Of a stretch of 64,000 bases of DNA, positions 1 to 64,000 are shown piece after piece (position 1 is the first letter of the stretch; every line of letters starts with the position of its first letter). The stretch comes from Methylogaea oryzae (lineage in GTDB: Bacteria; Pseudomonadota; Gammaproteobacteria; Methylococcales; Methylococcaceae), in contig NZ_AP019782.1 of NCBI RefSeq assembly GCF_019669985.1, forward strand, positions 1,294,501 to 1,358,500, written 5' to 3'. The notes under the pieces are model-generated. The model saw only the letters and a program-made list of their open reading frames with translations. It ran no database searches and had not been told where the DNA came from. Made by a program: the position numbers and the translations under genes.

Positions 1-1236
1 AAAAAAGCCCGCCGCGCCGGTTTGTCCATGGCGTTGATGCTGCTGGACTTGGACCGTTTCAAGGACGTCAACGACGTGCTGGGGCACAGCATGGGCGACC
101 AACTGCTGCGGGTGGCCGCCCAGCGCCTCAGCGGCTGCGTGCGCGAGGCGGACACCGTGGCCCGCCTGGGCGGGGACGAGTTCACCGTCATCCTGGGCGA
201 GTTGGACGAGCCCGGCGAAGTGGAGCGGATCGCCCAGCACATCCTGAGGGTTTTGGCCGAGCCCTTCCAGCTGGGGCAGGAGGTGGCCCACGTTTCGGCC
301 AGCATCGGCATCACGCTGTATCCCGACGACGCCGCGGAAATCGACACGCTGCTGAAAAACGCCGACCAGGCCATGTACGCGGCCAAAAGCCAAGGCGGCA
401 ACCGCTACGGTTATTTCACCCCGGCCATGCAGGAGGCGGCCCAGACGCGCTTGCGGCTGATCGCCGACTTGCGCGGCGCGCTGGCGGCCGACCAGTTTTG
501 GGTGGCCTACCAGCCCATCGTGGAGTTGGCGACCGGCGCGGTTTACAAGGCGGAGGCCCTGATCCGCTGGCAACACCCGGTGCGCGGCTTGGTCAGCCCG
601 GCCCAGTTTATTCCCGTCGCCGAAGAGACCGGCATGATCGTCGCCATCGGCGACTGGATTTTCCGCGAGGCCGCCCGCCAGGTTAAGCGCTGGCGCGCGA
701 TGCACCACCCGGCCTTCCAGGTGAGCGTCAATAAGTCGCCGGCGCAGTTCCTCAGCGATGACGCCGACCATCCCGAATGGTTCGAGTACCTGCAGGCGCT
801 GGGCTTGCCGGGGGAAAGCATGGTGGTGGAAATCACCGAGGGATTGCTGCTGGACGGCGATGCCGTCATCAAGGGGAAGCTGTTGGCGTTGCGCGGCACC
901 GGCATGCAAGTGTCCATCGACGATTTCGGCACCGGCTATTCGTCGTTGTCCTATTTGAAAAAATTCGACATCGACTACCTCAAAATCGACCAGAGCTTCG
1001 TGCGCAACCTGGCGCCCAATTCCAGCGACATGGCCTTGTGCGAAGCCATCATCGTCATGGCCCACAAGCTGGGCATGAAAGTGATCGCCGAAGGGGTGGA
1101 GACCGAAGCGCAACGCGACCTGTTGGCCGCAGCCGGCTGCGACTACGGCCAGGGCTACCTGTTCGCCAAGCCGGTGGAGGCGGAGGCGTTCGAGCAGTGG
1201 CTGCTGGGCCGCGCCGGCGGCGCTACGGCGAGCTGA
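1..1236 (+). CDS. GGDEF-EAL cyclic-di-GMP signalling protein, 5' truncated
   Basis: The reading frame is open from base 1, so the N-terminus lies outside the window. About 411 codons remain. The first ~135 residues are a GGDEF (diguanylate cyclase) domain with an intact GGDEF motif near residue 57 and an RxxD inhibitory site (READ) five residues before it. An EAL phosphodiesterase domain follows, with the EAL signature in KAEALIRW, then DDFGTGYSSLSYLK and LKIDQSFVRN. Both domains keep their key motifs, so either making or degrading c-di-GMP is possible; direction cannot be decided from sequence. Any sensor domain is upstream of the window. The gene is convergent with the RND pump and the two overlap by 14 bp at their 3' ends. 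Confidence 0.93.
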   Translation, partial: KKARRAGLSMALMLLDLDRFKDVNDVLGHSMGDQLLRVAAQRLSGCVREADTVARLGGDEFTVILGELDEPGEVERIAQHILRVLAEPFQLGQEVAHVSASIGITLYPDDAAEIDTLLKNADQAMYAAKSQGGNRYGYFTPAMQEAAQTRLRLIADLRGALAADQFWVAYQPIVELATGAVYKAEALIRWQHPVRGLVSPAQFIPVAEETGMIVAIGDWIFREAARQVKRWRAMHHPAFQVSVNKSPAQFLSDDADHPEWFEYLQALGLPGESMVVEITEGLLLDGDAVIKGKLLALRGTGMQVSIDDFGTGYSSLSYLKKFDIDYLKIDQSFVRNLAPNSSDMALCEAIIVMAHKLGMKVIAEGVETEAQRDLLAAAGCDYGQGYLFAKPVEAEAFEQWLLGRAGGATAS

Positions 1237-4200
1237 CCCTGAACCAGGCGGCGTAGAGCGCCGGCAGGTAGAGCAGGGTCAGCAGGGTGGCGACCAGCAG
1301 ACCGCCCATGATGACGGCGGCCATGGGACCCCAGAACACGCTGCCGGTCAGCGGCACCATGGCGAGGATGGCGGCGGCGGCGGTGAGCAGGATGGGGCGG
1401 GCGCGGCGCACGGTGGAGTCGACGATGGCCTCAAAGCGCGACAGCCCCAGCGCCACGTCCTGCTCGATTTGATCCACCAGGATCAGCGAATTGCGCATGA
1501 TCATGCCGGCGAGGGAAATCACCCCCAGCATGGCGACGAAACCGAAAGGGATGTGGAACGGCAGCAGGGCGGCGGTGACGCCGATCAACCCCAGGGGCGC
1601 GGTGAGCAGCACCAGGGCCACCAGGCTGAAGCGCTTCAATTGCAGCATCAGCAGGGTGAGGATGACGATGCCCATCAACGGCAGCACGGCGACGATGGAG
1701 TCCTGCGACTGGTCGCTGCCTTCCAGCGCGCCGCCGGCTTCGACGGCGTAACCCGCCGGCAGCCCGGCGCGCAAGCCGGCCAGCGCTTGGTCGATGGCTT
1801 GGCTCACTTCCGGCGCTTCCACTTGGTCGGACACGTCCGCCCGCACGGTAATCACCGGTTGGCGGTTCAACCGCCACAGGATGCCCGGTTCCTCCGCCTC
1901 CTTCAGCCGGGCGAAAGCCGCCAGGGGCACGCTATCGCCTTTGCTCGTCAAAATGGCGCTGCGGGCCAAGGCTTCCGGGCTGCGCCGCGCCGCCTCGTCC
2001 GCGCGCATGACGATGGGGATTTGCTTGCCGTCGTCCCGGTAGTGGCCGACGGTGTCCTGCGACAGCGCTTGCAGCTGCCGTGCCAGGCTTTGCGGCGAGA
2101 CGCCCAGGGCGCGGGCTTTGTCCCGGTCCACCTCGATGGCCAAGGTCGTCACCGCTACGCCGCCGTCCTGGCTGACGTTCTCCACGTGGGGGTTGGCCTT
2201 GACCACCCGCAACACCCGGTCGGCGATTTCGCGCAAGGTATCCGGATTTTCTCCGGTGACGCGGAACTGCACCGGATAGCCCACCGGCGGCCCGTTTTCC
2301 AGCCGCGACACGCGCACGCCGGCGTTTCGGTAGTCTTTGGCGATGAGGTCGCGGATGCGTTGCAGCACCGCTTCCCTGGCCCGCATGTCGTGGGTGGTCA
2401 GCACGATTTGGGCGTAATTGGCCGCCGGCAGCTGGATGTCCAGCGGCAGGTAGAAGCGCGGCGCGGGGCCGCCGATGTAGCTGGCGTAATGGAGGATGTC
2501 GGCGTCGCCTTTCAGCTTGCCGGCGATTTCCTCCGCCCGCGCTTCGGTGGCGGCGGCGGAGGCGCCCTCCGGCAGCCACACGTCCACCAGCAGCTCCGGC
2601 CGCTCCGACGGCGGGAAGAACTGTTGCTGCACCTGGGTGAAGCCGGCCAGGGACAGGGCGAAAATCGCCACCGTGGCGGCGATGGTGGTTTTGCGGTAGT
2701 CGAGGCAGGCGATCACCAGCTTTCTAAAGGCGGTGTAGAAGCGGTTGTCGTACAGCGGTTCCACGTGCAGCGGGTGTTCGTGCAGCAGCTTGAAGCCCAG
2801 GTAGGGCGTGAAGATGACGGCGACCAGCCAGGACACCAGCAGGGCGATGGTTACCACCAGGCAGATGGAAAAGGTGTATTCGCCGGCATCGGACTGGGCC
2901 AGCCCCACCGGCATGAAAGCGGCGGCGGTGATCAGCGTGCCGGTGAGCATGGGGAAGGCGGTGCTTTTGTAGGCGAACACAGCGGCGGCGGTTTTGCTCA
3001 GGCCTTGTTCCAGCTTCACCTTCATCATTTCCACCGCGATCATGGCGTCGTCCACCAGCAGGCCGATGGCGATGATGAGGGCGCCGATGGACACCCGCTG
3101 CAGTTCGACGCCGCACAGCTTCATCAAGAGGAACGTGCCGGCCATCACCACCGGGATGGACAGGGCCACCACCAGACCGGCGCGCCCGCCCAGGCTCAAG
3201 AAGCTCACCGCCAGGACGATGGCCAGCGCCTCGAACAGGGATTGCATCAGCTCGTGGGTGGATTTTTGCACCACCTTGGGCTGGTCGGTGAGCAGGCGGA
3301 TTTGCGTGTCCGGTGGCAGGCCGGCGCGGACGGCGTCGATGGTGTCGTTCAAACGGCGGCCCAGCTCGATGGCGTCGCTGCCCGGTGCCGCGGACACCGC
3401 CAGGCCGATGGCGTCGTCGCCCATGGCTTTCATCTTGAAGGCGGCGGGTTCCTCCGGACCGCGTTGCACGCGGCAGATGTCGCCTAGGCGGTAGAGCTGG
3501 TTTTGGCCTGCGACGGCGATGTCCGCGATGCCGTTCGGCGGGGCGAAGTCGCCGCCTAGGCGCAGGCGGGCGATGGCGTGGCCGGCTTCGATCGCTCCGG
3601 CCGGCTCCAGGGCGTTGCGCTCCTTCAAGACGGCGGCGATTCGTTGCGGCGCGAGGCCGAGTTTCGACAGGGTGGCGGGGGAGCATTCCACATAAACCGC
3701 TTCGTTCTGCGTCCCGATCAGTTTCACCTTGTCCACCTGCTCGATCTTGAGCAATTCCGTGCGGACGCGCCGCGCTTGCCGCTCCAGCTCGGCATAATCC
3801 GCATGGTCGGCGCTGAGCGCGTAAATGGAGCCGAAAATATCGCCCATTTCATCGTCCGCCACCGGTTCCTCCATCCCCTCGGGCCAGCGGCCGCGCAAGT
3901 CGGCCAGCTTGCGCCGCACCGCCTCCCAGGCACGGTCCCGCTCGCCGGGCGGGGTGGCGTCCTTCAGGCTCAGCAGCACATGGGCCTCGCCCGGCTGGGA
4001 ATAGCTGTTGATTCGGTCCAGCCACGGCGTCGCCTGCAACGCGTCTTCGAGGGGAACGGTGGCCAGTTCCTCCATTTGCTTGGCCGTGGCGCCCGGCCAA
4101 CGCAAGTTCACCGACATGACCTTGAAGGTGAAGTCGGGGTCCTCTTTCTGCGGCAGGGCGCGGTAGGAGAATACGCCGGCGACCAGCAGAACCAGCAGCG

Positions 4201-4258
4201 CATACAGCACCAGCGCCTGATTGGTGATCGCCCATTGGGAGAGGTTGAAATCTTTCAT
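1223..4258 (-). CDS. RND-family efflux transporter, inner-membrane permease
   Basis: A 1011-residue protein of the AcrB/HAE resistance-nodulation-division type: TM1 near the N-terminus, a large periplasmic loop, a block of membrane helices containing GLLVDDAMIAVEM (the proton-relay Asp-Asp of TM4), a second periplasmic loop, and a C-terminal helix block with GMIMRNSLILVDQIE. Length is normal for the family. The ATG at 4258 gives the standard short cytoplasmic N-terminus (MKDFNLSQWAI); the frame is open further upstream but that part is basic and low-complexity. RND pumps normally work with a periplasmic adaptor encoded just upstream. Here the upstream neighbour is a divergent nitroreductase and downstream is an unrelated GGDEF-EAL gene, so the adaptor must be elsewhere. 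Substrate unknown. Confidence 0.92.
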   Translation of the reverse strand: MKDFNLSQWAITNQALVLYALLVLLVAGVFSYRALPQKEDPDFTFKVMSVNLRWPGATAKQMEELATVPLEDALQATPWLDRINSYSQPGEAHVLLSLKDATPPGERDRAWEAVRRKLADLRGRWPEGMEEPVADDEMGDIFGSIYALSADHADYAELERQARRVRTELLKIEQVDKVKLIGTQNEAVYVECSPATLSKLGLAPQRIAAVLKERNALEPAGAIEAGHAIARLRLGGDFAPPNGIADIAVAGQNQLYRLGDICRVQRGPEEPAAFKMKAMGDDAIGLAVSAAPGSDAIELGRRLNDTIDAVRAGLPPDTQIRLLTDQPKVVQKSTHELMQSLFEALAIVLAVSFLSLGGRAGLVVALSIPVVMAGTFLLMKLCGVELQRVSIGALIIAIGLLVDDAMIAVEMMKVKLEQGLSKTAAAVFAYKSTAFPMLTGTLITAAAFMPVGLAQSDAGEYTFSICLVVTIALLVSWLVAVIFTPYLGFKLLHEHPLHVEPLYDNRFYTAFRKLVIACLDYRKTTIAATVAIFALSLAGFTQVQQQFFPPSERPELLVDVWLPEGASAAATEARAEEIAGKLKGDADILHYASYIGGPAPRFYLPLDIQLPAANYAQIVLTTHDMRAREAVLQRIRDLIAKDYRNAGVRVSRLENGPPVGYPVQFRVTGENPDTLREIADRVLRVVKANPHVENVSQDGGVAVTTLAIEVDRDKARALGVSPQSLARQLQALSQDTVGHYRDDGKQIPIVMRADEAARRSPEALARSAILTSKGDSVPLAAFARLKEAEEPGILWRLNRQPVITVRADVSDQVEAPEVSQAIDQALAGLRAGLPAGYAVEAGGALEGSDQSQDSIVAVLPLMGIVILTLLMLQLKRFSLVALVLLTAPLGLIGVTAALLPFHIPFGFVAMLGVISLAGMIMRNSLILVDQIEQDVALGLSRFEAIVDSTVRRARPILLTAAAAILAMVPLTGSVFWGPMAAVIMGGLLVATLLTLLYLPALYAAWFRVSSP

Positions 4259-4461
4259 GGTCGAGAGCGAATAGCCTGGCGCGGTAAATGCCGCATTATA
4301 AGCGGCATCCCCCTCCCGTGCGGATGGCGCGGTTACGACGCCGGCTTGCGGGGCGCGCGGTGCCCTCCCGCGGCGGAAAAGCTTTAAACTACGCCCGCTT
4401 AACCCGGGGCCGGCCAGCCCGCGCCGCCGGCTCGTCGTCGTCAAACCTTCGAGTACAGCCC

Positions 4462-5067
4462 ATGGACACTTTGCAAGCCATCGAACAGCGTCGTTCGGTA
4501 AAGATTTACGATCCCGGCCACGTCATGCCGGAGGAAGACCTGCAGCGCCTGTTGTCGCTGGCCGCGCTGTCGCCCACCGCCTTCAACATCCAGCACTGGC
4601 GCTTCGTCGTGGTGGACGATCCGGACTTGCGCCAGCAGATCCGCGCCGCCGCCTGGGACCAGTCGCAGGTGACCGACGCTTCACTGTTCCTGGTGCTGTG
4701 CGCCGATCTGAAGGCCTGGGAAAAAAATCCCCGCCGCTATTGGCGCGAAGCGCCTCAGGAGGTGCAGGAGTTCATGATGCCGGCCATCGACACTTACTAC
4801 CGCGACAAAGAGCGGGTGCAGCGCGACGAGGCCATGCGCTCCTGCGGCATCGCCGCGCAGACCCTGATGCTGGCGGCCAAGGGCATGGGCTACGACTCCT
4901 GCCCCATGGACGGCTTCGATTTCGACACCGTGGGCCGGATCATCAACCTGCCGCGGGACCATGTCATCGGGCTGGCGCTCGCCATCGGCAAGGCCTTGCA
5001 TCCGGCCAAGCCGCGCGCCGGCCAGCTCGCCTTGGACGAGGTGGTGATTCGCAACCGCTTCGCCTGA
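4462..5067 (+). CDS. Nitroreductase-family FMN oxidoreductase
   Basis: A 201-residue protein of the NfsB-like nitroreductase fold. The N-terminus has the typical AIEQRRSVKIYDPGHV segment (FMN phosphate-binding Arg-Arg-Ser), followed by LSPTAFNIQHWRFVVV. The C-terminal half contains AKGMGYDSCPMDGFD and GLALAIGKALHPAKPR. Such enzymes use NAD(P)H to reduce nitro compounds, quinones or related substrates; the physiological substrate is not predictable. The ATG at 4462 fits the conserved family N-terminus. The frame extends upstream, but only through the divergent promoter region shared with the RND gene. The yigZ-like gene starts 5 bp after this stop, so the two are probably cotranscribed. Confidence 0.92.
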   Translation: MDTLQAIEQRRSVKIYDPGHVMPEEDLQRLLSLAALSPTAFNIQHWRFVVVDDPDLRQQIRAAAWDQSQVTDASLFLVLCADLKAWEKNPRRYWREAPQEVQEFMMPAIDTYYRDKERVQRDEAMRSCGIAAQTLMLAAKGMGYDSCPMDGFDFDTVGRIINLPRDHVIGLALAIGKALHPAKPRAGQLALDEVVIRNRFA

Positions 5068-5072
5068 TCGCG

Positions 5073-5639
5073 GTGCAGCGCATCGCCCAGCCCGGCCGGG
5101 CGGAGCAGACCATCAACAAATCCCGCTTCATCGGCGCGGCGGAGGCCTGCGCCGACGAGCGCGAGGTGATGGCGCTGTTCCGCCGCCTGGCCGCCGAACA
5201 TCCCAGCGCCCACCACCTGGCGTTCGCCTACCGGCTGAAAACGCCGCAAGGGCTGCTGCAACGCTGCCACGACGCGGGCGAGCCGTCCGGCACCGCCGGC
5301 AAGCCGATCCTGCAACACCTGGAGGGGAAAGACCTGGTCAACGCCTGCATCGCCGTGGTGCGCTACTACGGCGGCATCAACCTGGGCACCGGCGGTTTGG
5401 CGCGGGCTTACGGCAACACCGCCAGGATGGCGCTGGAAGCGGCGCGCCTGGAACCCTATGTGGAAATGGCGAAACTGCGCCTGACGGTGGACTACGGCCG
5501 CTGGGAGCCGTTGGCGCGGGAGGTGGAGCGGTTGGGCGGCAGGGTGTTGGACAAAGACTTCGGCCAGCGGGTGACCGTGTTGGCGGTAGCGCCCCTGGCC
5601 GAGGCGGCGGCGTTACGCGAGCGCTACGGCGACGGATAG
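5073..5639 (+). CDS. yigZ: YigZ/IMPACT family protein
   Basis: A 188-residue protein with the UPF0029/Impact N-terminal domain: INKSRFIGAAEACADE, then HHLAFAYRL, the DAGEPSGTAGKPIL block, and VRYYGGINLGTGGLARAY, all hallmarks of YigZ. The C-terminal ~65 residues match the DUF1949-type ferredoxin-like domain. The molecular function of bacterial YigZ is not settled; links to translation control come from the eukaryotic IMPACT homologue. The start is a GTG at 5073, 5 bp after the nitroreductase stop. The frame is open further upstream only because it runs through the nitroreductase gene in another phase. Confidence 0.88.
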   Translation: MQRIAQPGRAEQTINKSRFIGAAEACADEREVMALFRRLAAEHPSAHHLAFAYRLKTPQGLLQRCHDAGEPSGTAGKPILQHLEGKDLVNACIAVVRYYGGINLGTGGLARAYGNTARMALEAARLEPYVEMAKLRLTVDYGRWEPLAREVERLGGRVLDKDFGQRVTVLAVAPLAEAAALRERYGDG

Positions 5640-5655
5640 ATCATGGCTTGCGCAA

Positions 5656-5681
5656 CCCCTCTCCCGCAGGCGGGAGAGGGG
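5656..5681. repeat. Perfect 11-bp-stem palindrome (CCCCTCTCCCG family)
   Basis: Left arm 5656-5666 and right arm 5671-5681 are exact reverse complements around a 4-base loop. The same arm sequence occurs at 11544-11569, and a close variant at 11610-11630. It lies between two convergent genes, where it could act as a bidirectional transcription stop. No T-run follows, and recurrence elsewhere favours a dispersed REP-like element. Confidence 0.75.
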
Positions 5682-5768
5682 TAGGGGAGAAGGCGGCTTT
5701 TGGCTCGCGCCGGGGCTGTCGCGGCCATGGCCCGCTCCTGCCGCGAAGGTCGGCCTTGCGGCTGGCCG

Positions 5769-6212
5769 TTACAAACCGTGCTTGGGCAATTCCGCCAGCA
5801 GCTTATCCAACAAAAACTTCGCCTGAACGTCCAAGCCCGTGGCGGCGGCTTTGTATTTTTCCACGATCTCCTTGGCGTTGGCCGGCTTGCCCGCCACTAC
5901 GACGCCGCCCATGCGCGCCGCCCAATGGACGGTGCAGCGGTAGACGTAAATGCCTTCCTTCTCCACTTTGTAGTCGTAATCCTTGCCCAGGGCGGAAGCC
6001 ATGGGCGCCGCGCCGGCCGGTGCCATGCCGTTCACCGGCCCGACCAGGTGGGTCGCCATGCGGCGGAAGGCGAGCGTGTCGCCCGGATTGACGAACACGA
6101 TTTCCGGCGAAAAAGTGGTGACTTGGGCTTGGATGGCGACCGTATCCGCCGCAACGGCGGCGGAGGCCAGCGCTCCCAGCATTGCGACAACCGACAGGGT
6201 GAGTTTGCTCAT
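5769..6212 (-). CDS. Periplasmic cupredoxin (blue copper protein)
   Basis: A 147-residue protein starting with a clear signal peptide (MSKLTLSVVAMLGALASAAVAA) and continuing with a plastocyanin/pseudoazurin-like fold. The type-1 copper ligands are visible: His in RMATHLVGP, then Cys, His and Met in YRCTVHWAARMG. VNPGDTLAFRR is the usual strand before the first ligand. It is probably a soluble periplasmic electron carrier of the pseudoazurin group; redox partners are not encoded next to it. It stands alone, convergent with yigZ and divergent from the SelO-like gene. The ATG at 6212 is set by the signal peptide. Confidence 0.9.
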   Translation of the reverse strand: MSKLTLSVVAMLGALASAAVAADTVAIQAQVTTFSPEIVFVNPGDTLAFRRMATHLVGPVNGMAPAGAAPMASALGKDYDYKVEKEGIYVYRCTVHWAARMGGVVVAGKPANAKEIVEKYKAAATGLDVQAKFLLDKLLAELPKHGL

Positions 6213-6416
6213 GGCCGTCTACTCCTGTGATGAGGTGCAGGGGCAAGTGTAGCGCGGCGGCGGTGGGTTTGCGCTTGGCGGGCCGCGGTTGGACGGCCCC
6301 CTCGAACAAAGAGCGCCGCTGCATTAAAATCCCCAAAACTAAAATGGGTAATCGGACCGATTGCGTTCGATTTTTCAATCGCGCGGGATCAAGGCGTTTT
6401 TCGGGGTGTCCGGTCA

Positions 6417-8144
6417 ATGGGAGTGCTTTCTTTCATCCCCTTTCTGCTGAGCCAGGGGTTTTTCCGTCGTCAGTCCAAGCCGGTCCAGGCTTTCGGCCCC
6501 CATTCCTTCAAATCGCTGGGCTCGAGTTTTTACGTCGAGGTTCCGGTACGGCGTGTGCCGGGCGCGCGGCTGGTTTTGTTCAACCGGCGCTTGGCCGAGT
6601 CGTTGGATTTACCCGTGCCGAAGGGCGGCCGGGAAATCGAAAGCGCTTTGCTGGAATGGTTCGCCTGGTTCAAGCACGAATCCCGCGCAGGAGAAGGCGA
6701 CACGCCCGCCGAGGACATCGAGACCTTTTTCGCCACGCGCTACCAGGACAGCGACAGCCGCTGCGCCGGCAGCGCCCTGGGCGATGGCCGCGCGTTATGG
6801 CTGGGAGAGATCGTCCGCAAAACGGCGGACGACCGGATGCGTTATCTAGACGTGGTGGTGAAAGGCATCGGCGCCACGCCGCTGGCCTGGCTCAAGCATC
6901 CGAAAAAAAGCCATCGCGACGGCATGGTCGGCCTGACCGAAGCCGTGCACGAATACGTCTATAGCCTGGCCGCCGTGCGCAACGGCATCGACGCGGCCCA
7001 GGTATTGGCCGTCATCGAACTTCCTTTTCAGCGGGCCGCCGGCGGGGAAAAAGCCGCGCTGGTGGTCCGCGTCGGCAACCATCTGCGCTTTGCCCATTAC
7101 CGCTATTTTTCCAACCAGCCCGAGCGGCTGGAGACCCTGTTCGAATACGGATTGAAACGGGACATGGGCTTGCCGTTGGATTATCCGGTCGGCCGGCAGG
7201 ATGCCCGCGCCTACCTGGATCGCATCCTCGCCCATCTCGCCGAAGAAGCGGCGGCTTACTACGACCTGCACGCCGTGCACGGATCGCCCACCTTCGGCAA
7301 CCGCACATCGGACGGGGCCAGCATCGACCTTTCCACCTTCGTTTATCTGGACGCCCATCACGCCGAGTACCGCTACATGCCGGGCTGCAGCTATTCCCTG
7401 GGCGGCCGGTGGGGGCAGCACGAGCAACTGTTCGTGCTGTTCAGCGATTTGATGAAACTGCTGCGCGGCAGCCGTTTTAAATACGCCGACACCGTCGAGG
7501 ACGAAAAACGCTGCTGGGAGAAGTTCCGCAGCGTCATGGAGTCCCGGTTGACGCAGTCGTGGCTGAAGCGGGTCGGCTTGGCGGAAAGCGACATCGCGGC
7601 GCTTTCCGCAGACGCCAAGCGGCGCTTCTTCGAGGTGGTGAAAGCCATCTACGAGGCGCGGGGCGGAAAAAAGATCAAACTGAAGAAAGGCCGAACCTAT
7701 CTGGCGGCTTTCGAGCCGAGGAGAATTTTGGCGCTGACCGCCTGTTACTACGGCCAATTCGACGACGTGGAACAGCTATGGGAACGCCTTTTCCGCGTGC
7801 GCCGCAACTGGCAAACCCTGGCGTTCGAGCAGGCCCGGCCATTCATCCAGGCCTACGTCCAGGCCTACGTCCAGGCCGTGCGGCAACTGGTTGCGGAACT
7901 GGACGGCAGCGGCGAGATCGTCGCGAGGTGGCGGGACTGCGCCCAGGTTACGCAACTGTCGGATCGACGAGAACCGGGGCCGGACTTTTTCTACGACTCC
8001 GAACGGTTCCTATCGACCCAAAGCGTCCTGGCGCGGATTCGCCAGGGCGAAAGCGGCTGGGAGGAAAACAGCCGGGCAGCGGACGAGGCGGCGGGCCGAT
8101 TGGTTGATGAAGGGTTAGCGTTCGGCGTGGCGCAAAGAGAATGA
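6417..8144 (+). CDS. SelO/YdiU-like pseudokinase, divergent
   Basis: A 575-residue protein recognisable as a distant member of the SelO (protein AMPylase) family. Shared blocks are GSALGDGRALWLGEI, a segment with Lys149 (VVVKGIGATP, where SelO has the nucleotide-binding Lys), Glu179 in VHEYVYSLAAV, LRFAHYRYFSNQ, and an active-site loop HGSPTFGNRTSDGASID at 288-304. In that loop the metal-binding Asn295 and Asp304 are kept, but the family's TDN motif reads FGN, so the proposed catalytic-base Asp is Gly294. The family transfers AMP to Ser/Thr/Tyr of redox proteins; whether this one is active is uncertain. A 12-bp tandem duplication (7848-7871) adds QAY V repeats. Monocistronic, convergent with tspO. 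Confidence 0.75.
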   Translation: MGVLSFIPFLLSQGFFRRQSKPVQAFGPHSFKSLGSSFYVEVPVRRVPGARLVLFNRRLAESLDLPVPKGGREIESALLEWFAWFKHESRAGEGDTPAEDIETFFATRYQDSDSRCAGSALGDGRALWLGEIVRKTADDRMRYLDVVVKGIGATPLAWLKHPKKSHRDGMVGLTEAVHEYVYSLAAVRNGIDAAQVLAVIELPFQRAAGGEKAALVVRVGNHLRFAHYRYFSNQPERLETLFEYGLKRDMGLPLDYPVGRQDARAYLDRILAHLAEEAAAYYDLHAVHGSPTFGNRTSDGASIDLSTFVYLDAHHAEYRYMPGCSYSLGGRWGQHEQLFVLFSDLMKLLRGSRFKYADTVEDEKRCWEKFRSVMESRLTQSWLKRVGLAESDIAALSADAKRRFFEVVKAIYEARGGKKIKLKKGRTYLAAFEPRRILALTACYYGQFDDVEQLWERLFRVRRNWQTLAFEQARPFIQAYVQAYVQAVRQLVAELDGSGEIVARWRDCAQVTQLSDRREPGPDFFYDSERFLSTQSVLARIRQGESGWEENSRAADEAAGRLVDEGLAFGVAQRE

Positions 8145-8185
8145 ATCGGGCGGCCGTGGTTGGGCTTTCCATTTAGCGCGTAGGC

Positions 8186-8674
8186 TCACGACAATAACCC
8201 TGGATTGCTTTGCCACACCGACCAAGTGAGGACCGACGCGAAGGATACCCACAACAGGTACGGCACCAGCAGGATGGCGGCAAGCCGGCTGCATTGCCAG
8301 AAGGCCCGGAGCGTGAGCAGGATGAGTGCTAGCAAGAGCAACACTTCCGCGCAGGCAAACGCGCCTTGATGCCAAGCGAAAAAGAGCCAGGACCATAGCG
8401 CATTGGCGACCAGCTGGGCGCCAAACAGAGCCAGCGCAGCGCGGTTCTGGCTCGGCGACCGCCACACCAGCCAAGCAGATATGCCCATTAGGAAGTACAG
8501 CGCCGACCACACGGGAGCGAACACAGCGGCCGGTGGCGCCCACGAGGGCTTGATTAGCTGGGCATAGAAACCTGCCGCATCTACCGATGCGATCGCGCCG
8601 ACAGCCCCTGCGGCAAAGGCAACCAGAAGCCAGCCGAGCAAGCCGGCCGCTTGGGACGAGACAGGACGCCTCAT
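8186..8674 (-). CDS. tspO: TspO/MBR family tryptophan-rich sensory protein
   Basis: A 162-residue integral membrane protein with five hydrophobic segments and the TspO signatures: KPSWAPPAAVFAPVW after the first helix and NALWSWLFFAWHQG in the middle. Tryptophans and the aromatic cluster of the porphyrin/cholesterol-binding pocket are present. Bacterial TspO proteins bind tetrapyrroles and have been linked to light, oxygen and stress responses. The ATG at 8674 gives the usual short N-terminus. The gene is convergent with the SelO-like gene, and its upstream side is a gene-free stretch of about 470 bp. Confidence 0.9.
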   Translation of the reverse strand: MRRPVSSQAAGLLGWLLVAFAAGAVGAIASVDAAGFYAQLIKPSWAPPAAVFAPVWSALYFLMGISAWLVWRSPSQNRAALALFGAQLVANALWSWLFFAWHQGAFACAEVLLLLALILLTLRAFWQCSRLAAILLVPYLLWVSFASVLTWSVWQSNPGLLS

Positions 8675-9148
8675 GTGGCAGAGAAAGACCTAAAGTGGAG
8701 CCAAGGGGTGCGGCGCTTGCGGAGCGTCCCAGCGCCGGAGGGAGCGAACTTGAGCGCAGGGTCAGGCTTAGAAACTTTGTACATGCTCATAACGCTGACT
8801 CCAAAATTTTGGATAAGGATAACCGTCCTTTCCCATATGCAATGCAGTGATTTTCCACTCTTCTGCGGTGTGGGTAAGGTGGTACGTTAGCTGAGATGTT
8901 GAAGAGGGGTAACGTAATCGAACATTGACTGTTTCAGATGTTGGGCCTTACAAGGCTAGCACGTAGGCTGGGTTGAAACGATAGCGTAAACCCAGCTTGG
9001 TCGGAATCGATTGCTGGGTTTCGCGGACTCAACAAGCCTACGTGCTTGCGCGAACGATTCGTTACCGCATCCCACGGCTCTAAACGGGGCGACCTGACGG
9101 CTTGGCAGTACCGCCAGGCGATTGTGGCTATACGGAATCCCTTTAATT
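8675..9148. other. Gene-free stretch between tspO and ppsA
   Basis: No convincing gene is seen: the longest open frame (8651-8890, 79 codons) has no recognisable domain and no clear ribosome site. The stretch holds the inverted-repeat element at 8959-9045. It must also carry the tspO promoter at its left side and the 3' end region of ppsA at its right. Composition near 8770-8900 is noticeably more AT-rich than the surrounding genes. Confidence 0.6.
8959..9045. repeat. Inverted-repeat element with nested hairpin
   Basis: The outer arms GCACGTAGGCT (8959-8969) and AGCCTACGTGC (9035-9045) are perfect 11-bp inverted repeats. Inside the left half GCTGGGTT (8967-8974) pairs with AACCCAGC (8989-8996), and GCTGGGTTTCGC recurs near 9013-9024. 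The GTAGG..GGGTT..AACCCA pattern resembles the small intergenic palindromic repeats common in proteobacterial genomes. No coding capacity. Confidence 0.65.
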
Positions 9149-11509
9149 TTACTGAACGGCGTTTTTCGCCAAAAACATCCAAGTCTCCACCACCGTGTCC
9201 GGGTTGAGGGACATGCTTTCGATGCCTTCTTCCATCAGCCACAGGGCCAGGTCCGGGTGGTCGGAGGGGCCTTGGCCGCAGATGCCGATGTATTTGTTGT
9301 TGCGCACGCAGGCGTCGATGGCCATGTGCAGCAGGGCTTTGACCGCGCCGTTGCGTTCGTCGAAGCTGCCGGCGACGATGGCCGAGTCCCGGTCGATGCC
9401 CAGCGTGCATTGGGTCAGGTCGTTGGAGCCGATGGAGAAGCCGTCGAAGTGCTGGAGGAATTCGTCGGCCAGCAGGGGGTTGGAGGGGATTTCGCACATC
9501 ATCACCACCTTAAGGCCGTTCTCGCCGCGCTTCAAACCATACTCCGCCAGCAGCTCCACCACGGCGCGGCCTTCCTCCACCGTGCGCACGAACGGGATCA
9601 TCACCCAGACGTTGTCCAGGCCCATGTCTTCGCGCACGCGCTTGAGGGCGCGGCATTCCAGCTCGAAGCAGGGGCGGAACGAATCGGCCACGTAGCGCGA
9701 GGCGCCGCGGAAGCCGATCATGGGATTTTCTTCGTGGGGTTCGTAGGCTGCGCCGCCCACCAGGTTGGCGTATTCGTTGGACTTGAAGTCGGAGCAGCGC
9801 ACGATCACCGGCTTGGGATAAAACGCCGCCGCCAGGGTGGCGATGCCTTCCGCCAGCTTATCCACGTAGAAACTTACCGGGTCGGCGTAGCCGGCCATGC
9901 GGCTGCGGATTTCCGCCTGGATTTCCTGGCTTTGCCGGTCGAATTCCAGCAGCGCCTTGGGGTGCACGCCGATGGTGCGGTTGATGACGAACTCCAGCCG
10001 CGCCAGGCCGACGCCGGCGTTGGGAATGGCGGCGAAGGCGAAAGCCCGTTCCGGGTTGCCGACGTTCATCATTAATTTCACCGGCAGCTTCGGCATTTCG
10101 TTCAGGTTGATCTTCTGCACCTCGAAGGGCAGGGAGCCGGCGTAGACGCTGCCCACGTCCCCTTCGGCGCAGGACACGGTCACCGCCGCGCCGTGGGCGA
10201 TGGTGTGGGTGGCGTCGCCGCAGCCCACCACGGCGGGTATGCCCAGCTCGCGGGCGATGATGGCGGCGTGGCAGGTGCGTCCGCCGCGGTTGGTGACGAT
10301 GGCGGCGGCGCGCTTCATGATGGGCTCCCAGTCCGGGTCGGTCATGTCGGTGACCAGCACGTCGCCGGGCAGCACTTGGTCCATTTGCTTGATGGATTGG
10401 ATGACCTTGGCGGTGCCCGCGCCGATCTTGTGGCCGACGCTGCGGCCCTTGGCCAGCAGGTTGGATTTCTGCTTGAGGCTGTAGCGCTCGATTTCGTGGG
10501 TAACGCGGCTTTCCACCGTTTCCGGGCGGGCCTGGACAATGTACAGCTTGCCGTCCAGGCCGTCCTTGGCCCATTCGATGTCCATGGGGCGGCCGTAGTG
10601 TTGTTCGATGACGACGGCCAGCCGCGCCAGTTGTTCCGCCTCGGCGTCGCTAATGCAAAAGCGCTGGCGGTCGGCTTCGGGGGTGTCGACGATTTGCGTC
10701 GCCGCATCCTGGCCGTAGATCATCCGCACGGCTTTTTCGCCCAGGCCGCGGCGCAGCACGGCGCGCTTGCCGGCCGCCAGGGTGGGTTTGTAGACGTAGA
10801 ACTCGTCCGGATTCACCGCCCCCTGCACCACCATTTCCCCCAGGCCGTAGGCGGCGGTGATGAACACCGCGTCGCGGAAGCCGGATTCGGTGTCCAGGGT
10901 GAACATCACGCCGCTGGCCGCCCGGTCGCTGCGGATCATGCGCTGGATGCCGGCCGAGAGCGCCACTTTGCGGTGCTCGAAATCCTGGTGGACGCGGTAG
11001 GCAATGGCCCGGTCGTTGAACAGGGAGGCGAACACCTGCTTGACGGCGTGCAGCACGTCGTCCCGTCCGCTGACGTTCAGATAGGTTTCCTGCTGGCCGG
11101 CGAAGGAGGCGTTGGGCAGGTCCTCGGCGGTGGCGGAGGAACGCACCGCCACGGACAGGGCCGGGCCGTACTGCGCTTCCATTTGGCCGTGGGCGTCAAG
11201 AATGGCCTGCTGCAGTTCGGCGGGGAAGGGGGTGTCCATGATCCACCGGCGGATCTTGGCGCCGGTGGCGGCCAGGGTCGCCACGTCGTCCACGTCCAGG
11301 CTTTCCAGTTCGGCCCAGATGCGTTGGTCCAGACCGCCCTGGGCCAGGAAGTCCCGATAAGCGCCGGCGGTGGTGGCGAAGCCGCCCGGCACGTCCACTC
11401 CGGCTTGCGCCAAGTTGGCGATCATCTCCCCCAGGGAGGCGTTCTTGCCGCCCACCTGGCCCACGTCGCCGATGCCTAGGTTTTCGAACCACACCACGCT
11501 GTCTTTCAT
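9149..11509 (-). CDS. ppsA: Phosphoenolpyruvate synthase
   Basis: A 786-residue protein of normal PEP synthase length, converting pyruvate, ATP and water to PEP, AMP and phosphate for gluconeogenesis. The N-terminal ATP-grasp domain contains [10 protein letters not shown] and [20 protein letters not shown]. The swivelling domain carries the phospho-histidine motif [19 protein letters not shown]. The C-terminal PEP/pyruvate TIM barrel has SIGSNDLTQ and [13 protein letters not shown] with the catalytic Cys. The ATG at 11509 matches the family start [11 protein letters not shown]; the frame runs on upstream only through the repeat-rich intergenic region. It is divergent from ppsR, which encodes its bifunctional regulator. 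Confidence 0.97.
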
Positions 11510-11543
11510 TGCTGTTTTCCCTTGTGTTACCGTGCTGGGAACT

Positions 11544-11569
11544 CCCCTCTCCCGTTGGCGGGAGAGGGG
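11544..11569. repeat. Perfect 11-bp-stem palindrome (second copy)
   Basis: Arms 11544-11554 and 11559-11569 are exact reverse complements with loop TTGG. The arms are identical to those at 5656-5681. It lies in the divergent ppsA-ppsR spacer, where a terminator is not expected, which argues for a dispersed repeat. Confidence 0.75.
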
Positions 11570-11609
11570 ATGGGGGAGAGGGTGGTGTTTTAAGCCCCCT
11601 CTCCCCAGC

Positions 11610-11630
11610 CCTCTCCCCGCCGGGGAGAGG
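11610..11630. repeat. Palindrome, variant of the CCCCTCTCCC family
   Basis: Arms 11610-11619 and 11621-11630 form a perfect 10-bp inverted repeat with a single-base loop. Together with 11544-11569 it makes a tandem pair of related palindromes in the ppsA-ppsR spacer, a common arrangement for REP-type elements. Confidence 0.65.
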
Positions 11631-11675
11631 AGGCCGAAGGCCATACCTTGCTCAATTCTAGCCGTAAAGCCGTCC

Positions 11676-12503
11676 ATGCAACCTAAACGCACCTTGTTCC
11701 TGGTCTCCGACCACACCGGCATCACCGTGCAGACCATTGCCAAAACCCTGCTCAGCCAGTTCGAAGGCGTGGCTTTCGACAGGGTGCAACTGCCCTTCGT
11801 TGACACGCCGGAGAAGGTCCAGGCCGTGCGCGAGCGCATCGACACCGAAGCGGTGCGTTCGGAGGTGCGGCCCATCGTGCTCAGCAGCCTCACCGACAGC
11901 GTCCTGCGCGAGCGGCTCAAGCCTTGCCGGGGGCTGGTGCTGGACGTGTTCGAGGCGTTTATCGGCGCGTTGGAGCAGGAGTTCGCCAAGCCGGCGTCGA
12001 AAGCCGTGGGCCGCGCCCATGGCTTGGTCGACAAGGAAGCCGGCCGGCGGCGCATCCAGGCCTTGAAGTTCGCCTTGCAAACCGACGACGGCGTGAAATA
12101 CGACGACTATCCCAACGCCGACATCATCCTGCTGGGCGTGTCCCGCAGCGGCAAGACGCCGGCCTGTTTGTACCTCGCCATGCAGTTCGGCCTGCGCGCC
12201 GCCAACTACCCCCTCACCGAGGAAGACCTGGAGTGGGGCGAGCTGCCCAAGGCGTTGGCGTCCTACCGCGACAAGCTGTGCGGACTGCTGGTGGATTCCC
12301 GCCAGCTGGCGAAAATACGGGAGGAGCGCCAGCCGGGCAGCGGCTACGCCTCCCTGGCCCAGTGCCAAAAGGAACTGCGCGCCGCCCTGGACATATACCG
12401 CTCGGCGAACATCCCCTACCTGGACACCAGCAACATGTCGGTGGAGGAAATCGCCACCCGCGTGATGCGGCTGATGCAGGGCGGCTACAAGACCTCCGCT
12501 TGA
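11676..12503 (+). CDS. ppsR: PEP synthase regulatory kinase/phosphorylase (DUF299)
   Basis: A 275-residue protein of the bifunctional ADP-dependent kinase/Pi-dependent pyrophosphorylase family. It begins [20 protein letters not shown] and carries the P-loop [15 protein letters not shown] in the middle; [13 protein letters not shown] near the C-terminus is also typical. In E. coli this protein inactivates PEP synthase by ADP-dependent phosphorylation of a Thr next to the catalytic His and reactivates it by phosphorolysis. The divergent ppsA supports that assignment. The ATG at 11676 starts the conserved region; upstream codons lie in the palindromic spacer. Confidence 0.95.
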
Positions 12504-12608
12504 GCGGCTAGACTGCCACACTGGCAAAGCCAAGGCCGAGGCGCATCCCACCGAAAGGAATTATTGCAAGGGCTTTCGACAGAGCACTTTTCGAGTTTGA
12601 GTATTTGT

Positions 12609-15600
12609 ATGAACGAGCGGGTAGTTTCCCAAGGCGGCGAACAAAACGCGCTGCTGATCGATATTGCCACGCGCCACGTCGTCTGCCTGACGCCCAGCGA
12701 CAGTCTGGGGGAGGCGGCGCGCCTCATGGCCGCAAAGCGCATTTCCTCCATTGTGGTCGTCGACGGGGACGGGCGGCCGGCAGGGATCGTCACCGAGCGC
12801 AACGTGCTGCAGGCCATGCAGTCGGAATGCCCGCAAGCGACGCCGTTGCGTAGGGTCATGTCCGCGCCGGTGATCGCCGTGCCGCCTTCCGTGACTTGCC
12901 TGGAGGCGCATCGCCGTTGCCTGAGCGAAGGCATCCGGCATCTGGTGATCGTAGACGACGAGCAGCGCTTGCTCGGCGTCATCAGCGAAACGGACTTTCG
13001 CCTGCACCTCCATCTCACCGCCCTGGCCGGGCGCCGCATGGTGGCGTCGCTGGCGCAGCGTTCGGCGATCGCCCTGCCTGCCTCCACCGGCTTGGCGCAG
13101 GCCTTGGAGCTGATGTTGGCGCAACGGGAGAGCTGCGTCGTGGTGGTCGAGGACGATAGGCCGGTCGGCATCATTACGGAACGCGACGTGGTGCGTTTTT
13201 ATTCGGGCGAACAGGCCCGGCCGGACGTGACGCTGGGGCAGGCCATGATCGCGCCGGTGCTGACCGTTCCCCTCGACGCACCCACTCGCTTGGCCGCCGA
13301 GACGATGCTCGCCCACCGCGTGCGCCACCTGGCGGTGGTGGACGCCGCCGGACGCATGGCCGGCCTGGTCGGCGAGCACGAGCTGACGCAGGCCATGGCC
13401 GCCGGCCTGGCGCAGGAATGGAACGGCATCGAGGAAAGCTATTTGCGCACCCTGGTCGACACGCTGCCCGACCTGGTGTGGCTGAAGGACGCGGACGGCG
13501 TATACCTGGCTTGCAACGCCCGCGTCGAATGCTGCCTCGGCGCCAAGGAAAGGGACATCGTCGGTAAAACCGATTACGACTTCATGAGTCGGGACGTCGC
13601 CGATTCGTTCCGGGCCTACGACCGCATGGCCATGGAAAAAGACGGTCCTAGCGTCAACGAGGAGTGGGTGGCTTTCGCGGACGGCGGGCGCAAATTGCTG
13701 GAAACCATCAAGACGCCGATGCGCGACGGCGAGGGAAAGCTGATAGGCGTGCTCGGCATCGCGCGCGACATTACCGGCCGCCGTCGGCTCGAGGACCGGC
13801 TGGAAGAAAGCGAGCGCAAATTCCGCCACATATTCGAATCCGTCGGCGATTGCATCGAGATCATTTCCATGGACGGCCGCATCCTGGACATGAACGCCAC
13901 CGGATACGAGCGGCAGGGATACAGCCGCGAAGATATGGTGGGCAAAAAGCTGTCCGAATTCGCGGCCCCCGGCTACGCCGAGCGCGTGGCGGAAAGGATA
14001 GCGCTGATCAGTGCGCAGGGGCACGCCACGTTCGAGTCCGGGCGTTTGCGCAAGGACGGGGGCGTTATTCCGATCGAGGTCAGGTCGCGCCTCATCGAAA
14101 TGGACGGCGAGGCGGTGCTGCTCGGCATCAGCCGCGACATCTCCGAACGCAAGCGGACCGAGAACACGCTGCGGGAAAACGAGGAGCGGCTGGCGTTGGC
14201 CACGCTGCACAACGGAGTGGGCATTTGGGACTGGAACCTGGCTACCCAGGAGATGATCTGGGACGAGTCCATGTACGCGCTCTATCGCATCCGCCGCGAG
14301 GACTTTTCCGGAAGCGAGGAGGCCTGGCGCGCGGCGCTGCACCCGGACGACCTCGAGCGCGGCGACCGGGAAGTGGAGGCGGCCATCCGCGGCGAGCGGC
14401 CCTTCGACACCGAATTCCGCGTGGTCTGGCCCAACGGCGAAATTCGCTACATCAAGGCGGTGGCCAAGGTGTTCCGCGACGAGCAAGGCACGCCGTTGCG
14501 CATGCTCGGCACCAACGTGGACATCACCGATCGCCGGCAAGCGGAAGAGAGGCTGCGCCAGCTTTCGGCGGCCGTCGAGCAAAGCGCCGCTTCCGTGGTC
14601 ATCACCGACCTGGAGGCGCGCATCCAGTACGTCAACCCGCGCTTTACCGAAGTCACCGGCTACAGCGCGGACGAAGCCGTGGGCCAGAACCCGCGCATTC
14701 TCCAGTCCGGCCAGACCCCCGAAGCAGTCTACCAGGAGCTGTGGAGCAAGCTGGCCGGTGGGCAGGAGTGGAGCGGCGAGTTGCTCAACAAGCGCAAGAA
14801 CGGCGAGTTGTACTGGGAGGAGGTGAGCATCGCCCCCGTCAGGAACTCGCAGGGCATCGTCACCCACTACGTCGCGGTAAAAAATGAAATTACCGAACGC
14901 AAGCGGATGGAGGCGGCGCTGGCCGCCAGCGAGCACCGCTACCGCATGCTGATCGAAAACTCGCCGTTCTGCATCCACGAGATCGACCTGGAAGGCCGCC
15001 TGCAGTCCATGAATCCCGTGGGGCTGGGCATGATGGGCCTGAGCGACGAGGAAACGATTTGCGGCGTTCCCTATTTGGATTCGGTCAGCGAGCCGGACAA
15101 CGAGCGCATCGGCGCGCTGTTGCGCGAGGCCATCGACGGCAATTCCCGTCATTTCGAATTCGCCGCCGTCGGCGACGAGCCGCGTTATTTCAAGTCCTGT
15201 TTTATCCCGATCAAGGATGTCGACAGCAAGGTGATAAAGCTGATGGGCATCACCGAGGACATCACCCGGCGCAAACGGGGCGAGGACACGCTGCGCGAGC
15301 AGAAGGAGTTCCTCGCCTCCATCTTCGAAAACGCCCTCGACGCCGTGACGATGATGGACGCGAAAGGCGTCATCACCGGCTGGAGCAAGCAGGCGGAGCA
15401 AACCTTCGGCTGGAGCCACGACGAAGTCGTCGGGCGGCCGATGCACGAGGTCATCATCCCGGAGCGGCATCGTGAGCATCACCTGCTCGGCTTGAGCCAC
15501 TTTCTGGCCACCGGCGAGGGGCCGGCGCTGAACCGGCGCATCGAAATTTCCGCCCTGCACCGCGATGGGCACGAGTTCCCCATCGAACTGTCCATTTCGC

Positions 15601-18080
15601 CCATCAGAACGGGGCACGGGTACGCGTTCAGCTCCTTCATCCGCGACATTACCGCGAGCAAGCGCGCCGAGGAACTGTTGCTGAAGCAAAAGCAGTTTTC
15701 CGACGACGTGATCAACAGCCTGCCCGGCATTTTCTACATACTGGACGCCATGGGAAATATTCTGCGGGTCAACCCGCAGTTCCAGGCGGTGAGCGGTTAT
15801 TCGGCGGCGGAGCTGGAAGGGGCATCGGCGCTGACCCTGTTCGAGGGCGACGACAGGGCGCTGATCGAGGAGCGCATCCGGGAGGTGTTCGCCACGGGCA
15901 GCGCTTGGGCCGAAGCGGAACTGGTCACCCGGTCCGGCCAAAAGATTCCGTATTACTTTTCCGGCCACCTCACCAATATCGACGGCCGGTCCTATGTGGT
16001 CGGCCTGGGAACCGATATCACCGAGCGCAAGCGCGCCGAGCTGAAGTTGCAGCAGAGCGAGGCGCATTTCCGCTTCATCAGCGAATCCGCCCAGGCGTTG
16101 ATTTGGATGGCCGGCACGGAGCGGTTTCGCACGTGGTTCAACAAAGTCTGGCTGGATTTCACCGGGCGCACCGTGGAGCAGGAGCGGGGCGGCGGCTGGA
16201 CCGAGGGCGTGCATCCGGACGACCGGCAGCGCCGCTTGGAGACTTACGCCGGCCACTTCGACCGCCGCGAGCCCTTCACCATGGAATACCGCCTGCGGCG
16301 CCACGACGGCGAATATCGCTGGATCATCGACAGCGGCTCGCCGCGCTTCAGCGCGCAAGGCGTGTTCGAAGGCTATATCGGCTCGTGTTTCGATATCACC
16401 GACCGCAAGCGGAGCGAGGAAAACCTGCGCATCACCGCCAGCGTGTTCGACACCAGCCAGGAAGCGATTCTGATCACCGACGCGAACAACCGGATAACCG
16501 AGGTCAATCCGGCCTTCACCGCGATCACCGGCTATCGGCGCGAGGAAGTGTTGGGCCGGAATCCGCGGTTTTTGAGTTCGGGGCGTCAGGACCAAGCGTT
16601 TTACGACGCCATGTGGCGGTCCTTGAAAGAGGAAAAGTCCTGGCGCGGCGAAATCTGGAACCGGCGCAAAAACGGCGAGTTCTACGCGGAACTGCTGTCG
16701 ATTTCGGCCATTTGCGACGGCGAGGGCAATGTGCAGCGGCACGTGGCGGTGTTTTCCGACATCAGCTACCTGAAGGAACACGAAGCCGCGTTGAGCCGTA
16801 TCGCCCATTACGATGCGCTGACCGGTATTCCCAACCGGATGCTGCTGGCCGATCGAATGAAGCAGGCCATCGCCCAGACTGCCCGCGAGCAAGACATGAT
16901 GGCGGTGTGCTATCTCGATCTCGACGGTTTCAAGCCGGTCAACGATACCCTGGGGCACGAAGCGGGCGATCATGTGTTGATCGAAATCGCCAAGCGCCTG
17001 AGCAACGCCGTGCGCGGCGGCGACACTGTCGCCCGCTTGGGGGGCGACGAGTTCGTGGTGCTGCTGCTGGGGCTGGAGAAAGGCGAGGAGTGCATGGCGA
17101 CGCTGGGGCGGCTGCTCGCGGCGATCGCCCAGCCGATCTACCTCAAGAACGAGAAAATCGTGCTGGGCGCCAGCATCGGGGTGAGCATTTACCCGCTGGA
17201 CGACGACGATCCGGACGCCTTGTTGCGCCACGCCGACCAGGCCATGTACGTGGCCAAGCAATCGGGCAAAAACCGTTTCCACATCTACGATCCCGCGCTG
17301 GATCGGCGCGCCCGCGACCAGCAGGACTTCCTGAAAAGCATTCGGCTCGGGCTGGAGCAAGGCCAGTTCGAGTTGTATTACCAGCCCAAGGTCAATCTGC
17401 TCACCCGGGAGCTGGTCGGCGCCGAGGCGCTCATTCGCTGGCGGCACCCGCAACGGGGCCTGCTATTGCCGGCGGATTTCCTGCGTTATATCAACAATAC
17501 GGAACTCGACATCGAGGTCGGCGAATGGGTGATGAAAACGGCTCTCGCCCAGTTGAGCCAGTGGCGGAGCAGCGGATTGGACATCCACGTCAGCATCAAC
17601 GTGTCCGCCTACCATCTGGAATCCGCCGGCTTTTTGGAAAAGCTGATGAGCCAGCTCGCGCAACATCCGGACCTGTCGCCCAACCGGTTCCAGTTCGAGG
17701 TGCTGGAAACGGTCGAGCTCAACGACATTTACGCCGTTCAAAGCATTATCGAGGCTTGCCGCGAAATCGGCGTGGGGTTTGCGCTGGACGATTTCGGCAC
17801 GGGGTATTCGCAGCTGACCTATTTGAGCAATCTGCCGGTCGACACCCTCAAAATCGATCAGTCCTTCGTGCGGGACATGCTGGAAGACAAGGGCGACATG
17901 GCGATTGTGCAGAGCATCATCGCTTTGGCGCGGGCCTTCGATCGGCGCACGGTGGCTGAAGGCATCGAGACCGTGGCGCACTACCAAGCATTGCTCGACA
18001 TGGGATGCGAACTGGGCCAAGGCTACGGCATCGCCCGTCCCATGCCGGCGAGCGAGCTGGCGTCCTGGCGGATGGACTGA
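12609..18080 (+). CDS. Giant CBS-multi-PAS-GGDEF-EAL signalling protein
   Basis: About 1823 residues with no evident membrane segment. Domain order as read: four CBS motifs in two pairs (residues ~14-265), about nine PAS/PAC units (~275-1390, each ending in a DITxRKR-like linker), GGDEF (motif near 1478) and EAL (near 1605). RxxD (RGGD) sits five residues before GGDEF, so product inhibition is likely. EAL keeps GAEALIRW and DDFGTGYSQLTYLS. CBS pairs usually bind adenine nucleotides and PAS domains bind small ligands or haem, so this looks like an integrator of energy and redox cues onto c-di-GMP. Start: ATG 12609 chosen; a TTG at 12564 with AAGGA four bases upstream is a real alternative. Monocistronic. 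Confidence 0.92.
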   Translation: MNERVVSQGGEQNALLIDIATRHVVCLTPSDSLGEAARLMAAKRISSIVVVDGDGRPAGIVTERNVLQAMQSECPQATPLRRVMSAPVIAVPPSVTCLEAHRRCLSEGIRHLVIVDDEQRLLGVISETDFRLHLHLTALAGRRMVASLAQRSAIALPASTGLAQALELMLAQRESCVVVVEDDRPVGIITERDVVRFYSGEQARPDVTLGQAMIAPVLTVPLDAPTRLAAETMLAHRVRHLAVVDAAGRMAGLVGEHELTQAMAAGLAQEWNGIEESYLRTLVDTLPDLVWLKDADGVYLACNARVECCLGAKERDIVGKTDYDFMSRDVADSFRAYDRMAMEKDGPSVNEEWVAFADGGRKLLETIKTPMRDGEGKLIGVLGIARDITGRRRLEDRLEESERKFRHIFESVGDCIEIISMDGRILDMNATGYERQGYSREDMVGKKLSEFAAPGYAERVAERIALISAQGHATFESGRLRKDGGVIPIEVRSRLIEMDGEAVLLGISRDISERKRTENTLRENEERLALATLHNGVGIWDWNLATQEMIWDESMYALYRIRREDFSGSEEAWRAALHPDDLERGDREVEAAIRGERPFDTEFRVVWPNGEIRYIKAVAKVFRDEQGTPLRMLGTNVDITDRRQAEERLRQLSAAVEQSAASVVITDLEARIQYVNPRFTEVTGYSADEAVGQNPRILQSGQTPEAVYQELWSKLAGGQEWSGELLNKRKNGELYWEEVSIAPVRNSQGIVTHYVAVKNEITERKRMEAALAASEHRYRMLIENSPFCIHEIDLEGRLQSMNPVGLGMMGLSDEETICGVPYLDSVSEPDNERIGALLREAIDGNSRHFEFAAVGDEPRYFKSCFIPIKDVDSKVIKLMGITEDITRRKRGEDTLREQKEFLASIFENALDAVTMMDAKGVITGWSKQAEQTFGWSHDEVVGRPMHEVIIPERHREHHLLGLSHFLATGEGPALNRRIEISALHRDGHEFPIELSISPIRTGHGYAFSSFIRDITASKRAEELLLKQKQFSDDVINSLPGIFYILDAMGNILRVNPQFQAVSGYSAAELEGASALTLFEGDDRALIEERIREVFATGSAWAEAELVTRSGQKIPYYFSGHLTNIDGRSYVVGLGTDITERKRAELKLQQSEAHFRFISESAQALIWMAGTERFRTWFNKVWLDFTGRTVEQERGGGWTEGVHPDDRQRRLETYAGHFDRREPFTMEYRLRRHDGEYRWIIDSGSPRFSAQGVFEGYIGSCFDITDRKRSEENLRITASVFDTSQEAILITDANNRITEVNPAFTAITGYRREEVLGRNPRFLSSGRQDQAFYDAMWRSLKEEKSWRGEIWNRRKNGEFYAELLSISAICDGEGNVQRHVAVFSDISYLKEHEAALSRIAHYDALTGIPNRMLLADRMKQAIAQTAREQDMMAVCYLDLDGFKPVNDTLGHEAGDHVLIEIAKRLSNAVRGGDTVARLGGDEFVVLLLGLEKGEECMATLGRLLAAIAQPIYLKNEKIVLGASIGVSIYPLDDDDPDALLRHADQAMYVAKQSGKNRFHIYDPALDRRARDQQDFLKSIRLGLEQGQFELYYQPKVNLLTRELVGAEALIRWRHPQRGLLLPADFLRYINNTELDIEVGEWVMKTALAQLSQWRSSGLDIHVSINVSAYHLESAGFLEKLMSQLAQHPDLSPNRFQFEVLETVELNDIYAVQSIIEACREIGVGFALDDFGTGYSQLTYLSNLPVDTLKIDQSFVRDMLEDKGDMAIVQSIIALARAFDRRTVAEGIETVAHYQALLDMGCELGQGYGIARPMPASELASWRMD

Positions 18081-18098
18081 AAGGCCGGCCGGCTTCGC

Positions 18099-19043
18099 TC
18101 AGCCGTCGATCCGCACGACGATTTTGCCGCTGGGGCGGCCGCTGCGGCTGCGTTCCATGGCTTTGCCCAGCTCCTCCAGGGGATAAATCCCGTCCAGCAC
18201 GGTGCGCAGGCGTTTTTGCCGGACCCAGTCGGCCAGCTGTTCCAGGTCGGCGCGGTTGGGCTTGAGGAAGGTGACGGCGGCGCGTTGGGACGAGTAAAGC
18301 GGCAGCGTCAATTTGTGCAGCAGCAGTCCGGGCAGCGGCAGCAGGGCGACGTATTTGCCCCGCGGCGTCAGCCAGCGCCGCCAGCGGCCGAAGCCCTGAT
18401 GATGGGTGGTGTCCAGGATCAGGTCGTAGCGTTGCGCCGCATCGGCCGGCGCGGCGGCGTAATCCAGGGCCGCGTCGGCGCCCAGTTCCCGCGCCAGCGC
18501 GTGTTTGGCCGGCCGGCACAGGGCGGTGACGTGGGCGCCCAACGCCTTGGCGATCTGCACCCCGTAGTGGCCGACGCCGCCGGCCGCGCCGCTGACCAGC
18601 ACCCGTTGGCCGGCAACCAGCCCGCCGTCGTCGCGCAAGGCCTGCAGCGCCGTCATGCCCGCCAGGGGCAGAGCCGCCGCTTCGGCAAAACCCAGTCCCT
18701 CCGGCATGGGCGCGGCGTAGGCCTGATCCACCGCCAGGTATTCGGCGGCGGCGCCCAGCTGGCGCAGCGGCAACATGCCGAACACCCGTTCGCCCGGCCG
18801 GAACGCGCCGACGCCTTCGCCGGCGGCGGCCACCTCTCCGGCGAAATCGAAGCAGGGGGTGGAAGGAAAATGCAGCGGCCTGATCCAGCGCAACATGCCG
18901 CCGTGCAGTTTCCAGTCGATGGGGTTGATGGAGGTGGCGGCTACCTTGACGGGAATTTCACCGGCGCCCGCCGCGGGTACCGGCAGCTCCGCCGCCCGGA
19001 TTTTGTCGGGGCCGCCGTAACCGGCGAATTGCATGGCTTTCAT
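18099..19043 (-). CDS. Zinc-independent alcohol dehydrogenase/quinone oxidoreductase-like (MDR family)
   Basis: A 314-residue medium-chain dehydrogenase/reductase. It starts MKAMQFAGYGGPDKIR, has the GroES-like N-terminal domain with SINPIDWKLHGG, and a Rossmann domain with SGAAGGVGHYGVQIAKALGA (nucleotide-binding AAGGVG). No structural or catalytic zinc Cys cluster is seen, consistent with NADPH-dependent quinone oxidoreductases. Substrate unknown. The ATG at 19043 matches family starts; 24 further codons upstream are not conserved-looking. It lies 41 bp downstream of the small membrane gene and may be cotranscribed with it. Confidence 0.88.
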   Translation of the reverse strand: MKAMQFAGYGGPDKIRAAELPVPAAGAGEIPVKVAATSINPIDWKLHGGMLRWIRPLHFPSTPCFDFAGEVAAAGEGVGAFRPGERVFGMLPLRQLGAAAEYLAVDQAYAAPMPEGLGFAEAAALPLAGMTALQALRDDGGLVAGQRVLVSGAAGGVGHYGVQIAKALGAHVTALCRPAKHALARELGADAALDYAAAPADAAQRYDLILDTTHHQGFGRWRRWLTPRGKYVALLPLPGLLLHKLTLPLYSSQRAAVTFLKPNRADLEQLADWVRQKRLRTVLDGIYPLEELGKAMERSRSGRPSGKIVVRIDG

Positions 19044-19083
19044 GGGAGATGCCCTCGTGGCGTGGTTCCTATGGCGGCGCATG

Positions 19084-19485
19084 TTAATGGGTTTTTCCCA
19101 CGTGCAAAAACACATTGGCGGCGAAGGCGACGATGCCGGCCACCAGGGGGAACTGCGCCGCCACCAGTACCGGTGCGGCTTCGTTGCGGCCCAGCAGCAT
19201 GGCGGCCAGGGCCGCCATCATCACCGGCATGGACACGTTGTGCAGCCAGAAATGGATGGCGGCCAAGCGGCTGCGGGCGGTTTGGGGGAAGACGCTGTAG
19301 ACCAGGCCGGCCAGGGCCAGCGTGGCCCAGCCCAGCAGGTTGAGATGGGTATGCACGGGGCGCAGCACGAAGCTTTCGCTGGCGCCCATGTACATGCCCA
19401 GGGCCAGGCCCAGCAGCAGGTAGATCACCGCGGCTTTCAGGCAGTTCGGGCCGACGGCCGAGGGGGAAACAGTGAATGCAGGCAT
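19084..19485 (-). CDS. Four-helix heme-copper-oxidase subunit I-like membrane protein
   Basis: A 133-residue protein with four hydrophobic helices. The segment PVHTHLNLLGWATLALAGLV resembles the haem-ligand region of cbb3 oxidase/NO reductase large subunits, and IHFWLHNVSMPVM carries further histidines. It is far too short to be a full oxidase subunit I (about 450 residues or more, 12 helices). Similar stand-alone proteins are commonly annotated as cytochrome-c-oxidase-like; their function is unknown. It lies downstream of the E1 alpha/beta pair with a 22-bp gap, suggesting a shared transcript, and upstream of the MDR gene. Confidence 0.75.
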   Translation of the reverse strand: MPAFTVSPSAVGPNCLKAAVIYLLLGLALGMYMGASESFVLRPVHTHLNLLGWATLALAGLVYSVFPQTARSRLAAIHFWLHNVSMPVMMAALAAMLLGRNEAAPVLVAAQFPLVAGIVAFAANVFLHVGKTH

Positions 19486-19507
19486 GGCGCTCTCCTTGTC
19501 GTTGGGG

Positions 19508-20473
19508 TTAGGCGATGGATTCGAACAGCTTCAGCGCGGCGGCGGCCACCGCGTCGGCGCTGGGCGCGCCGGCTTGTTCCAGCACGATATTGCCGGGGGT
19601 GGGCGCGTCGGGGCCGGCGAGTCGGATGACCGGCGCTTTGAGCGCTGCGAAGGCGTGTTCCGCGGCCAGCGCCGCCACTTCCGCGCCGACGCCGCACAGC
19701 CGGCCCGCTTCGTGCGCCACCACCAGCCGGCCGGTTTTGCGGACGGAGGCGAGTATGGCGGCTTCGTCCAGGGGCTTGAGGCTGCGCAGGTCGATCACTT
19801 CGGCGGCAATGCCGCGTTCGGCCAGGCGATCCGAGGCTTGCAGGCAGGCGGCGACGGTTTTGCCGTAGCCGATGAGGGTGACGTCGCCGCCGACGCGGCG
19901 GGTGGCGGCGCTGCCCAGGGGGACGAGGCAGTCCCCGTCGGGCACTTCGCCCGCTTGGTAGCCCAGGGACAGATCGGAGAAGAACAGCACCGGGTTGTCG
20001 TCGCGGATGGCCGCTTTCAGCAGGCCCTTGAAATCCGCCGGGTTGGAAGGCATCACCACCTTGAGTCCGGGGCTGTGCACGAACCAGGCCTCCAGGTTGT
20101 GGTTGTGCTGGGCGCCCACGCCCCAGCCGGCGCCGGTTTGGGTCATCACCACCAGGGGAAAGGCGAATTGTCCGCCGGACAAGTAACGCAGCTTGCCGGC
20201 GCTGTTGACGATCGCGTCCATGGCGTAGCAGAGGAAGGGGGCGAACAGCAGGTCCACCACCGGCCTGAGCCCCATGGCGGCCGCTCCCACGGCGGTGCCG
20301 GCGATGATGCCTTCCGCCAGGGGCGTGTTGCGTATCCGTTCCGGGCCGAATTCGGCCAGGAGATCGTGCCGTTTGGTGGCGACGCCTTCGCCGAACATCA
20401 GCACTTTGGCATCGCGGCGCATTTCTTCCGCCAGGGCTTGGGAAACGGCGTCGTTGACGGTGAGTTGTTGCAT
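19508..20473 (-). CDS. TPP-dependent dehydrogenase E1, beta subunit (pyruvate/acetoin type)
   Basis: A 321-residue protein of the E1-beta/transketolase C-terminal family. It begins MQQLTVNDAVSQALAEEM, and contains GEGVATKRHDLL, RIRNTPLAEGIIAGTAVGAA, and the C-terminal VIDLRSLKPLDEAAILASV with VVAHEAGR. E1-beta pairs with E1-alpha to decarboxylate a 2-oxoacid or cleave acetoin on TPP. The alpha gene is 14 bp upstream. No dihydrolipoyl acyltransferase (E2) or lipoamide dehydrogenase (E3) gene is adjacent; the next gene downstream is the oxidase-like membrane protein. Substrate cannot be assigned with confidence. Confidence 0.92.
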   Translation of the reverse strand: MQQLTVNDAVSQALAEEMRRDAKVLMFGEGVATKRHDLLAEFGPERIRNTPLAEGIIAGTAVGAAAMGLRPVVDLLFAPFLCYAMDAIVNSAGKLRYLSGGQFAFPLVVMTQTGAGWGVGAQHNHNLEAWFVHSPGLKVVMPSNPADFKGLLKAAIRDDNPVLFFSDLSLGYQAGEVPDGDCLVPLGSAATRRVGGDVTLIGYGKTVAACLQASDRLAERGIAAEVIDLRSLKPLDEAAILASVRKTGRLVVAHEAGRLCGVGAEVAALAAEHAFAALKAPVIRLAGPDAPTPGNIVLEQAGAPSADAVAAAALKLFESIA

Positions 20474-20487
20474 GGGTGCGTCTCCTT

Positions 20488-21450
20488 TCACGCGTACACG
20501 TCCGTAGCCAATTCCTCGGCGGCGGGGTAGGGCGAGGCCAGGGCGAAGGCCAAGCCGTTGTCGATATCGGCCGCCACGCGCTGGTGCAGGCGTTCCAGGC
20601 TTTCGGCGCTCAGGACGCCCTGCGCCAGCAGCCGCGCTTGCAAGGCGGCGATGGGATCGCGGCCGCGCCAACCCGCCAGCTCTTTCGCGTCCACGTAATG
20701 CTGGTCGTCCGGCTCGTAGTGGCCGCGCAGGCGGTAGGTTCGCGCTTCCAAGAAATAGGGCTGGCGGCTGCTTCTCACTTGGGCGGCGGCGGCGGCAGCA
20801 GCGGCGTATACCGCCTCCGCGTCGTTGCCGTCCACGCTGGCGCAGGGCATGGGATGGGCGGCGGCCCAGTCTCCGACGCTTTCCGCCGCCATGGCTTCGC
20901 GCCGGTGTACGAAGGCCTGCCATTGATTGTTTTCGCACACGTAGAGGATGGGCAGGCGCCACAGGGCGGCCAGGTTGAGGGATTCGTGGAACGCGCCTTC
21001 GCAGGCGGCGCCGTCGCCGAAGAAGCACACGGCGATGGCGGCGCTGCGCTCCATGGCCAGGGCTAACCCCACGCCGGTGGCGAGGGAAAGTTCGGCGCCG
21101 ACGATGGTGGAGGTGAGCACCACGCCCAGTTCCTTGGCGGAAATGTGCAGCGAGCCGCTTTTGCCTTTGCAATAGCCGGTGCTTTTGCCCATCACTTCGG
21201 CCAGCATGCGGCCGGTGTCGGCGCCCCGCGCCAATAAATGGCCGGCGCTGCGGTGGTTGGTGAGGATCAGGTCGTCCGCCGCCAGGGCTTGCACCACGCC
21301 CACGGCGACGGCCTCCTGGCCGACGGCGGTGCATGTGCCCGGCGCCTGGCCTTGCGCTTGCAGGGCGGCGGCTTTTTCCTCGTAGGCGCGAATCCTCAGC
21401 ATGGATTCGAGCATGGCGAGCAGCGTTGTATTGTCGGTGTTGGATTCCAT
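20488..21450 (-). CDS. TPP-dependent dehydrogenase E1, alpha subunit (pyruvate/acetoin type)
   Basis: A 320-residue E1-alpha. It has TAVGQEAVAVGVVQAL, the substrate-channel region GKSTGYCKGKSGSLHISAKE, and the TPP-binding motif GDGAACEGAFHESLNLAAL ending in ENNQ. The ATG at 21450 is preceded by AAGGAGT with six-base spacing, which decides this start over a more upstream Met in the same frame. It is the first gene of a probable operon alpha-beta-(oxidase-like)-(MDR oxidoreductase). The KGKSGSLH region is shared by pyruvate and acetoin E1s, so either is possible. Confidence 0.92.
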   Translation of the reverse strand: MESNTDNTTLLAMLESMLRIRAYEEKAAALQAQGQAPGTCTAVGQEAVAVGVVQALAADDLILTNHRSAGHLLARGADTGRMLAEVMGKSTGYCKGKSGSLHISAKELGVVLTSTIVGAELSLATGVGLALAMERSAAIAVCFFGDGAACEGAFHESLNLAALWRLPILYVCENNQWQAFVHRREAMAAESVGDWAAAHPMPCASVDGNDAEAVYAAAAAAAAQVRSSRQPYFLEARTYRLRGHYEPDDQHYVDAKELAGWRGRDPIAALQARLLAQGVLSAESLERLHQRVAADIDNGLAFALASPYPAAEELATDVYA

Positions 21451-21591
21451 CCGGTACTCCTTGTCGCGAGCAGGATTGCTCATGCCGGCAGCCGGCCGGC
21501 GGTTAAGGAGCGTCACTTTACGCCGTCTTGCACGGCAAAAGACCCGGAGGGCGGCCGTTTAGGCGTTTTTTAAGATGGCTGGAGCGAAGTT

Positions 21592-21999
21592 TTAGGAAAC
21601 CGGCGAGGACGGCTCGCCGGTTTTTCCCAGGAAGGCCGCCAATTGCGTATCGACTTCGAGGATGTGGCCCAGCAGCCATTGGTTCATGAAGCGCTGCAAT
21701 TCGTCCACCGACCACTGATCCTTGCCGATGCTGTCGCTGATGGCTGTCAGCTGCGCCATCAACTGATCGTGCATGGCGATGTGTTCCTGGTAGGACGGAT
21801 AGCTGGTCTGCTTCATCACGGCTTCTTCGTGGCTGAAGTGCTCCCGCACGTAGCGGTAGAGCTTCATCACGTGGTTGGTCAGCTCGGCCCGGCTTTGCGA
21901 ACCGACCACTTCATTGGCCAGGGCGAACAAATATTCGTGCTGGGCGTCAATGGTCGCGTCGCCGACGCGATAGTCATTTTTCCAAGAAAAAATCGCCAT
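21592..21999 (-). CDS. Bacteriohemerythrin
   Basis: A 135-residue single-domain hemerythrin. The di-iron ligands are all present: His in DAQHEYLF, His and Glu in HFSHEEAVM, His pair in YQEHIAMHDQL, and His/Asp in HILEVDTQL. Such proteins bind O2 reversibly and serve in oxygen delivery or sensing; in methanotrophs they have been tied to supplying methane monooxygenase. It is transcribed divergently from the first chemosensory gene, with 302 bp between start codons. The ATG at 21999 gives the canonical N-terminus MAIFSWKNDYRVGD. Confidence 0.94.
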   Translation of the reverse strand: MAIFSWKNDYRVGDATIDAQHEYLFALANEVVGSQSRAELTNHVMKLYRYVREHFSHEEAVMKQTSYPSYQEHIAMHDQLMAQLTAISDSIGKDQWSVDELQRFMNQWLLGHILEVDTQLAAFLGKTGEPSSPVS

Positions 22000-22301
22000 T
22001 CGCGTTCTCCGTGTTGCTAAAGGGATGATGAATTCGTTTTTGCGGCGGAGCCAACGATACAAGCGATGCGACCGGCGACGCAAGTGCGGATACGGCGGCC
22101 GGGAAGGCGGCCGTCGGGATGCTCGCCCAAGTTTGACGGAAACGCCTTCTACAGCTAGTCTCCAGCCGTATGAGGCGCGGATTTTGCGCGGTCGGTCACG
22201 CAATGTTTTGCAGCAGCGCGCGTGGGCGGAAAGCTGGACTTGGGACGGCCGATGTCTCGGGTGACGAGCATCCGGGCCGCGAATCGAATCGGTAGGGTGG
22301 A
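22000..22301. other. Divergent regulatory spacer, hemerythrin / chemosensory cluster
   Basis: No gene is seen. It must contain promoters in both directions. For the rightward genes a sigma70-like pair is visible at 22133-22161. No obvious operator palindrome was recognised. Confidence 0.5.
22133..22161 (+). promoter_or_regulatory. Candidate sigma70 promoter for the MCP-like gene
   Basis: TTGACG at 22133-22138 and TAGTCT at 22156-22161 are separated by 17 bp. The -35 is near consensus and the -10 is weak. It lies about 140 bp upstream of the first chemosensory start codon. Confidence 0.35.
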
Positions 22302-23498
22302 ATGAACGATAGCAATAGACAGTTTCTTTATTGGCCGTCCGTCTTGGGCGCGTCGGCGGGCGGCGTTTGCGCCGCATTGGGCGGCATGAGTTGGATCGCT
22401 TTGGCGGCCGGCGCGGTGCTGTTGCTGGCCGGCATCGGCGTGGGCCGGTATTTGGACGGAATCCATCAAGGCCAGCTGGCGGCGGCGAAAGCGGCGGCCA
22501 GCGATGCCATGGCCAAGCAAAGCCGGGAGGCCGTGCGTAACCGGGTCGAGCAGTTGGTGCGCTTTTATCTGCGAGTGATGCCCATATGGCGCACCCATAT
22601 CCAGACGGCGCGAACCCAGACGGAGGACGAAATCATCGCCCTAAGCGGCCGGTTTGCTTCCATCATCGCCGATTTGGAAAGCGCCATCGATAACTCGTCC
22701 TTGGGCGGCGAGGACGAGGCGAGTATCGGCTGCACTCTGCAAGACAGCGAAGAAGAGTTGCGCCGCGTGATAAATCTGCTGGAAGAAACGCTGGGCACCA
22801 CCAGCAAAATGGTAACGGAAATAAGAACCCTGGCCAGTTACACCACCGAGTTGGAAAACATGGCGAAACAAGTGGGCGATATTGCCGATCAGACGAACTT
22901 GCTGGCCTTGAACGCGGCCATCGAGGCGGCCCGCGCCGGCGAGCAAGGGCGCGGTTTCTCCGTGGTGGCGGACGAAGTGCGGCGCCTTTCGCAGATTTCC
23001 GGTAAAACCGGCAAGGAAATGCGGGAGAAGGTCAATTTGATCAGCCAGAAAATGATGTCGGCCCTGGAGGCGGCGGAGCAAACCGCTTTGCGGGACGTGG
23101 AGGCGGAGCATCAGTCGGAAGAGAAGCTGAAGGGCATCCTCAAGCGGCTGGACCAATTGCTCACGCGCATGACGCAATCCACCGCCATACTCCAGGCGCA
23201 GAACCGGGACATCCACCGCGAGATCGAGGGCGTGCTGGTTTCGCTGCAGTTCCAGGATCGGGTAAGCCAGATTCTGTGCCAGGTGGAGCACAACCTGGAT
23301 CAATTGCAAGGCCAGCTGGAAGGCTACGACAAGCGCTATCAGCATGAGGCGGAGTTCCTCGACGTGGATCAATGGCTGACCACGATGAGCGATACCTATA
23401 CCACCGACGACCAGCGCTTGAATCACCAGCGGGCGAGTGCGTCGGCTCGCGGCGCCGCGGTGCGGGCACAGGAAAGCACGGAAACCACATTCTTTTAG
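22302..23498 (+). CDS. Methyl-accepting chemotaxis-type protein without periplasmic sensor
   Basis: A 398-residue protein. Two hydrophobic helices (residues ~10-48) are separated by almost nothing, so there is no periplasmic ligand domain and no HAMP domain. The cytoplasmic part contains the receptor hairpin tip [21 protein letters not shown] followed by [15 protein letters not shown], so it can couple to CheA/CheW. The adaptation helices are short. The C-terminus ends ETTFF, an acidic-aromatic tail that might act as a docking site. It is the first gene of the chemosensory run, 91 bp before cheY. Confidence 0.85.
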
Positions 23499-23589
23499 AT
23501 GTGTATGAATTCATTCGGCCGGCTTGCCGCTTGGTTGGCCGAGCCGATGCCAATAGAACAAAACCCATAAAGTTGAATACGGTGGTGAA

Positions 23590-23958
23590 ATGGCAAAGAC
23601 CATATTGATAGTCGATGATTCCGCGTCCATCAGGCAAGTGGTGACCATCGCCCTGAAGGGCGCCGGCTATGACGTGATCGCCGCCAGCGACGGCCAGGAT
23701 GCGCTGAAGAAACTGGACGGGCAGAAAATACATCTCATCGTTTCCGATGTGAATATGCCCAATATGGACGGCATTGCCTTTGTTAAGGAGGTGAAAAAGC
23801 TGGCCAATTACAAATTCACGCCCATTATCATGTTGACCACGGAGTCCCAGCCGGAGAAAAAGGCCGAGGGCAAAGAGGCGGGCGCCAAGGCTTGGATCGT
23901 AAAGCCGTTCCAGCCGCCCCAGTTGCTGGACGCCGTATCCAAATTGATTTTGCCCTAG
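23590..23958 (+). CDS. cheY: CheY-like single-domain response regulator
   Basis: A 122-residue receiver domain with no output domain. The acidic pocket is present in ILIVDDSASIRQ, the phospho-acceptor Asp in IVSDVNMPNMDG, Thr in MLTTESQ, and Lys in WIVKPFQPPQ. It is presumably phosphorylated by the CheA encoded downstream. It has the usual length and is followed 10 bp later by the STAS gene. Whether it acts on a flagellar motor, twitching motility or another output is not shown by the window, since no motor genes are present. Confidence 0.94.
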   Translation: MAKTILIVDDSASIRQVVTIALKGAGYDVIAASDGQDALKKLDGQKIHLIVSDVNMPNMDGIAFVKEVKKLANYKFTPIIMLTTESQPEKKAEGKEAGAKAWIVKPFQPPQLLDAVSKLILP

Positions 23959-23968
23959 GGATCCGCCC

Positions 23969-24286
23969 ATGGTCGTCAAGAAAAAGCACAATGCCGCGTC
24001 GTCCAATCCCCTGCGGGTGGAAGGCGATTTCACCATCTATACGGCGGCGGCCTTGAAGCCGGCGCTGCTGGAGGCGTTGGCGGCCCAGGAGCAGCCGGCG
24101 CTGGATTTGTCTCTTGTCAGCGAAATGGACAGCGCCGGCTTGCAAGTGCTGCTGTTGCTCAAACGCGAGGCGGACAAGCTCGGCCGGCCGTTACGCCTGA
24201 TCGGCAGCAACCCGTTGGTGATGGAGATCATCGAGTTGTGCAATGTGTCCTCCTTGTTCGGGCAGGACTTATGTCATGACGCTTGA
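23969..24286 (+). CDS. STAS-domain protein (anti-sigma-factor-antagonist-like)
   Basis: A 105-residue STAS domain. DLSLVSEMDSAGLQVLLLL matches the phosphorylation-site region of SpoIIAA-type proteins, with Ser directly after the conserved Asp (MDSAG). STAS proteins occur inside several chemosensory operons, where their role is unclear. The gene is 10 bp after cheY. No anti-sigma kinase (RsbW/SpoIIAB type) is encoded nearby, so a partner-switch function is only a possibility. It ends the first block; a 427-bp gap separates it from cheA. Confidence 0.87.
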   Translation: MVVKKKHNAASSNPLRVEGDFTIYTAAALKPALLEALAAQEQPALDLSLVSEMDSAGLQVLLLLKREADKLGRPLRLIGSNPLVMEIIELCNVSSLFGQDLCHDA

Positions 24287-24713
24287 GCCGGCTGATATGA
24301 GACGCCCGTTCTGACGGCGGCGGCCGGGCGGGCGGTTCCGCGTCCGTTCCGGCTGCGCACGACGCCGCATCGTTTGCGTCGGCTGCAAGCAGCCTCGCCC
24401 AACGTGTTCTAAGCTTTGCGGGCAAGGTAGTCGTATGGTTGCCGAGCGCCTCCAGGGCGCTGGATGAATCGTTTCCGGCAGCCTTGGCCGCGCCGCTCGC
24501 GCTATCCGCATTCCATTTCGCGTTGCTTGCGTCCGTTCCTGCGAGCCGGCCGGGATGTAGGCTGCGCATGCCCCTCCCGAGGCGGCAACGGTTGGGCGGC
24601 CGGCGATGGTTTCGGCTACGCTTTAACGTAGATGCCGCGCGCGTACTGTGTGGATTGTCACATTTGTTTGTTAGTGTATTCTGAACTTCACTATTCCCCG
24701 TACTGGAGTGGCA
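24287..24713. other. Gene-free spacer between STAS gene and cheA
   Basis: No credible gene is seen; short frames on both strands lack domain features or ribosome sites. The right end becomes AT-rich and carries a promoter candidate at 24655-24682. Its presence suggests that cheA and the following genes form their own transcript. Confidence 0.5.
24655..24682 (+). promoter_or_regulatory. Candidate sigma70 promoter for cheA
   Basis: TTGTCA at 24655-24660 and TATTCT at 24677-24682 are 16 bp apart, in a locally AT-rich patch. The -10 is 31 bp upstream of the cheA ATG. Confidence 0.45.
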
Positions 24714-26924
24714 ATGACGGATGAACTTGAATTAGCCAAGCAAACCTTCGTCAACGAGGCTCAGGAGCTGCTGCGGGACATGGAGTCCGGGCTGATGCGC
24801 ATCGAAGCCGAGCCGGAGGATGCCGAGAACATCAATGCCGTGTTCCGCGCCGCCCATACCATCAAAGGGTCGGCGGGGCTGTTCGGATTGACGCCCATCG
24901 TCGGTTTTACCCACGTGGTGGAGACGGTGCTGGATCGGGTTCGCTCCGGCACGCTGGCGGTGGATGGCGAGCTGATCGCCCTGCTGCTGGAGTGCCGCGA
25001 CCACATCGAGACTTTGATCGACTTGCTAAGCCAAGGCATCGAGAATCCCGACGAAGGCACCGCGCACCAGGGGCAGAATTTGCGTACGCGCTTGGAGGCT
25101 TATCTGGGCGGCGGCGCGACCGCGGCCGGAGCCGCGCCGCCGGCCGCGGCGAACGCGGCGGAAGGCAGCGTGCCGGCGGGGCAAAACCTGGTGCGTAGCG
25201 AGCACTGGCATATTTCCCTCCGCTTTGGCGAGAACGTCCTGCGCAACGGCATGGACCCGCTGTCCTTCATTCGCTACCTGAAGACCCTGGGCGAAATCGT
25301 CCATATTTCCACGCTTTACGACGCCATGCCGGCCGCGGCCGATATGGATCCGGAGTCCTGCTACCTGGGCTTCGAAATCGTTTTCGACAGCACGGCCAGC
25401 AAGCCGGACATCGAGAAAGTGTTCGAATTCGTCGCCGACGATTGCCAGATTCGCATCTTTCCACCCCACAGCGAAATCGCCACCTTCCGCCAGTTGATCG
25501 AAGCGTTGCCGGAAAGCGATTTCAAGGTTGGCGAAATCCTGCTGAAAAGCGGCGCCTTGACCGAGCACGAATTGTCCATGGCGCTGAACTCTCAGACCGC
25601 TCCCGTCGCGGAGGGCGAAGAAGCGCCGCCGCCGGGCAAGCGCTTGGGGGAAATCCTGGTGGAGCAGGGCGTGGTGTATCCGGAAACGGTGCGATCCGCC
25701 CTGGACAAGCAGCAAAAGATTCAGGAGAGCAAGGCCAAGGAAAGCCGTTCCATCCGCATCGACGCGGAAAAACTCGATCAACTGATCAATCTGGTGGGTG
25801 AGCTGGTCATCGCCGGCGCCGGCACCAGCATGCTGGCGCGCAAGCACGGCTTGTCCGACGTTCTCGAATCGGCTTCGGTGATTTCCCGCTTGATCGAAGA
25901 CATCCGCGATCGTTCCTTGCGCTTGCGCATGGTGCCCATCGGCGAAACCTTCAACCGCTTTCGCCGCGTGGTACGCGACGTGACGCGCGAATTGAACAAA
26001 GACATCGACCTGGAAATCCGCGGCGGCGACACCGAGCTGGATAAAAGCGTGGTGGAAAAAATCGGCGATCCTCTGACCCATCTGGTGCGCAACTCCATGG
26101 ACCACGGCATCGAGGACGTGCAGACGCGCTTGGGGCTGGGCAAGCCCGCCAAGGGCCGGGTGGGGCTCAATGCCTATCACGACTCGGGCAATATCGTCAT
26201 CGAGGTCAGCGACGACGGCGGCGGCATCGACCGCGACAAGGTGCTGGCCAAAGCCATCGCCAAGGGCGTCGTGGCGCCCGGCGCCAACTTGTCGGATCAG
26301 GAAATTCTCCAGCTGATTTTCGCGCCTGGGCTTTCCACCGCCGATCAGGTCACCAATTTGTCCGGTCGCGGCGTGGGCATGGACGTGGTCAAGCGCAACG
26401 TATTGGCGCTGCGCGGCAGCGTGGAGGTCGCCAGCGAGTTGGGCGTGGGAACCACCGTTTCCATCCGCTTGCCGCTCACTTTGTCCATCATCGACGGATT
26501 CTTGGTGGGCGTGGGCAAGTCCACTTACGTATTGCCGCTGGACAGCGTGGTCGAATGCATCGAATTCGACAAGCAAAAGCAGCGCGACCACGAAGGCAAT
26601 TACATCAACCTGCGCGGCCAGGTGTTGCCGTACCTGAATTTGCGCCAACTCTTCGACGAGTCCAATGCCGACACGCTGCGAAAAAGCATCGTCGTGGTGC
26701 AGGGCGGCGGCCAGCAGATCGGCGTCGTGGTGGATCAATTGCTCGGCGAGTTCCAAACGGTGATCAAACCGTTGGGCAAGCTGTTCGAACGGTTACGTTG
26801 CGTCAGCGGCTCCACCATCCTGGGCAGCGGCGAAGTGGCGATGATTTTGGACGTCCCCAGTTTGATACAAGTGGCGGAAGGGCGAGGGAGCCAGCAAAAC
26901 TACGCGGCAACGCGACTGAATTGA
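24714..26924 (+). CDS. cheA: Chemotaxis histidine kinase CheA
   Basis: A 736-residue CheA. The Hpt domain carries phospho-His48 in [15 protein letters not shown]. Dimerisation starts near residue 344 ([17 protein letters not shown]). The ATPase has N-box NSMDHGIED (~460), G1 SDDGGGID and G2 GRGVGMDVV (~551). A CheW-like domain lies at ~590-725. Between Hpt and dimerisation domain there is a region with two repeats of a KxGEILxxxG pattern ([16 protein letters not shown] and [16 protein letters not shown]), resembling the N-terminal MshEN/T2SE fold; it replaces an obvious CheY-binding P2 domain. ATG 24714 has GGAG five bases upstream; a GTG six bases earlier is the alternative. Confidence 0.95.
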
Positions 26925-26994
26925 GCGTTGCCCGCACGAGAAGGCGCCCAACGCGCGTCGGTTTTCAAAGCAGTTTCTTCATCGGAGAGCGGTT

Positions 26995-29900
26995 ATGACT
27001 ATACGCAATCAGCTGGCATTGGGGTTTTCCCTGGCCATCCTCTTAATGGTCGTCAGCGTCGGTTTCGGCTTGATGCGCATGGGCGATATGCAGGTGCGCA
27101 TGGACGATATCGTCAACGACAAGATCGCCAAACTGACGGCGATCCAGAATTGGCGCAGCGCGGCGCAGGAAGTAAACATCCAAATCCGGAATTCGGCTTT
27201 GACCACCGACGACGCGGCTAATCGCGAAGCGGCGGAGACGATTACGCGGTTGCGCGCCGAGCAGGACAAGCAAGAGCAGTTTTTGCGGGACAGCGTGAAG
27301 TCCGCGGAAGGCATGGCGCTGCTGGCCAAGGTGAACGACGCGAAGGTGCGTACCCGCCAGGTCAACGACGAGGCGATCCAACTGGCCGTCGCCAACAAGA
27401 ATGAAGAGGCGGCGCGGGTGTTGTCCCTCAAAGGTCGGGAGCCTTACAGAAAGTGGATGGAGGCTTTCAGCGAATTCGTCAAGCACGAGCAGGAACTGGC
27501 GAAGGCTTCATACGAAACGGCAAAACAGGGTTACGAACAGGCGGTATTCTGGGTGCTGGTGCTGGGCGGTATTTCCCTGCTCGTTTCCATCGCCGCCGCG
27601 GTTTGGATCACGCGCAGCGTGATGTCCCAACTGGGCTGCGAGCCGGCCGAGGCTTCGGATTACGCCCGTAAGATCGCGGCGGGCGACCTTTCGTTCAACG
27701 TCAATGTCAGCGGCGCCGAGGAAGCCAGCTTGCTGGTGGCCGTGAAAGGCGTCATGGACGCAGTTAAATCCATGTCCTCCGATGCGGCCCTGTTGGCCCA
27801 GGCGGCGGTGGAAGGCAAGTTGGCGACCCGCGCCGACGCCACCAAACATCGCGGCGAATACCGCAAGATCGTGGAGGGCGTGAACCAGACGCTGGACGCG
27901 GTGATCGGGCCGCTGAACGTGGCGGCGGATTACGTGGACAAGATTTCCAAGGGCGCGATCCCGCCGAAAATCACCGACACTTACAACGGCGATTTCAACG
28001 TCATCAAAAACAACCTGAACGCCGCCATCGACAACGTCAATGCGCTGGTGGCCGACGCGGGCATGCTGTCCAAGGCCGCCGTCGAGGGCAAGTTGGCGAC
28101 GCGCGCCGACGCCAGCAAGCACGAAGGCGATTACCGCAAGATCGTGGAGGGCGTGAACCAGACGCTGGACGCGGTGATCGGGCCGCTGAACGTGGCGGCG
28201 GATTACGTGGACAAGATTTCCAAGGGCGCGATTCCGCCGAAAATCACCGACACCTACAACGGCGATTTCAACGTCATCAAGAACAACCTGAACGCCGCCA
28301 TCGACAACGTCAATGCGCTGGTGGCCGACGCGGGCATGCTGTCCAAGGCCGCCGTCGAGGGCAAGTTGGCGACGCGCGCCGACGCCAGCAAGCACGAAGG
28401 CGACTACCGCAAGATCGTGGAAGGCGTGAACCAGACGCTGGACGCGGTGATCGGGCCGTTGAACGTGGCGGCGGATTACGTGGATCGCATCGCCAAGGGC
28501 GCGATTCCGCCGAAGATCACCGACACCTACAACGGCGATTTCAACACCATCAAGAACAACCTCAACTTGGCTATCGACAACGTCAATGCCTTGGTGGCGG
28601 ACGCCTTGATGCTGTCCAAAGCGGCGGTGGAAGGCAAGCTGGCGACGCGCGCCGATGCCACTAAGCACGAAGGCGACTACCGCAAGATCGTGGAGGGCGT
28701 GAACCAGACGCTGGACGCGGTGATCGGGCCGCTGAACGTGGCGGCGGATTACGTGGACAAGATTTCCAAGGGCGCGATCCCGCCGAAGATCACCGACACC
28801 TACAACGGCGATTTCAACACCATCAAGAACAACCTCAACCTGGCCATCGACAACGTCAATGCGCTGGTGGCCGACGCCTTGATGCTGTCCAAAGCGGCGG
28901 TGGAAGGCAAGCTGGCGACGCGCGCCGATGCCACTAAGCACGAAGGCGATTACCGCAAGATCGTGGAGGGCGTGAACCAGACGCTGGACGCGGTGATCGG
29001 GCCGCTGAACGTGGCGGCGGATTACGTGGACAAGATTTCCAAGGGCGCGATCCCGCCGAAGATCACCGACACCTACAACGGCGACTTCAACACCATCAAG
29101 AACAACCTCAACCTGGCCATCGACAACGTCAATGCCTTGGTGGCGGACGCCTTGATGCTGTCCAAAGCGGCGGTGGAAGGCAAGCTGGCGACGCGCGCCG
29201 ATGCCACTAAGCACGAAGGCGATTACCGCAAGATCGTGGAGGGCGTGAACCAGACGCTGGACGCGGTGATCGGGCCGTTGAACGTGGCGGCGGATTACGT
29301 GGATCGCATCGCTAAGGGCGCGATTCCGCCGAAGATCACCGACACCTACAACGGCGATTTCAACACCATCAAGAACAACCTCAACTTGGCCATCGACAAC
29401 GTCAACGCGCTGGTGGCCGACGCCGCCATGCTGTCCAAGGCGGCGGTGGAGTTGAAGCTGGAAACCCGCGCCGACGCCAGCAAGCACCAGGGCGATTACC
29501 GCAAGATCGTGCAGGGCGTCAACGACACTCTGGATGCGGTGATCGGGCCGTTGCAGGCGCTGATGGCGGATGCGGAACGTTTATCCCACGCCGTGGTGGA
29601 AGGCAAGCTGGACGTGCGGGCCGACGAAAACGCCCATCGCGGTCAGTTCAAGAGCGTGATCCAGGGCATGAACCAGATCATGGAGGCGGTCAACACGCCG
29701 GTGAACGACATCAAGCAAGCCATGTCGCAAGTGGAGTCGGGTGATCTGACCACCAGCATCGACCGCGACTACCAAGGCGCGTTCGGCGAGCTGAAGGGCA
29801 CCATCAACCATACCGTGCAGCGTTTGCAGGGCATCATCGACGAAGTGCGCACGGCGGCGGACGCTTTGTCCAGCGCGTCGGAGGAAGTCAGCGCCACCGC

Positions 29901-30684
29901 CCAGTCCTTGTCCCAAGGGGCGACGGAGCAGGCGGCCAGCGTGGAGGAAACCACCGCTTCGGTGGAGCAGATGTCGGCCTCCATCAGCCAGAACACGGAG
30001 AACGCCAAGGTGACCGACGGCATCGCCGGCAAAGCGGCCAAGGACGCCGCCGACGGCGGCGAGGCGGTGGGGCGCACGGTGGACGCCATGAAGCAGATCG
30101 CCAACAAGATCAGCATCATCGACGACATCGCCTACCAGACCAACCTGCTGGCGCTCAACGCCGCCATCGAAGCGGCACGCGCCGGCGAGCACGGCAAAGG
30201 TTTCGCGGTGGTGGCGGCGGAAGTGCGCAAGTTGGCGGAGCGCAGCCAGGTGGCGGCGCAGGAGATCGGCGAATTGGCCGGCGGCAGCGTGCAGATGGCG
30301 GAGCGGGCCGGCAAATTGCTGGACGAAATCGTGCCGTCTATCAAGAAAACCGCCGATTTGGTGCAGGAAATCACCGCCGCATCCGAGGAGCAGGCCACCG
30401 GCGCCGGCCAGATCAATTCGTCCATGACGCAAATCAGCCAAGCCACCCAACAGAATGCTTCGGCTTCCGAGCAGTTGGCGGCCACTTCGGAGGAAATGAG
30501 CCATCAGGCGCAGAAGCTGCAACAGGTAATGGGCTTCTTCAACACCGGCACCGGTTCGGGCATGGCGGGCCAAGTCCACGCGGCGGTGCGCAAACCCGCC
30601 GCCGGTAAAAAACGGGTGATGAAGAACCCGGTGGCCGATGCGGGAGAGGAGACGCCGGACTTGTCCGAGTTCGTCAAGTTCTAA
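26995..30684 (+). CDS. Methyl-accepting chemotaxis protein with tandem poly-HAMP array
   Basis: A 1229-residue receptor: TM1 (~7-28), a four-helix-bundle-like periplasmic domain, TM2 (~182-204), then a long HAMP-like region with six near-identical 91-residue units (residues 266-811) and a diverged part-unit, followed by the cytoplasmic signalling hairpin (tip [20 protein letters not shown]) and adaptation helices. Each unit looks like two HAMP-type segments ([19 protein letters not shown] and [16 protein letters not shown]). Chains of HAMP domains relay conformational change; here the relay is unusually long. It lies between cheA and cheW and should be the cluster's main receptor. The ATG at 26995 follows GGAGAGCGGTT. 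Confidence 0.94.
27790..29427 (+). repeat. Six tandem 273-bp repeats inside the receptor gene
   Basis: Units start at 27790, 28063, 28336, 28609, 28882 and 29155, each exactly 273 bp (91 codons). Anchors checked at identical offsets in each unit agree. Neighbouring units differ at only a few positions, mostly silent or alternating KISKG/RIAKG and NVIKNN/NTIKNN. A diverged partial seventh copy follows to about 29550. Such similarity implies recent duplication or gene conversion. Confidence 0.95.
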
Positions 30685-30697
30685 CGGGGAAGCCGTC

Positions 30698-31273
30698 ATG
30701 ACACAAGCAAGCAAGGCCGGCCTGCCGGCCGGCGAGGGTGCGACGGGAGGCGGGCAAGTGGCCCAATACCTGACGTTCACCCTGAGCGGGGACTTGTTCG
30801 GTATGCCGATCCAGCATATCCGGGAAATCATCGAGTACGGCGTGGTGACGCCGGTGCCGATGATGCCGGCCGCCGTGCGCGGGGTGATCAACCTGCGCGG
30901 GGCGGTGGTGCCGGTGGTGGATTTGTCCGTGCGCTTCGGCCGCGAGCCCACCGCCGTCGGCAAGCGTACCTGCATCGTCATCATCGAGAATGTGACCTTG
31001 GAGGACACCGACGAGGAAGGGCATTACCTGGGCATCATCGTCGACGCGGTGAACGAGGTGTTGGACATTTCCTCCGAGAACATCGAAGACGCCCCTTCTT
31101 TCGGGGTGAAAATCCGCACCGACTTTATCCAGGCCATGGGCAAGGTGGACGGCCGTTTCGTCATCCTGCTGGATGTGGCCCGGGTGTTGTCGGTGGAGGA
31201 AATCGCCCAATTGGCCAGCCGGGGCACGGACACCGTTGCCGCGGCGGCCCAGGCAGAAACCAGCGCCGCCTGA
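30698..31273 (+). CDS. cheW: Chemotaxis coupling protein CheW
   Basis: A 191-residue CheW with the conserved core: QYLTFTLSGDLFGMPIQHIREI, PAAVRGVINLRGAVVPVVDL and LGIIVDAVNEVLDIS. It links receptors to CheA. A non-conserved Gly/Ala-rich N-terminal stretch and an Ala-rich C-terminal tail make it slightly longer than E. coli CheW (167). The ATG at 30698 has GGGGA upstream and lies 13 bp after the receptor stop, so the two are cotranscribed. Confidence 0.95.
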   Translation: MTQASKAGLPAGEGATGGGQVAQYLTFTLSGDLFGMPIQHIREIIEYGVVTPVPMMPAAVRGVINLRGAVVPVVDLSVRFGREPTAVGKRTCIVIIENVTLEDTDEEGHYLGIIVDAVNEVLDISSENIEDAPSFGVKIRTDFIQAMGKVDGRFVILLDVARVLSVEEIAQLASRGTDTVAAAAQAETSAA

Positions 31274-31348
31274 TAGTCCGCGGCCCCGTGCCGTGGCGCG
31301 GGGCCGCCGGCCTGGCCGGCGACTCCCCACATCCGTTGGACGATCTCC

Positions 31349-32179
31349 ATGAATCCCGCCATGCCGGACAGGTCCGGCACCATCGCCATCGACGACCTGG
31401 AGTTCCAGCAGTTTCAACGATTGCTGTTCGAACAGACCGGCATCCATCTGGCGGCCAATAAAAAACCCCTGCTTACCGGGCGCTTGAACCAGCGCCTGCG
31501 GCAGTTGGGGCTTCCCAGCTATGCGATGTATTACCGCGCCATCGTCAGCGGCAAACTGCCGGGCGAGTTGCAAGAGGTGATCGACCGGCTCACCACCAAC
31601 GAAACCTCGTTTTTTCGCGAGCCGAAGCATTTCGATTTTCTGCGGGAGCTGTGCCAAAGTCCCGCGTTCCGGCATAATCCCGTGCGGATCTGGTGCGCCG
31701 CCAGCTCCAGCGGGGAAGAGCCTTACAGCATCGCCATGTCCATGGCCGACGCCATGGCCCACGAGCGTTGGGAGGTCGTCGCCTCCGACGTGAATAGCGA
31801 CGTGTTGCGCCAAGCCCGCGCCGGCCACTATTCCCTGCAGCGCGGCGCATCCATTCCCAAGGCTTATTTGCATCGATACTGCCTGAAAGGTACGGGGGCG
31901 CAGGCCGGCACTTTCGTGATCGGGCCGGAGTTGCGCGCCCACTTGCAGTTCCTGCGCGTCAACTTGAATACCGATTTACCGTCCTTAGGGCAATTCGACG
32001 TGATTTTTTTACGCAACACGCTGATTTATTTTCCGCAGGACGTGAAGCAGCGGATCGTGGGAAATATGCAGCGCTTTTTGAAGAAGAACGGTTACTTCAT
32101 CGTCGGCCACTCGGAAACGCTGATGCATGTGGCGGGCGAGTTGCAATCGGTGTCCCCATCCATTTACCGGCGGGTATGA
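31349..32179 (+). CDS. cheR: Chemotaxis protein methyltransferase CheR
   Basis: A 276-residue CheR, which methylates receptor glutamates using S-adenosylmethionine. The N-terminal helical domain is followed by TTNETSFFREPKHFDFL, then the SAM-binding IWCAASSSGEEPYSIAM and the LRNTLIYF motif (usually R-N-V-L/M-I-Y-F). No C-terminal TPR or pentapeptide-binding extension is apparent. It lies 75 bp after cheW and overlaps cheD by 4 bp (ATGA), which indicates coupled translation. Confidence 0.95.
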   Translation: MNPAMPDRSGTIAIDDLEFQQFQRLLFEQTGIHLAANKKPLLTGRLNQRLRQLGLPSYAMYYRAIVSGKLPGELQEVIDRLTTNETSFFREPKHFDFLRELCQSPAFRHNPVRIWCAASSSGEEPYSIAMSMADAMAHERWEVVASDVNSDVLRQARAGHYSLQRGASIPKAYLHRYCLKGTGAQAGTFVIGPELRAHLQFLRVNLNTDLPSLGQFDVIFLRNTLIYFPQDVKQRIVGNMQRFLKKNGYFIVGHSETLMHVAGELQSVSPSIYRRV

Positions 32180-32667
32180 GTCCTCAAACGAAACAACAGC
32201 GGCACGTGGCGGCCGGCGAATGGTTTTTCGGCCGGGGCGACGGCTATGTGCGCACCCTGTTGGGTTCCTGCGTCGCCATCACCCTATGGCATGAAGCGCT
32301 GCGCCTGGGCGGCATGAGCCATTGCCTGCTGCCCGAGCCGCCCGCCCATCGCCGGCAGACGGACGCTTTGTATGTGCAAGGAGCCATCGCAAGCTTCCGC
32401 GCCGCCTTGCGTCAATACGGCGCCAGGCCGGAGGACTGCGTCGCCAAATTGTTCGGCGGCGGCAATATGTTTCCCCGACAAGGCGCGCGGGCCGGCGGCG
32501 ACGTAGGCCGGCGCAACGTGGAGGCCGCGCGGTTTCTGCTGCGCAAGGCGGGATTCGTCATCAAGCGGGAGCACGTGGGCGGCTATTGCCACCGCGCCGT
32601 GGTGCTGGATTTGAACACCGGCGATACTTGGCTGCGCGCCTGCAAGCCCGGCGAGAGGCCTTTATGA
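32176..32667 (+). CDS. cheD: Receptor glutamine deamidase CheD
   Basis: A 163-residue CheD, deamidating receptor glutamines to create methylation sites. The catalytic Cys is in [13 protein letters not shown] and the His in [20 protein letters not shown] and [14 protein letters not shown] are further family signatures. It starts with an ATGA overlap with cheR and ends with an ATGA overlap with cheB, forming a tightly coupled adaptation module R-D-B. Confidence 0.95.
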
Positions 32668-33791
32668 GCGATAAAAGCATCAAAGTTCTGGTGGTGGACG
32701 ATTCCGCCGTGGTGCGGCAGGTGGCGGCCAGCTTGATCGAAGGCGATCCCGGCATGGAGTTGATCGGCGCCGCGCGCGATCCGCTGTTCGCCATGGAGCG
32801 GATGAAGCAGGTTTGGCCCGATGTGATCGTGCTGGACATCGAAATGCCGCGCATGGACGGCCTGACTTTCCTGAAAAAAATCATGGCGGAACGTCCCACG
32901 CCGGTGGTGATCTGCTCTTCCCTGGCCGAGTCCGGCGCGGACGCCACCATGCAAGCGCTCTCGTCCGGCGCGGTGGACATCATCACCAAGCCGAAGATCG
33001 GCGTGAAGGGCTTTTTGCAGGAGTCGGCGGCGGAATACCTCGGCGCCATCCGCGCCGCCGCCAGGGTGAATTCCCGCAACCTGGCCCGCGCGCCGGTCGT
33101 TGCCAAACAGGCTCCGTCCGCTTCCCAGGCGCTGCGTCCCAGGCACAACGCCGACGTGATTTTGCCGGCCAGCACCGGCGGCCAGCCTTTCCGCACCACG
33201 GAGCGCATCGTCGCCATCGGCACGTCCACTGGCGGCACCCAGGCGCTGGAGGCGGTGTTGACCGTCTTGCCCGCCACGGCGCCCGGTTTGGTGATCGTGC
33301 AGCACATGCCGGAGAAGTTCACCAAGGCGTTCGCCGACCGGCTGGACACCTTGTGCCAGATCCGCGTCAAGGAAGCGGAAAACAACGACCGGGTGATCCC
33401 CGGCCTGGCGCTCATCGCCCCCGGCGGCTACCACATGCTGTTGCAGCGCAGCGGCGCCTATTACCACGTGCAGATCGTCGCCGGCCCGCCGGTCAGCCGC
33501 CACCGGCCGTCGGTGGACGTGTTGTTCCGTTCGGTGGCTAAATTCGCCGGCCGCAACGCCCTGGGCGTCATCATGACCGGCATGGGGGACGACGGGGTCA
33601 AGGGACTGCTGGAAATGCATCAGGCCGGGGCGCCGACGGTGGCGCAGGATGAAGCCAGTTGCGTGGTTTACGGCATGCCCAAGGAGGCGGTGAAGGCCGG
33701 CGCGGTGGACCACGTCATGCCTTTGGGCGCCATTCCCCAGGCCATCATGGCCTTCCATCAGGAAAAGCCCATTGTGGGGCAGAAGCCCTGA
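32664..33791 (+). CDS. cheB: Chemotaxis methylesterase/response regulator CheB
   Basis: A 375-residue CheB. The receiver domain has [12 protein letters not shown], phospho-Asp in [11 protein letters not shown] and Lys in IITKPK. After a ~50-residue linker comes the methylesterase domain with catalytic Ser in [12 protein letters not shown], His in IVQHMPEKF and Asp in [11 protein letters not shown]. It removes receptor methyl groups once phosphorylated by CheA. It is the last gene of the chemosensory run; 151 bp separate it from the next start codon. Confidence 0.95.
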
Positions 33792-33942
33792 ACGGGCGGG
33801 GCTTGCGGCCGAGGGGCGTAATTCTTGCCGAGCCGCGCCGGCATCGCGGGATTCGGCGTCCGCTGGCCGGCTGAATCCATAGAGTGGGGCCGACGGGTTG
33901 CGCCAAGGCCGTCATCCAGACCATCACGGGAGCTTGAACGCC

Positions 33943-34677
33943 ATGTCAGGGCACGAACAAGTGGAACAACTTTTCGCCGGTTTGATCGGCGAGCACTACG
34001 AACTGCTCAAGGTCATTTGCCCCGCAGCGCCGGATATGAGCCGCCGGGTGGGCGCGCGAGTGGCGGCTTGGCCGGCGCAACCCGCGCCTTTGGCCGGGCT
34101 GGAGCTGGGATGCGGCACCGGCATCACCAGCGTCGCGTTGTTGAGCGGCAGGGAGGATTTGCGGCTGCTTTCCGTGGACAGCGAGCCCACCATGCTCAAC
34201 CAGGCGCGCAGCAATCTGGCGCATTGGTTGGAGCAGGGACGGTTGAGCTTGGCCGAGCAGGACGCTCTCGGCGCTTTGCGAGCCCAGCCGGAATCCAGCT
34301 TCGACGTGGTCGCCAGCGCTTACACCTTGCATAACTTCTTCGACAGCTATCGCCTCGACGTGCTGCGGGAGGTGCTGCGAGTGCTCAAGCCGGGCGGCTT
34401 GTTCGTCAACGGCGACCGCTACGCCCTGGACGACGTGCGCGAGCATTGCCGCTCGGTGCAGGGGGAAATTCAGGATTACTTCCGCGAATTCGGCCGCCTG
34501 GGGCGGTACGATCTGTTGGAACAGTGGATCGTGCACCTGCACAGCGACGAGTCGCCGGATCACATCATGCGCTTGGCGCCCGCCCTGGACGCCATGCGAT
34601 CCCTGGGGTTCGCCGACGTCGCGGTGGAATACCGCGTCGGCGTGAATGCTTTGGTGACCGCCGTAAGGCCGTGTTAA
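33943..34677 (+). CDS. Class I SAM-dependent methyltransferase
   Basis: A 244-residue protein with the SAM-binding motif LAGLELGCGTGITSVALL, the acidic strand LLSVDSEP, motif post-I DVVASAYTLHNFFD and LKPGGLFVNGDRYAL. It belongs to the broad Methyltransf_25-like group; the substrate is not predictable. ATG 33943 is preceded by GGGAG about ten bases upstream; the frame is open a little further but unlike the family. It follows cheB in the same direction with a 151-bp gap, so cotranscription is possible but not shown. Confidence 0.85.
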   Translation: MSGHEQVEQLFAGLIGEHYELLKVICPAAPDMSRRVGARVAAWPAQPAPLAGLELGCGTGITSVALLSGREDLRLLSVDSEPTMLNQARSNLAHWLEQGRLSLAEQDALGALRAQPESSFDVVASAYTLHNFFDSYRLDVLREVLRVLKPGGLFVNGDRYALDDVREHCRSVQGEIQDYFREFGRLGRYDLLEQWIVHLHSDESPDHIMRLAPALDAMRSLGFADVAVEYRVGVNALVTAVRPC

Positions 34678-34766
34678 AAGTTACCGCTTGACGGCCGCGG
34701 CGATTCAGCGGCCTGCGGCTTATTCGATTCAGGTTTCGGCAGTGAAAGCAAACAAGGAGTCACGGT

Positions 34767-35885
34767 ATGTCCCATAGCCCATTGTTCAGCTCGATCCAAA
34801 TCGGCCCCTATACCCTGCGCAACCGCGTGGTGATGGCGCCGCTCACCCGTTCCCGCGCCGGACAGCCGGGCAATGTGCCCACCGAGTTGAACGCCCGCTA
34901 TTACCGCCAGCGGGCCGACGCCGGCCTGATCGTTTCCGAGGCGACCCAAATCTGCCAGCAAGGCCAAGGCTACGCCTGGACTCCCGGCATTCATACCGCC
35001 GAACAGGTGGCCGGTTGGCGCCGGGTGACCGACGCCGTGCACGGGGAAGGCGGGCGTATTTTCCTCCAGCTGTGGCACGTGGGGCGGGTGTCCCATCCTT
35101 GTTTCCAGCCGGGCGGCGCCTTGCCGGTGGCGCCGTCGGCCATCGCGCCCACGGGACAGGCTTTCATCGTCGACGGGCAGGGCCAGGGCGGCTGGGCGCC
35201 TTTCGTTGTTCCGCGCGCCTTGGAAACCGGAGAAATCGCCGGGATCGTCGCGCAATACGCCCAGGCAACGCGCAACGCCCTGGAGGCCGGATTCGACGGT
35301 GTTGAAGTGCATGGCGCCAACGGCTATTTGCTGGACCAATTCATCAACTCCAACAGCAACCAGCGCAGCGACCGTTACGGCGGTTCGGTGGCCAATCGCG
35401 CCCGCCTGTTGCTGGAAGTGATCGAGGCGGTCAGCGAGGTGTCGGGCGCCGGCCGGGTGGGCGTGCGCCTGTCGCCCTTGGGCACGTTCAACGACATGGC
35501 CGACGCCGATCCCTTGGAGACTTTCGGTTACATCGCCGGCCAGCTGGACGGTTGCAGCCTGGCTTATTTGCACGTGGTGGATCCGACTTACGGCGGCCAC
35601 GCCGGGCCGGAAACGGCCGATCCCCGCGCGGTGGCGGTGATGGCGTCGATTCGGGAGCGGTTCCGCGGCCCTTTAATCGTCTGCGGCGGCTACGACCAGG
35701 CCAAGGCGGAAGCGGCGTTGGCGCAGGGACGTGCCGACTTGGTGGCGTTCGGCCGGCCCTATATCGCCAACCCCGACCTGGTGAAGCGCTTCCTCCGCGG
35801 CGCGCCGCTCAACACGCCCGATCCCGATACCTTTTACGGCGGCGGCGAAGCCGGCTATACGGATTACCCGTTGCTGGATGGCTGA
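34767..35885 (+). CDS. Old Yellow Enzyme family alkene reductase
   Basis: A 372-residue FMN-dependent TIM-barrel oxidoreductase of the NemA/OYE class. Motifs: RNRVVMAPLTRSRA near the N-terminus, QLWHVGRVSHP, GFDGVEVHGANGYLLDQF (His-Asn substrate pair region) and DRYGGSVANRARLLLEV, with ADLVAFGRPYIANPDL at the C-terminus. These enzymes reduce activated alkenes, nitro-esters or N-ethylmaleimide using NADPH. ATG 34767 has AAGGAG upstream with normal spacing. It shares its strand with a small membrane protein gene 23 bp downstream. Confidence 0.95.
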   Translation: MSHSPLFSSIQIGPYTLRNRVVMAPLTRSRAGQPGNVPTELNARYYRQRADAGLIVSEATQICQQGQGYAWTPGIHTAEQVAGWRRVTDAVHGEGGRIFLQLWHVGRVSHPCFQPGGALPVAPSAIAPTGQAFIVDGQGQGGWAPFVVPRALETGEIAGIVAQYAQATRNALEAGFDGVEVHGANGYLLDQFINSNSNQRSDRYGGSVANRARLLLEVIEAVSEVSGAGRVGVRLSPLGTFNDMADADPLETFGYIAGQLDGCSLAYLHVVDPTYGGHAGPETADPRAVAVMASIRERFRGPLIVCGGYDQAKAEAALAQGRADLVAFGRPYIANPDLVKRFLRGAPLNTPDPDTFYGGGEAGYTDYPLLDG

Positions 35886-35908
35886 ATGGCGCGATGCGAT
35901 AGGCTGCG

Positions 35909-36355
35909 ATGAACGCGTTGTTGTTGCCGCTGTTGGCTTTCGCCGGCGGTTTGGCCATCGCCATGCAAGCCGGCATCAATGCCGGCTTGGCCCGCCACCT
36001 AGGCGGTTCTTTGCCGGCGGCGGCCGTATCGTTCGCCGTGGGCACGGCGGCGCTGGCCGGGGTGTGCGTGGTTTACCGCGGCGGCTGGCCGGCGTTGGCC
36101 CAGTGGCAGGCCGCGCCTTGGCACGCTTGGCTCGGCGGCTTGCTGGGCGCGGCTTATGTGACCCTGGCGGTGTTGCTGGCGCCGCGCCTGGGCGCCGCCA
36201 CCCTGATCGCCTGGGTGGTGGCGGGCCAGCTGCGCGCGTCGTTGGTGCTGGATCATTACGGTTGGCTGGGGTTCGCCGTACGCCCGGTTAATTGGCAGCG
36301 CCTGGTCGGCGCGGCGCTGTTGTTGGGCGGGGCCGTGTTGCTGGTTAGGCATTGA
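35909..36355 (+). CDS. YdcZ/DUF606 family DMT-type membrane protein
   Basis: A 148-residue membrane protein with five hydrophobic helices. It fits the DUF606/YdcZ family: LAFAGGLAIAMQAGINAGLARHLG at the start, a middle PWHAWLGGLLGAAYVTLAVLL, and a C-terminal GAALLLGGAVLLVRH. Members are half-size drug/metabolite-transporter-like proteins of unknown substrate. It follows the alkene reductase by 23 bp and is convergent with the GAF-domain gene. Confidence 0.85.
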   Translation: MNALLLPLLAFAGGLAIAMQAGINAGLARHLGGSLPAAAVSFAVGTAALAGVCVVYRGGWPALAQWQAAPWHAWLGGLLGAAYVTLAVLLAPRLGAATLIAWVVAGQLRASLVLDHYGWLGFAVRPVNWQRLVGAALLLGGAVLLVRH

Positions 36356-36370
36356 GGCGCGGTGCCGGGC

Positions 36371-37705
36371 TTATGGCGCGGGCGTTTCCTGCAAATGCAG
36401 CGGCCGTTTCACGACCAGGCGCAACAGGCCGCGTCCGGCTTTTTCGATGGCGATGCCCGCGCTGCGTTCGACCAGGCGGCGGCTTAGCAGGATCAGGCGC
36501 GCTTCCAGGTTGTCGCTGCGGCCCGGCAGACGGATGCGCGGGTCCACTCGCAGCTCGCGGTTGCTGAATACGCTGCGCCGGCTTTCCTGGTAATCCCGCA
36601 GCAGCGCCCACAAAATCGCTCCGGCCACGCCGCGGATCAGGTAATCGCCGTCGAGGAAAATGCTGTCGTTTTCCGGGTAGCGGCGGACGGTGAGCGGCGC
36701 GCCGGCTACGGCGTCGGCGGCGCCGCTTGCGGCGGCCGGCAATTCGCCCGGCTCGGCCGGCTCCTGCAACAGGCCGATGGCCAGGCCCAGTTGCGCGGCC
36801 AAGGCGACCAGGGCGTCTTCGTCGTCGTAGCCGAAGCGCAAATCCTCCGGACTTTCCACGTAAAGCACCCCCAGCAATTGCCGGCGCGCGGCGATCGGCA
36901 CGGCCAGTTGGCTGCGCGATTCGGGCAGGCCGGGCAGGGGGATGGCCGTTTCCAGTCCTTCCCAGCGGCCGTTGTGGGCGGCGGCGCGCACCGCGCGGCC
37001 GTAGGCGTATTCCGCCGTCATGTGGCCGAGACGGATCGGGGCGTTTTCCCGCGCCGCCACGCCGATGACGCCTTCTCCCAAGGCGATTTCCGAACCGATC
37101 CCGGAGTCTTGATAACCGCGGCTGGCGAGGGTGTATAAGCGCGTGCCGGAACCGTCCAGCATCAGCAGCATGGCGTGCGGGATGTCGAAGCGCGTTACCA
37201 GGCAGTCCAGCGCGGCGTTTATCAGGCTTTCCAGGTCGCCGCAGTCGGACAGCGCGGCGGTGGCCGCGCGCAAGGCCGCCAACGGGCTGCGCGGCGGCGC
37301 CGGTTCGTGGGCCGCGCCGGGAACCGGCTCGATTTCCAGTACGCGGTAGACGTCCGACCCCAGCAGGCGGAACACGTCGCTCATGCCGGTGTGGGAGGCG
37401 ATGCCCGCCAGCTTGGCCTTCATGCGTTCGAACAGGGCTCCCTCGGTTTCCGTGCGCAGGTAACGCAGCAGCAGCCGGTAGCGGGCGCCGGTTCGCGGGT
37501 GGGTGACGATGAGGCGGGCCTGGGGGTTGGCGAGGATGTTGCCCCGCGTCGTGTTGAAAAACTGGTAGGACAGGGCCAAGTGTTCCCCGTCCACGTACTC
37601 TACTTGGGAAAGGCAGGCGACGTTGGGCATGCCGTCGGGGGCGCACGTGGCCATTAGCCCGGGAATTACCCCCTCGAGACAGTCGCGGATGGCGTCCAGT
37701 TTCAC
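36371..37705 (-). CDS. Pyridoxamine-oxidase-like/GAF fusion, possible winged-helix C-terminus
   Basis: A 444-residue multidomain protein. Residues ~1-130 resemble the FMN-binding split barrel of the PNP oxidase family (VIPGLMATCAPDGMPNV; NPQARLIVTHPRTGARYRL). Residues ~145-310 form a GAF domain (FDIPHAMLLMLDGSGTRLY; LGVLYVESPEDLRFG). The last ~100 residues (ILWALLRDYQESRRSVFSNR, DNLEARLILLSRRLVE) look like an OmpR-type winged helix, so DNA binding is a guess. The start is a GTG at 37705 that overlaps the preceding gene's stop (GTGA), indicating coupling. Likely a sensory/regulatory flavoprotein. Confidence 0.8.
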   Translation of the reverse strand: MKLDAIRDCLEGVIPGLMATCAPDGMPNVACLSQVEYVDGEHLALSYQFFNTTRGNILANPQARLIVTHPRTGARYRLLLRYLRTETEGALFERMKAKLAGIASHTGMSDVFRLLGSDVYRVLEIEPVPGAAHEPAPPRSPLAALRAATAALSDCGDLESLINAALDCLVTRFDIPHAMLLMLDGSGTRLYTLASRGYQDSGIGSEIALGEGVIGVAARENAPIRLGHMTAEYAYGRAVRAAAHNGRWEGLETAIPLPGLPESRSQLAVPIAARRQLLGVLYVESPEDLRFGYDDEDALVALAAQLGLAIGLLQEPAEPGELPAAASGAADAVAGAPLTVRRYPENDSIFLDGDYLIRGVAGAILWALLRDYQESRRSVFSNRELRVDPRIRLPGRSDNLEARLILLSRRLVERSAGIAIEKAGRGLLRLVVKRPLHLQETPAP

Positions 37706-38199
37706 CAGTCGGCCCGCAACGGTGCGCCGGCATCGGGGCCGGGGGTTTGGGTATAGGCCTCGGCCACGGTGAAGGCCACGGCGGTGATGTCGTCGTCCGG
37801 GCAGTGCAGCAGGCTGCGCGCGATGGTGGGGTTGAAGCCCAGCGCGGAGATTTCCAGCAGAAAGGCCTCCCGGTAGAAGGCGATACGCCGCAGGTCGCCG
37901 TCGTCGAGGGCGGCGATCGCGCCGTCGCGGCCCTTGACCTGGAGGGTGCGGTGGGTGCTGGGCTCGCTGAACACGGCGGCAATCAGGCCGTTGGCGCGAA
38001 TGTCGGCCAGCAGCGCGGCGGACTGGGCGGCGGAGACGAACACCGTCAGCCTGCGCCGGTCGCCGTCGATGCGGCAGCCGATACCGCGGCTCAGGTTGGG
38101 AACGTGGTCGGCGCCGCAGGAGCCTAGGCTGATGGATATGCCGCGCTGCATGAACGCGACGTGGGCGGCGCTAAGGAGCACGGCGGCGGCTTCGGTCAT
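37702..38199 (-). CDS. Pyridoxamine 5'-phosphate oxidase-like protein
   Basis: A 165-residue protein of the PNPOx-like split-barrel type: an N-terminal helix ending HVAFMQRGISISLGSCGADHVPNLSR is the typical first beta-strand pair, followed by VFSEPSTHRTLQVKG. Residue conservation with true PdxH is low, so FMN or haem binding is possible but not shown. It lies between the adenylate cyclase gene (8-bp gap) and the GAF fusion gene (4-bp overlap) in one operon. Substrate and role are unknown. Confidence 0.75.
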   Translation of the reverse strand: MTEAAAVLLSAAHVAFMQRGISISLGSCGADHVPNLSRGIGCRIDGDRRRLTVFVSAAQSAALLADIRANGLIAAVFSEPSTHRTLQVKGRDGAIAALDDGDLRRIAFYREAFLLEISALGFNPTIARSLLHCPDDDITAVAFTVAEAYTQTPGPDAGAPLRADW

Positions 38200-38207
38200 G
38201 GCGGGGC

Positions 38208-39425
38208 TTATTTCCGCTCCAGCCGCCATACGCCGTCCCAGCCGCCGTCGGCCGCCGCTTGCCGGCAACGGCCGGCGTAGGCGCGGCAGAGCGGATCGTG
38301 GGGCGATGCGGCGAATGCCGCTTCGGCCTCGGCCCAGCGGTCTTGCCGACACAGCGCCAGGGCGGCTTGGTAAGCGGCCGAGCCGGTTGCGTCGTCCCGC
38401 GCCAGCAGTTCGTGGATTTTGACCGGCGTCGTGCGTCCGGGCACGGTGGCCATACCCACCTCGCGGCCGGGGAAGGCATCGCCGGTCGCGCTCCAGGTGG
38501 CGTCGGACATGAGGACGGACGTGCCGAAAGCCTTGTTCGCGCTTTCCAGGCGGGCGGCCAAGTTGGCCGCATCCCCCAGCATGGAGTAGTCGAAGCGCCA
38601 CCGGCTGCCCATATTGCCCACCACCACCTCGCCGGTGTGCAGGCCGATGCGCGCTTTCAGCGCCGAGCCGGCCTTGGCCTGGTAATCGCCGGCCTTTTCC
38701 GCCAGGCGGGCTTGGCAGCGCAGGGCGGCGCGGCAGGCGCGCACGGCGTGGTCGGGCTGGTCCAGGGGCGCGTTCCAGAAGGCGATGATGGCATCGCCTT
38801 CGTATTTGTCCAGGGTGCCGCCCTCGTCGAGGATGATGTCGGTCATCTCGGACAGGTAATCGTTGAGCAGGGCGGTGAGGGCCTCCGGTTCCAGCCGTTC
38901 CGCCAGCGTCGAGAAGCCCTCCAGGTCGGAAAACAGCATGGTCAGGGTTTTGCGCTCGCCGCCCAGGCGCAGCCGGGACGGGTCGGCCATGATCTGCTCC
39001 ACCACGGCATGGCTGACGTATTGGCTGAGGGCGTCGGTGACCAATTGCTTCTGCCGGGACAAATCCAGGCTTTCCAGCGCCCGCACCACGGTCAGCCGCA
39101 GCATTTCCGGCTCCCAGGGCTTGGACAGGTATTTGTAGATCTGCGCCTCGTTGACGCAGCGCACCAGCGACTCCATGTCGGCGTAGCCGGTGAGCAGGAT
39201 GCGGATGGCCTGGGGTTGTTTGTCCAGCGCGTGTTTGAGCACTTGATCGCCGGTGATGCCGGGCATGCGCTGGTCGCAGATAATCAAATCCAGGCTTTCG
39301 CGGTCGATGATTTCCATGGCGTCGGCGCCCGAGTTGGCGCCGAAAACCCGATAGCCTTTGCGAAACGAGCGCTGCAGGCTGTCAACGATATCCGGTTCGT
39401 CGTCTACGAAAAGTAGCGTGTGCAT
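38208..39425 (-). CDS. Response regulator with class III adenylate/guanylate cyclase output
   Basis: A 405-residue protein. Residues ~1-120 are a receiver (LLFVDDEPDIVD, phospho-Asp in IICDQRMPG, Lys in YLSKPWEP) of the RpfG-like type. Residues ~160-345 are a class III cyclase with metal Asp in MLFSDLEGFSTL, LDKYEGDAIIAFW (Lys specifying purine, second metal Asp) and FDYSMLGDAANLAARLE. Ser replaces the usual purine-specifying Asp in YSMLGD, as in class IIIb cyclases, so cAMP is the likely product. It is first in an operon with two PNPOx-like genes. No histidine kinase is adjacent. Confidence 0.9.
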   Translation of the reverse strand: MHTLLFVDDEPDIVDSLQRSFRKGYRVFGANSGADAMEIIDRESLDLIICDQRMPGITGDQVLKHALDKQPQAIRILLTGYADMESLVRCVNEAQIYKYLSKPWEPEMLRLTVVRALESLDLSRQKQLVTDALSQYVSHAVVEQIMADPSRLRLGGERKTLTMLFSDLEGFSTLAERLEPEALTALLNDYLSEMTDIILDEGGTLDKYEGDAIIAFWNAPLDQPDHAVRACRAALRCQARLAEKAGDYQAKAGSALKARIGLHTGEVVVGNMGSRWRFDYSMLGDAANLAARLESANKAFGTSVLMSDATWSATGDAFPGREVGMATVPGRTTPVKIHELLARDDATGSAAYQAALALCRQDRWAEAEAAFAASPHDPLCRAYAGRCRQAAADGGWDGVWRLERK

Positions 39426-39510
39426 GGCGGCTATTGAGTCGATCCTTGGGCGGCTAATGATGCCAGACCCGGCGCGCGCTGTCCCTCACAGCCCGGAAGG
39501 TCCCGCGATC

Positions 39511-39519
39511 TGGTACAAT
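39511..39519 (+). promoter_or_regulatory. Extended -10 promoter element of gyrA
   Basis: TGGTACAAT is an extended -10 (TGn-TACAAT) about 66 bp upstream of the gyrA ATG. No good -35 is seen at the expected distance, as is common for extended -10 promoters. Confidence 0.55.
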
Positions 39520-39584
39520 GGCGCGATATTTTCCCCGCGGCGGGAGCATGCTCGCGGGGCCGCTCAGCAAGGAATTATCCGGTC

Positions 39585-42164
39585 ATGTCTGAATTCGCCA
39601 AAGAAGTCATTCCCGTCAATCTCGAAGACGAGATGCGGCAGTCCTACCTCGATTACGCCATGAGCGTGATCGTGGGGCGCGCCCTGCCGGACGTGCGCGA
39701 CGGGTTGAAGCCCGTGCACCGCCGCGTGCTGTACGCCATGAACGAGCTGGGCAACGACTGGAACAAGGCCTACAAGAAGTCGGCCCGCGTAGTCGGCGAC
39801 GTGATCGGTAAGTACCATCCCCACGGCGATTCGGCGGTGTACGACACCATCGTGCGCATGGCCCAGCCGTTCTCCCTGCGCTACATGCTCATCGACGGCC
39901 AGGGCAACTTCGGCTCGGTGGACGGCGACCCGCCGGCCGCCATGCGTTACACCGAAGTGCGCATGTCGCGCATCGCCCACGAGCTGTTGGCCGACCTGGA
40001 CAAGGAAACGGTCGATTTCACCCCCAACTACGACGAGTCGGAAAAAGAGCCGTCGGTACTGCCGACCAAGGTGCCCAACCTGTTGGTGAATGGCTCCGCC
40101 GGTATCGCCGTGGGCATGGCGACCAACATCCCGCCCCACAACCTGACCGAAGTGATCAATGCTTGCCTGGCGCTGATCGACGAACCGGAAACCTCCATCG
40201 AGCAATTGATGGAGCACATTCCCGGCCCGGATTTCCCCACCGCCGGTTTCATCAACGGCGCCAACGGCATCCGCGAAGCCTATCTCACCGGCCGCGGTCG
40301 TATCCTGCTGCGAGCCCGCTGCCACGTGGAAACCCACGACGACAGCGGCCGCCAGAGTATCGTGGTGACCGAGCTGCCCTACCAGGTGAACAAGGCGCGG
40401 CTGCTGGAGAAAATCGCCGAGCTGGTGAAGGAAGCCAAGCTGGAGGGCATTTCCGGTCTGCGCGACGAGTCCGATAAAGACGGCATGCGCATGGTGGTGG
40501 AGGTGAAGCGCGGCGAGACCGCCGAGGTGGTGCTCAACAACCTCTATCAGCACACCCAGATGCAGACCGTGTTCGGCATCAATATGGTGGCCCTGCAGGA
40601 CGGCCGCCCGCGCTTGCTGAACCTGAAGGAAATCATCAGCTCCTTCGTCGACCACCGCAAAGTGGTGGTGACCCGCCGTTCCCTGTTCGAGCTGCGCAAG
40701 GCGCGCGAAAGGGCGCACATCTTGGAAGGCCTGGCGGTGGCCCTGGCCAACATCGATGAAATCATCGAACTGATCAAAACCTCGCCGACCCCGGCGGAAG
40801 CCAAGGAGCGCCTGTTGGGCCGTGTGTGGCAGTCCGGCGTGGTCAGCGCATTGCTGGATCGTGCCGATGCGGATCGCTCCCGGCCGGACAACCTCGACCC
40901 CATGTACGGCCTGGCGGAAGGCGGCTACCGCCTGTCGCCGGTGCAAGCGCAAGCCATCCTGGACTTGCGCTTGCACCGCCTCACCGGCCTGGAGCAGGAC
41001 AAGATCGTCGACGACTACAAGGTCTTGCTGGGGCAGATCGACGAACTGCTGGAAATCCTCTCCAACGAAAGCCGGCTGATGGAAGTGATCCGCGGCGAGT
41101 TGCAGGCGATCAAGGAACAGTTCGGCGACGCCCGCCGCACGGAAATCATCCACGACAAGCTGGACCTGTCCCTGGAAGACCTCATCGACCAGGAGGACGT
41201 GGTGGTGACCATGTCCCACCAGGGCTACGTCAAGACCCAGCCGTTGGAGTCCTACCAGGCCCAGCGCCGCGGTGGACGCGGCAAGAGCGCCACCGGCGTC
41301 AAGGAAGAGGATTTCGTCGACAAGCTCATCGTCGCCAACACCCACGACACCATCCTGTGCTTCTCCAGCCTGGGCCGGGTCTATTCCATCAAGGTCTACG
41401 AGCTGCCGGTGGCGAGCCGCGCCTCGCGCGGCAAGCCGTTCGTCAACCTGCTGCCCCTCACCGAGGGCGAGCGCATCAACGCCATCCTGCCCATCAAGGA
41501 CTTCGGCGTGGAGCGCTATGTGCTGATGGCGACCACGGCCGGCACGGTGAAAAAAGTGGAGTTGCGCGAATTCGAGCGCATCCGCGTCGGCGGCAAAATC
41601 GCTATCGGCCTGCGCGACGACGACCGCCTGGTGGGCGTGGCCCTCACCGACGGTTCTCAGTCGGTGATGCTGTTCAGCAGCGGCGGCAAGGTAGTGTGCT
41701 TCGACGAAAGCGAGGTGCGCATCATGGGCCGCGAGGCCGGCGGCGTGCGCGGCATGAACCTGCCGGACGGCCAGCGCGTCATCTCCCTCATCATCGCCAG
41801 CGAAGGCACGGTGCTGACCGTCACCGAAAACGGCTACGGCAAGCGCACCGAACTGGCCGATTTCCCCCGCCACCATCGCGGCGGCAGCGGCGTCATCGCC
41901 ATGCAGACCAGCGAGCGCAACGGCGCCGTGGTGGGCGCGACGCTGGTTACCGACAGCGACGAAATCATGCTCATCACCGACGCCGGCACCCTGGTGCGCA
42001 CCCGCATCAGCGAAATCTCCGTGCTGGGCCGCAATACCCAAGGCGTGCGGGTGATCCGTCCCAGCGAAAACGAGAAGGTCGTGGGTCTGGATCGCATCGA
42101 ACAGCTGGCCGGCGAAGAGGACGACGACGGCGCGGAAACGGGCGAGGGCGAAGCGGCGGAATAA
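39585..42164 (+). CDS. gyrA: DNA gyrase subunit A
   Basis: An 859-residue GyrA of typical length. It has the N-terminal winged-helix/tower domain with [18 protein letters not shown] and the catalytic Tyr in [11 protein letters not shown]. The C-terminal DNA-wrapping domain includes the GyrA box [10 protein letters not shown] followed by repeats of the beta-pinwheel, and ends in an acidic tail. The quinolone-determining positions keep Ser and Asp (GDSAVYD), the drug-sensitive state in E. coli. The enzyme introduces negative supercoils with GyrB, which is not in this window. Monocistronic by layout. Confidence 0.98.
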
Positions 42165-42365
42165 GCCGGTCGTCCCGTAGCGCTGCCGCCGGTCGCTCCT
42201 TGCGGCCGAATGCCGCACCTCGATAAAACCTCCAAACGCCGGTGCCGGTTCCATACGGAAACGGCACCGGTATCTCCCTTCGATAGGCCTCCAGCGGTAT
42301 TGCCGCGCGGGCGCCTTATCGACCGGGGCTCAATATCTTCGCGAAAAAGACTATCCACCCAGGTC

Positions 42366-42374
42366 TGGTATAGT
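42366..42374 (+). promoter_or_regulatory. Extended -10 promoter for the glycosyltransferase-led run
   Basis: TGGTATAGT matches TGn-TATAGT and sits 60 bp before the chosen start codon at 42434. No clear -35 is seen. It is nearly the same nonamer as that upstream of gyrA. Confidence 0.5.
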
Positions 42375-42433
42375 TGGCGCGTCGCCGGCAAACCAAACCG
42401 GTATTCCCATACCCATCGATTTGGAGGCGCGTG

Positions 42434-44218
42434 GTGGCAAGTGTCGCGGGAGGATGTACGGCGGAATTCTCCGATGCGTATTTTCTGGATTACGGCGATG
42501 CTTACGGCGTCGCCATGGAAGGCGGGGAAATCGTCGACGAAGCCGGGATTCGCCGTCCGCGTTATTGTTATTACGACGGGGCTTTAGGCGACGCCGCGTC
42601 GCCGTATTTGATCGGCGTTCCTTCCGACGACATCGTCACCACCTTTTGCAGCAATCGCCTGCCGGTTCCCGGTGTGATCGCCTTCCGGCGCGACGGCGTC
42701 TTGCAGTTCGAAAACATGCCGCAGGACGTGCTGGACGAAATCGTCGAGCATCGGCAACAGTATTTCTCCCGTCCGAGTAACGCCATTCATCTGGATACCT
42801 ATTTCCTGGATCCGTTGGAGGCGCTTAATACCGCCAAGCAACACAATCGCATCTATAACGGCCATCCGACCATCGACAGTCCGCAGCTGTGTTTTTACGG
42901 CGGAGATGCCATCGCCGCGGAGCTGAGCAATCTTATTTGGGTGCCGTACGACCGATTTGTCGATTTCTTTACCATGTCCCCCCTGAAAATGCCGGCCGTC
43001 GTAAAGTGCCGGGAAGGCGCCGGCGAGGCGGAGCAAGCGGCAGCCAACGAGGAGTTCCAACAACTGTTGCGGGCGGTGGAAGCCAACAGCACCAATGTGT
43101 GCACTTATCTGGGGGGGCTGGCCAGAGCGCAGCGGCCGGACTTTAGCGAGCCGGTTTTGCGTGTATTTGTAGTGACTTCACGCTATACCACGGTGATGCA
43201 GTATTGTGCCCGTGGAGTCGCCAAAGCGTTCGAGCGCCGTGGCTGCCGGGTGATGTTTGTCATGGAGCAGGACGAGAGGGAGCGGTTGTGTTTTGCCGAC
43301 CTATTGTCCAAATATGTGGAATTCAATCCCCATGTGTTTTTCGAAATAAACCGCTACGAGCCCCGTTTTCTTAACGACCATGTGGCGCATATCGTTTGGT
43401 GGCAAGACCTGCTGGTGCGCAAGAATATGAAGACCGATTCCCTGTCCGTCAGGGAAAGGGAGTTTCATTATTCGATTTCCACGCATTTGGACGAAGAACT
43501 GCATTCCTGTGGCGCGAGCGCAGTGCGTAGGCTCAATTTTTGTATCGACGAGGAAGTCTTCAATCCCGGCCATAATCCGGCGCGCAGCCGCAAAGTGGTT
43601 TTCGTCGGCGCCAATTACCCGTCTTTCGTGGACTTTTCCAGTGCGGCACAGTGTACCGCCGTGGCGCTGCTGACGGATTTGCTGGTGGCGGGGAAAGCTT
43701 TCGGTCCCGAGGTATTGCGCGCCGTGGCCGAGCAATCCGGCGTCGACCCGCAGCATTTAGCCTGGCGTTTGCTGCCTTACGCCATCAGAAGCCTGACGGT
43801 GCGCTGGCTGTGCGAATGCGCGACGATTCCCGTGGAGATTTACGGCCGCCACTGGGAGTCCGACCCGGTTGTCGCCAGGTTTTTCAAGGGCGAGGCGCCC
43901 CACGGCGTGGCGGTGGCGGACATTTACCGTTCGGCGCAATATGCCTTCGCCTGCCATGCCTTCGACATCAATTCGCAGCGCTTGGCCGAAGCTGCCGCCT
44001 GTGGTTGCACGCCGATAGTTTTCGATTGCCGCGAGCTGGCCGAGCCGCCCTATTGGGAAGAGGCTTGCCTCTATTTCAAAACCCAGGCGGAGTTGCAGGA
44101 CATTATCGACAACGACCGCCGCGCGCCGCACAGTCCCCATGCTATCGCCGCCGGATTTACCTATGACCGTGCCGTGGAGAGGTTTCTCGCCGATATGGGG
44201 CCGGTGGTCGGGTTATAA
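42434..44218 (+). CDS. Glycosyltransferase-like protein (CgeB/GT1-type C-terminus)
   Basis: A 594-residue protein. The N-terminal ~230 residues match nothing I recognise. From about residue 240 it resembles CgeB-like glycosyltransferases: LRVFVVTSRYTTVMQYCARG, HIVWWQDLL, KVVFVGANYPS, and the donor-binding segment VADIYRSAQYAFACHAF followed by RLAEAAACGCTPIVFDCREL. It probably transfers a sugar from a nucleotide donor. The GTG at 42434 is preferred because GGAGG lies six bases upstream; a TTG further up would start inside the -10 element. Base composition is a little more AT-rich than in gyrA. First gene of the rightward half of the radical SAM locus. Confidence 0.7.
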   Translation: MASVAGGCTAEFSDAYFLDYGDAYGVAMEGGEIVDEAGIRRPRYCYYDGALGDAASPYLIGVPSDDIVTTFCSNRLPVPGVIAFRRDGVLQFENMPQDVLDEIVEHRQQYFSRPSNAIHLDTYFLDPLEALNTAKQHNRIYNGHPTIDSPQLCFYGGDAIAAELSNLIWVPYDRFVDFFTMSPLKMPAVVKCREGAGEAEQAAANEEFQQLLRAVEANSTNVCTYLGGLARAQRPDFSEPVLRVFVVTSRYTTVMQYCARGVAKAFERRGCRVMFVMEQDERERLCFADLLSKYVEFNPHVFFEINRYEPRFLNDHVAHIVWWQDLLVRKNMKTDSLSVREREFHYSISTHLDEELHSCGASAVRRLNFCIDEEVFNPGHNPARSRKVVFVGANYPSFVDFSSAAQCTAVALLTDLLVAGKAFGPEVLRAVAEQSGVDPQHLAWRLLPYAIRSLTVRWLCECATIPVEIYGRHWESDPVVARFFKGEAPHGVAVADIYRSAQYAFACHAFDINSQRLAEAAACGCTPIVFDCRELAEPPYWEEACLYFKTQAELQDIIDNDRRAPHSPHAIAAGFTYDRAVERFLADMGPVVGL

Positions 44219-44277
44219 GGTATCGCGCGGGGCGGTATTTCGTGTCGCTTCATGGTGTTAGGCAGGATGGGCAAGGC

Positions 44278-44613
44278 ATGATTAATCTTAAGGACTCCCG
44301 TACGCAAACTCCGGCGCCGGGCGCCGCCTGGCGCCGGCTGACGGACGCCGAGCGGATGGCCAGGGTGGAGCAAGCGCTGCATTCGGGCCCCGGCGCCTTT
44401 AACCGCGCGGTTGCCGTCGCGACGGCGGAGGAAAACGGTGAAGTGATCGTCGGCCTGTTGCAGCCTTTGTCCGCCGGCGAGCGCGGCACGCTGCTGCTGG
44501 ATCTGGAGGCCTTTTTGAAGGAAACCGTCGAGCCCAGCCTCGCCGTTTGGCTGGAACCTTTGGGCGACCGCAGTTCCTTGCGCAATTTGCGCGGCATGGG
44601 GGGCAAGCCATGA
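44278..44613 (+). CDS. Small conserved-looking protein of unknown function
   Basis: A 111-residue soluble protein (MINLKDSRTQTPAPGAAW...). It has no signal peptide, membrane helix or Cys residues. The C-terminal half, LAVWLEPLGDRSSLRNLRG, has the look of a conserved motif, but I cannot name the family. Its stop overlaps the ATG of the radical SAM gene (ATGA), so the two are translationally coupled. That raises the possibility of a substrate, carrier or chaperone for the enzyme. The start is uncertain: ATG 44278 or GTG 44242. Confidence 0.65.
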   Translation: MINLKDSRTQTPAPGAAWRRLTDAERMARVEQALHSGPGAFNRAVAVATAEENGEVIVGLLQPLSAGERGTLLLDLEAFLKETVEPSLAVWLEPLGDRSSLRNLRGMGGKP

Positions 44614-45749
44614 CCGCCGCCGTCGCCACCCGCGAAGGCGGATTGATCCTGGATTCCCACAAGCTGTCGCACCATTACGACCGGGTTGCGGCCTGGGAGG
44701 CGGGGGAGCGCATCGCGCCGGTGAGCGTGGACATGGCGCTGACCCGGGCATGCGGCGCCATGTGCTCGTTCTGCTACGCCATGATGCAGGAGTCGCAGGT
44801 GCGCAGCCCGGTCACCACTAGCCACGCGCTCAATCTGCTGGATGATTTTGCCGCCATGGGGGTGCGCAGCGTGTCGCTGGTGTCCGACGGCGAAAGCACT
44901 TTGTCGAAAACCTATGTGCCTTTCATCCGGCACGCGGCGGAGCTGGGCGTCGACGTGGGCAACGCCACCAATGCCTGGGAGTGGGGGCCGGAAAAAATCG
45001 AGCAGGTGCTGCCGCACCTGACCTGGGTGCGCTTTACCGTCGGCGCCGGCCGGCCGGAGAGTTACGCCCGCATCATGTACAAGGGGCCGGAACACACCGC
45101 CGTGTTCGAGCGCGCCATCGAGCACATCCGCTACGCCGTCGATTTGAAACGCCGCAACAAGCTCAAGGTGACGCTGGGCATCCAGATGGTGTTGATGCCG
45201 GAGTTCGGCGAGGAAATTCTGCCGTTCGCCCAGCTCGGCGTCGATTTGGGGGTGGACTATGCGGTCATCAAGCACTGCTCGGACGACGAGCAGCACTCCC
45301 TCGGCATCGACTACGGCAAATACGAGGCCTTGTACGACGTGTTGCGTCAGGCCGAGCGGCTGAGCACGGAGCAGACCAAGGTCGTCGTCAAGTGGAGCAA
45401 GATCCAGGACGGCGACAAGCCTTCCTACCAGCGCTTCTACGGTCCGCCGTTTCTGCTGCAAATCAGCGGCAGCGGGCTGGTGGCGCCGTCCGGCATGTTT
45501 TTCAACGCGCGCTACTCCAAGCTGCACATCGGCAATTTCACCGAGGAGCGCTTTATGGACATCTGGAAGTCCGAGCGTTACTGGCGGGCGATGAATTACC
45601 TCGCTTCGCCGGCCTTCGACGCCCAGACCATGATGGGCACGCTGCCGATCCAGCATTACGTCAGCGTGGCGCTGGACAACCACGTCAAAGGCATCGAGCG
45701 CATCCGCCCGGCCGCGGGCGAACCGCCGCTGCACGTCAATTTTCTGTGA
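44610..45749 (+). CDS. Radical SAM enzyme with cysteine-less SPASM-like C-terminus
   Basis: A 379-residue protein. The radical SAM 4Fe-4S motif is CGAMCSFC (CX3CX2C). The N-terminus ILDSHKLSHHYDRVAAW parallels that of the 47868-48971 protein (AIDSHKLMYHPQRIAQL), and both end in xHxNF(I/L), so they are homologues. In the C-terminal region GLVAPSGMFFNARYSKLHIGNF and FMDIWKSERYW have the shape of a SPASM domain, but none of the auxiliary-cluster Cys residues is present. It probably does a SAM-dependent radical step in the locus product pathway. It starts inside the upstream small gene's stop and ends 7 bp from the convergent methyltransferase stop. Confidence 0.88.
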   Translation: MTAAVATREGGLILDSHKLSHHYDRVAAWEAGERIAPVSVDMALTRACGAMCSFCYAMMQESQVRSPVTTSHALNLLDDFAAMGVRSVSLVSDGESTLSKTYVPFIRHAAELGVDVGNATNAWEWGPEKIEQVLPHLTWVRFTVGAGRPESYARIMYKGPEHTAVFERAIEHIRYAVDLKRRNKLKVTLGIQMVLMPEFGEEILPFAQLGVDLGVDYAVIKHCSDDEQHSLGIDYGKYEALYDVLRQAERLSTEQTKVVVKWSKIQDGDKPSYQRFYGPPFLLQISGSGLVAPSGMFFNARYSKLHIGNFTEERFMDIWKSERYWRAMNYLASPAFDAQTMMGTLPIQHYVSVALDNHVKGIERIRPAAGEPPLHVNFL

Positions 45750-45756
45750 GGCGGCC

Positions 45757-46512
45757 TTAGGCCTTTTCGCCGACGATGAGGATTTCGTTGGTGGGGACGA
45801 GGATGTCCTCGTCGATGTGGATGGCGATTTTTTCCTTGATGTGGGCCGGCACCATGCCCCGGTCCAGCACCCGGTCCAGGTAAAACTTCGGGTTCTGGAT
45901 CATCGTGTATTTGGAAATCTCCAGCACCTTGAAGCCGGTTTTCTCCAGCAGTTCGCGGACGGATTTTTCGCTCCACCAGGTCAGGTGCACCGGATAGCGG
46001 TAGCGGTACGGGATGCCCGTTTCCGTGCCCACCGTGGTCATCACCAGCTTGCCGCCGCCGGCGACGAGGCGCGCCAGGTTGCCGACGACGCCCATGGGGT
46101 CGGGTAGGTGCTCCAGCACGCCCCACAGGGTGACGAAATCGTATTTGTCCTTGGCGTCGTAATCCAGGGCGTCGTGGGGATAGTTGTAGCCCGCCCACCG
46201 GCACGGCATGCCTTCCTGCACGAACAGGTTTTCGCCGCAGCCGAAATCCAGCAGCTTATGGTCTTGGCTCAAGCCGTAGCGCTGCAAATAATCGATATTC
46301 TTGCGGCAGTTCTTTTTCACCGTGTCGCGAATCATCTGCCGGTCGTATTCCGTATAGTATTCGTAGTCGCTGTACAGTTTGTCCAATTCCGCCGCGCTGG
46401 GCATGGGATCGGCGAATTCCAGCGCGCAATGCCGGCATTTATGGATGGTGGCGCCGTCGGCGATGAATATGGGGAAACTTTCGTTGCTGCAAACAACGCA
46501 ATGAACGGCCAT
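45757..46512 (-). CDS. SAM-dependent methyltransferase with N-terminal zinc-ribbon-like motif
   Basis: A 251-residue protein. Two CX2C pairs in the first 30 residues (CVVC and CRHC) suggest a metal-binding ribbon, as in many sugar or polyketide methyltransferases. The Rossmann part has LLDFGCGENLFVQEG (motif I, slightly off consensus), DFVTLWGVLEHLPDP and LARLVAGGGKLVMTT. The group is Methyltransf_23-like. ATG 46512 is set by the ribbon; the frame runs open further upstream only as a shadow of the next gene. It is the last gene of the leftward run. Confidence 0.87.
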   Translation of the reverse strand: MAVHCVVCSNESFPIFIADGATIHKCRHCALEFADPMPSAAELDKLYSDYEYYTEYDRQMIRDTVKKNCRKNIDYLQRYGLSQDHKLLDFGCGENLFVQEGMPCRWAGYNYPHDALDYDAKDKYDFVTLWGVLEHLPDPMGVVGNLARLVAGGGKLVMTTVGTETGIPYRYRYPVHLTWWSEKSVRELLEKTGFKVLEISKYTMIQNPKFYLDRVLDRGMVPAHIKEKIAIHIDEDILVPTNEILIVGEKA

Positions 46513-46550
46513 TGATAGTGCTCCGGCAAATGGTTCTTGTGGTTGAGCGG

Positions 46551-47840
46551 CTAGCTGACGAAAGTCGGCATTTCCCTGCGCTTGAAGTGTTCCACGTAAT
46601 GGTCGATGACCGATTTTAAATGGTCTTCCTCCTCCACGCTGCGCACTTCCGGAATAATGAAATCCCGCACCGGGTTTTCGCAGAATTCCCCCCAATAATC
46701 CCGCTCGAACCGGCCGCTGCGCAGCAGTTCGTCGTAGTAAGGGGTTTCGGCCAAGGGCGATAACAGGTTGAAATAGGGCAGGCGGATGCCGAGGTTTTTG
46801 ATGCGCTCGGGTAGGGTTTTCCGGTATTCGTCGGTTTCTCCCGGCGCGCCGATAATGAAATAGCCCAGCACGTCGATGCCGTAGCGGTTGCACAGTTCGC
46901 AGAATTGCTCGATGTGCTTCAACCGGCAGGCTTTTTTGAAGTATTCCAATACGGTGTCGTCCAAGCTTTCGATGCCCACGTGCAGGCGCTTGCAGCCGGC
47001 GGCGGCCAGGTCGGCGATGACCGCCTCGCGCACTTCCACCGTGCCGCGTGCGCTCCAGTCGATTTGTATGCCGTTTTGCACGACGGCCTGGCTCAGGTCG
47101 GATACCCTGGCTCGGTTGATATTGAACGCATCGTCCAGGATGTGGATGGAGGTGGCGCCCAAATCGATGAGGGCGTTGAATTCCTCGATGCACTTGCCCA
47201 CGGATTTGAAATTGAATTGTTTTTGCTGCACGTCGCAATAGATGCAGGCATAAGGGCAGCCGCGGGACGAGAACATGGGCAAGCGCAAGGAGCCGACATT
47301 GAACAGCAAATCGCTGTTTTGCTCGATACGGTAATCTTCGATATTCAGCAGGTGGCGGGCCGGCAGGGGCAGGGCGTCCATGTTTACCTGGCCGCCGAAG
47401 AATACGCCGGCGGGGCAGCCGTCTTCCAGCCACTGGGGGAAAATGATTTCCGCGTCGTCGACGAATACCGCATGGGCGCCTTGCCGCAAAATGGCGGCGT
47501 GGTTGCGGGTGGCGTGGGGGCCGCCCACCACTTTGATGGGGGCCGACGCCCGTTTCAATATCTCCACCATGGTCCAGGCGCGGTAGGTAACCACGGACAG
47601 CCCCAGTATGTCCGGCGCATAGTTTTCGATGGCGTGCAGGGTTTCGTCCAGGCTCAATCCCAGGCTGGCGGCATCCAGTATTTTTACTTCGTAGTGTTCG
47701 GGTATGCAGGCGGCGATGCTGAGCACGCCGAGGGGCATGTATTTGACGGCGCTGTTTTTATAAAACTTGGCCGTGACGCGATCCTGCACTTCGCCTTCAT
47801 AGGGCATGACCGCCAAGAGGATTTTTTTCGGTTTCAGCAT
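46551..47840 (-). CDS. B12-binding-type radical SAM protein
   Basis: A 429-residue class B-like radical SAM enzyme. The N-terminal ~150 residues form a cobalamin-binding-type Rossmann domain (YMPLGVLSIAACIPEHYEVKI, DILGLSVVTYRAW, VVGGPHATRN) but without the DxHxxG base-off His motif. The radical SAM core has SSRGCPYACIYCD (CX3CX2C), ILDDAFNINRARV and LHVGIESLDDTVLEY. Members methylate or rearrange unactivated carbons; the substrate is unknown. It is 38 bp upstream of the methyltransferase and 27 bp downstream of the SPASM gene in the leftward operon. Confidence 0.9.
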   Translation of the reverse strand: MLKPKKILLAVMPYEGEVQDRVTAKFYKNSAVKYMPLGVLSIAACIPEHYEVKILDAASLGLSLDETLHAIENYAPDILGLSVVTYRAWTMVEILKRASAPIKVVGGPHATRNHAAILRQGAHAVFVDDAEIIFPQWLEDGCPAGVFFGGQVNMDALPLPARHLLNIEDYRIEQNSDLLFNVGSLRLPMFSSRGCPYACIYCDVQQKQFNFKSVGKCIEEFNALIDLGATSIHILDDAFNINRARVSDLSQAVVQNGIQIDWSARGTVEVREAVIADLAAAGCKRLHVGIESLDDTVLEYFKKACRLKHIEQFCELCNRYGIDVLGYFIIGAPGETDEYRKTLPERIKNLGIRLPYFNLLSPLAETPYYDELLRSGRFERDYWGEFCENPVRDFIIPEVRSVEEEDHLKSVIDHYVEHFKRREMPTFVS

Positions 47841-47867
47841 GGCTTGGGTTTTTCTGCGTGCGGTCGG

Positions 47868-48971
47868 TCAGATGAAATTGATGTGGGGCACGTCGCGCCG
47901 AATCAGCCGGTCCAGGTAGCGGTTGGCCTCGTCCATGCGGCAGTTCAGGCGGCACTCGTGGATGTCCAGTTCGTGGCGCACGTAGCGGAAGTTGTCGCGG
48001 CGCCGCTCGCCTTCCCAGATGTCCTGGAACGAGGCGTGGTTGAGGTTGCCGTAGTCGAAGCGCGGATTGAGCAGGTAGGCGCTGCAACCGTACACGGCGC
48101 CGGTCGCCATGACGTAGGCCCAGAGGAACGGCGTGGCGTTGCAGCTGCGGTAGCGGTTGGCCTCGCCTGCGTCGTGCTTCTTCATGGTGTTGTCGCGGAA
48201 TATCACCTGGAAGCTGTTTGTGTTCAGCGCCCGCAGGCTGTCGCCCAGGCGCAGGGTGGCCTGGTAGTCGATGCCTTCGTAAGCCTTGGTGAGGCTGAAA
48301 CGGTGCTGGGAGTGGGGCTTGACCACCAGATAGTCGAGCCCGATGTCGTCGCGGCACAGGCGCGCCAGGGGTTCCACCTCGTGGGCGTTTTCCGGCAGCA
48401 GCAGGATCTGTGCGCCGAGGGTGCAGGCGTAGCCGTGCCGGCGGCGGGCGTCGGCCAGGGTTTTCAGGTTGTCCAGCACACGCTGGAAATCGTCGGCCTT
48501 GGTGCGGTGGATGCGGGCGTAGCTGTCCGCCGTGCCGGCGTTGACCGAGGCCTTGATCCACGACATATGCGGCAGGGCTTGCTCGACGAAGGCTGGCGTC
48601 AACACCGAGGCGTTGGTGGTCATGGCCGTGTCGATGCCGGCCTCGGCGGCGGCGGCCACCATGCGGTGGATGTCCTTGTGCAGCATGGGTTCGCCTTCGC
48701 CGGCGAACATGACGCTGCGTATGCCCAGCCGTCCCATGTCGGCCAGGGCGCGTTCGGCGGTTTCCAGCGGCAGGCGGGTCGGCTGGTAGCCGATATAGTC
48801 CATCGCGCAGAAAGTGCAGCGATGGTTGCAGGCGCCCACCGGCGACATTTCCACGTACAGGGGGTAGACGGCCTTGGCCTTGTTCCAGTCGTCGCCGGCA
48901 TCCAGCAGTTGCGCGATGCGCTGGGGATGGTACATGAGCTTGTGGCTGTCGATGGCGTAGCGGTCGGACAT
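47868..48971 (-). CDS. Radical SAM/SPASM enzyme
   Basis: A 367-residue protein. The cluster motif is CNHRCTFC (CX3CX2C) after YVEMSPVGA. GEGEPMLHKDIHRMV follows the usual GGEP position, and the C-terminus has SPASM-type cysteines: YRSCNATPF, VYGCSAYLL and ECRLNCRMD, likely binding an auxiliary 4Fe-4S cluster. It is homologous to the rightward radical SAM protein at 44610-45749, which lacks those cysteines. SPASM enzymes modify peptides or small molecules, including sugar-linked substrates. It starts 11 bp after the E1-beta stop, so it is in the same transcript. Confidence 0.92.
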   Translation of the reverse strand: MSDRYAIDSHKLMYHPQRIAQLLDAGDDWNKAKAVYPLYVEMSPVGACNHRCTFCAMDYIGYQPTRLPLETAERALADMGRLGIRSVMFAGEGEPMLHKDIHRMVAAAAEAGIDTAMTTNASVLTPAFVEQALPHMSWIKASVNAGTADSYARIHRTKADDFQRVLDNLKTLADARRRHGYACTLGAQILLLPENAHEVEPLARLCRDDIGLDYLVVKPHSQHRFSLTKAYEGIDYQATLRLGDSLRALNTNSFQVIFRDNTMKKHDAGEANRYRSCNATPFLWAYVMATGAVYGCSAYLLNPRFDYGNLNHASFQDIWEGERRRDNFRYVRHELDIHECRLNCRMDEANRYLDRLIRRDVPHINFI

Positions 48972-48982
48972 GGGGGGCGCTC

Positions 48983-50056
48983 TTAGAAGGGGCCGCGAAA
49001 GTCGCGCTGCGGCACATCGTGCGGGGTGGTTCGCGCCAGCCGGCCGGCCAGTTCCGCGTCGGGAATGGCGGCGTCCAAGTGCGCGGCGACGGCGCGGGCG
49101 ATAGACAGGGCGTCGGGATAATGGCCCTCGGCCAGGTGGGGCGAAGTCGGCACGGGATAATCCGGCAGGGCGATGCGCAGGGGCGGACGCCGGAGGGCGG
49201 AAAACGCCGTTTCGGCCACAGCGGCAATCACCTCGCCGGCGATGCCGCCGGTTTTCCAGGCGGTGTCGGCGACGATCAGGCTGCCGGTGCGGCGCACCGA
49301 CGCCACGACGGTGGCGAGGTCCAGCGGCCGCACGCAGCGGGCGTCGATGACTTCCAGCTCGATGCCGTAATCCGCCAGGGCTTCGGCGGCCAGGCGCGCC
49401 TCGACGGTCATGTAGGAGAAGGCCAGCAGCGTGGCGTGCCGGCCGGGGTGGCAGATCAGCGCCTGGTCGAGGGGAACCACATAAGGCTCTTCCGGCACGA
49501 TGTCGCGGAGGGTTTGCAGCCAGCGGTGCTCGATGAAAATGACCGGGTTGTCGTCGCGGATGGCCGCCAGCAACATGCCTTTGCTGTCGTAGCCGCTGCT
49601 GGGCATGACCACCTTGAGGCCGGGAATGTGGGCGAACAGCGCTTGCAGGCTTTGGGCGTGCTGCGGCCCCTGGCCCCAGCCGCGGCCGACGATGACGCGG
49701 ATGACCAGCGGGATATTGACTTGGCCGGCGAACATGTAACGCCACTTGGCGGCATTGTTGACGATCTGGTCCATGGCCAGCAGGGCGAAGTCGATGCGCT
49801 GGTGCACCATGACCGGGCGCAGGCCGGACATGGCGGCGCCGATGCAGATGCCGGTCATGCCGTTTTCGGCGATGGGGCTGTCGAACACCCGCTGCTTGCC
49901 GAAGCGTTCCTGCAGGCCGGCGGTGGTGCCGAACACGCCTTTGGGGTCGGGCACGCCTTCGCCGACCAGGATGACGCGTTCGTCCTCGGCCATGGCCTGT
50001 TCCAGCGCTTCGCGGATGGCTTCGATTTGGGTGAGTTGGCGGCCGGCTTCAGGCAT
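48983..50056 (-). CDS. TPP-dependent E1 beta subunit of the radical SAM locus
   Basis: A 357-residue E1-beta. It shows LTQIEAIREALEQAMAEDE, GEGVPDPKGVFGTTAGL, RVFDSPIAENGMTGICIGA, GRGWGQGPQHAQSLQA and VIDARCVRPLDLATVVASV. It has a C-terminal extension of some 30 residues beyond the usual end. With the alpha subunit it should form a heterotetramer that decarboxylates a 2-oxo acid or performs a ketol transfer. It overlaps the alpha gene by 8 bp. No E2/E3 is adjacent. It is clearly distinct in sequence from the E1-beta at 19508-20473. Confidence 0.92.
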   Translation of the reverse strand: MPEAGRQLTQIEAIREALEQAMAEDERVILVGEGVPDPKGVFGTTAGLQERFGKQRVFDSPIAENGMTGICIGAAMSGLRPVMVHQRIDFALLAMDQIVNNAAKWRYMFAGQVNIPLVIRVIVGRGWGQGPQHAQSLQALFAHIPGLKVVMPSSGYDSKGMLLAAIRDDNPVIFIEHRWLQTLRDIVPEEPYVVPLDQALICHPGRHATLLAFSYMTVEARLAAEALADYGIELEVIDARCVRPLDLATVVASVRRTGSLIVADTAWKTGGIAGEVIAAVAETAFSALRRPPLRIALPDYPVPTSPHLAEGHYPDALSIARAVAAHLDAAIPDAELAGRLARTTPHDVPQRDFRGPF

Positions 50057-50990
50057 ACAGATACCCCGGCAAGTCGGCAGGGCGCGGCGGCGGGCTGGCC
50101 AGCGCCGCCGCGAAGGCGGATTCGATTTCGGCGGCGACCTCGCTTTCCAATCGGTCCAGGTCCGTGCCGCCGGCGCTAAGGCGTGGAGCCAGGCGCCGGA
50201 GCGGGCAGTGGGCTTCCCAATCCTGCCGTTCCCCGGCCGGGCGATAACCCAGGTGGTCGTCCAGTTCGGGGCCGCAGTGCTCGCGCCAGCGGTAGGTGGC
50301 GCACTCCAGGAAATAGGGCTTGCTGCCGCTGCGCAATTGGCCGACGGCGGTGCGGGCCGCCTGGTGGACCGCCTCCACGTCGTTGCCGTCGGCGGTGAGG
50401 GTGATGCAGCCGTGGGCGGCGGCGACGCCGTGGATGGGCCGTGGCGGCTGGCGGTCGGGGAGGCGGGTGTAGCAGGCGTACAGGTTGTTTTCGCAAACGA
50501 ACAGCACCGGCAGGCTGTGCAGCACGGCGAAGTTGACGGATTCGTGCACCACGCCTTCTTCGAAGGTGCCGTCGCCGAAAAACACCGCGACCACCTTGTC
50601 CTCGCCGCGCAGCCGCGCCGCCCAGGCCGCCCCCACCGCCAGGGGGAGGGTGGCGCCGACGATGGGCACGGCGCCGAGAAAGCCGGCTCGCAGGTCGATC
50701 ATGTGCATGGAGCCGCCCACGCCGTGGCAGCAGCCGGCGTCGAGGCCGTAGATTTCCGCCAGCATGGCGGTGAGGTCGCCGCCCTTGGCCAGGTAATGGG
50801 CGTGGGCGCGGTGGCCGCTGAAGACGCCGTCGCGTTGTTCCAGCGCGGCGCACACGCCCACGGCGACGGCTTCCTGGCCGATGGACAGGTGCACCGGGCA
50901 GCGCATTTCCTGGGCCGGGTAGCGGTCGGCGATGGCTTCTTCGATGCGGCGTATGCGCAGCATTTGGCGGTAAAGATCGAATGGGTTCAT
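50049..50990 (-). CDS. TPP-dependent E1 alpha subunit of the radical SAM locus
   Basis: A 313-residue E1-alpha. Motifs: PVHLSIGQEAVAVGVCAAL, GHRAHAHYLAKGGDL, LDAGCCHGVGGSMHMID, and TPP-binding FFGDGTFEEGVVHESVNFA ending CENN. The GVGGSMH version and neighbouring glycosyltransferases match the group of E1 proteins found in glycan or secondary-metabolite clusters rather than the pyruvate complex. Its ATG starts one base after the GT9 stop, and its stop lies inside the E1-beta gene, so translation is coupled on both sides. The 2-oxo acid substrate is unknown. Confidence 0.92.
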   Translation of the reverse strand: MNPFDLYRQMLRIRRIEEAIADRYPAQEMRCPVHLSIGQEAVAVGVCAALEQRDGVFSGHRAHAHYLAKGGDLTAMLAEIYGLDAGCCHGVGGSMHMIDLRAGFLGAVPIVGATLPLAVGAAWAARLRGEDKVVAVFFGDGTFEEGVVHESVNFAVLHSLPVLFVCENNLYACYTRLPDRQPPRPIHGVAAAHGCITLTADGNDVEAVHQAARTAVGQLRSGSKPYFLECATYRWREHCGPELDDHLGYRPAGERQDWEAHCPLRRLAPRLSAGGTDLDRLESEVAAEIESAFAAALASPPPRPADLPGYLYA

Positions 50991-50991
50991 G

Positions 50992-51957
50992 TCAGGCCTG
51001 GCGGGACAATTGGGCGCGGACGGCAGCGCCGACCATCTGCACCGGAATGTGTTGCATGCAGGGTGTGGCTTGGCTGCACGAGGATTCGACGCAGGGAATG
51101 CAGTCCCAGGGCAGCGGCGGCGTGATGCGGGTCAGGTTGGGGCCGTCGATTTCGCCGGCGACGGTGGGGCCGAACAGGGCGATCACCGGTTTGCCCAGGC
51201 CGAGGGCGATGTGCAGGCCCAGGGAGTCGTTGGTGACCAGCAGGCGGCAACCGGCGATCCACTCGATGTAATCCTCGATGTCGTTGGCGCCCTGTTGCCA
51301 GTCGACGGAATAGCTGGTGGCCAGCTCGTCGTGCAATGCCTGCCAATAGGGCTCCGGCCAGCGCTTGAGGGGAAACTTGTGGCCGATCAGATGATTCAGG
51401 CCGACATCGTGGCTGATGGCCGAGCGCGGCTGGTAGCCCAGCACATAGGATTGCCCGGCGTAGCGGTGGCCCAGCATTTCGTAAAGAATTTCCGACCAGG
51501 ATTTGGCCTTGCGGCGCTTGGCCTCGGCATCGGTGGTGAAGCTTAGGGCTTCGTCGGCGTGGTCGTAGCACACCGCCGTGTGGGTCTGCGCGTCCAGCCG
51601 GAAACCGTAGCGCCGCCAGGCCGGAATGCGGTCGGATACGGCGCAGATGCCGGGTTCCCTCTCGAAATTGACGACGATGTCGAACCACTCCGACAGCAGC
51701 AGATGGGGCGTGAAGGGGTTGATGACCAGCAGCCGGTCGATGAAGGGATTGCCCTTGAGCAGGGCGACGCCTTTCTGGTCCACCACCCAGGTGACGTGGT
51801 AGTCCTGCGGCGGAAACAGGTGCAGGATCACCGTGGTGCGCAGGATGTCGCCCAGGCTGACCATGCCGCTGTTGTCCGGGTCCAGCGTTTCGCCGTAACC
51901 CGGTTTGATGATGAGGACGCGCTTGCGGGCGGCGGCCGCTGGCAGGGCGTTATTCAT
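50992..51957 (-). CDS. GT9 (ADP-heptosyltransferase-like) glycosyltransferase
   Basis: A 321-residue protein of the glycosyltransferase 9 family. The N-terminus RKRVLIIKPGYGETL is the first strand of a GT-B fold. The C-terminal domain has LLVTNDSLGLHIALGLGKPV and ALFGPT, followed by a Cys-rich end (IPCVESSCSQATPC) typical of heptosyltransferase relatives. It likely adds a sugar to an LPS-like or other acceptor. ATG 51957 lies 8 bp inside the upstream radical SAM gene. Upstream codons in frame are not conserved-looking. Confidence 0.87.
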   Translation of the reverse strand: MNNALPAAAARKRVLIIKPGYGETLDPDNSGMVSLGDILRTTVILHLFPPQDYHVTWVVDQKGVALLKGNPFIDRLLVINPFTPHLLLSEWFDIVVNFEREPGICAVSDRIPAWRRYGFRLDAQTHTAVCYDHADEALSFTTDAEAKRRKAKSWSEILYEMLGHRYAGQSYVLGYQPRSAISHDVGLNHLIGHKFPLKRWPEPYWQALHDELATSYSVDWQQGANDIEDYIEWIAGCRLLVTNDSLGLHIALGLGKPVIALFGPTVAGEIDGPNLTRITPPLPWDCIPCVESSCSQATPCMQHIPVQMVGAAVRAQLSRQA

Positions 51958-53230
51958 GGGCGTTGCCTTCCTTTGCCGTTGCGCTGAAGAACCGCCGTGT
52001 TTGTTCCAGGTTATCGATTTGGCCAAGCAGGTCGGCGGGCATGTGGATGTTCCTGATTTGGACCGAGGTGTGGGGAATGCCCCGGTCGTAGTAGCTCTGG
52101 AAGCGGTCGTTTTTTATCTTGGTATCGCAGCCTATGCAACGGCCGTATTGCTTGCAAGGGCGGAAAACCTCCAGCTCGGCCATGGCGAAGTCGGGATCGA
52201 GTAGGTGCCCCACCGGCGCCATGGCGCGGCCGGCGAAAATCCGTGCGCCGTGCCGGGCGTAGCGAAAGCCTTCCTGTTCCAGCGCGGCGAATTCCCGCAG
52301 CGGGCCGCCGTGGCTCCAGCCTTCGTACAGGTAATAGTGGCAGCCCCAGACGAAGCCCATCGGGTCGATCAGCAGTTCCGTGGTGCGGCATTCGCATTGC
52401 AAGGTCGTGGGATAAATGCCGCGGGCGATGAGATCGGTGGAGAACGGATACAGGTAACGCCCGTAGAGCTTGCCGTCGTGGACGCCGAGAAATTCCTTGG
52501 TTTCGAACGGCACGCGGCCTTCGTAGGCCGCTTTCATTTCCGCCGTGACGCGGTTCTGCGGGTGCTCGACCATGTAGATGCCGACATCGCTGTCGGCCTT
52601 GCGCGGGGAGATGCGAAAGCCGTAATCCCGCAGCGCTTCGCAGCGCGCCACCAGCGCTTCGAAGCCGCGTCCGTTCCAGGCTCGGTTCATTTCGTCGGCA
52701 TGATAGCTGACGCGGATGGACGGGTAGGGCGCATCCCGTTGCAGTTTGGCCTGTTGGCCGTTGAGGTAGCGGGCGAATACCTCCGGCTTGAGGGCGAAGT
52801 TGGTGAGCAGGTCGAAGTAATGGGGCACTTGGGACAGTATCAGGCCCAGCCCTTGGCCGCCCCAGTACAGCATGGGCTCCCCTCCTTGCAGGGTGATGGG
52901 CAGGCCGGGGCGGAAAGGGAGCCTTCGCAGGGCGGCGACCCATTGCTCGGGCGTCAGTCCTTTGCGGGCGGATTTGCCGTCCATCGGGAACAGGGCGTTG
53001 CGCCGGCCGAGCTGCTGCGGATCGTTGATGCAATAGCTGCAATTCAGGTTGCATTCGAGCGTGAGGAACAGCCCGATGTAGTTCAGGCTGTCCGGCAGGG
53101 GGATGGGGGATAACGCCACTGGGCTCGCTGTGGGTTGGCCGGTGACCGAGGGTGTAGGGGCACGCAGCGGTGCCGTGCTGGGTTGGGCCGCCATGGTGTC
53201 GGTGGTGGGGCACCTGGAGGAAATAGTCAT
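51950..53230 (-). CDS. Radical SAM protein heading the leftward operon
   Basis: A 426-residue protein. After a Pro/Thr/Ser-rich leader of about 45 residues comes FLTLECNLNCSYCINDP with the CX3CX2C motif, then ITLQGGEPMLYWGG. Cysteines later in the chain (QCECRTTEL, GCHYYLYEG and the cluster in FRPCKQYGRCIGCDTK) suggest one or two auxiliary Fe-S clusters. It does not resemble the DSHK-type radical SAM pair closely. Substrate unknown. The start may be further inside, since the leader is low-complexity. It is divergent from recA across 207 bp and is first in the seven-gene leftward run. Confidence 0.88.
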   Translation of the reverse strand: MTISSRCPTTDTMAAQPSTAPLRAPTPSVTGQPTASPVALSPIPLPDSLNYIGLFLTLECNLNCSYCINDPQQLGRRNALFPMDGKSARKGLTPEQWVAALRRLPFRPGLPITLQGGEPMLYWGGQGLGLILSQVPHYFDLLTNFALKPEVFARYLNGQQAKLQRDAPYPSIRVSYHADEMNRAWNGRGFEALVARCEALRDYGFRISPRKADSDVGIYMVEHPQNRVTAEMKAAYEGRVPFETKEFLGVHDGKLYGRYLYPFSTDLIARGIYPTTLQCECRTTELLIDPMGFVWGCHYYLYEGWSHGGPLREFAALEQEGFRYARHGARIFAGRAMAPVGHLLDPDFAMAELEVFRPCKQYGRCIGCDTKIKNDRFQSYYDRGIPHTSVQIRNIHMPADLLGQIDNLEQTRRFFSATAKEGNAHE

Positions 53231-53437
53231 TATCCGCTACGTTGCCGTCGAAAATCGCTGTGACTTTGCTGCTATCGGCTTGCCGGTAGGAATCATTAGA
53301 GCGTTTTCTCCCGTCGGTAGACTATCGGAGCTTGGCTGCCGCCGGCTTGGGGTTCGCTGGGCGCGGCTGCGGCTATGCCCCGCGGCGGCGGTATGGAATA
53401 ATGATCGAAATTTCAACACACCACCGAAGTGGCATTG

Positions 53438-54478
53438 ATGGACGAAAACAAACGTAAGGCGCTGGGCGCGGCGCTGCTGCAGATCGAAAAGCAGTTCGGC
53501 AAGGGCTCGGTCATGCGCATGGGCGACGTGGCGGCGGTGCGCGATTTGGAAGTGATTCCCACCGGCTCCCTCGCCTTGGATATCGCCCTCGGCGTGGGCG
53601 GTTTGCCGCGCGGCCGCATCGTGGAAATCTACGGCCCGGAATCCTCGGGCAAAACCACCCTGACTCTGGAAGTGATCGCCCAGGCGCAGAAGTTGGGCGG
53701 TACGGCGGCTTTCGTCGATGCCGAGCACGCCTTGGATCCGTCGTACGCGGAAAAAATCGGCGTCAACCTGGACGACCTGTTGGTGTCCCAGCCCGACACC
53801 GGCGAGCAGGCGCTGGAAATCGCCGACATGCTGGTGCGCTCCGGCTCCATCGACGTGGTGGTGATCGACTCGGTGGCCGCACTGACGCCCAAGGCGGAAA
53901 TCGAAGGCGAGATGGGCGATTCCCACGTGGGCCTGCAGGCTCGCCTTATGTCCCAGGCGCTGCGCAAGCTCACCGCCAACATCAAGCGTTCCAACACCCT
54001 GGTGATCTTCATCAACCAGATCCGCATGAAGATCGGCGTCATGTTCGGCAGCCCGGAAACCACCACCGGCGGCAACGCGCTGAAGTTCTATGCTTCCGTG
54101 CGCTTGGACATCCGCCGCACCGGCGCCATCAAGGACGGCGACGAGGTAGTGGGCAACGAAACCCGCGTCAAGGTCGTCAAGAACAAGGTCGCCCCGCCTT
54201 TCAAACAGGCCGAGTTCGAGATTTTCTACGGCGAAGGCGTGTCCCGCGAGGGCGAGCTGATCGAGTTGGGCGTGCAGCACGAACTGATACAGAAATCCGG
54301 CGCTTGGTACAGCTACGGCAGCGACCGCATCGGCCAAGGCAAGGACAACGTGCGCAAATACCTCAAGGAGCATCCCGAAATGACGCGGGAGGTCGAGGCC
54401 AAGATTCGCGAAAAAGTCTTCGCCGGCGTGATCGCGGCGCCCGGCCCCAAGGCCGAGGCCGCGGAGATCGAAGACTGA
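53438..54478 (+). CDS. recA: Recombinase RecA
   Basis: A 346-residue RecA, the strand-exchange protein and SOS co-protease. It has [23 protein letters not shown] at the start, Walker [27 protein letters not shown] (Walker B), the L1/L2 region [22 protein letters not shown] and the conserved C-terminal acidic tail. ATG 53438 matches most family members; a GTG three codons earlier is possible. No convincing CTGT-N8-ACAG-type LexA box is seen in the 207 bp upstream, though a divergent box could exist. recX follows at once. Confidence 0.98.
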
Positions 54479-54513
54479 CCGACGACGAGGCCAAGGAGGC
54501 GCGGCAGTATTGC

Positions 54514-54936
54514 TTGCGCCTGCTGGCGCGGCGCGAATACAGCGCCGCCGAGTTGCGGGCCAAGCTGGCCGGCCGGGGTTGCGGGCAGGAAGCGGCCGAG
54601 GCCGCTTTGGAAGCCTTGCGCCGGGACGGCTGGCAGAGCGACAGCCGTTATGCGGAGAGCATGACGCGGGGGAGGGCGCTGCGGGGCTACGGCCCGCTCA
54701 GCGTTCGCCAGCGCTTGCGCCAGGCCGGCATAGACGATGCCGCCGCCCTGACGGAAGCGGACATCGATTGGCGAGCCGCCCTGGCGGCAGCCTATAAAAA
54801 GAAATACGGCGACACCACTCCCGACAGCCGCGAGGAATACGCGCGGCGCGGACGCTTTTTGCAGGGCCGTGGGTTTGCCGTGGAGCAAATCCGGGATTTT
54901 CTCGACCGATTGAAGAAGCACAAGAACGAAGGCTAG
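54514..54936 (+). CDS. recX: Regulatory protein RecX
   Basis: RecX, inhibitor of RecA filaments. Family features: LLARREYSAAELRAKLAGRG, ALRRDGWQSDSRYAE, LRGYGPLSVRQRLRQAGID and a C-terminal RRGRFLQGRGFAVEQIRDFL. The conserved region really begins about ten residues earlier, in a frame still open upstream through the recA 3' end. But no ATG or GTG exists there: the choices are TTG 54514, a CTG at 54475 overlapping the recA stop, or a TTG deep inside recA (54304). AAGGAGG at 54493-54499 is too far (14 bases) from 54514. The start is therefore unresolved; the given one yields 140 residues. Confidence 0.85.
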   Translation: MRLLARREYSAAELRAKLAGRGCGQEAAEAALEALRRDGWQSDSRYAESMTRGRALRGYGPLSVRQRLRQAGIDDAAALTEADIDWRAALAAAYKKKYGDTTPDSREEYARRGRFLQGRGFAVEQIRDFLDRLKKHKNEG

Positions 54937-54945
54937 CACAGCGAT

Positions 54946-57555
<2,610 letters not shown>

Positions 57556-57591
57556 TTCCGTTTTCACAAACCTTATCGTCGCAAGAATCCC

Positions 57592-58818
57592 ATGGCGCTA
57601 TACGTTCATAAATACGGCGGTACCTCGGTCGGTAGCACCGAACGCATCAAACACGTGGCCGAGCGGGTCATCAAGGCCCGGCAAAAAGGCGACGACATCG
57701 TGGTGGTGGTTTCCGCCATGAGCGGTGAAACCAACCGCCTGCTGGCCCTGGCCCACGAGGTGCAGGAGCGGCCCAATCCGCGAGAGGTGGACGTGCTGTT
57801 GTCCACCGGCGAGCAGGTCACGATAGCCTTGTTGGCCATGGCTTTGGAGGCCAAAGGCTGCCCGGCCCGTTCCTACACCGGCGCCCAGGTGAAAATCATC
57901 ACCGACGAGGCCCACACCAAGGCCCGCGTGGAGCGCATCGACAACGAGGCGATCCGTGCCGATCTGGCCGCCGGCCGCGTGGTCATCGTCGCCGGTTTCC
58001 AGGGCGTCACGGAAGCCGGCGATCTCACCACCCTGGGGCGGGGCGGCTCCGACACCACGGCGGTGGCCCTGGCCGCGGCCCTCAAGGCCGACGAATGCTT
58101 GATTTTCACCGACGTGGATGGGGTCTACACCACCGATCCCCGCGTCGAGCCGCGCGCCCGCCGTTTGGAGCGCATCACGTTCGAGGAAATGCTGGAAATG
58201 GCCAGCCTGGGCTCTAAAGTGCTGCAAATCCGTTCGGTGGAGTTCGCCGGCAAGTACAACGTACCCCTGCGCGTGCTTTCCAGCTTCCAGGAAGGGGAAG
58301 GCACGCTGATTACCTACGAGGAATCGGAGATGGAAAAAGCAGTGATTTCTGGCATCGCCTTCAACCGCGACGAAGCCAAATTGACTTTGGAAGGCGTGCC
58401 GGACAAGCCGGGCATCGCCCATAAGATCCTCGGCCCCATCGCCGCCGCCAACATCGAAGTGGACATGATCGTGCAGAACGTGGCCGGCGACGCCACCACC
58501 GATTTTACCTTCACGGTGCATCGCAACGAGTTCGCAAAAGCCATGGAAATTCTGCAAAAGCTTTGCGGCGAATTGGGCGCCAAGGCCGTGACGGGGGACG
58601 ACAAAATCGTCAAAGTCTCCGTGGTCGGGGTAGGGATGCGCTCCCACGCCGGCATCGCCAGCACCATGTTCGAAACCCTGGCGAAGGAAGGCATCAATAT
58701 CCGCATGATCTCCACTTCGGAAATCAAGATTTCCGTCGTGATGGACGAGAAATACCTGGAATTGGCGGTGCGCAGCCTGCACGAGGCGTTTGGGCTGGAC
58801 AAGGAGCCGGCGGCCTGA
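57592..58818 (+). CDS. lysC: Aspartate kinase
   Basis: A 408-residue aspartokinase, catalysing the first step from aspartate to lysine, threonine and methionine. The N-terminal kinase domain has VHKYGGTSVGSTERI, VVVSAMSGETNRLL, GRGGSDTTAVALAAAL and FTDVDGVYTTDPR. The C-terminal third carries two ACT domains (around LEGVPDKPGIAHKIL and VVGVGMRSHAGIASTMF) for allosteric inhibition. Length fits the monofunctional Pseudomonas-type enzyme. It is 36 bp after alaS. Confidence 0.97.
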   Translation: MALYVHKYGGTSVGSTERIKHVAERVIKARQKGDDIVVVVSAMSGETNRLLALAHEVQERPNPREVDVLLSTGEQVTIALLAMALEAKGCPARSYTGAQVKIITDEAHTKARVERIDNEAIRADLAAGRVVIVAGFQGVTEAGDLTTLGRGGSDTTAVALAAALKADECLIFTDVDGVYTTDPRVEPRARRLERITFEEMLEMASLGSKVLQIRSVEFAGKYNVPLRVLSSFQEGEGTLITYEESEMEKAVISGIAFNRDEAKLTLEGVPDKPGIAHKILGPIAAANIEVDMIVQNVAGDATTDFTFTVHRNEFAKAMEILQKLCGELGAKAVTGDDKIVKVSVVGVGMRSHAGIASTMFETLAKEGINIRMISTSEIKISVVMDEKYLELAVRSLHEAFGLDKEPAA

Positions 58819-58855
58819 GCTCTCCCATTGTCGACTACCTGTCTAGGGAATTAAC

Positions 58856-58864
58856 TGCTAAAAT
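58856..58864 (+). promoter_or_regulatory. Extended -10 element upstream of csrA
   Basis: TGCTAAAAT is an extended -10 (TGn-TAAAAT) about 90 bp upstream of the csrA start. A TTGTCG at 58828-58833 is too far (25 bp) to be its -35. Confidence 0.4.
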
Positions 58865-58933
58865 GGGACTTGGTTAGTAGTTTTCATCAGTTGGTTGGCT
58901 GTTGCGGTTTGGCGATTGCGGCAGTCGCATTCA

Positions 58934-58944
58934 GGACAAAAGGA
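58934..58944 (+). promoter_or_regulatory. Tandem GGA motifs at the csrA ribosome site
   Basis: AGGA occurs twice (58933-58936 and 58941-58944), the second being the Shine-Dalgarno nine bases before the csrA ATG. CsrA binds GGA in leaders, so autorepression is plausible. No RNA structure was computed. Confidence 0.4.
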
Positions 58945-58953
58945 CTAAAAGCT

Positions 58954-59139
58954 ATGCTTATACTGACGCGGAGAGTGGGTGAAACGCTGATGGTCGGCGA
59001 TGAAGTGACGGTCACGGTGCTCGGTGTGAAAGGTAATCAGGTAAGAATCGGTGTCAACGCGCCCAAAGATGTGGCCGTGCACCGCGAAGAGATCTACGAG
59101 AGAATTAAAAAGGAACAAGCGGCTACTACGGAACAGTAA
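58954..59139 (+). CDS. csrA: Carbon storage regulator CsrA
   Basis: A 61-residue RNA-binding translational regulator. [20 protein letters not shown] and [19 protein letters not shown] are the family sequence, including the RNA-contacting Arg44-equivalent in the VHREEI segment. It dimerises and binds GGA motifs in mRNA leaders, controlling carbon flow, motility and biofilm. The ATG at 58954 has AAAGGA upstream. Position after lysC and before tRNA-Ser is typical of gammaproteobacteria. Confidence 0.97.
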
Positions 59140-59146
59140 AAGCCGT

Positions 59147-59152
59147 TATAAT
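59147..59152 (+). promoter_or_regulatory. Consensus -10 box for tRNA-Ser
   Basis: A perfect TATAAT lies 14 bp upstream of the mature tRNA-Ser 5' end. A -35 match at 16-18 bp spacing is poor. Confidence 0.5.
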
Positions 59153-59166
59153 AGCGATTCAAGTTC

Positions 59167-59257
59167 GGAGAGATGGCCGAGAGGCCGAAGGCGCTCCCCT
59201 GCTAAGGGAGTATGGGTCAAAAGCTCATCGAGGGTTCGAATCCCTCTCTCTCCGCCA
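59167..59257 (+). tRNA. tRNA-Ser (anticodon GCT)
   Basis: A 91-nt tRNA with a 7-bp acceptor stem (GGAGAGA/TCTCTCC), a long variable arm as expected for serine tRNA, T-loop GGTTCGAATCC and encoded CCA. The anticodon loop CTGCTAA places GCT at 59201-59203, reading AGC/AGT codons. It follows csrA and has its own -10 box. Confidence 0.97.
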
Positions 59258-59335
59258 TTATGTAAACCCTGGTCTGGTTCATCCCAGTCAGGCGTTGCCG
59301 GTCCGGACAGGAGTCCAAAATGGTGAAAAAAAGGG

Positions 59336-59364
59336 TTGACCCGGCGGCGTAAAAATTGCATAAT
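59336..59364 (+). promoter_or_regulatory. Sigma70 promoter for tRNA-Arg and tRNA-Asn
   Basis: TTGACC (59336-59341) and CATAAT (59359-59364) are 17 bp apart, in an AT-rich patch 12 bp upstream of tRNA-Arg. One of the better promoter matches in the window. Confidence 0.65.
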
Positions 59365-59376
59365 TTCTGTCTTCGC

Positions 59377-59453
59377 GGGCCTGTAGCTCAGTTGGATAGA
59401 GTACCTGGCTACGAACTAGGTGGTCGGGAGTTCGAATCTCTCCAGGCCCGCCA
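59377..59453 (+). tRNA. tRNA-Arg (anticodon ACG)
   Basis: A 77-nt tRNA with acceptor stem GGGCCTG/CAGGCCC, D-arm TAGCTCAGTTGGATAGAG, T-loop AGTTCGAATCT and encoded CCA. The anticodon loop CTACGAA places ACG at 59411-59413, normally edited to ICG to read CGT/CGC/CGA. Confidence 0.97.
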
Positions 59454-59468
59454 TTATTTTAAGTATGT

Positions 59469-59544
<76 letters not shown>

Positions 59545-59552
59545 AAAAAATC

Positions 59553-59587
59553 AAGGGCTTGACGATAATCGTCGAGCCCTTTTTTTT
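59553..59587 (+). terminator. Rho-independent terminator after the tRNA operon
   Basis: A 13-bp stem (59553-59565 with 59569-59581, one G-T wobble) with a 3-base loop is followed directly by a run of eight T. It begins eight bases after the tRNA-Asn CCA. Confidence 0.9.
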
Positions 59588-59634
59588 GTCGGCGTTTTAG
59601 GCGCCGTCCAGATTGAACCGAGGTGAATGCTGGT

Positions 59635-60730
59635 ATGGAACTGAATCCTTTATATACCGCCATCAAAGATCTCCGGAGCCGCGGTGAGGCTCTTCGGGGG
59701 TATCTTTGACTACGATGGCAAGCGCGAACGCCTAGCCGAAGTCCGGCTGGAGCTGGAAAATCCGAAAGTCTGGGACAACCCGGAGCAGGCGCAAACCCTG
59801 GGCCGCGAACGTGCCCAGCTGGAAGGCGTGATCGACTTGTTGGACGGCTTGGAGCAAGGCCTTACCGACGCCGCCGACTTGCTGGAAATGGCCGAAGCGG
59901 AAAACGACGAAGGCACGGTGGCCGGCGTTGAAGCCGACTTGCAGCGTTTCGAGTCGCAATTGTCGGGGTTGGAATTCCGCCGCATGTTCTCCGGCGAAAT
60001 GGACGCGAACAACGCCTTTATGGACATCCAGGCCGGCTCCGGCGGCACCGAGGCGCAAGACTGGGCGGAAATGCTGCTGCGCATGTATTTGCGCTGGGGC
60101 GAGCAGCACGGCTTCAAGACCGAGCTGGAAGAAGCGTCCGCCGGCGACGTGGCCGGCATCAAGAGCGCCACCATCCGCTTCGAGGGCGAATACGCCTACG
60201 GCTGGCTGCGCACGGAAACCGGCGTGCACCGCCTGGTGCGCAAGTCGCCGTTCGATTCCGGCAACCGTCGCCACACCTCGTTCAGTGCCGTGTTCGTCTC
60301 GCCGGAAGTGGACGACGACATCGCCATCGACATCAATCCCGCCGACTTGCGCACCGACGTGTACCGCGCTTCCGGCGCCGGCGGCCAGCACGTCAACCGG
60401 ACCGAGTCCGCCGTGCGTATCACCCATATTCCTACGAATACCGTGGTGGCCTGCCAGTCGCAGCGCTCCCAGCACGCCAACCGCGACTTTGCCATGAAGC
60501 AGCTGAAAGCCAAGCTGTACGAGCTGGAGCTGCAAAAGCGCAATGCCGAAAAACAGAAGCTGGAAGACTCCAAGTCCGACATCGGCTGGGGCAGCCAGAT
60601 CCGTTCCTACGTGTTGGACGACTCCCGCATCAAGGACCTGCGCACCGGCGTGGAAACCCGCAACACCCAGGCGGTGCTGGACGGGGCCTTGGATCAGTTC
60701 ATCGAAGCCAGTTTGAAACAAGGGCTATAA
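59635..60730 (+). CDS. prfB: Peptide chain release factor 2 (programmed +1 frameshift)
   Basis: RF2, releasing peptides at UGA/UAA. The gene is join(59635..59706, 59708..60730): 24 codons, an in-frame TGA at 59707-59709, then 340 residues in the +1 frame, giving 364 residues, matching the usual length. ATG 59635 has AGGTG upstream. The second part carries the stop-recognition SPF in [13 protein letters not shown] and the catalytic GGQ in [16 protein letters not shown]. Translation of the downstream frame alone would lose the N-terminal [20 protein letters not shown] segment. lysS follows 3 bp after the stop. Confidence 0.97.
59695..59710 (+). promoter_or_regulatory. prfB programmed frameshift site
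   Basis: The sequence CGGGGGTATCTTTGAC contains an internal SD-like GGGGG (59696-59700), three bases, then CTT-TGA-C. The ribosome slips +1 on CTT at the TGA when RF2 is scarce, the classical autoregulatory arrangement. The spacing is the same as in E. coli. Confidence 0.95.
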
Positions 60731-60733
60731 ATC

Positions 60734-62221
<1,488 letters not shown>

Positions 62222-62232
62222 GCCGACGTGCG

Positions 62233-62286
62233 GCGAGGCGCTGGATCGCCAGCGCCTCGCAGGGCAGGGGGCGTCGGTCCCCTGCC
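62233..62286 (+). terminator. Paired hairpins downstream of lysS
   Basis: A perfect 12-bp stem (62233-62244 with 62249-62260, loop ATCG) starts 11 bases after the lysS stop. A second 8-bp stem (62263-62270 with 62279-62286) follows. There is no T-run, so this could be a weak or factor-dependent terminator or an mRNA-stabilising structure. It lies between convergent genes. Confidence 0.55.
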
Positions 62287-62387
62287 TGGGCGGGCCGCTT
62301 TCCGCCTAATCCTTCAACGGCGGATGCCGTTGTCTGCATCCGCTTTCTTAAATGGCGCGTATTCCGCGCAGCGTTCGGCCTTGGATT

Positions 62388-62780
62388 TTATCGGGTCGGT
62401 CCCGGCACGGTTCTGGCCGCCGGCGCCGTCATGTAGCGCTCGGCGGCAAGATCGTCGGCGGTCTTGCCGGCGAATCCCGGCGCCCCGCTACCCCGAAAAG
62501 AAACATCCGCCCCGGCCTTCGTCAGCAGCGCCGCGATGTCTTCATGCCCGGCGACGACGGCCAGCATCAAGGCGCTCAGGCCGAATTTCGCCGTGCGGTC
62601 GAGGTCTGCGCCATGGGCGATCAGCGCTTCGACCACCGAGCCATGGCCGGCGTGAGCGGCCAGCATGAGGGCCGTCTGGCCGTAATGGTCGCGGGCGTCC
62701 ACATCGGCGCCTTGCCGAAGCAGATCGAGGATCGTCTGGGCATCGCCCTGTTTGGCCGCTTTTTCCCATTCGGAATTCAT
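62388..62780 (-). CDS. Small ankyrin-repeat protein
   Basis: A 130-residue protein made largely of ankyrin repeats: DAQTILDLLRQGADVDARDH, YGQTALMLAAHAGHGSVVEA, then GLSALMLAVVAGHEDIAALL. There is no signal peptide. Ankyrin repeats mediate protein binding; the partner is unknown. ATG 62780 gives MNSEWEKAAKQGDAQ, the typical start just before the first repeat. A more upstream ATG (62882) would add an unconserved leader. It is convergent with lysS and divergent from rhlE. Confidence 0.85.
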   Translation of the reverse strand: MNSEWEKAAKQGDAQTILDLLRQGADVDARDHYGQTALMLAAHAGHGSVVEALIAHGADLDRTAKFGLSALMLAVVAGHEDIAALLTKAGADVSFRGSGAPGFAGKTADDLAAERYMTAPAARTVPGPTR

Positions 62781-63067
62781 CGATGCAAGCCTCTCGATTT
62801 TAAATCGTCGCCTGTCGGGCGAGTTGGCGTCCTCGCCTAACCCCGGCCGAGCCGCTAAATCAGCATCCCCTGAAATAACCATGGCGCCCCCAGCCCCTAG
62901 CGGTTACAATGTCCCCAGCTGAACACCAAACACCCATCCGGTCGGTGCGTTCCAGCTCTCGCGGTCAGTTTCCCCTCCGTGGCATTCCCACTGCGTACCC
63001 CTCCCATTCGCCTTGATCGGTCCGGCTCGCGTCGGCAGGCGTTGCTTTTATTTTCGTAAGGAAAATT

Positions 63068-64000
63068 ATGCCTTTTACCCAGCTCGGCCTGTCGGCCGAA
63101 CTACTCCGTGCCGTGTCCGAAGAGGGCTATACCAAGCCCACCCCGATTCAACAGCAAGCCATCCCCGTCGTTCTGGAAGGGCGCGACATTCTCGCCGGCG
63201 CACAAACCGGCACCGGTAAAACCGCCAGTTTCACTTTGCCGCTGTTGCAGCGTTTGATGGAAACGCCGCTCAACGGCCGCCAGCGCGTCGTGCGCGCTTT
63301 GATACTCACCCCGACCCGCGAATTGGCCGCCCAGGTGCAGGACAGCGTGCGCGCCTACGGCAAGCATTTGCCGTTGCGTTCCACCGTGATTTTCGGCGGC
63401 GTCAGCATGGTGCCGCAGATGCGCGCCCTGCGTAACGGCGTGGACATCGTGGTGGCGACGCCCGGCCGTTTGTTGGACCACGTGCGCCAGCGTACCCTGG
63501 ACCTGTCCCAGGTGGAAATGTTCGTGCTGGACGAAGCCGACCGCATGTTGGACATGGGCTTCATCCGCGACATTCGCCAGGTGATCGCGGTGCTGCCGAA
63601 AGCTCGGCAGAACCTGCTGTTCTCCGCCACCTTCTCCGAAGAGATCAAGGCGTTGTCGGCCCAGTTGCTGCACAATCCCGCCATGGTGGAAGTGGCGCGG
63701 CAGAATTCCGCCGCCGAGAGCGTGGCGCAGCGCGTCTATGCCGTCGAGAAGGAACGCAAGCGTGAGCTGCTGTCCCATTTGGTCGGCACCGGCAACTGGA
63801 AACAAGTATTGGTTTTCGTGCGCACCAAGCACGGCGCGGACCGGCTGGCCGCCCAGTTGCAGCGCGACGGCATCGATTCGGCTTCCCTGCACGGCGACAA
63901 GAGCCAAGGCGCCCGCACCCGCGCCCTGGCCGACTTCAAGTCCGGCAAAGTGGCGGTGCTGGTGGCTACCGACATCGCGGCGCGCGGCCTGGACATCGAC
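63068..64000 (+). CDS. rhlE: DEAD-box RNA helicase, RhlE-type, 3' truncated by window
   Basis: The first 311 codons of a DEAD-box helicase. Motifs in order: [19 protein letters not shown] with the Q motif [10 protein letters not shown], Walker [20 protein letters not shown] in [30 protein letters not shown], and the start of the second RecA domain ending at [11 protein letters not shown]. Sequence style is that of RhlE, involved in ribosome assembly and RNA turnover, but other DEAD-box paralogues are not excluded without the C-terminus. ATG 63068 follows TAAGGA with seven-base spacing. Confidence 0.93.

Follow-up and report, generated by a model that had tools for sequence, protein, structure and literature searches.

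Pairs of E1 alpha and beta subunits that work without an E2 protein have been described in the biosynthesis of antibiotic sugars, namely AviB1/AviB2 (avilamycin), Pau11/Pau12, also named Plm8/Plm9 (paulomycin), and KbDH-alpha/beta (kibdelomycin). According to the available text of the corresponding papers, these enzymes are reported or proposed to use pyruvate as the source of an acetyl group, which is attached at C3 or C4 of a keto-sugar; reduction, methylation or transamination of the branch can follow (PMC4425429, PMC4753412, PMC4802897, PMC12247030); the branch of kibdelomycin is transaminated (PMC12247030). Pau11 and Pau12 consist of 325 aa and 345 aa, respectively (PMC4425429). In the available text of a review, enzymes of the alpha-keto acid dehydrogenase 2 type are assigned chiefly to antibiotics, LPS being the domain of YerE-like enzymes, and the former type is stated to have no solved structure (PMC12247030).

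A further pair of E1 alpha- and beta-type genes was analyzed in the window, i.e., the whole stretch of 64,000 nucleotides under study (C1:1294501-1358500 of a single-contig genome of 4,018,824 bases). The computational analysis revealed complete ThDP enzyme subunits, a conserved operon, a split from the E2-linked E1 proteins, and sugar-gene neighborhoods in the relatives. The pair is probably an E2-independent ThDP carboligase that provides a surface glycan with a C-branched sugar, similarly to AviB1/AviB2 and Pau11/Pau12. The antibiotic enzymes likewise consist of E1 alpha and beta subunits of similar lengths acting in sugar biosynthesis. However, as far as the available descriptions, to which the comparison is confined, allow one to judge, they belong to actinobacterial antibiotic clusters, whereas the window pair is found in a Gram-negative bacterium together with radical SAM and GT9-type genes. 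Moreover, the relatives of the window pair are located in surface-glycan type clusters, unlike the antibiotic-making pairs. The pair resembles a known enzyme kind, the sugar-branching E1 pair, but its setting is new in that it is found in clusters of the surface-glycan type, with radical SAM enzymes as partners.

The E1 genes belong to a run of seven close-set minus-strand genes extending from position 53230 down to 45757 of the window (Table 1), in the order radical SAM, GT9-type glycosyltransferase, E1 alpha, E1 beta, radical SAM/SPASM, B12-binding radical SAM, methyltransferase. Two plus-strand genes are convergent with this run, and the glycosyltransferase-like one is possibly part of the same locus. 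The E1 genes overlap by 8 bp. The preliminary description had given gaps of 1 bp and 11 bp to the adjoining glycosyltransferase and radical SAM genes, and the coordinates agree with this: the GT9 stop at 50992 leaves 1 bp before the E1 alpha gene, and 11 bp separate the E1 beta gene from the SPASM gene if the latter starts at its first ATG (48971). The B12-binding radical SAM gene follows 27 bp past the SPASM gene in the same direction. The GT9 reading frame is open from 52026, with the ATG at 51957 as its likely start. The locus is flanked by gyrA on one side and by recA, recX and alaS on the other. A promoter and terminator scan of the operon found sites no more frequent than in shuffled sequences.

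Table 1. Genes of the E1 locus (window positions) and the basis of their assignment
Feature	Position	Strand	Basis
E1 alpha-type ThDP enzyme subunit, 313 aa	50049..50990	-	PF00676, GDG...NN, TIGR03182 below cut-off
E1 beta-type ThDP enzyme subunit, 357 aa, C-terminal tail ending GPF	48983..50056	-	PF02779/PF02780, AF2 model
GT9-type (heptosyltransferase-like) glycosyltransferase	50992..51957	-	PF01075; 3tov GT9 and 1psw WaaF
Radical SAM protein, first cassette gene	51950..53230	-	PF04055; order kept in G006, G455, L035
Radical SAM/SPASM protein, last gene of conserved core	47868..48971	-	PF04055, PF13186; DesII profile/fold match
B12-binding radical SAM protein	46551..47840	-	PF02310 and PF04055
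Class I methyltransferase, closes minus-strand run	45757..46515	-	PF13489, 63.5 bits
Second radical SAM protein, SPASM-gene relative, convergent with operon	44547..45749	+	PF04055
Glycosyltransferase-like protein (Glyco_trans_1_2)	42374..44218	+	PF13524, 39 bits

Pfam analysis bore out the earlier recognition of an E1 alpha/beta pair with ThDP motifs in both subunits. The alpha subunit matches E1_dh with 208.8 bits (cut-off 22) and contains GDG at residue 139 and NN at 168; the beta subunit matches PF02779 with 128.6 bits and PF02780 with 100.3 bits and contains ENG at 64 and QHAQ at 132. Solved E1 subunits of PDH and BCKDH align with both proteins over most of their length, i.e., the E1 alpha/beta fold and ThDP motifs of 2-oxoacid dehydrogenases are present in the pair. 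The curated cut-offs for PDH E1 were missed (281.9 vs. 393.85 for TIGR03182 with the alpha subunit; 303 vs. 321 for NF006667 of NCBIfam). The AF2 model of the beta subunit has a pLDDT of 90.4, and its nearest solved folds are PDH E1 beta subunits. In this single-chain model, the tail is poorly ordered (residues 350-357, pLDDT <50); one may speculate that it packs on the partner subunit or blocks E2 binding. The E1 proteins of AcoAB, PdhAB and BkdAB have the fold, the ThDP motifs and the alpha/beta split in common with the window pair, but the window locus lacks E2 and E3, belongs to a separate clade, and has another loop in the alpha subunit and another tail in the beta subunit. A split transketolase was also considered and rejected, since the alpha chain belongs to PF00676 and not to Transketolase_N (PF00456).

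As for the chemistry of the pair (donor, acceptor, product and final glycan), we infer the following steps. The two subunits would bind ThDP and remove CO2 from a 2-oxo acid, pyruvate being the most likely one. The resulting two-carbon acyl anion would be passed to the carbonyl of a keto-sugar rather than to lipoamide, and an acetyl C-branched sugar would result, the branch of which might later be reduced or aminated. The GT9-type enzyme, the radical SAM enzymes and the methyltransferase, presumably co-transcribed with the pair, would make, modify or transfer the branched sugar to a flagellin or LPS glycan. YerE and its relatives (yersiniose) share the proposed outcome, in which a keto-sugar of a surface glycan gains a two-carbon branch (PMC12247030, available text); YerE is, however, a single-chain ThDP-dependent flavoprotein of the decarboxylase superfamily, whereas the pair analyzed here consists of two E1-type subunits. 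Nucleotide-sugar dehydratase, epimerase and aminotransferase genes are all absent from the window operon, so the supply of the keto-sugar is not seen there; this point, like the absence of an inverted HldE-like fusion from the genome, speaks against the carboligase reading. A heptose-derived acceptor is plausible because the GT9 family includes heptosyltransferases and the SIS and HldE-like genes of the relatives (see below) recall heptose-nucleotide synthesis. The PF01075 match of the window GT9-type protein has 39.4 bits over 47 residues.

It is unlikely, although conceivable, that the pair is a pure decarboxylase or acyl donor, supplying an aldehyde or acyl group to a neighboring enzyme and forming no C-C bond itself. 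E1 enzymes are capable of decarboxylation without E2, and the several radical SAM enzymes encoded nearby have no assigned reaction; both points speak for this option. On the other hand, neither an acyltransferase nor a CoA ligase nor an enzyme using aldehydes was found in the operon, and the published E2-less E1 pairs of sugar clusters are carboligases. The preliminary description had offered non-oxidative decarboxylation or acyl/ketol transfer onto a sugar or precursor; the sugar setting is well supported by the neighborhoods of the relatives, and carboligation is favored over decarboxylation alone, since the most similar published E2-less pairs, according to the available text, attach the acetyl of pyruvate to keto-sugars (PMC4425429, PMC4802897, PMC12247030).

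Returning to the carboligase, the SPASM protein could be relevant to its acceptor. DesII, BlsE and BtrN belong to the best matches of this protein by profile and fold: the profile search places DesII first (E 3e-13), SkfB and BlsE next and BtrN lower, and Foldseek also places DesII on top (TMq about 0.65, identity ~20%). The margin of DesII over the RiPP maturases SuiB and SkfB is small in both searches, and a DesII-like keto-sugar step is hypothetical because these maturases rank so closely behind. The product of DesII is a 3-keto nucleotide sugar (PMC11434129, available text), a compound that, by analogy, would suit the E1 pair as acceptor. One can imagine a complete relay in which the DesII-like SPASM enzyme makes a keto-sugar, possibly heptose-derived, the E1 pair adds two carbons, and the GT9-type enzyme moves the C-branched higher sugar to flagellin or LPS; such an undescribed pathway in unrelated bacteria, within a wider E1 clade reaching archaea, is doubtful as a whole.

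As for the other radical SAM proteins, the first one of the run matches PF04055 with 33.1 bits and none of the NCBIfam families; its gene has no match among the plasmids searched, and one solved relative was found at E 0.053. The B12-binding protein has the HpnJ, PhpK and AprD4 families among its matches, all far below cut-off. An N-terminal 'DSHKL' and a C-terminal 'HxNF' are common to the SPASM protein and the convergent second radical SAM protein, and to most related proteins near E1 genes of other phyla; judging by these marks, the two window proteins apparently represent two subtypes of one family.

The order rSAM-GT9-E1a-E1b-SPASM is shared with the genomes G006 (70-76% identity) and G455 (57-60%). 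A Rhodocyclaceae locus (L035) has the same order with a protein of the convergent radical SAM type in the last slot; the window representative of this type is 51% identical to the L035 protein adjoining E1 beta, and a PF13524 protein is present in L035 too. In a deltaproteobacterium (L078), all five genes occur in a different order together with a B12 radical SAM gene. No energy-metabolism gene was found in the conserved operon. At E 1e-15, the first radical SAM gene was detected in 2/369 genomes of the class, the window's own included and G006 not among the matches in this draw, which indicates a rare and patchy occurrence of the cassette. In G006, it is surrounded by a flagellar gene run, with TPR-GT41, FliK-like and FliD genes upstream and FliF, FliG, FliH and FliI genes downstream; this position behind TPR-GT41 recalls flagellin glycosylation islands, whereas the window cassette is located between gyrA and recA. 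The flagellin genes of the window genome are found at 2.58 Mb, about 1.2 Mb from the cassette, and GT41-type genes are situated beside two of them. The literature search, which covered a limited collection of papers, yielded none recognized as describing this cassette, and no such E1 pair was found in the available text of papers on Coxiella virenose and Aeromonas flagella.

A genome scan yielded 80 E1 loci from many phyla, including Cyanobacteriota, Chlamydiota, Verrucomicrobiota, Omnitrophota and the archaeal Woesearchaeota; a same-genus relative (G001) also carries an E1 relative. Neighboring genes were called by a script and clustered, and Pfam was used to name the representatives of ten clusters. 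The first gene caller misplaced GC-rich genes and was replaced; some calls in GC-rich loci may still be wrong. The named clusters comprise a CTP_transf-PfkB fusion, which is HldE-like with its two domains in inverted order, a SIS isomerase, NAD epimerases/SDRs, a DegT aminotransferase, a methyltransferase, a UDP-glucose dehydrogenase type, a bacterial sugar transferase and GT2; another cluster was identified as E2. Among the 49 loci with at least 3.5 kb on each side that had been selected for no E2 match, two SDR clusters were found in 17/49 (cluster 5) and 22/49 (cluster 3), DegT in 21/49, the fusion in 18/49 and the SIS isomerase in 11/49. Each of eight sugar-type families occurred in 0/12 of the E2-linked loci. 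The absence of E2 from the 49 loci is by construction, since they were chosen so; the statements based on trees are unaffected. The window pair itself adjoins a GT9-type gene, and sugar genes lie near its relatives; in this respect it conforms to the sugar-branching type, an E1 alpha/beta pair of a sugar or glycan cluster that lacks E2 and E3.

A plasmid of Azospirillum oryzae has the row epimerase, SDR, PfkB kinase, SIS, SDR, E1a, E1b, DegT, DegT, hypothetical, radical SAM. In many relatives, DegT aminotransferases directly follow the E1 beta gene, which, by analogy, would fit a transaminated branch. On plasmid pDCAR1 of Solidesulfovibrio carbinolicus (L191), a relative of the SPASM protein (48%) follows PfkB kinase, hypothetical and SIS genes and shares the stretch with the pseudaminic acid genes pseB/pseF and further radical SAM genes. 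A replacement of the cluster 5 SDR by the SPASM gene was considered and set aside, with mutual exclusion unsupported (SDR present in 1/7 SPASM loci vs. 16/42 others, Fisher p 0.40).

The neighborhoods also bear on transketolase-like ketol transfer, by which the pair would lengthen a sugar phosphate that in the relatives would then pass through SIS isomerase and kinase/nucleotidyltransferase steps. SIS and HldE-like enzymes act on sugar phosphates in heptose pathways, and the presence of their genes among the non-E2 loci agrees with this option, as does the structural relationship of split transketolase with the beta subunit. Nevertheless, ketol transfer is quite unlikely: the alpha subunit is of the PF00676 type, the beta subunit is closer to PDH E1 beta (TMt about 0.96) than to split transketolase (about 0.86), and the inverted fusion is absent from the window genome, where HldE has the usual domain order.

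No E2 or E3 gene was detected among the window genes scanned around the pair, in accordance with the earlier statement that none lies nearby. Only two E2 genes were found in the whole genome, at C1:674570 and C1:2022560, both outside the window. One belongs to an AceE-AceF-Lpd operon (AceE, 899 aa); the other has the full E2 domain set and is probably SucB. The E1_dh-type genes of the genome include two window pairs, a 949-aa protein, which is probably 2-oxoglutarate dehydrogenase, and weaker matches in frames of 626, 709 and 704 aa, probably DXS and transketolases. A housekeeping PDH role for the pair was rejected, since the genome already has the AceE-AceF-Lpd operon.

A quick-method tree of the alpha subunit was constructed from 93 rows with SH-aLRT support, after removal of duplicates and of fused or distant rows (L010-L018, L025-L027, L066). 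The window protein fell within a 70-row set of moderate support (91) that contained 0/12 of the E2-linked loci, many loci of the set being cut short so that an E2 gene beyond their ends is possible. Its closest group included L035 and G006 (99), joined next by L042 (98). In the joint tree of both subunits (92 rows, with 13 named rows and those missing one subunit dropped), all E2-linked rows (17/17) formed part of one 29-row set (support 100), and the window pair belonged to a 33-row set (support 96). Forcing its four-row group, picked after the tree was seen, onto the E2 side cost 90 log-likelihood units (AU p 0.019). The two sides also differ in sequence marks: M[RK]C[PT] near residue 29 of the alpha subunit is present in 33/33 window-side rows, EHCG at 237 in 31/33, and a GPF/GPY-like end of the beta subunit in 29/33 (the other four rows are truncated at the end of a locus or contig), each against 0/29 on the E2 side. 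The window pair clusters with E1 pairs of nucleotide-sugar clusters that encode HldE-like kinase/nucleotidyltransferases, SIS isomerases, epimerases and aminotransferases.

The preliminary description had named a position within the clade of PDH complexes as a refuting result, and the trees did not show it; its view that the pair does not form part of a 2-oxoacid dehydrogenase complex is very probably correct, given the position outside the E2-linked clade, the AU test and the AceE-AceF-Lpd operon elsewhere. That the pair is a spare E1 served in trans by AceF/Lpd or by the second E2, for which the two E2 proteins and Lpd of the genome and the complete E1 fold and ThDP motifs can be cited, is very unlikely, since AceF adjoins an unrelated homodimer-type AceE, the phylogeny and clade marks set the pair apart, and its conserved operon has no energy-metabolism gene.

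If the carboligase reading is true, many pairs labeled 'pyruvate dehydrogenase E1' would be sugar-branching enzymes, the EHCG loop and GPF tail would point to many new candidate ketone-accepting carboligases, and pairs bearing this signature would predict undescribed branched surface sugars.

A search for AviB1/Pau11-type pairs among 295 Streptomyces genomes gave 20 fetched loci, 11 of them with an E2 match nearby, and none was recognized as such a pair. Among phage records, 21 showed partial, weaker matches, none spanning 80% of the query. Plasmid pSGRIFU1 of Streptomyces griseofuscus (L193) carries an E1 pair of the non-E2 side (11920-13966) among butyrolactone-regulator, P450 and PKS/NRPS-type genes; no obvious sugar gene is located near it, as is the case for some other members of this side, and such settings speak against the carboligase reading. 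In several alpha subunits of the non-E2 clade (e.g., L040, L055, L041, L051, L118), GDG reads GDA, GDS, GEG or GEA, which makes this motif alone a poor test of activity there. The window contains a second E1 alpha/beta pair (19508-21516, minus strand) near a zinc-type alcohol dehydrogenase gene (18099-19115); the genes read around this pair include no E2. Its place in the joint tree is within the 29-row E2-side set, in an 8-row E2-free set inside the otherwise E2-linked side.
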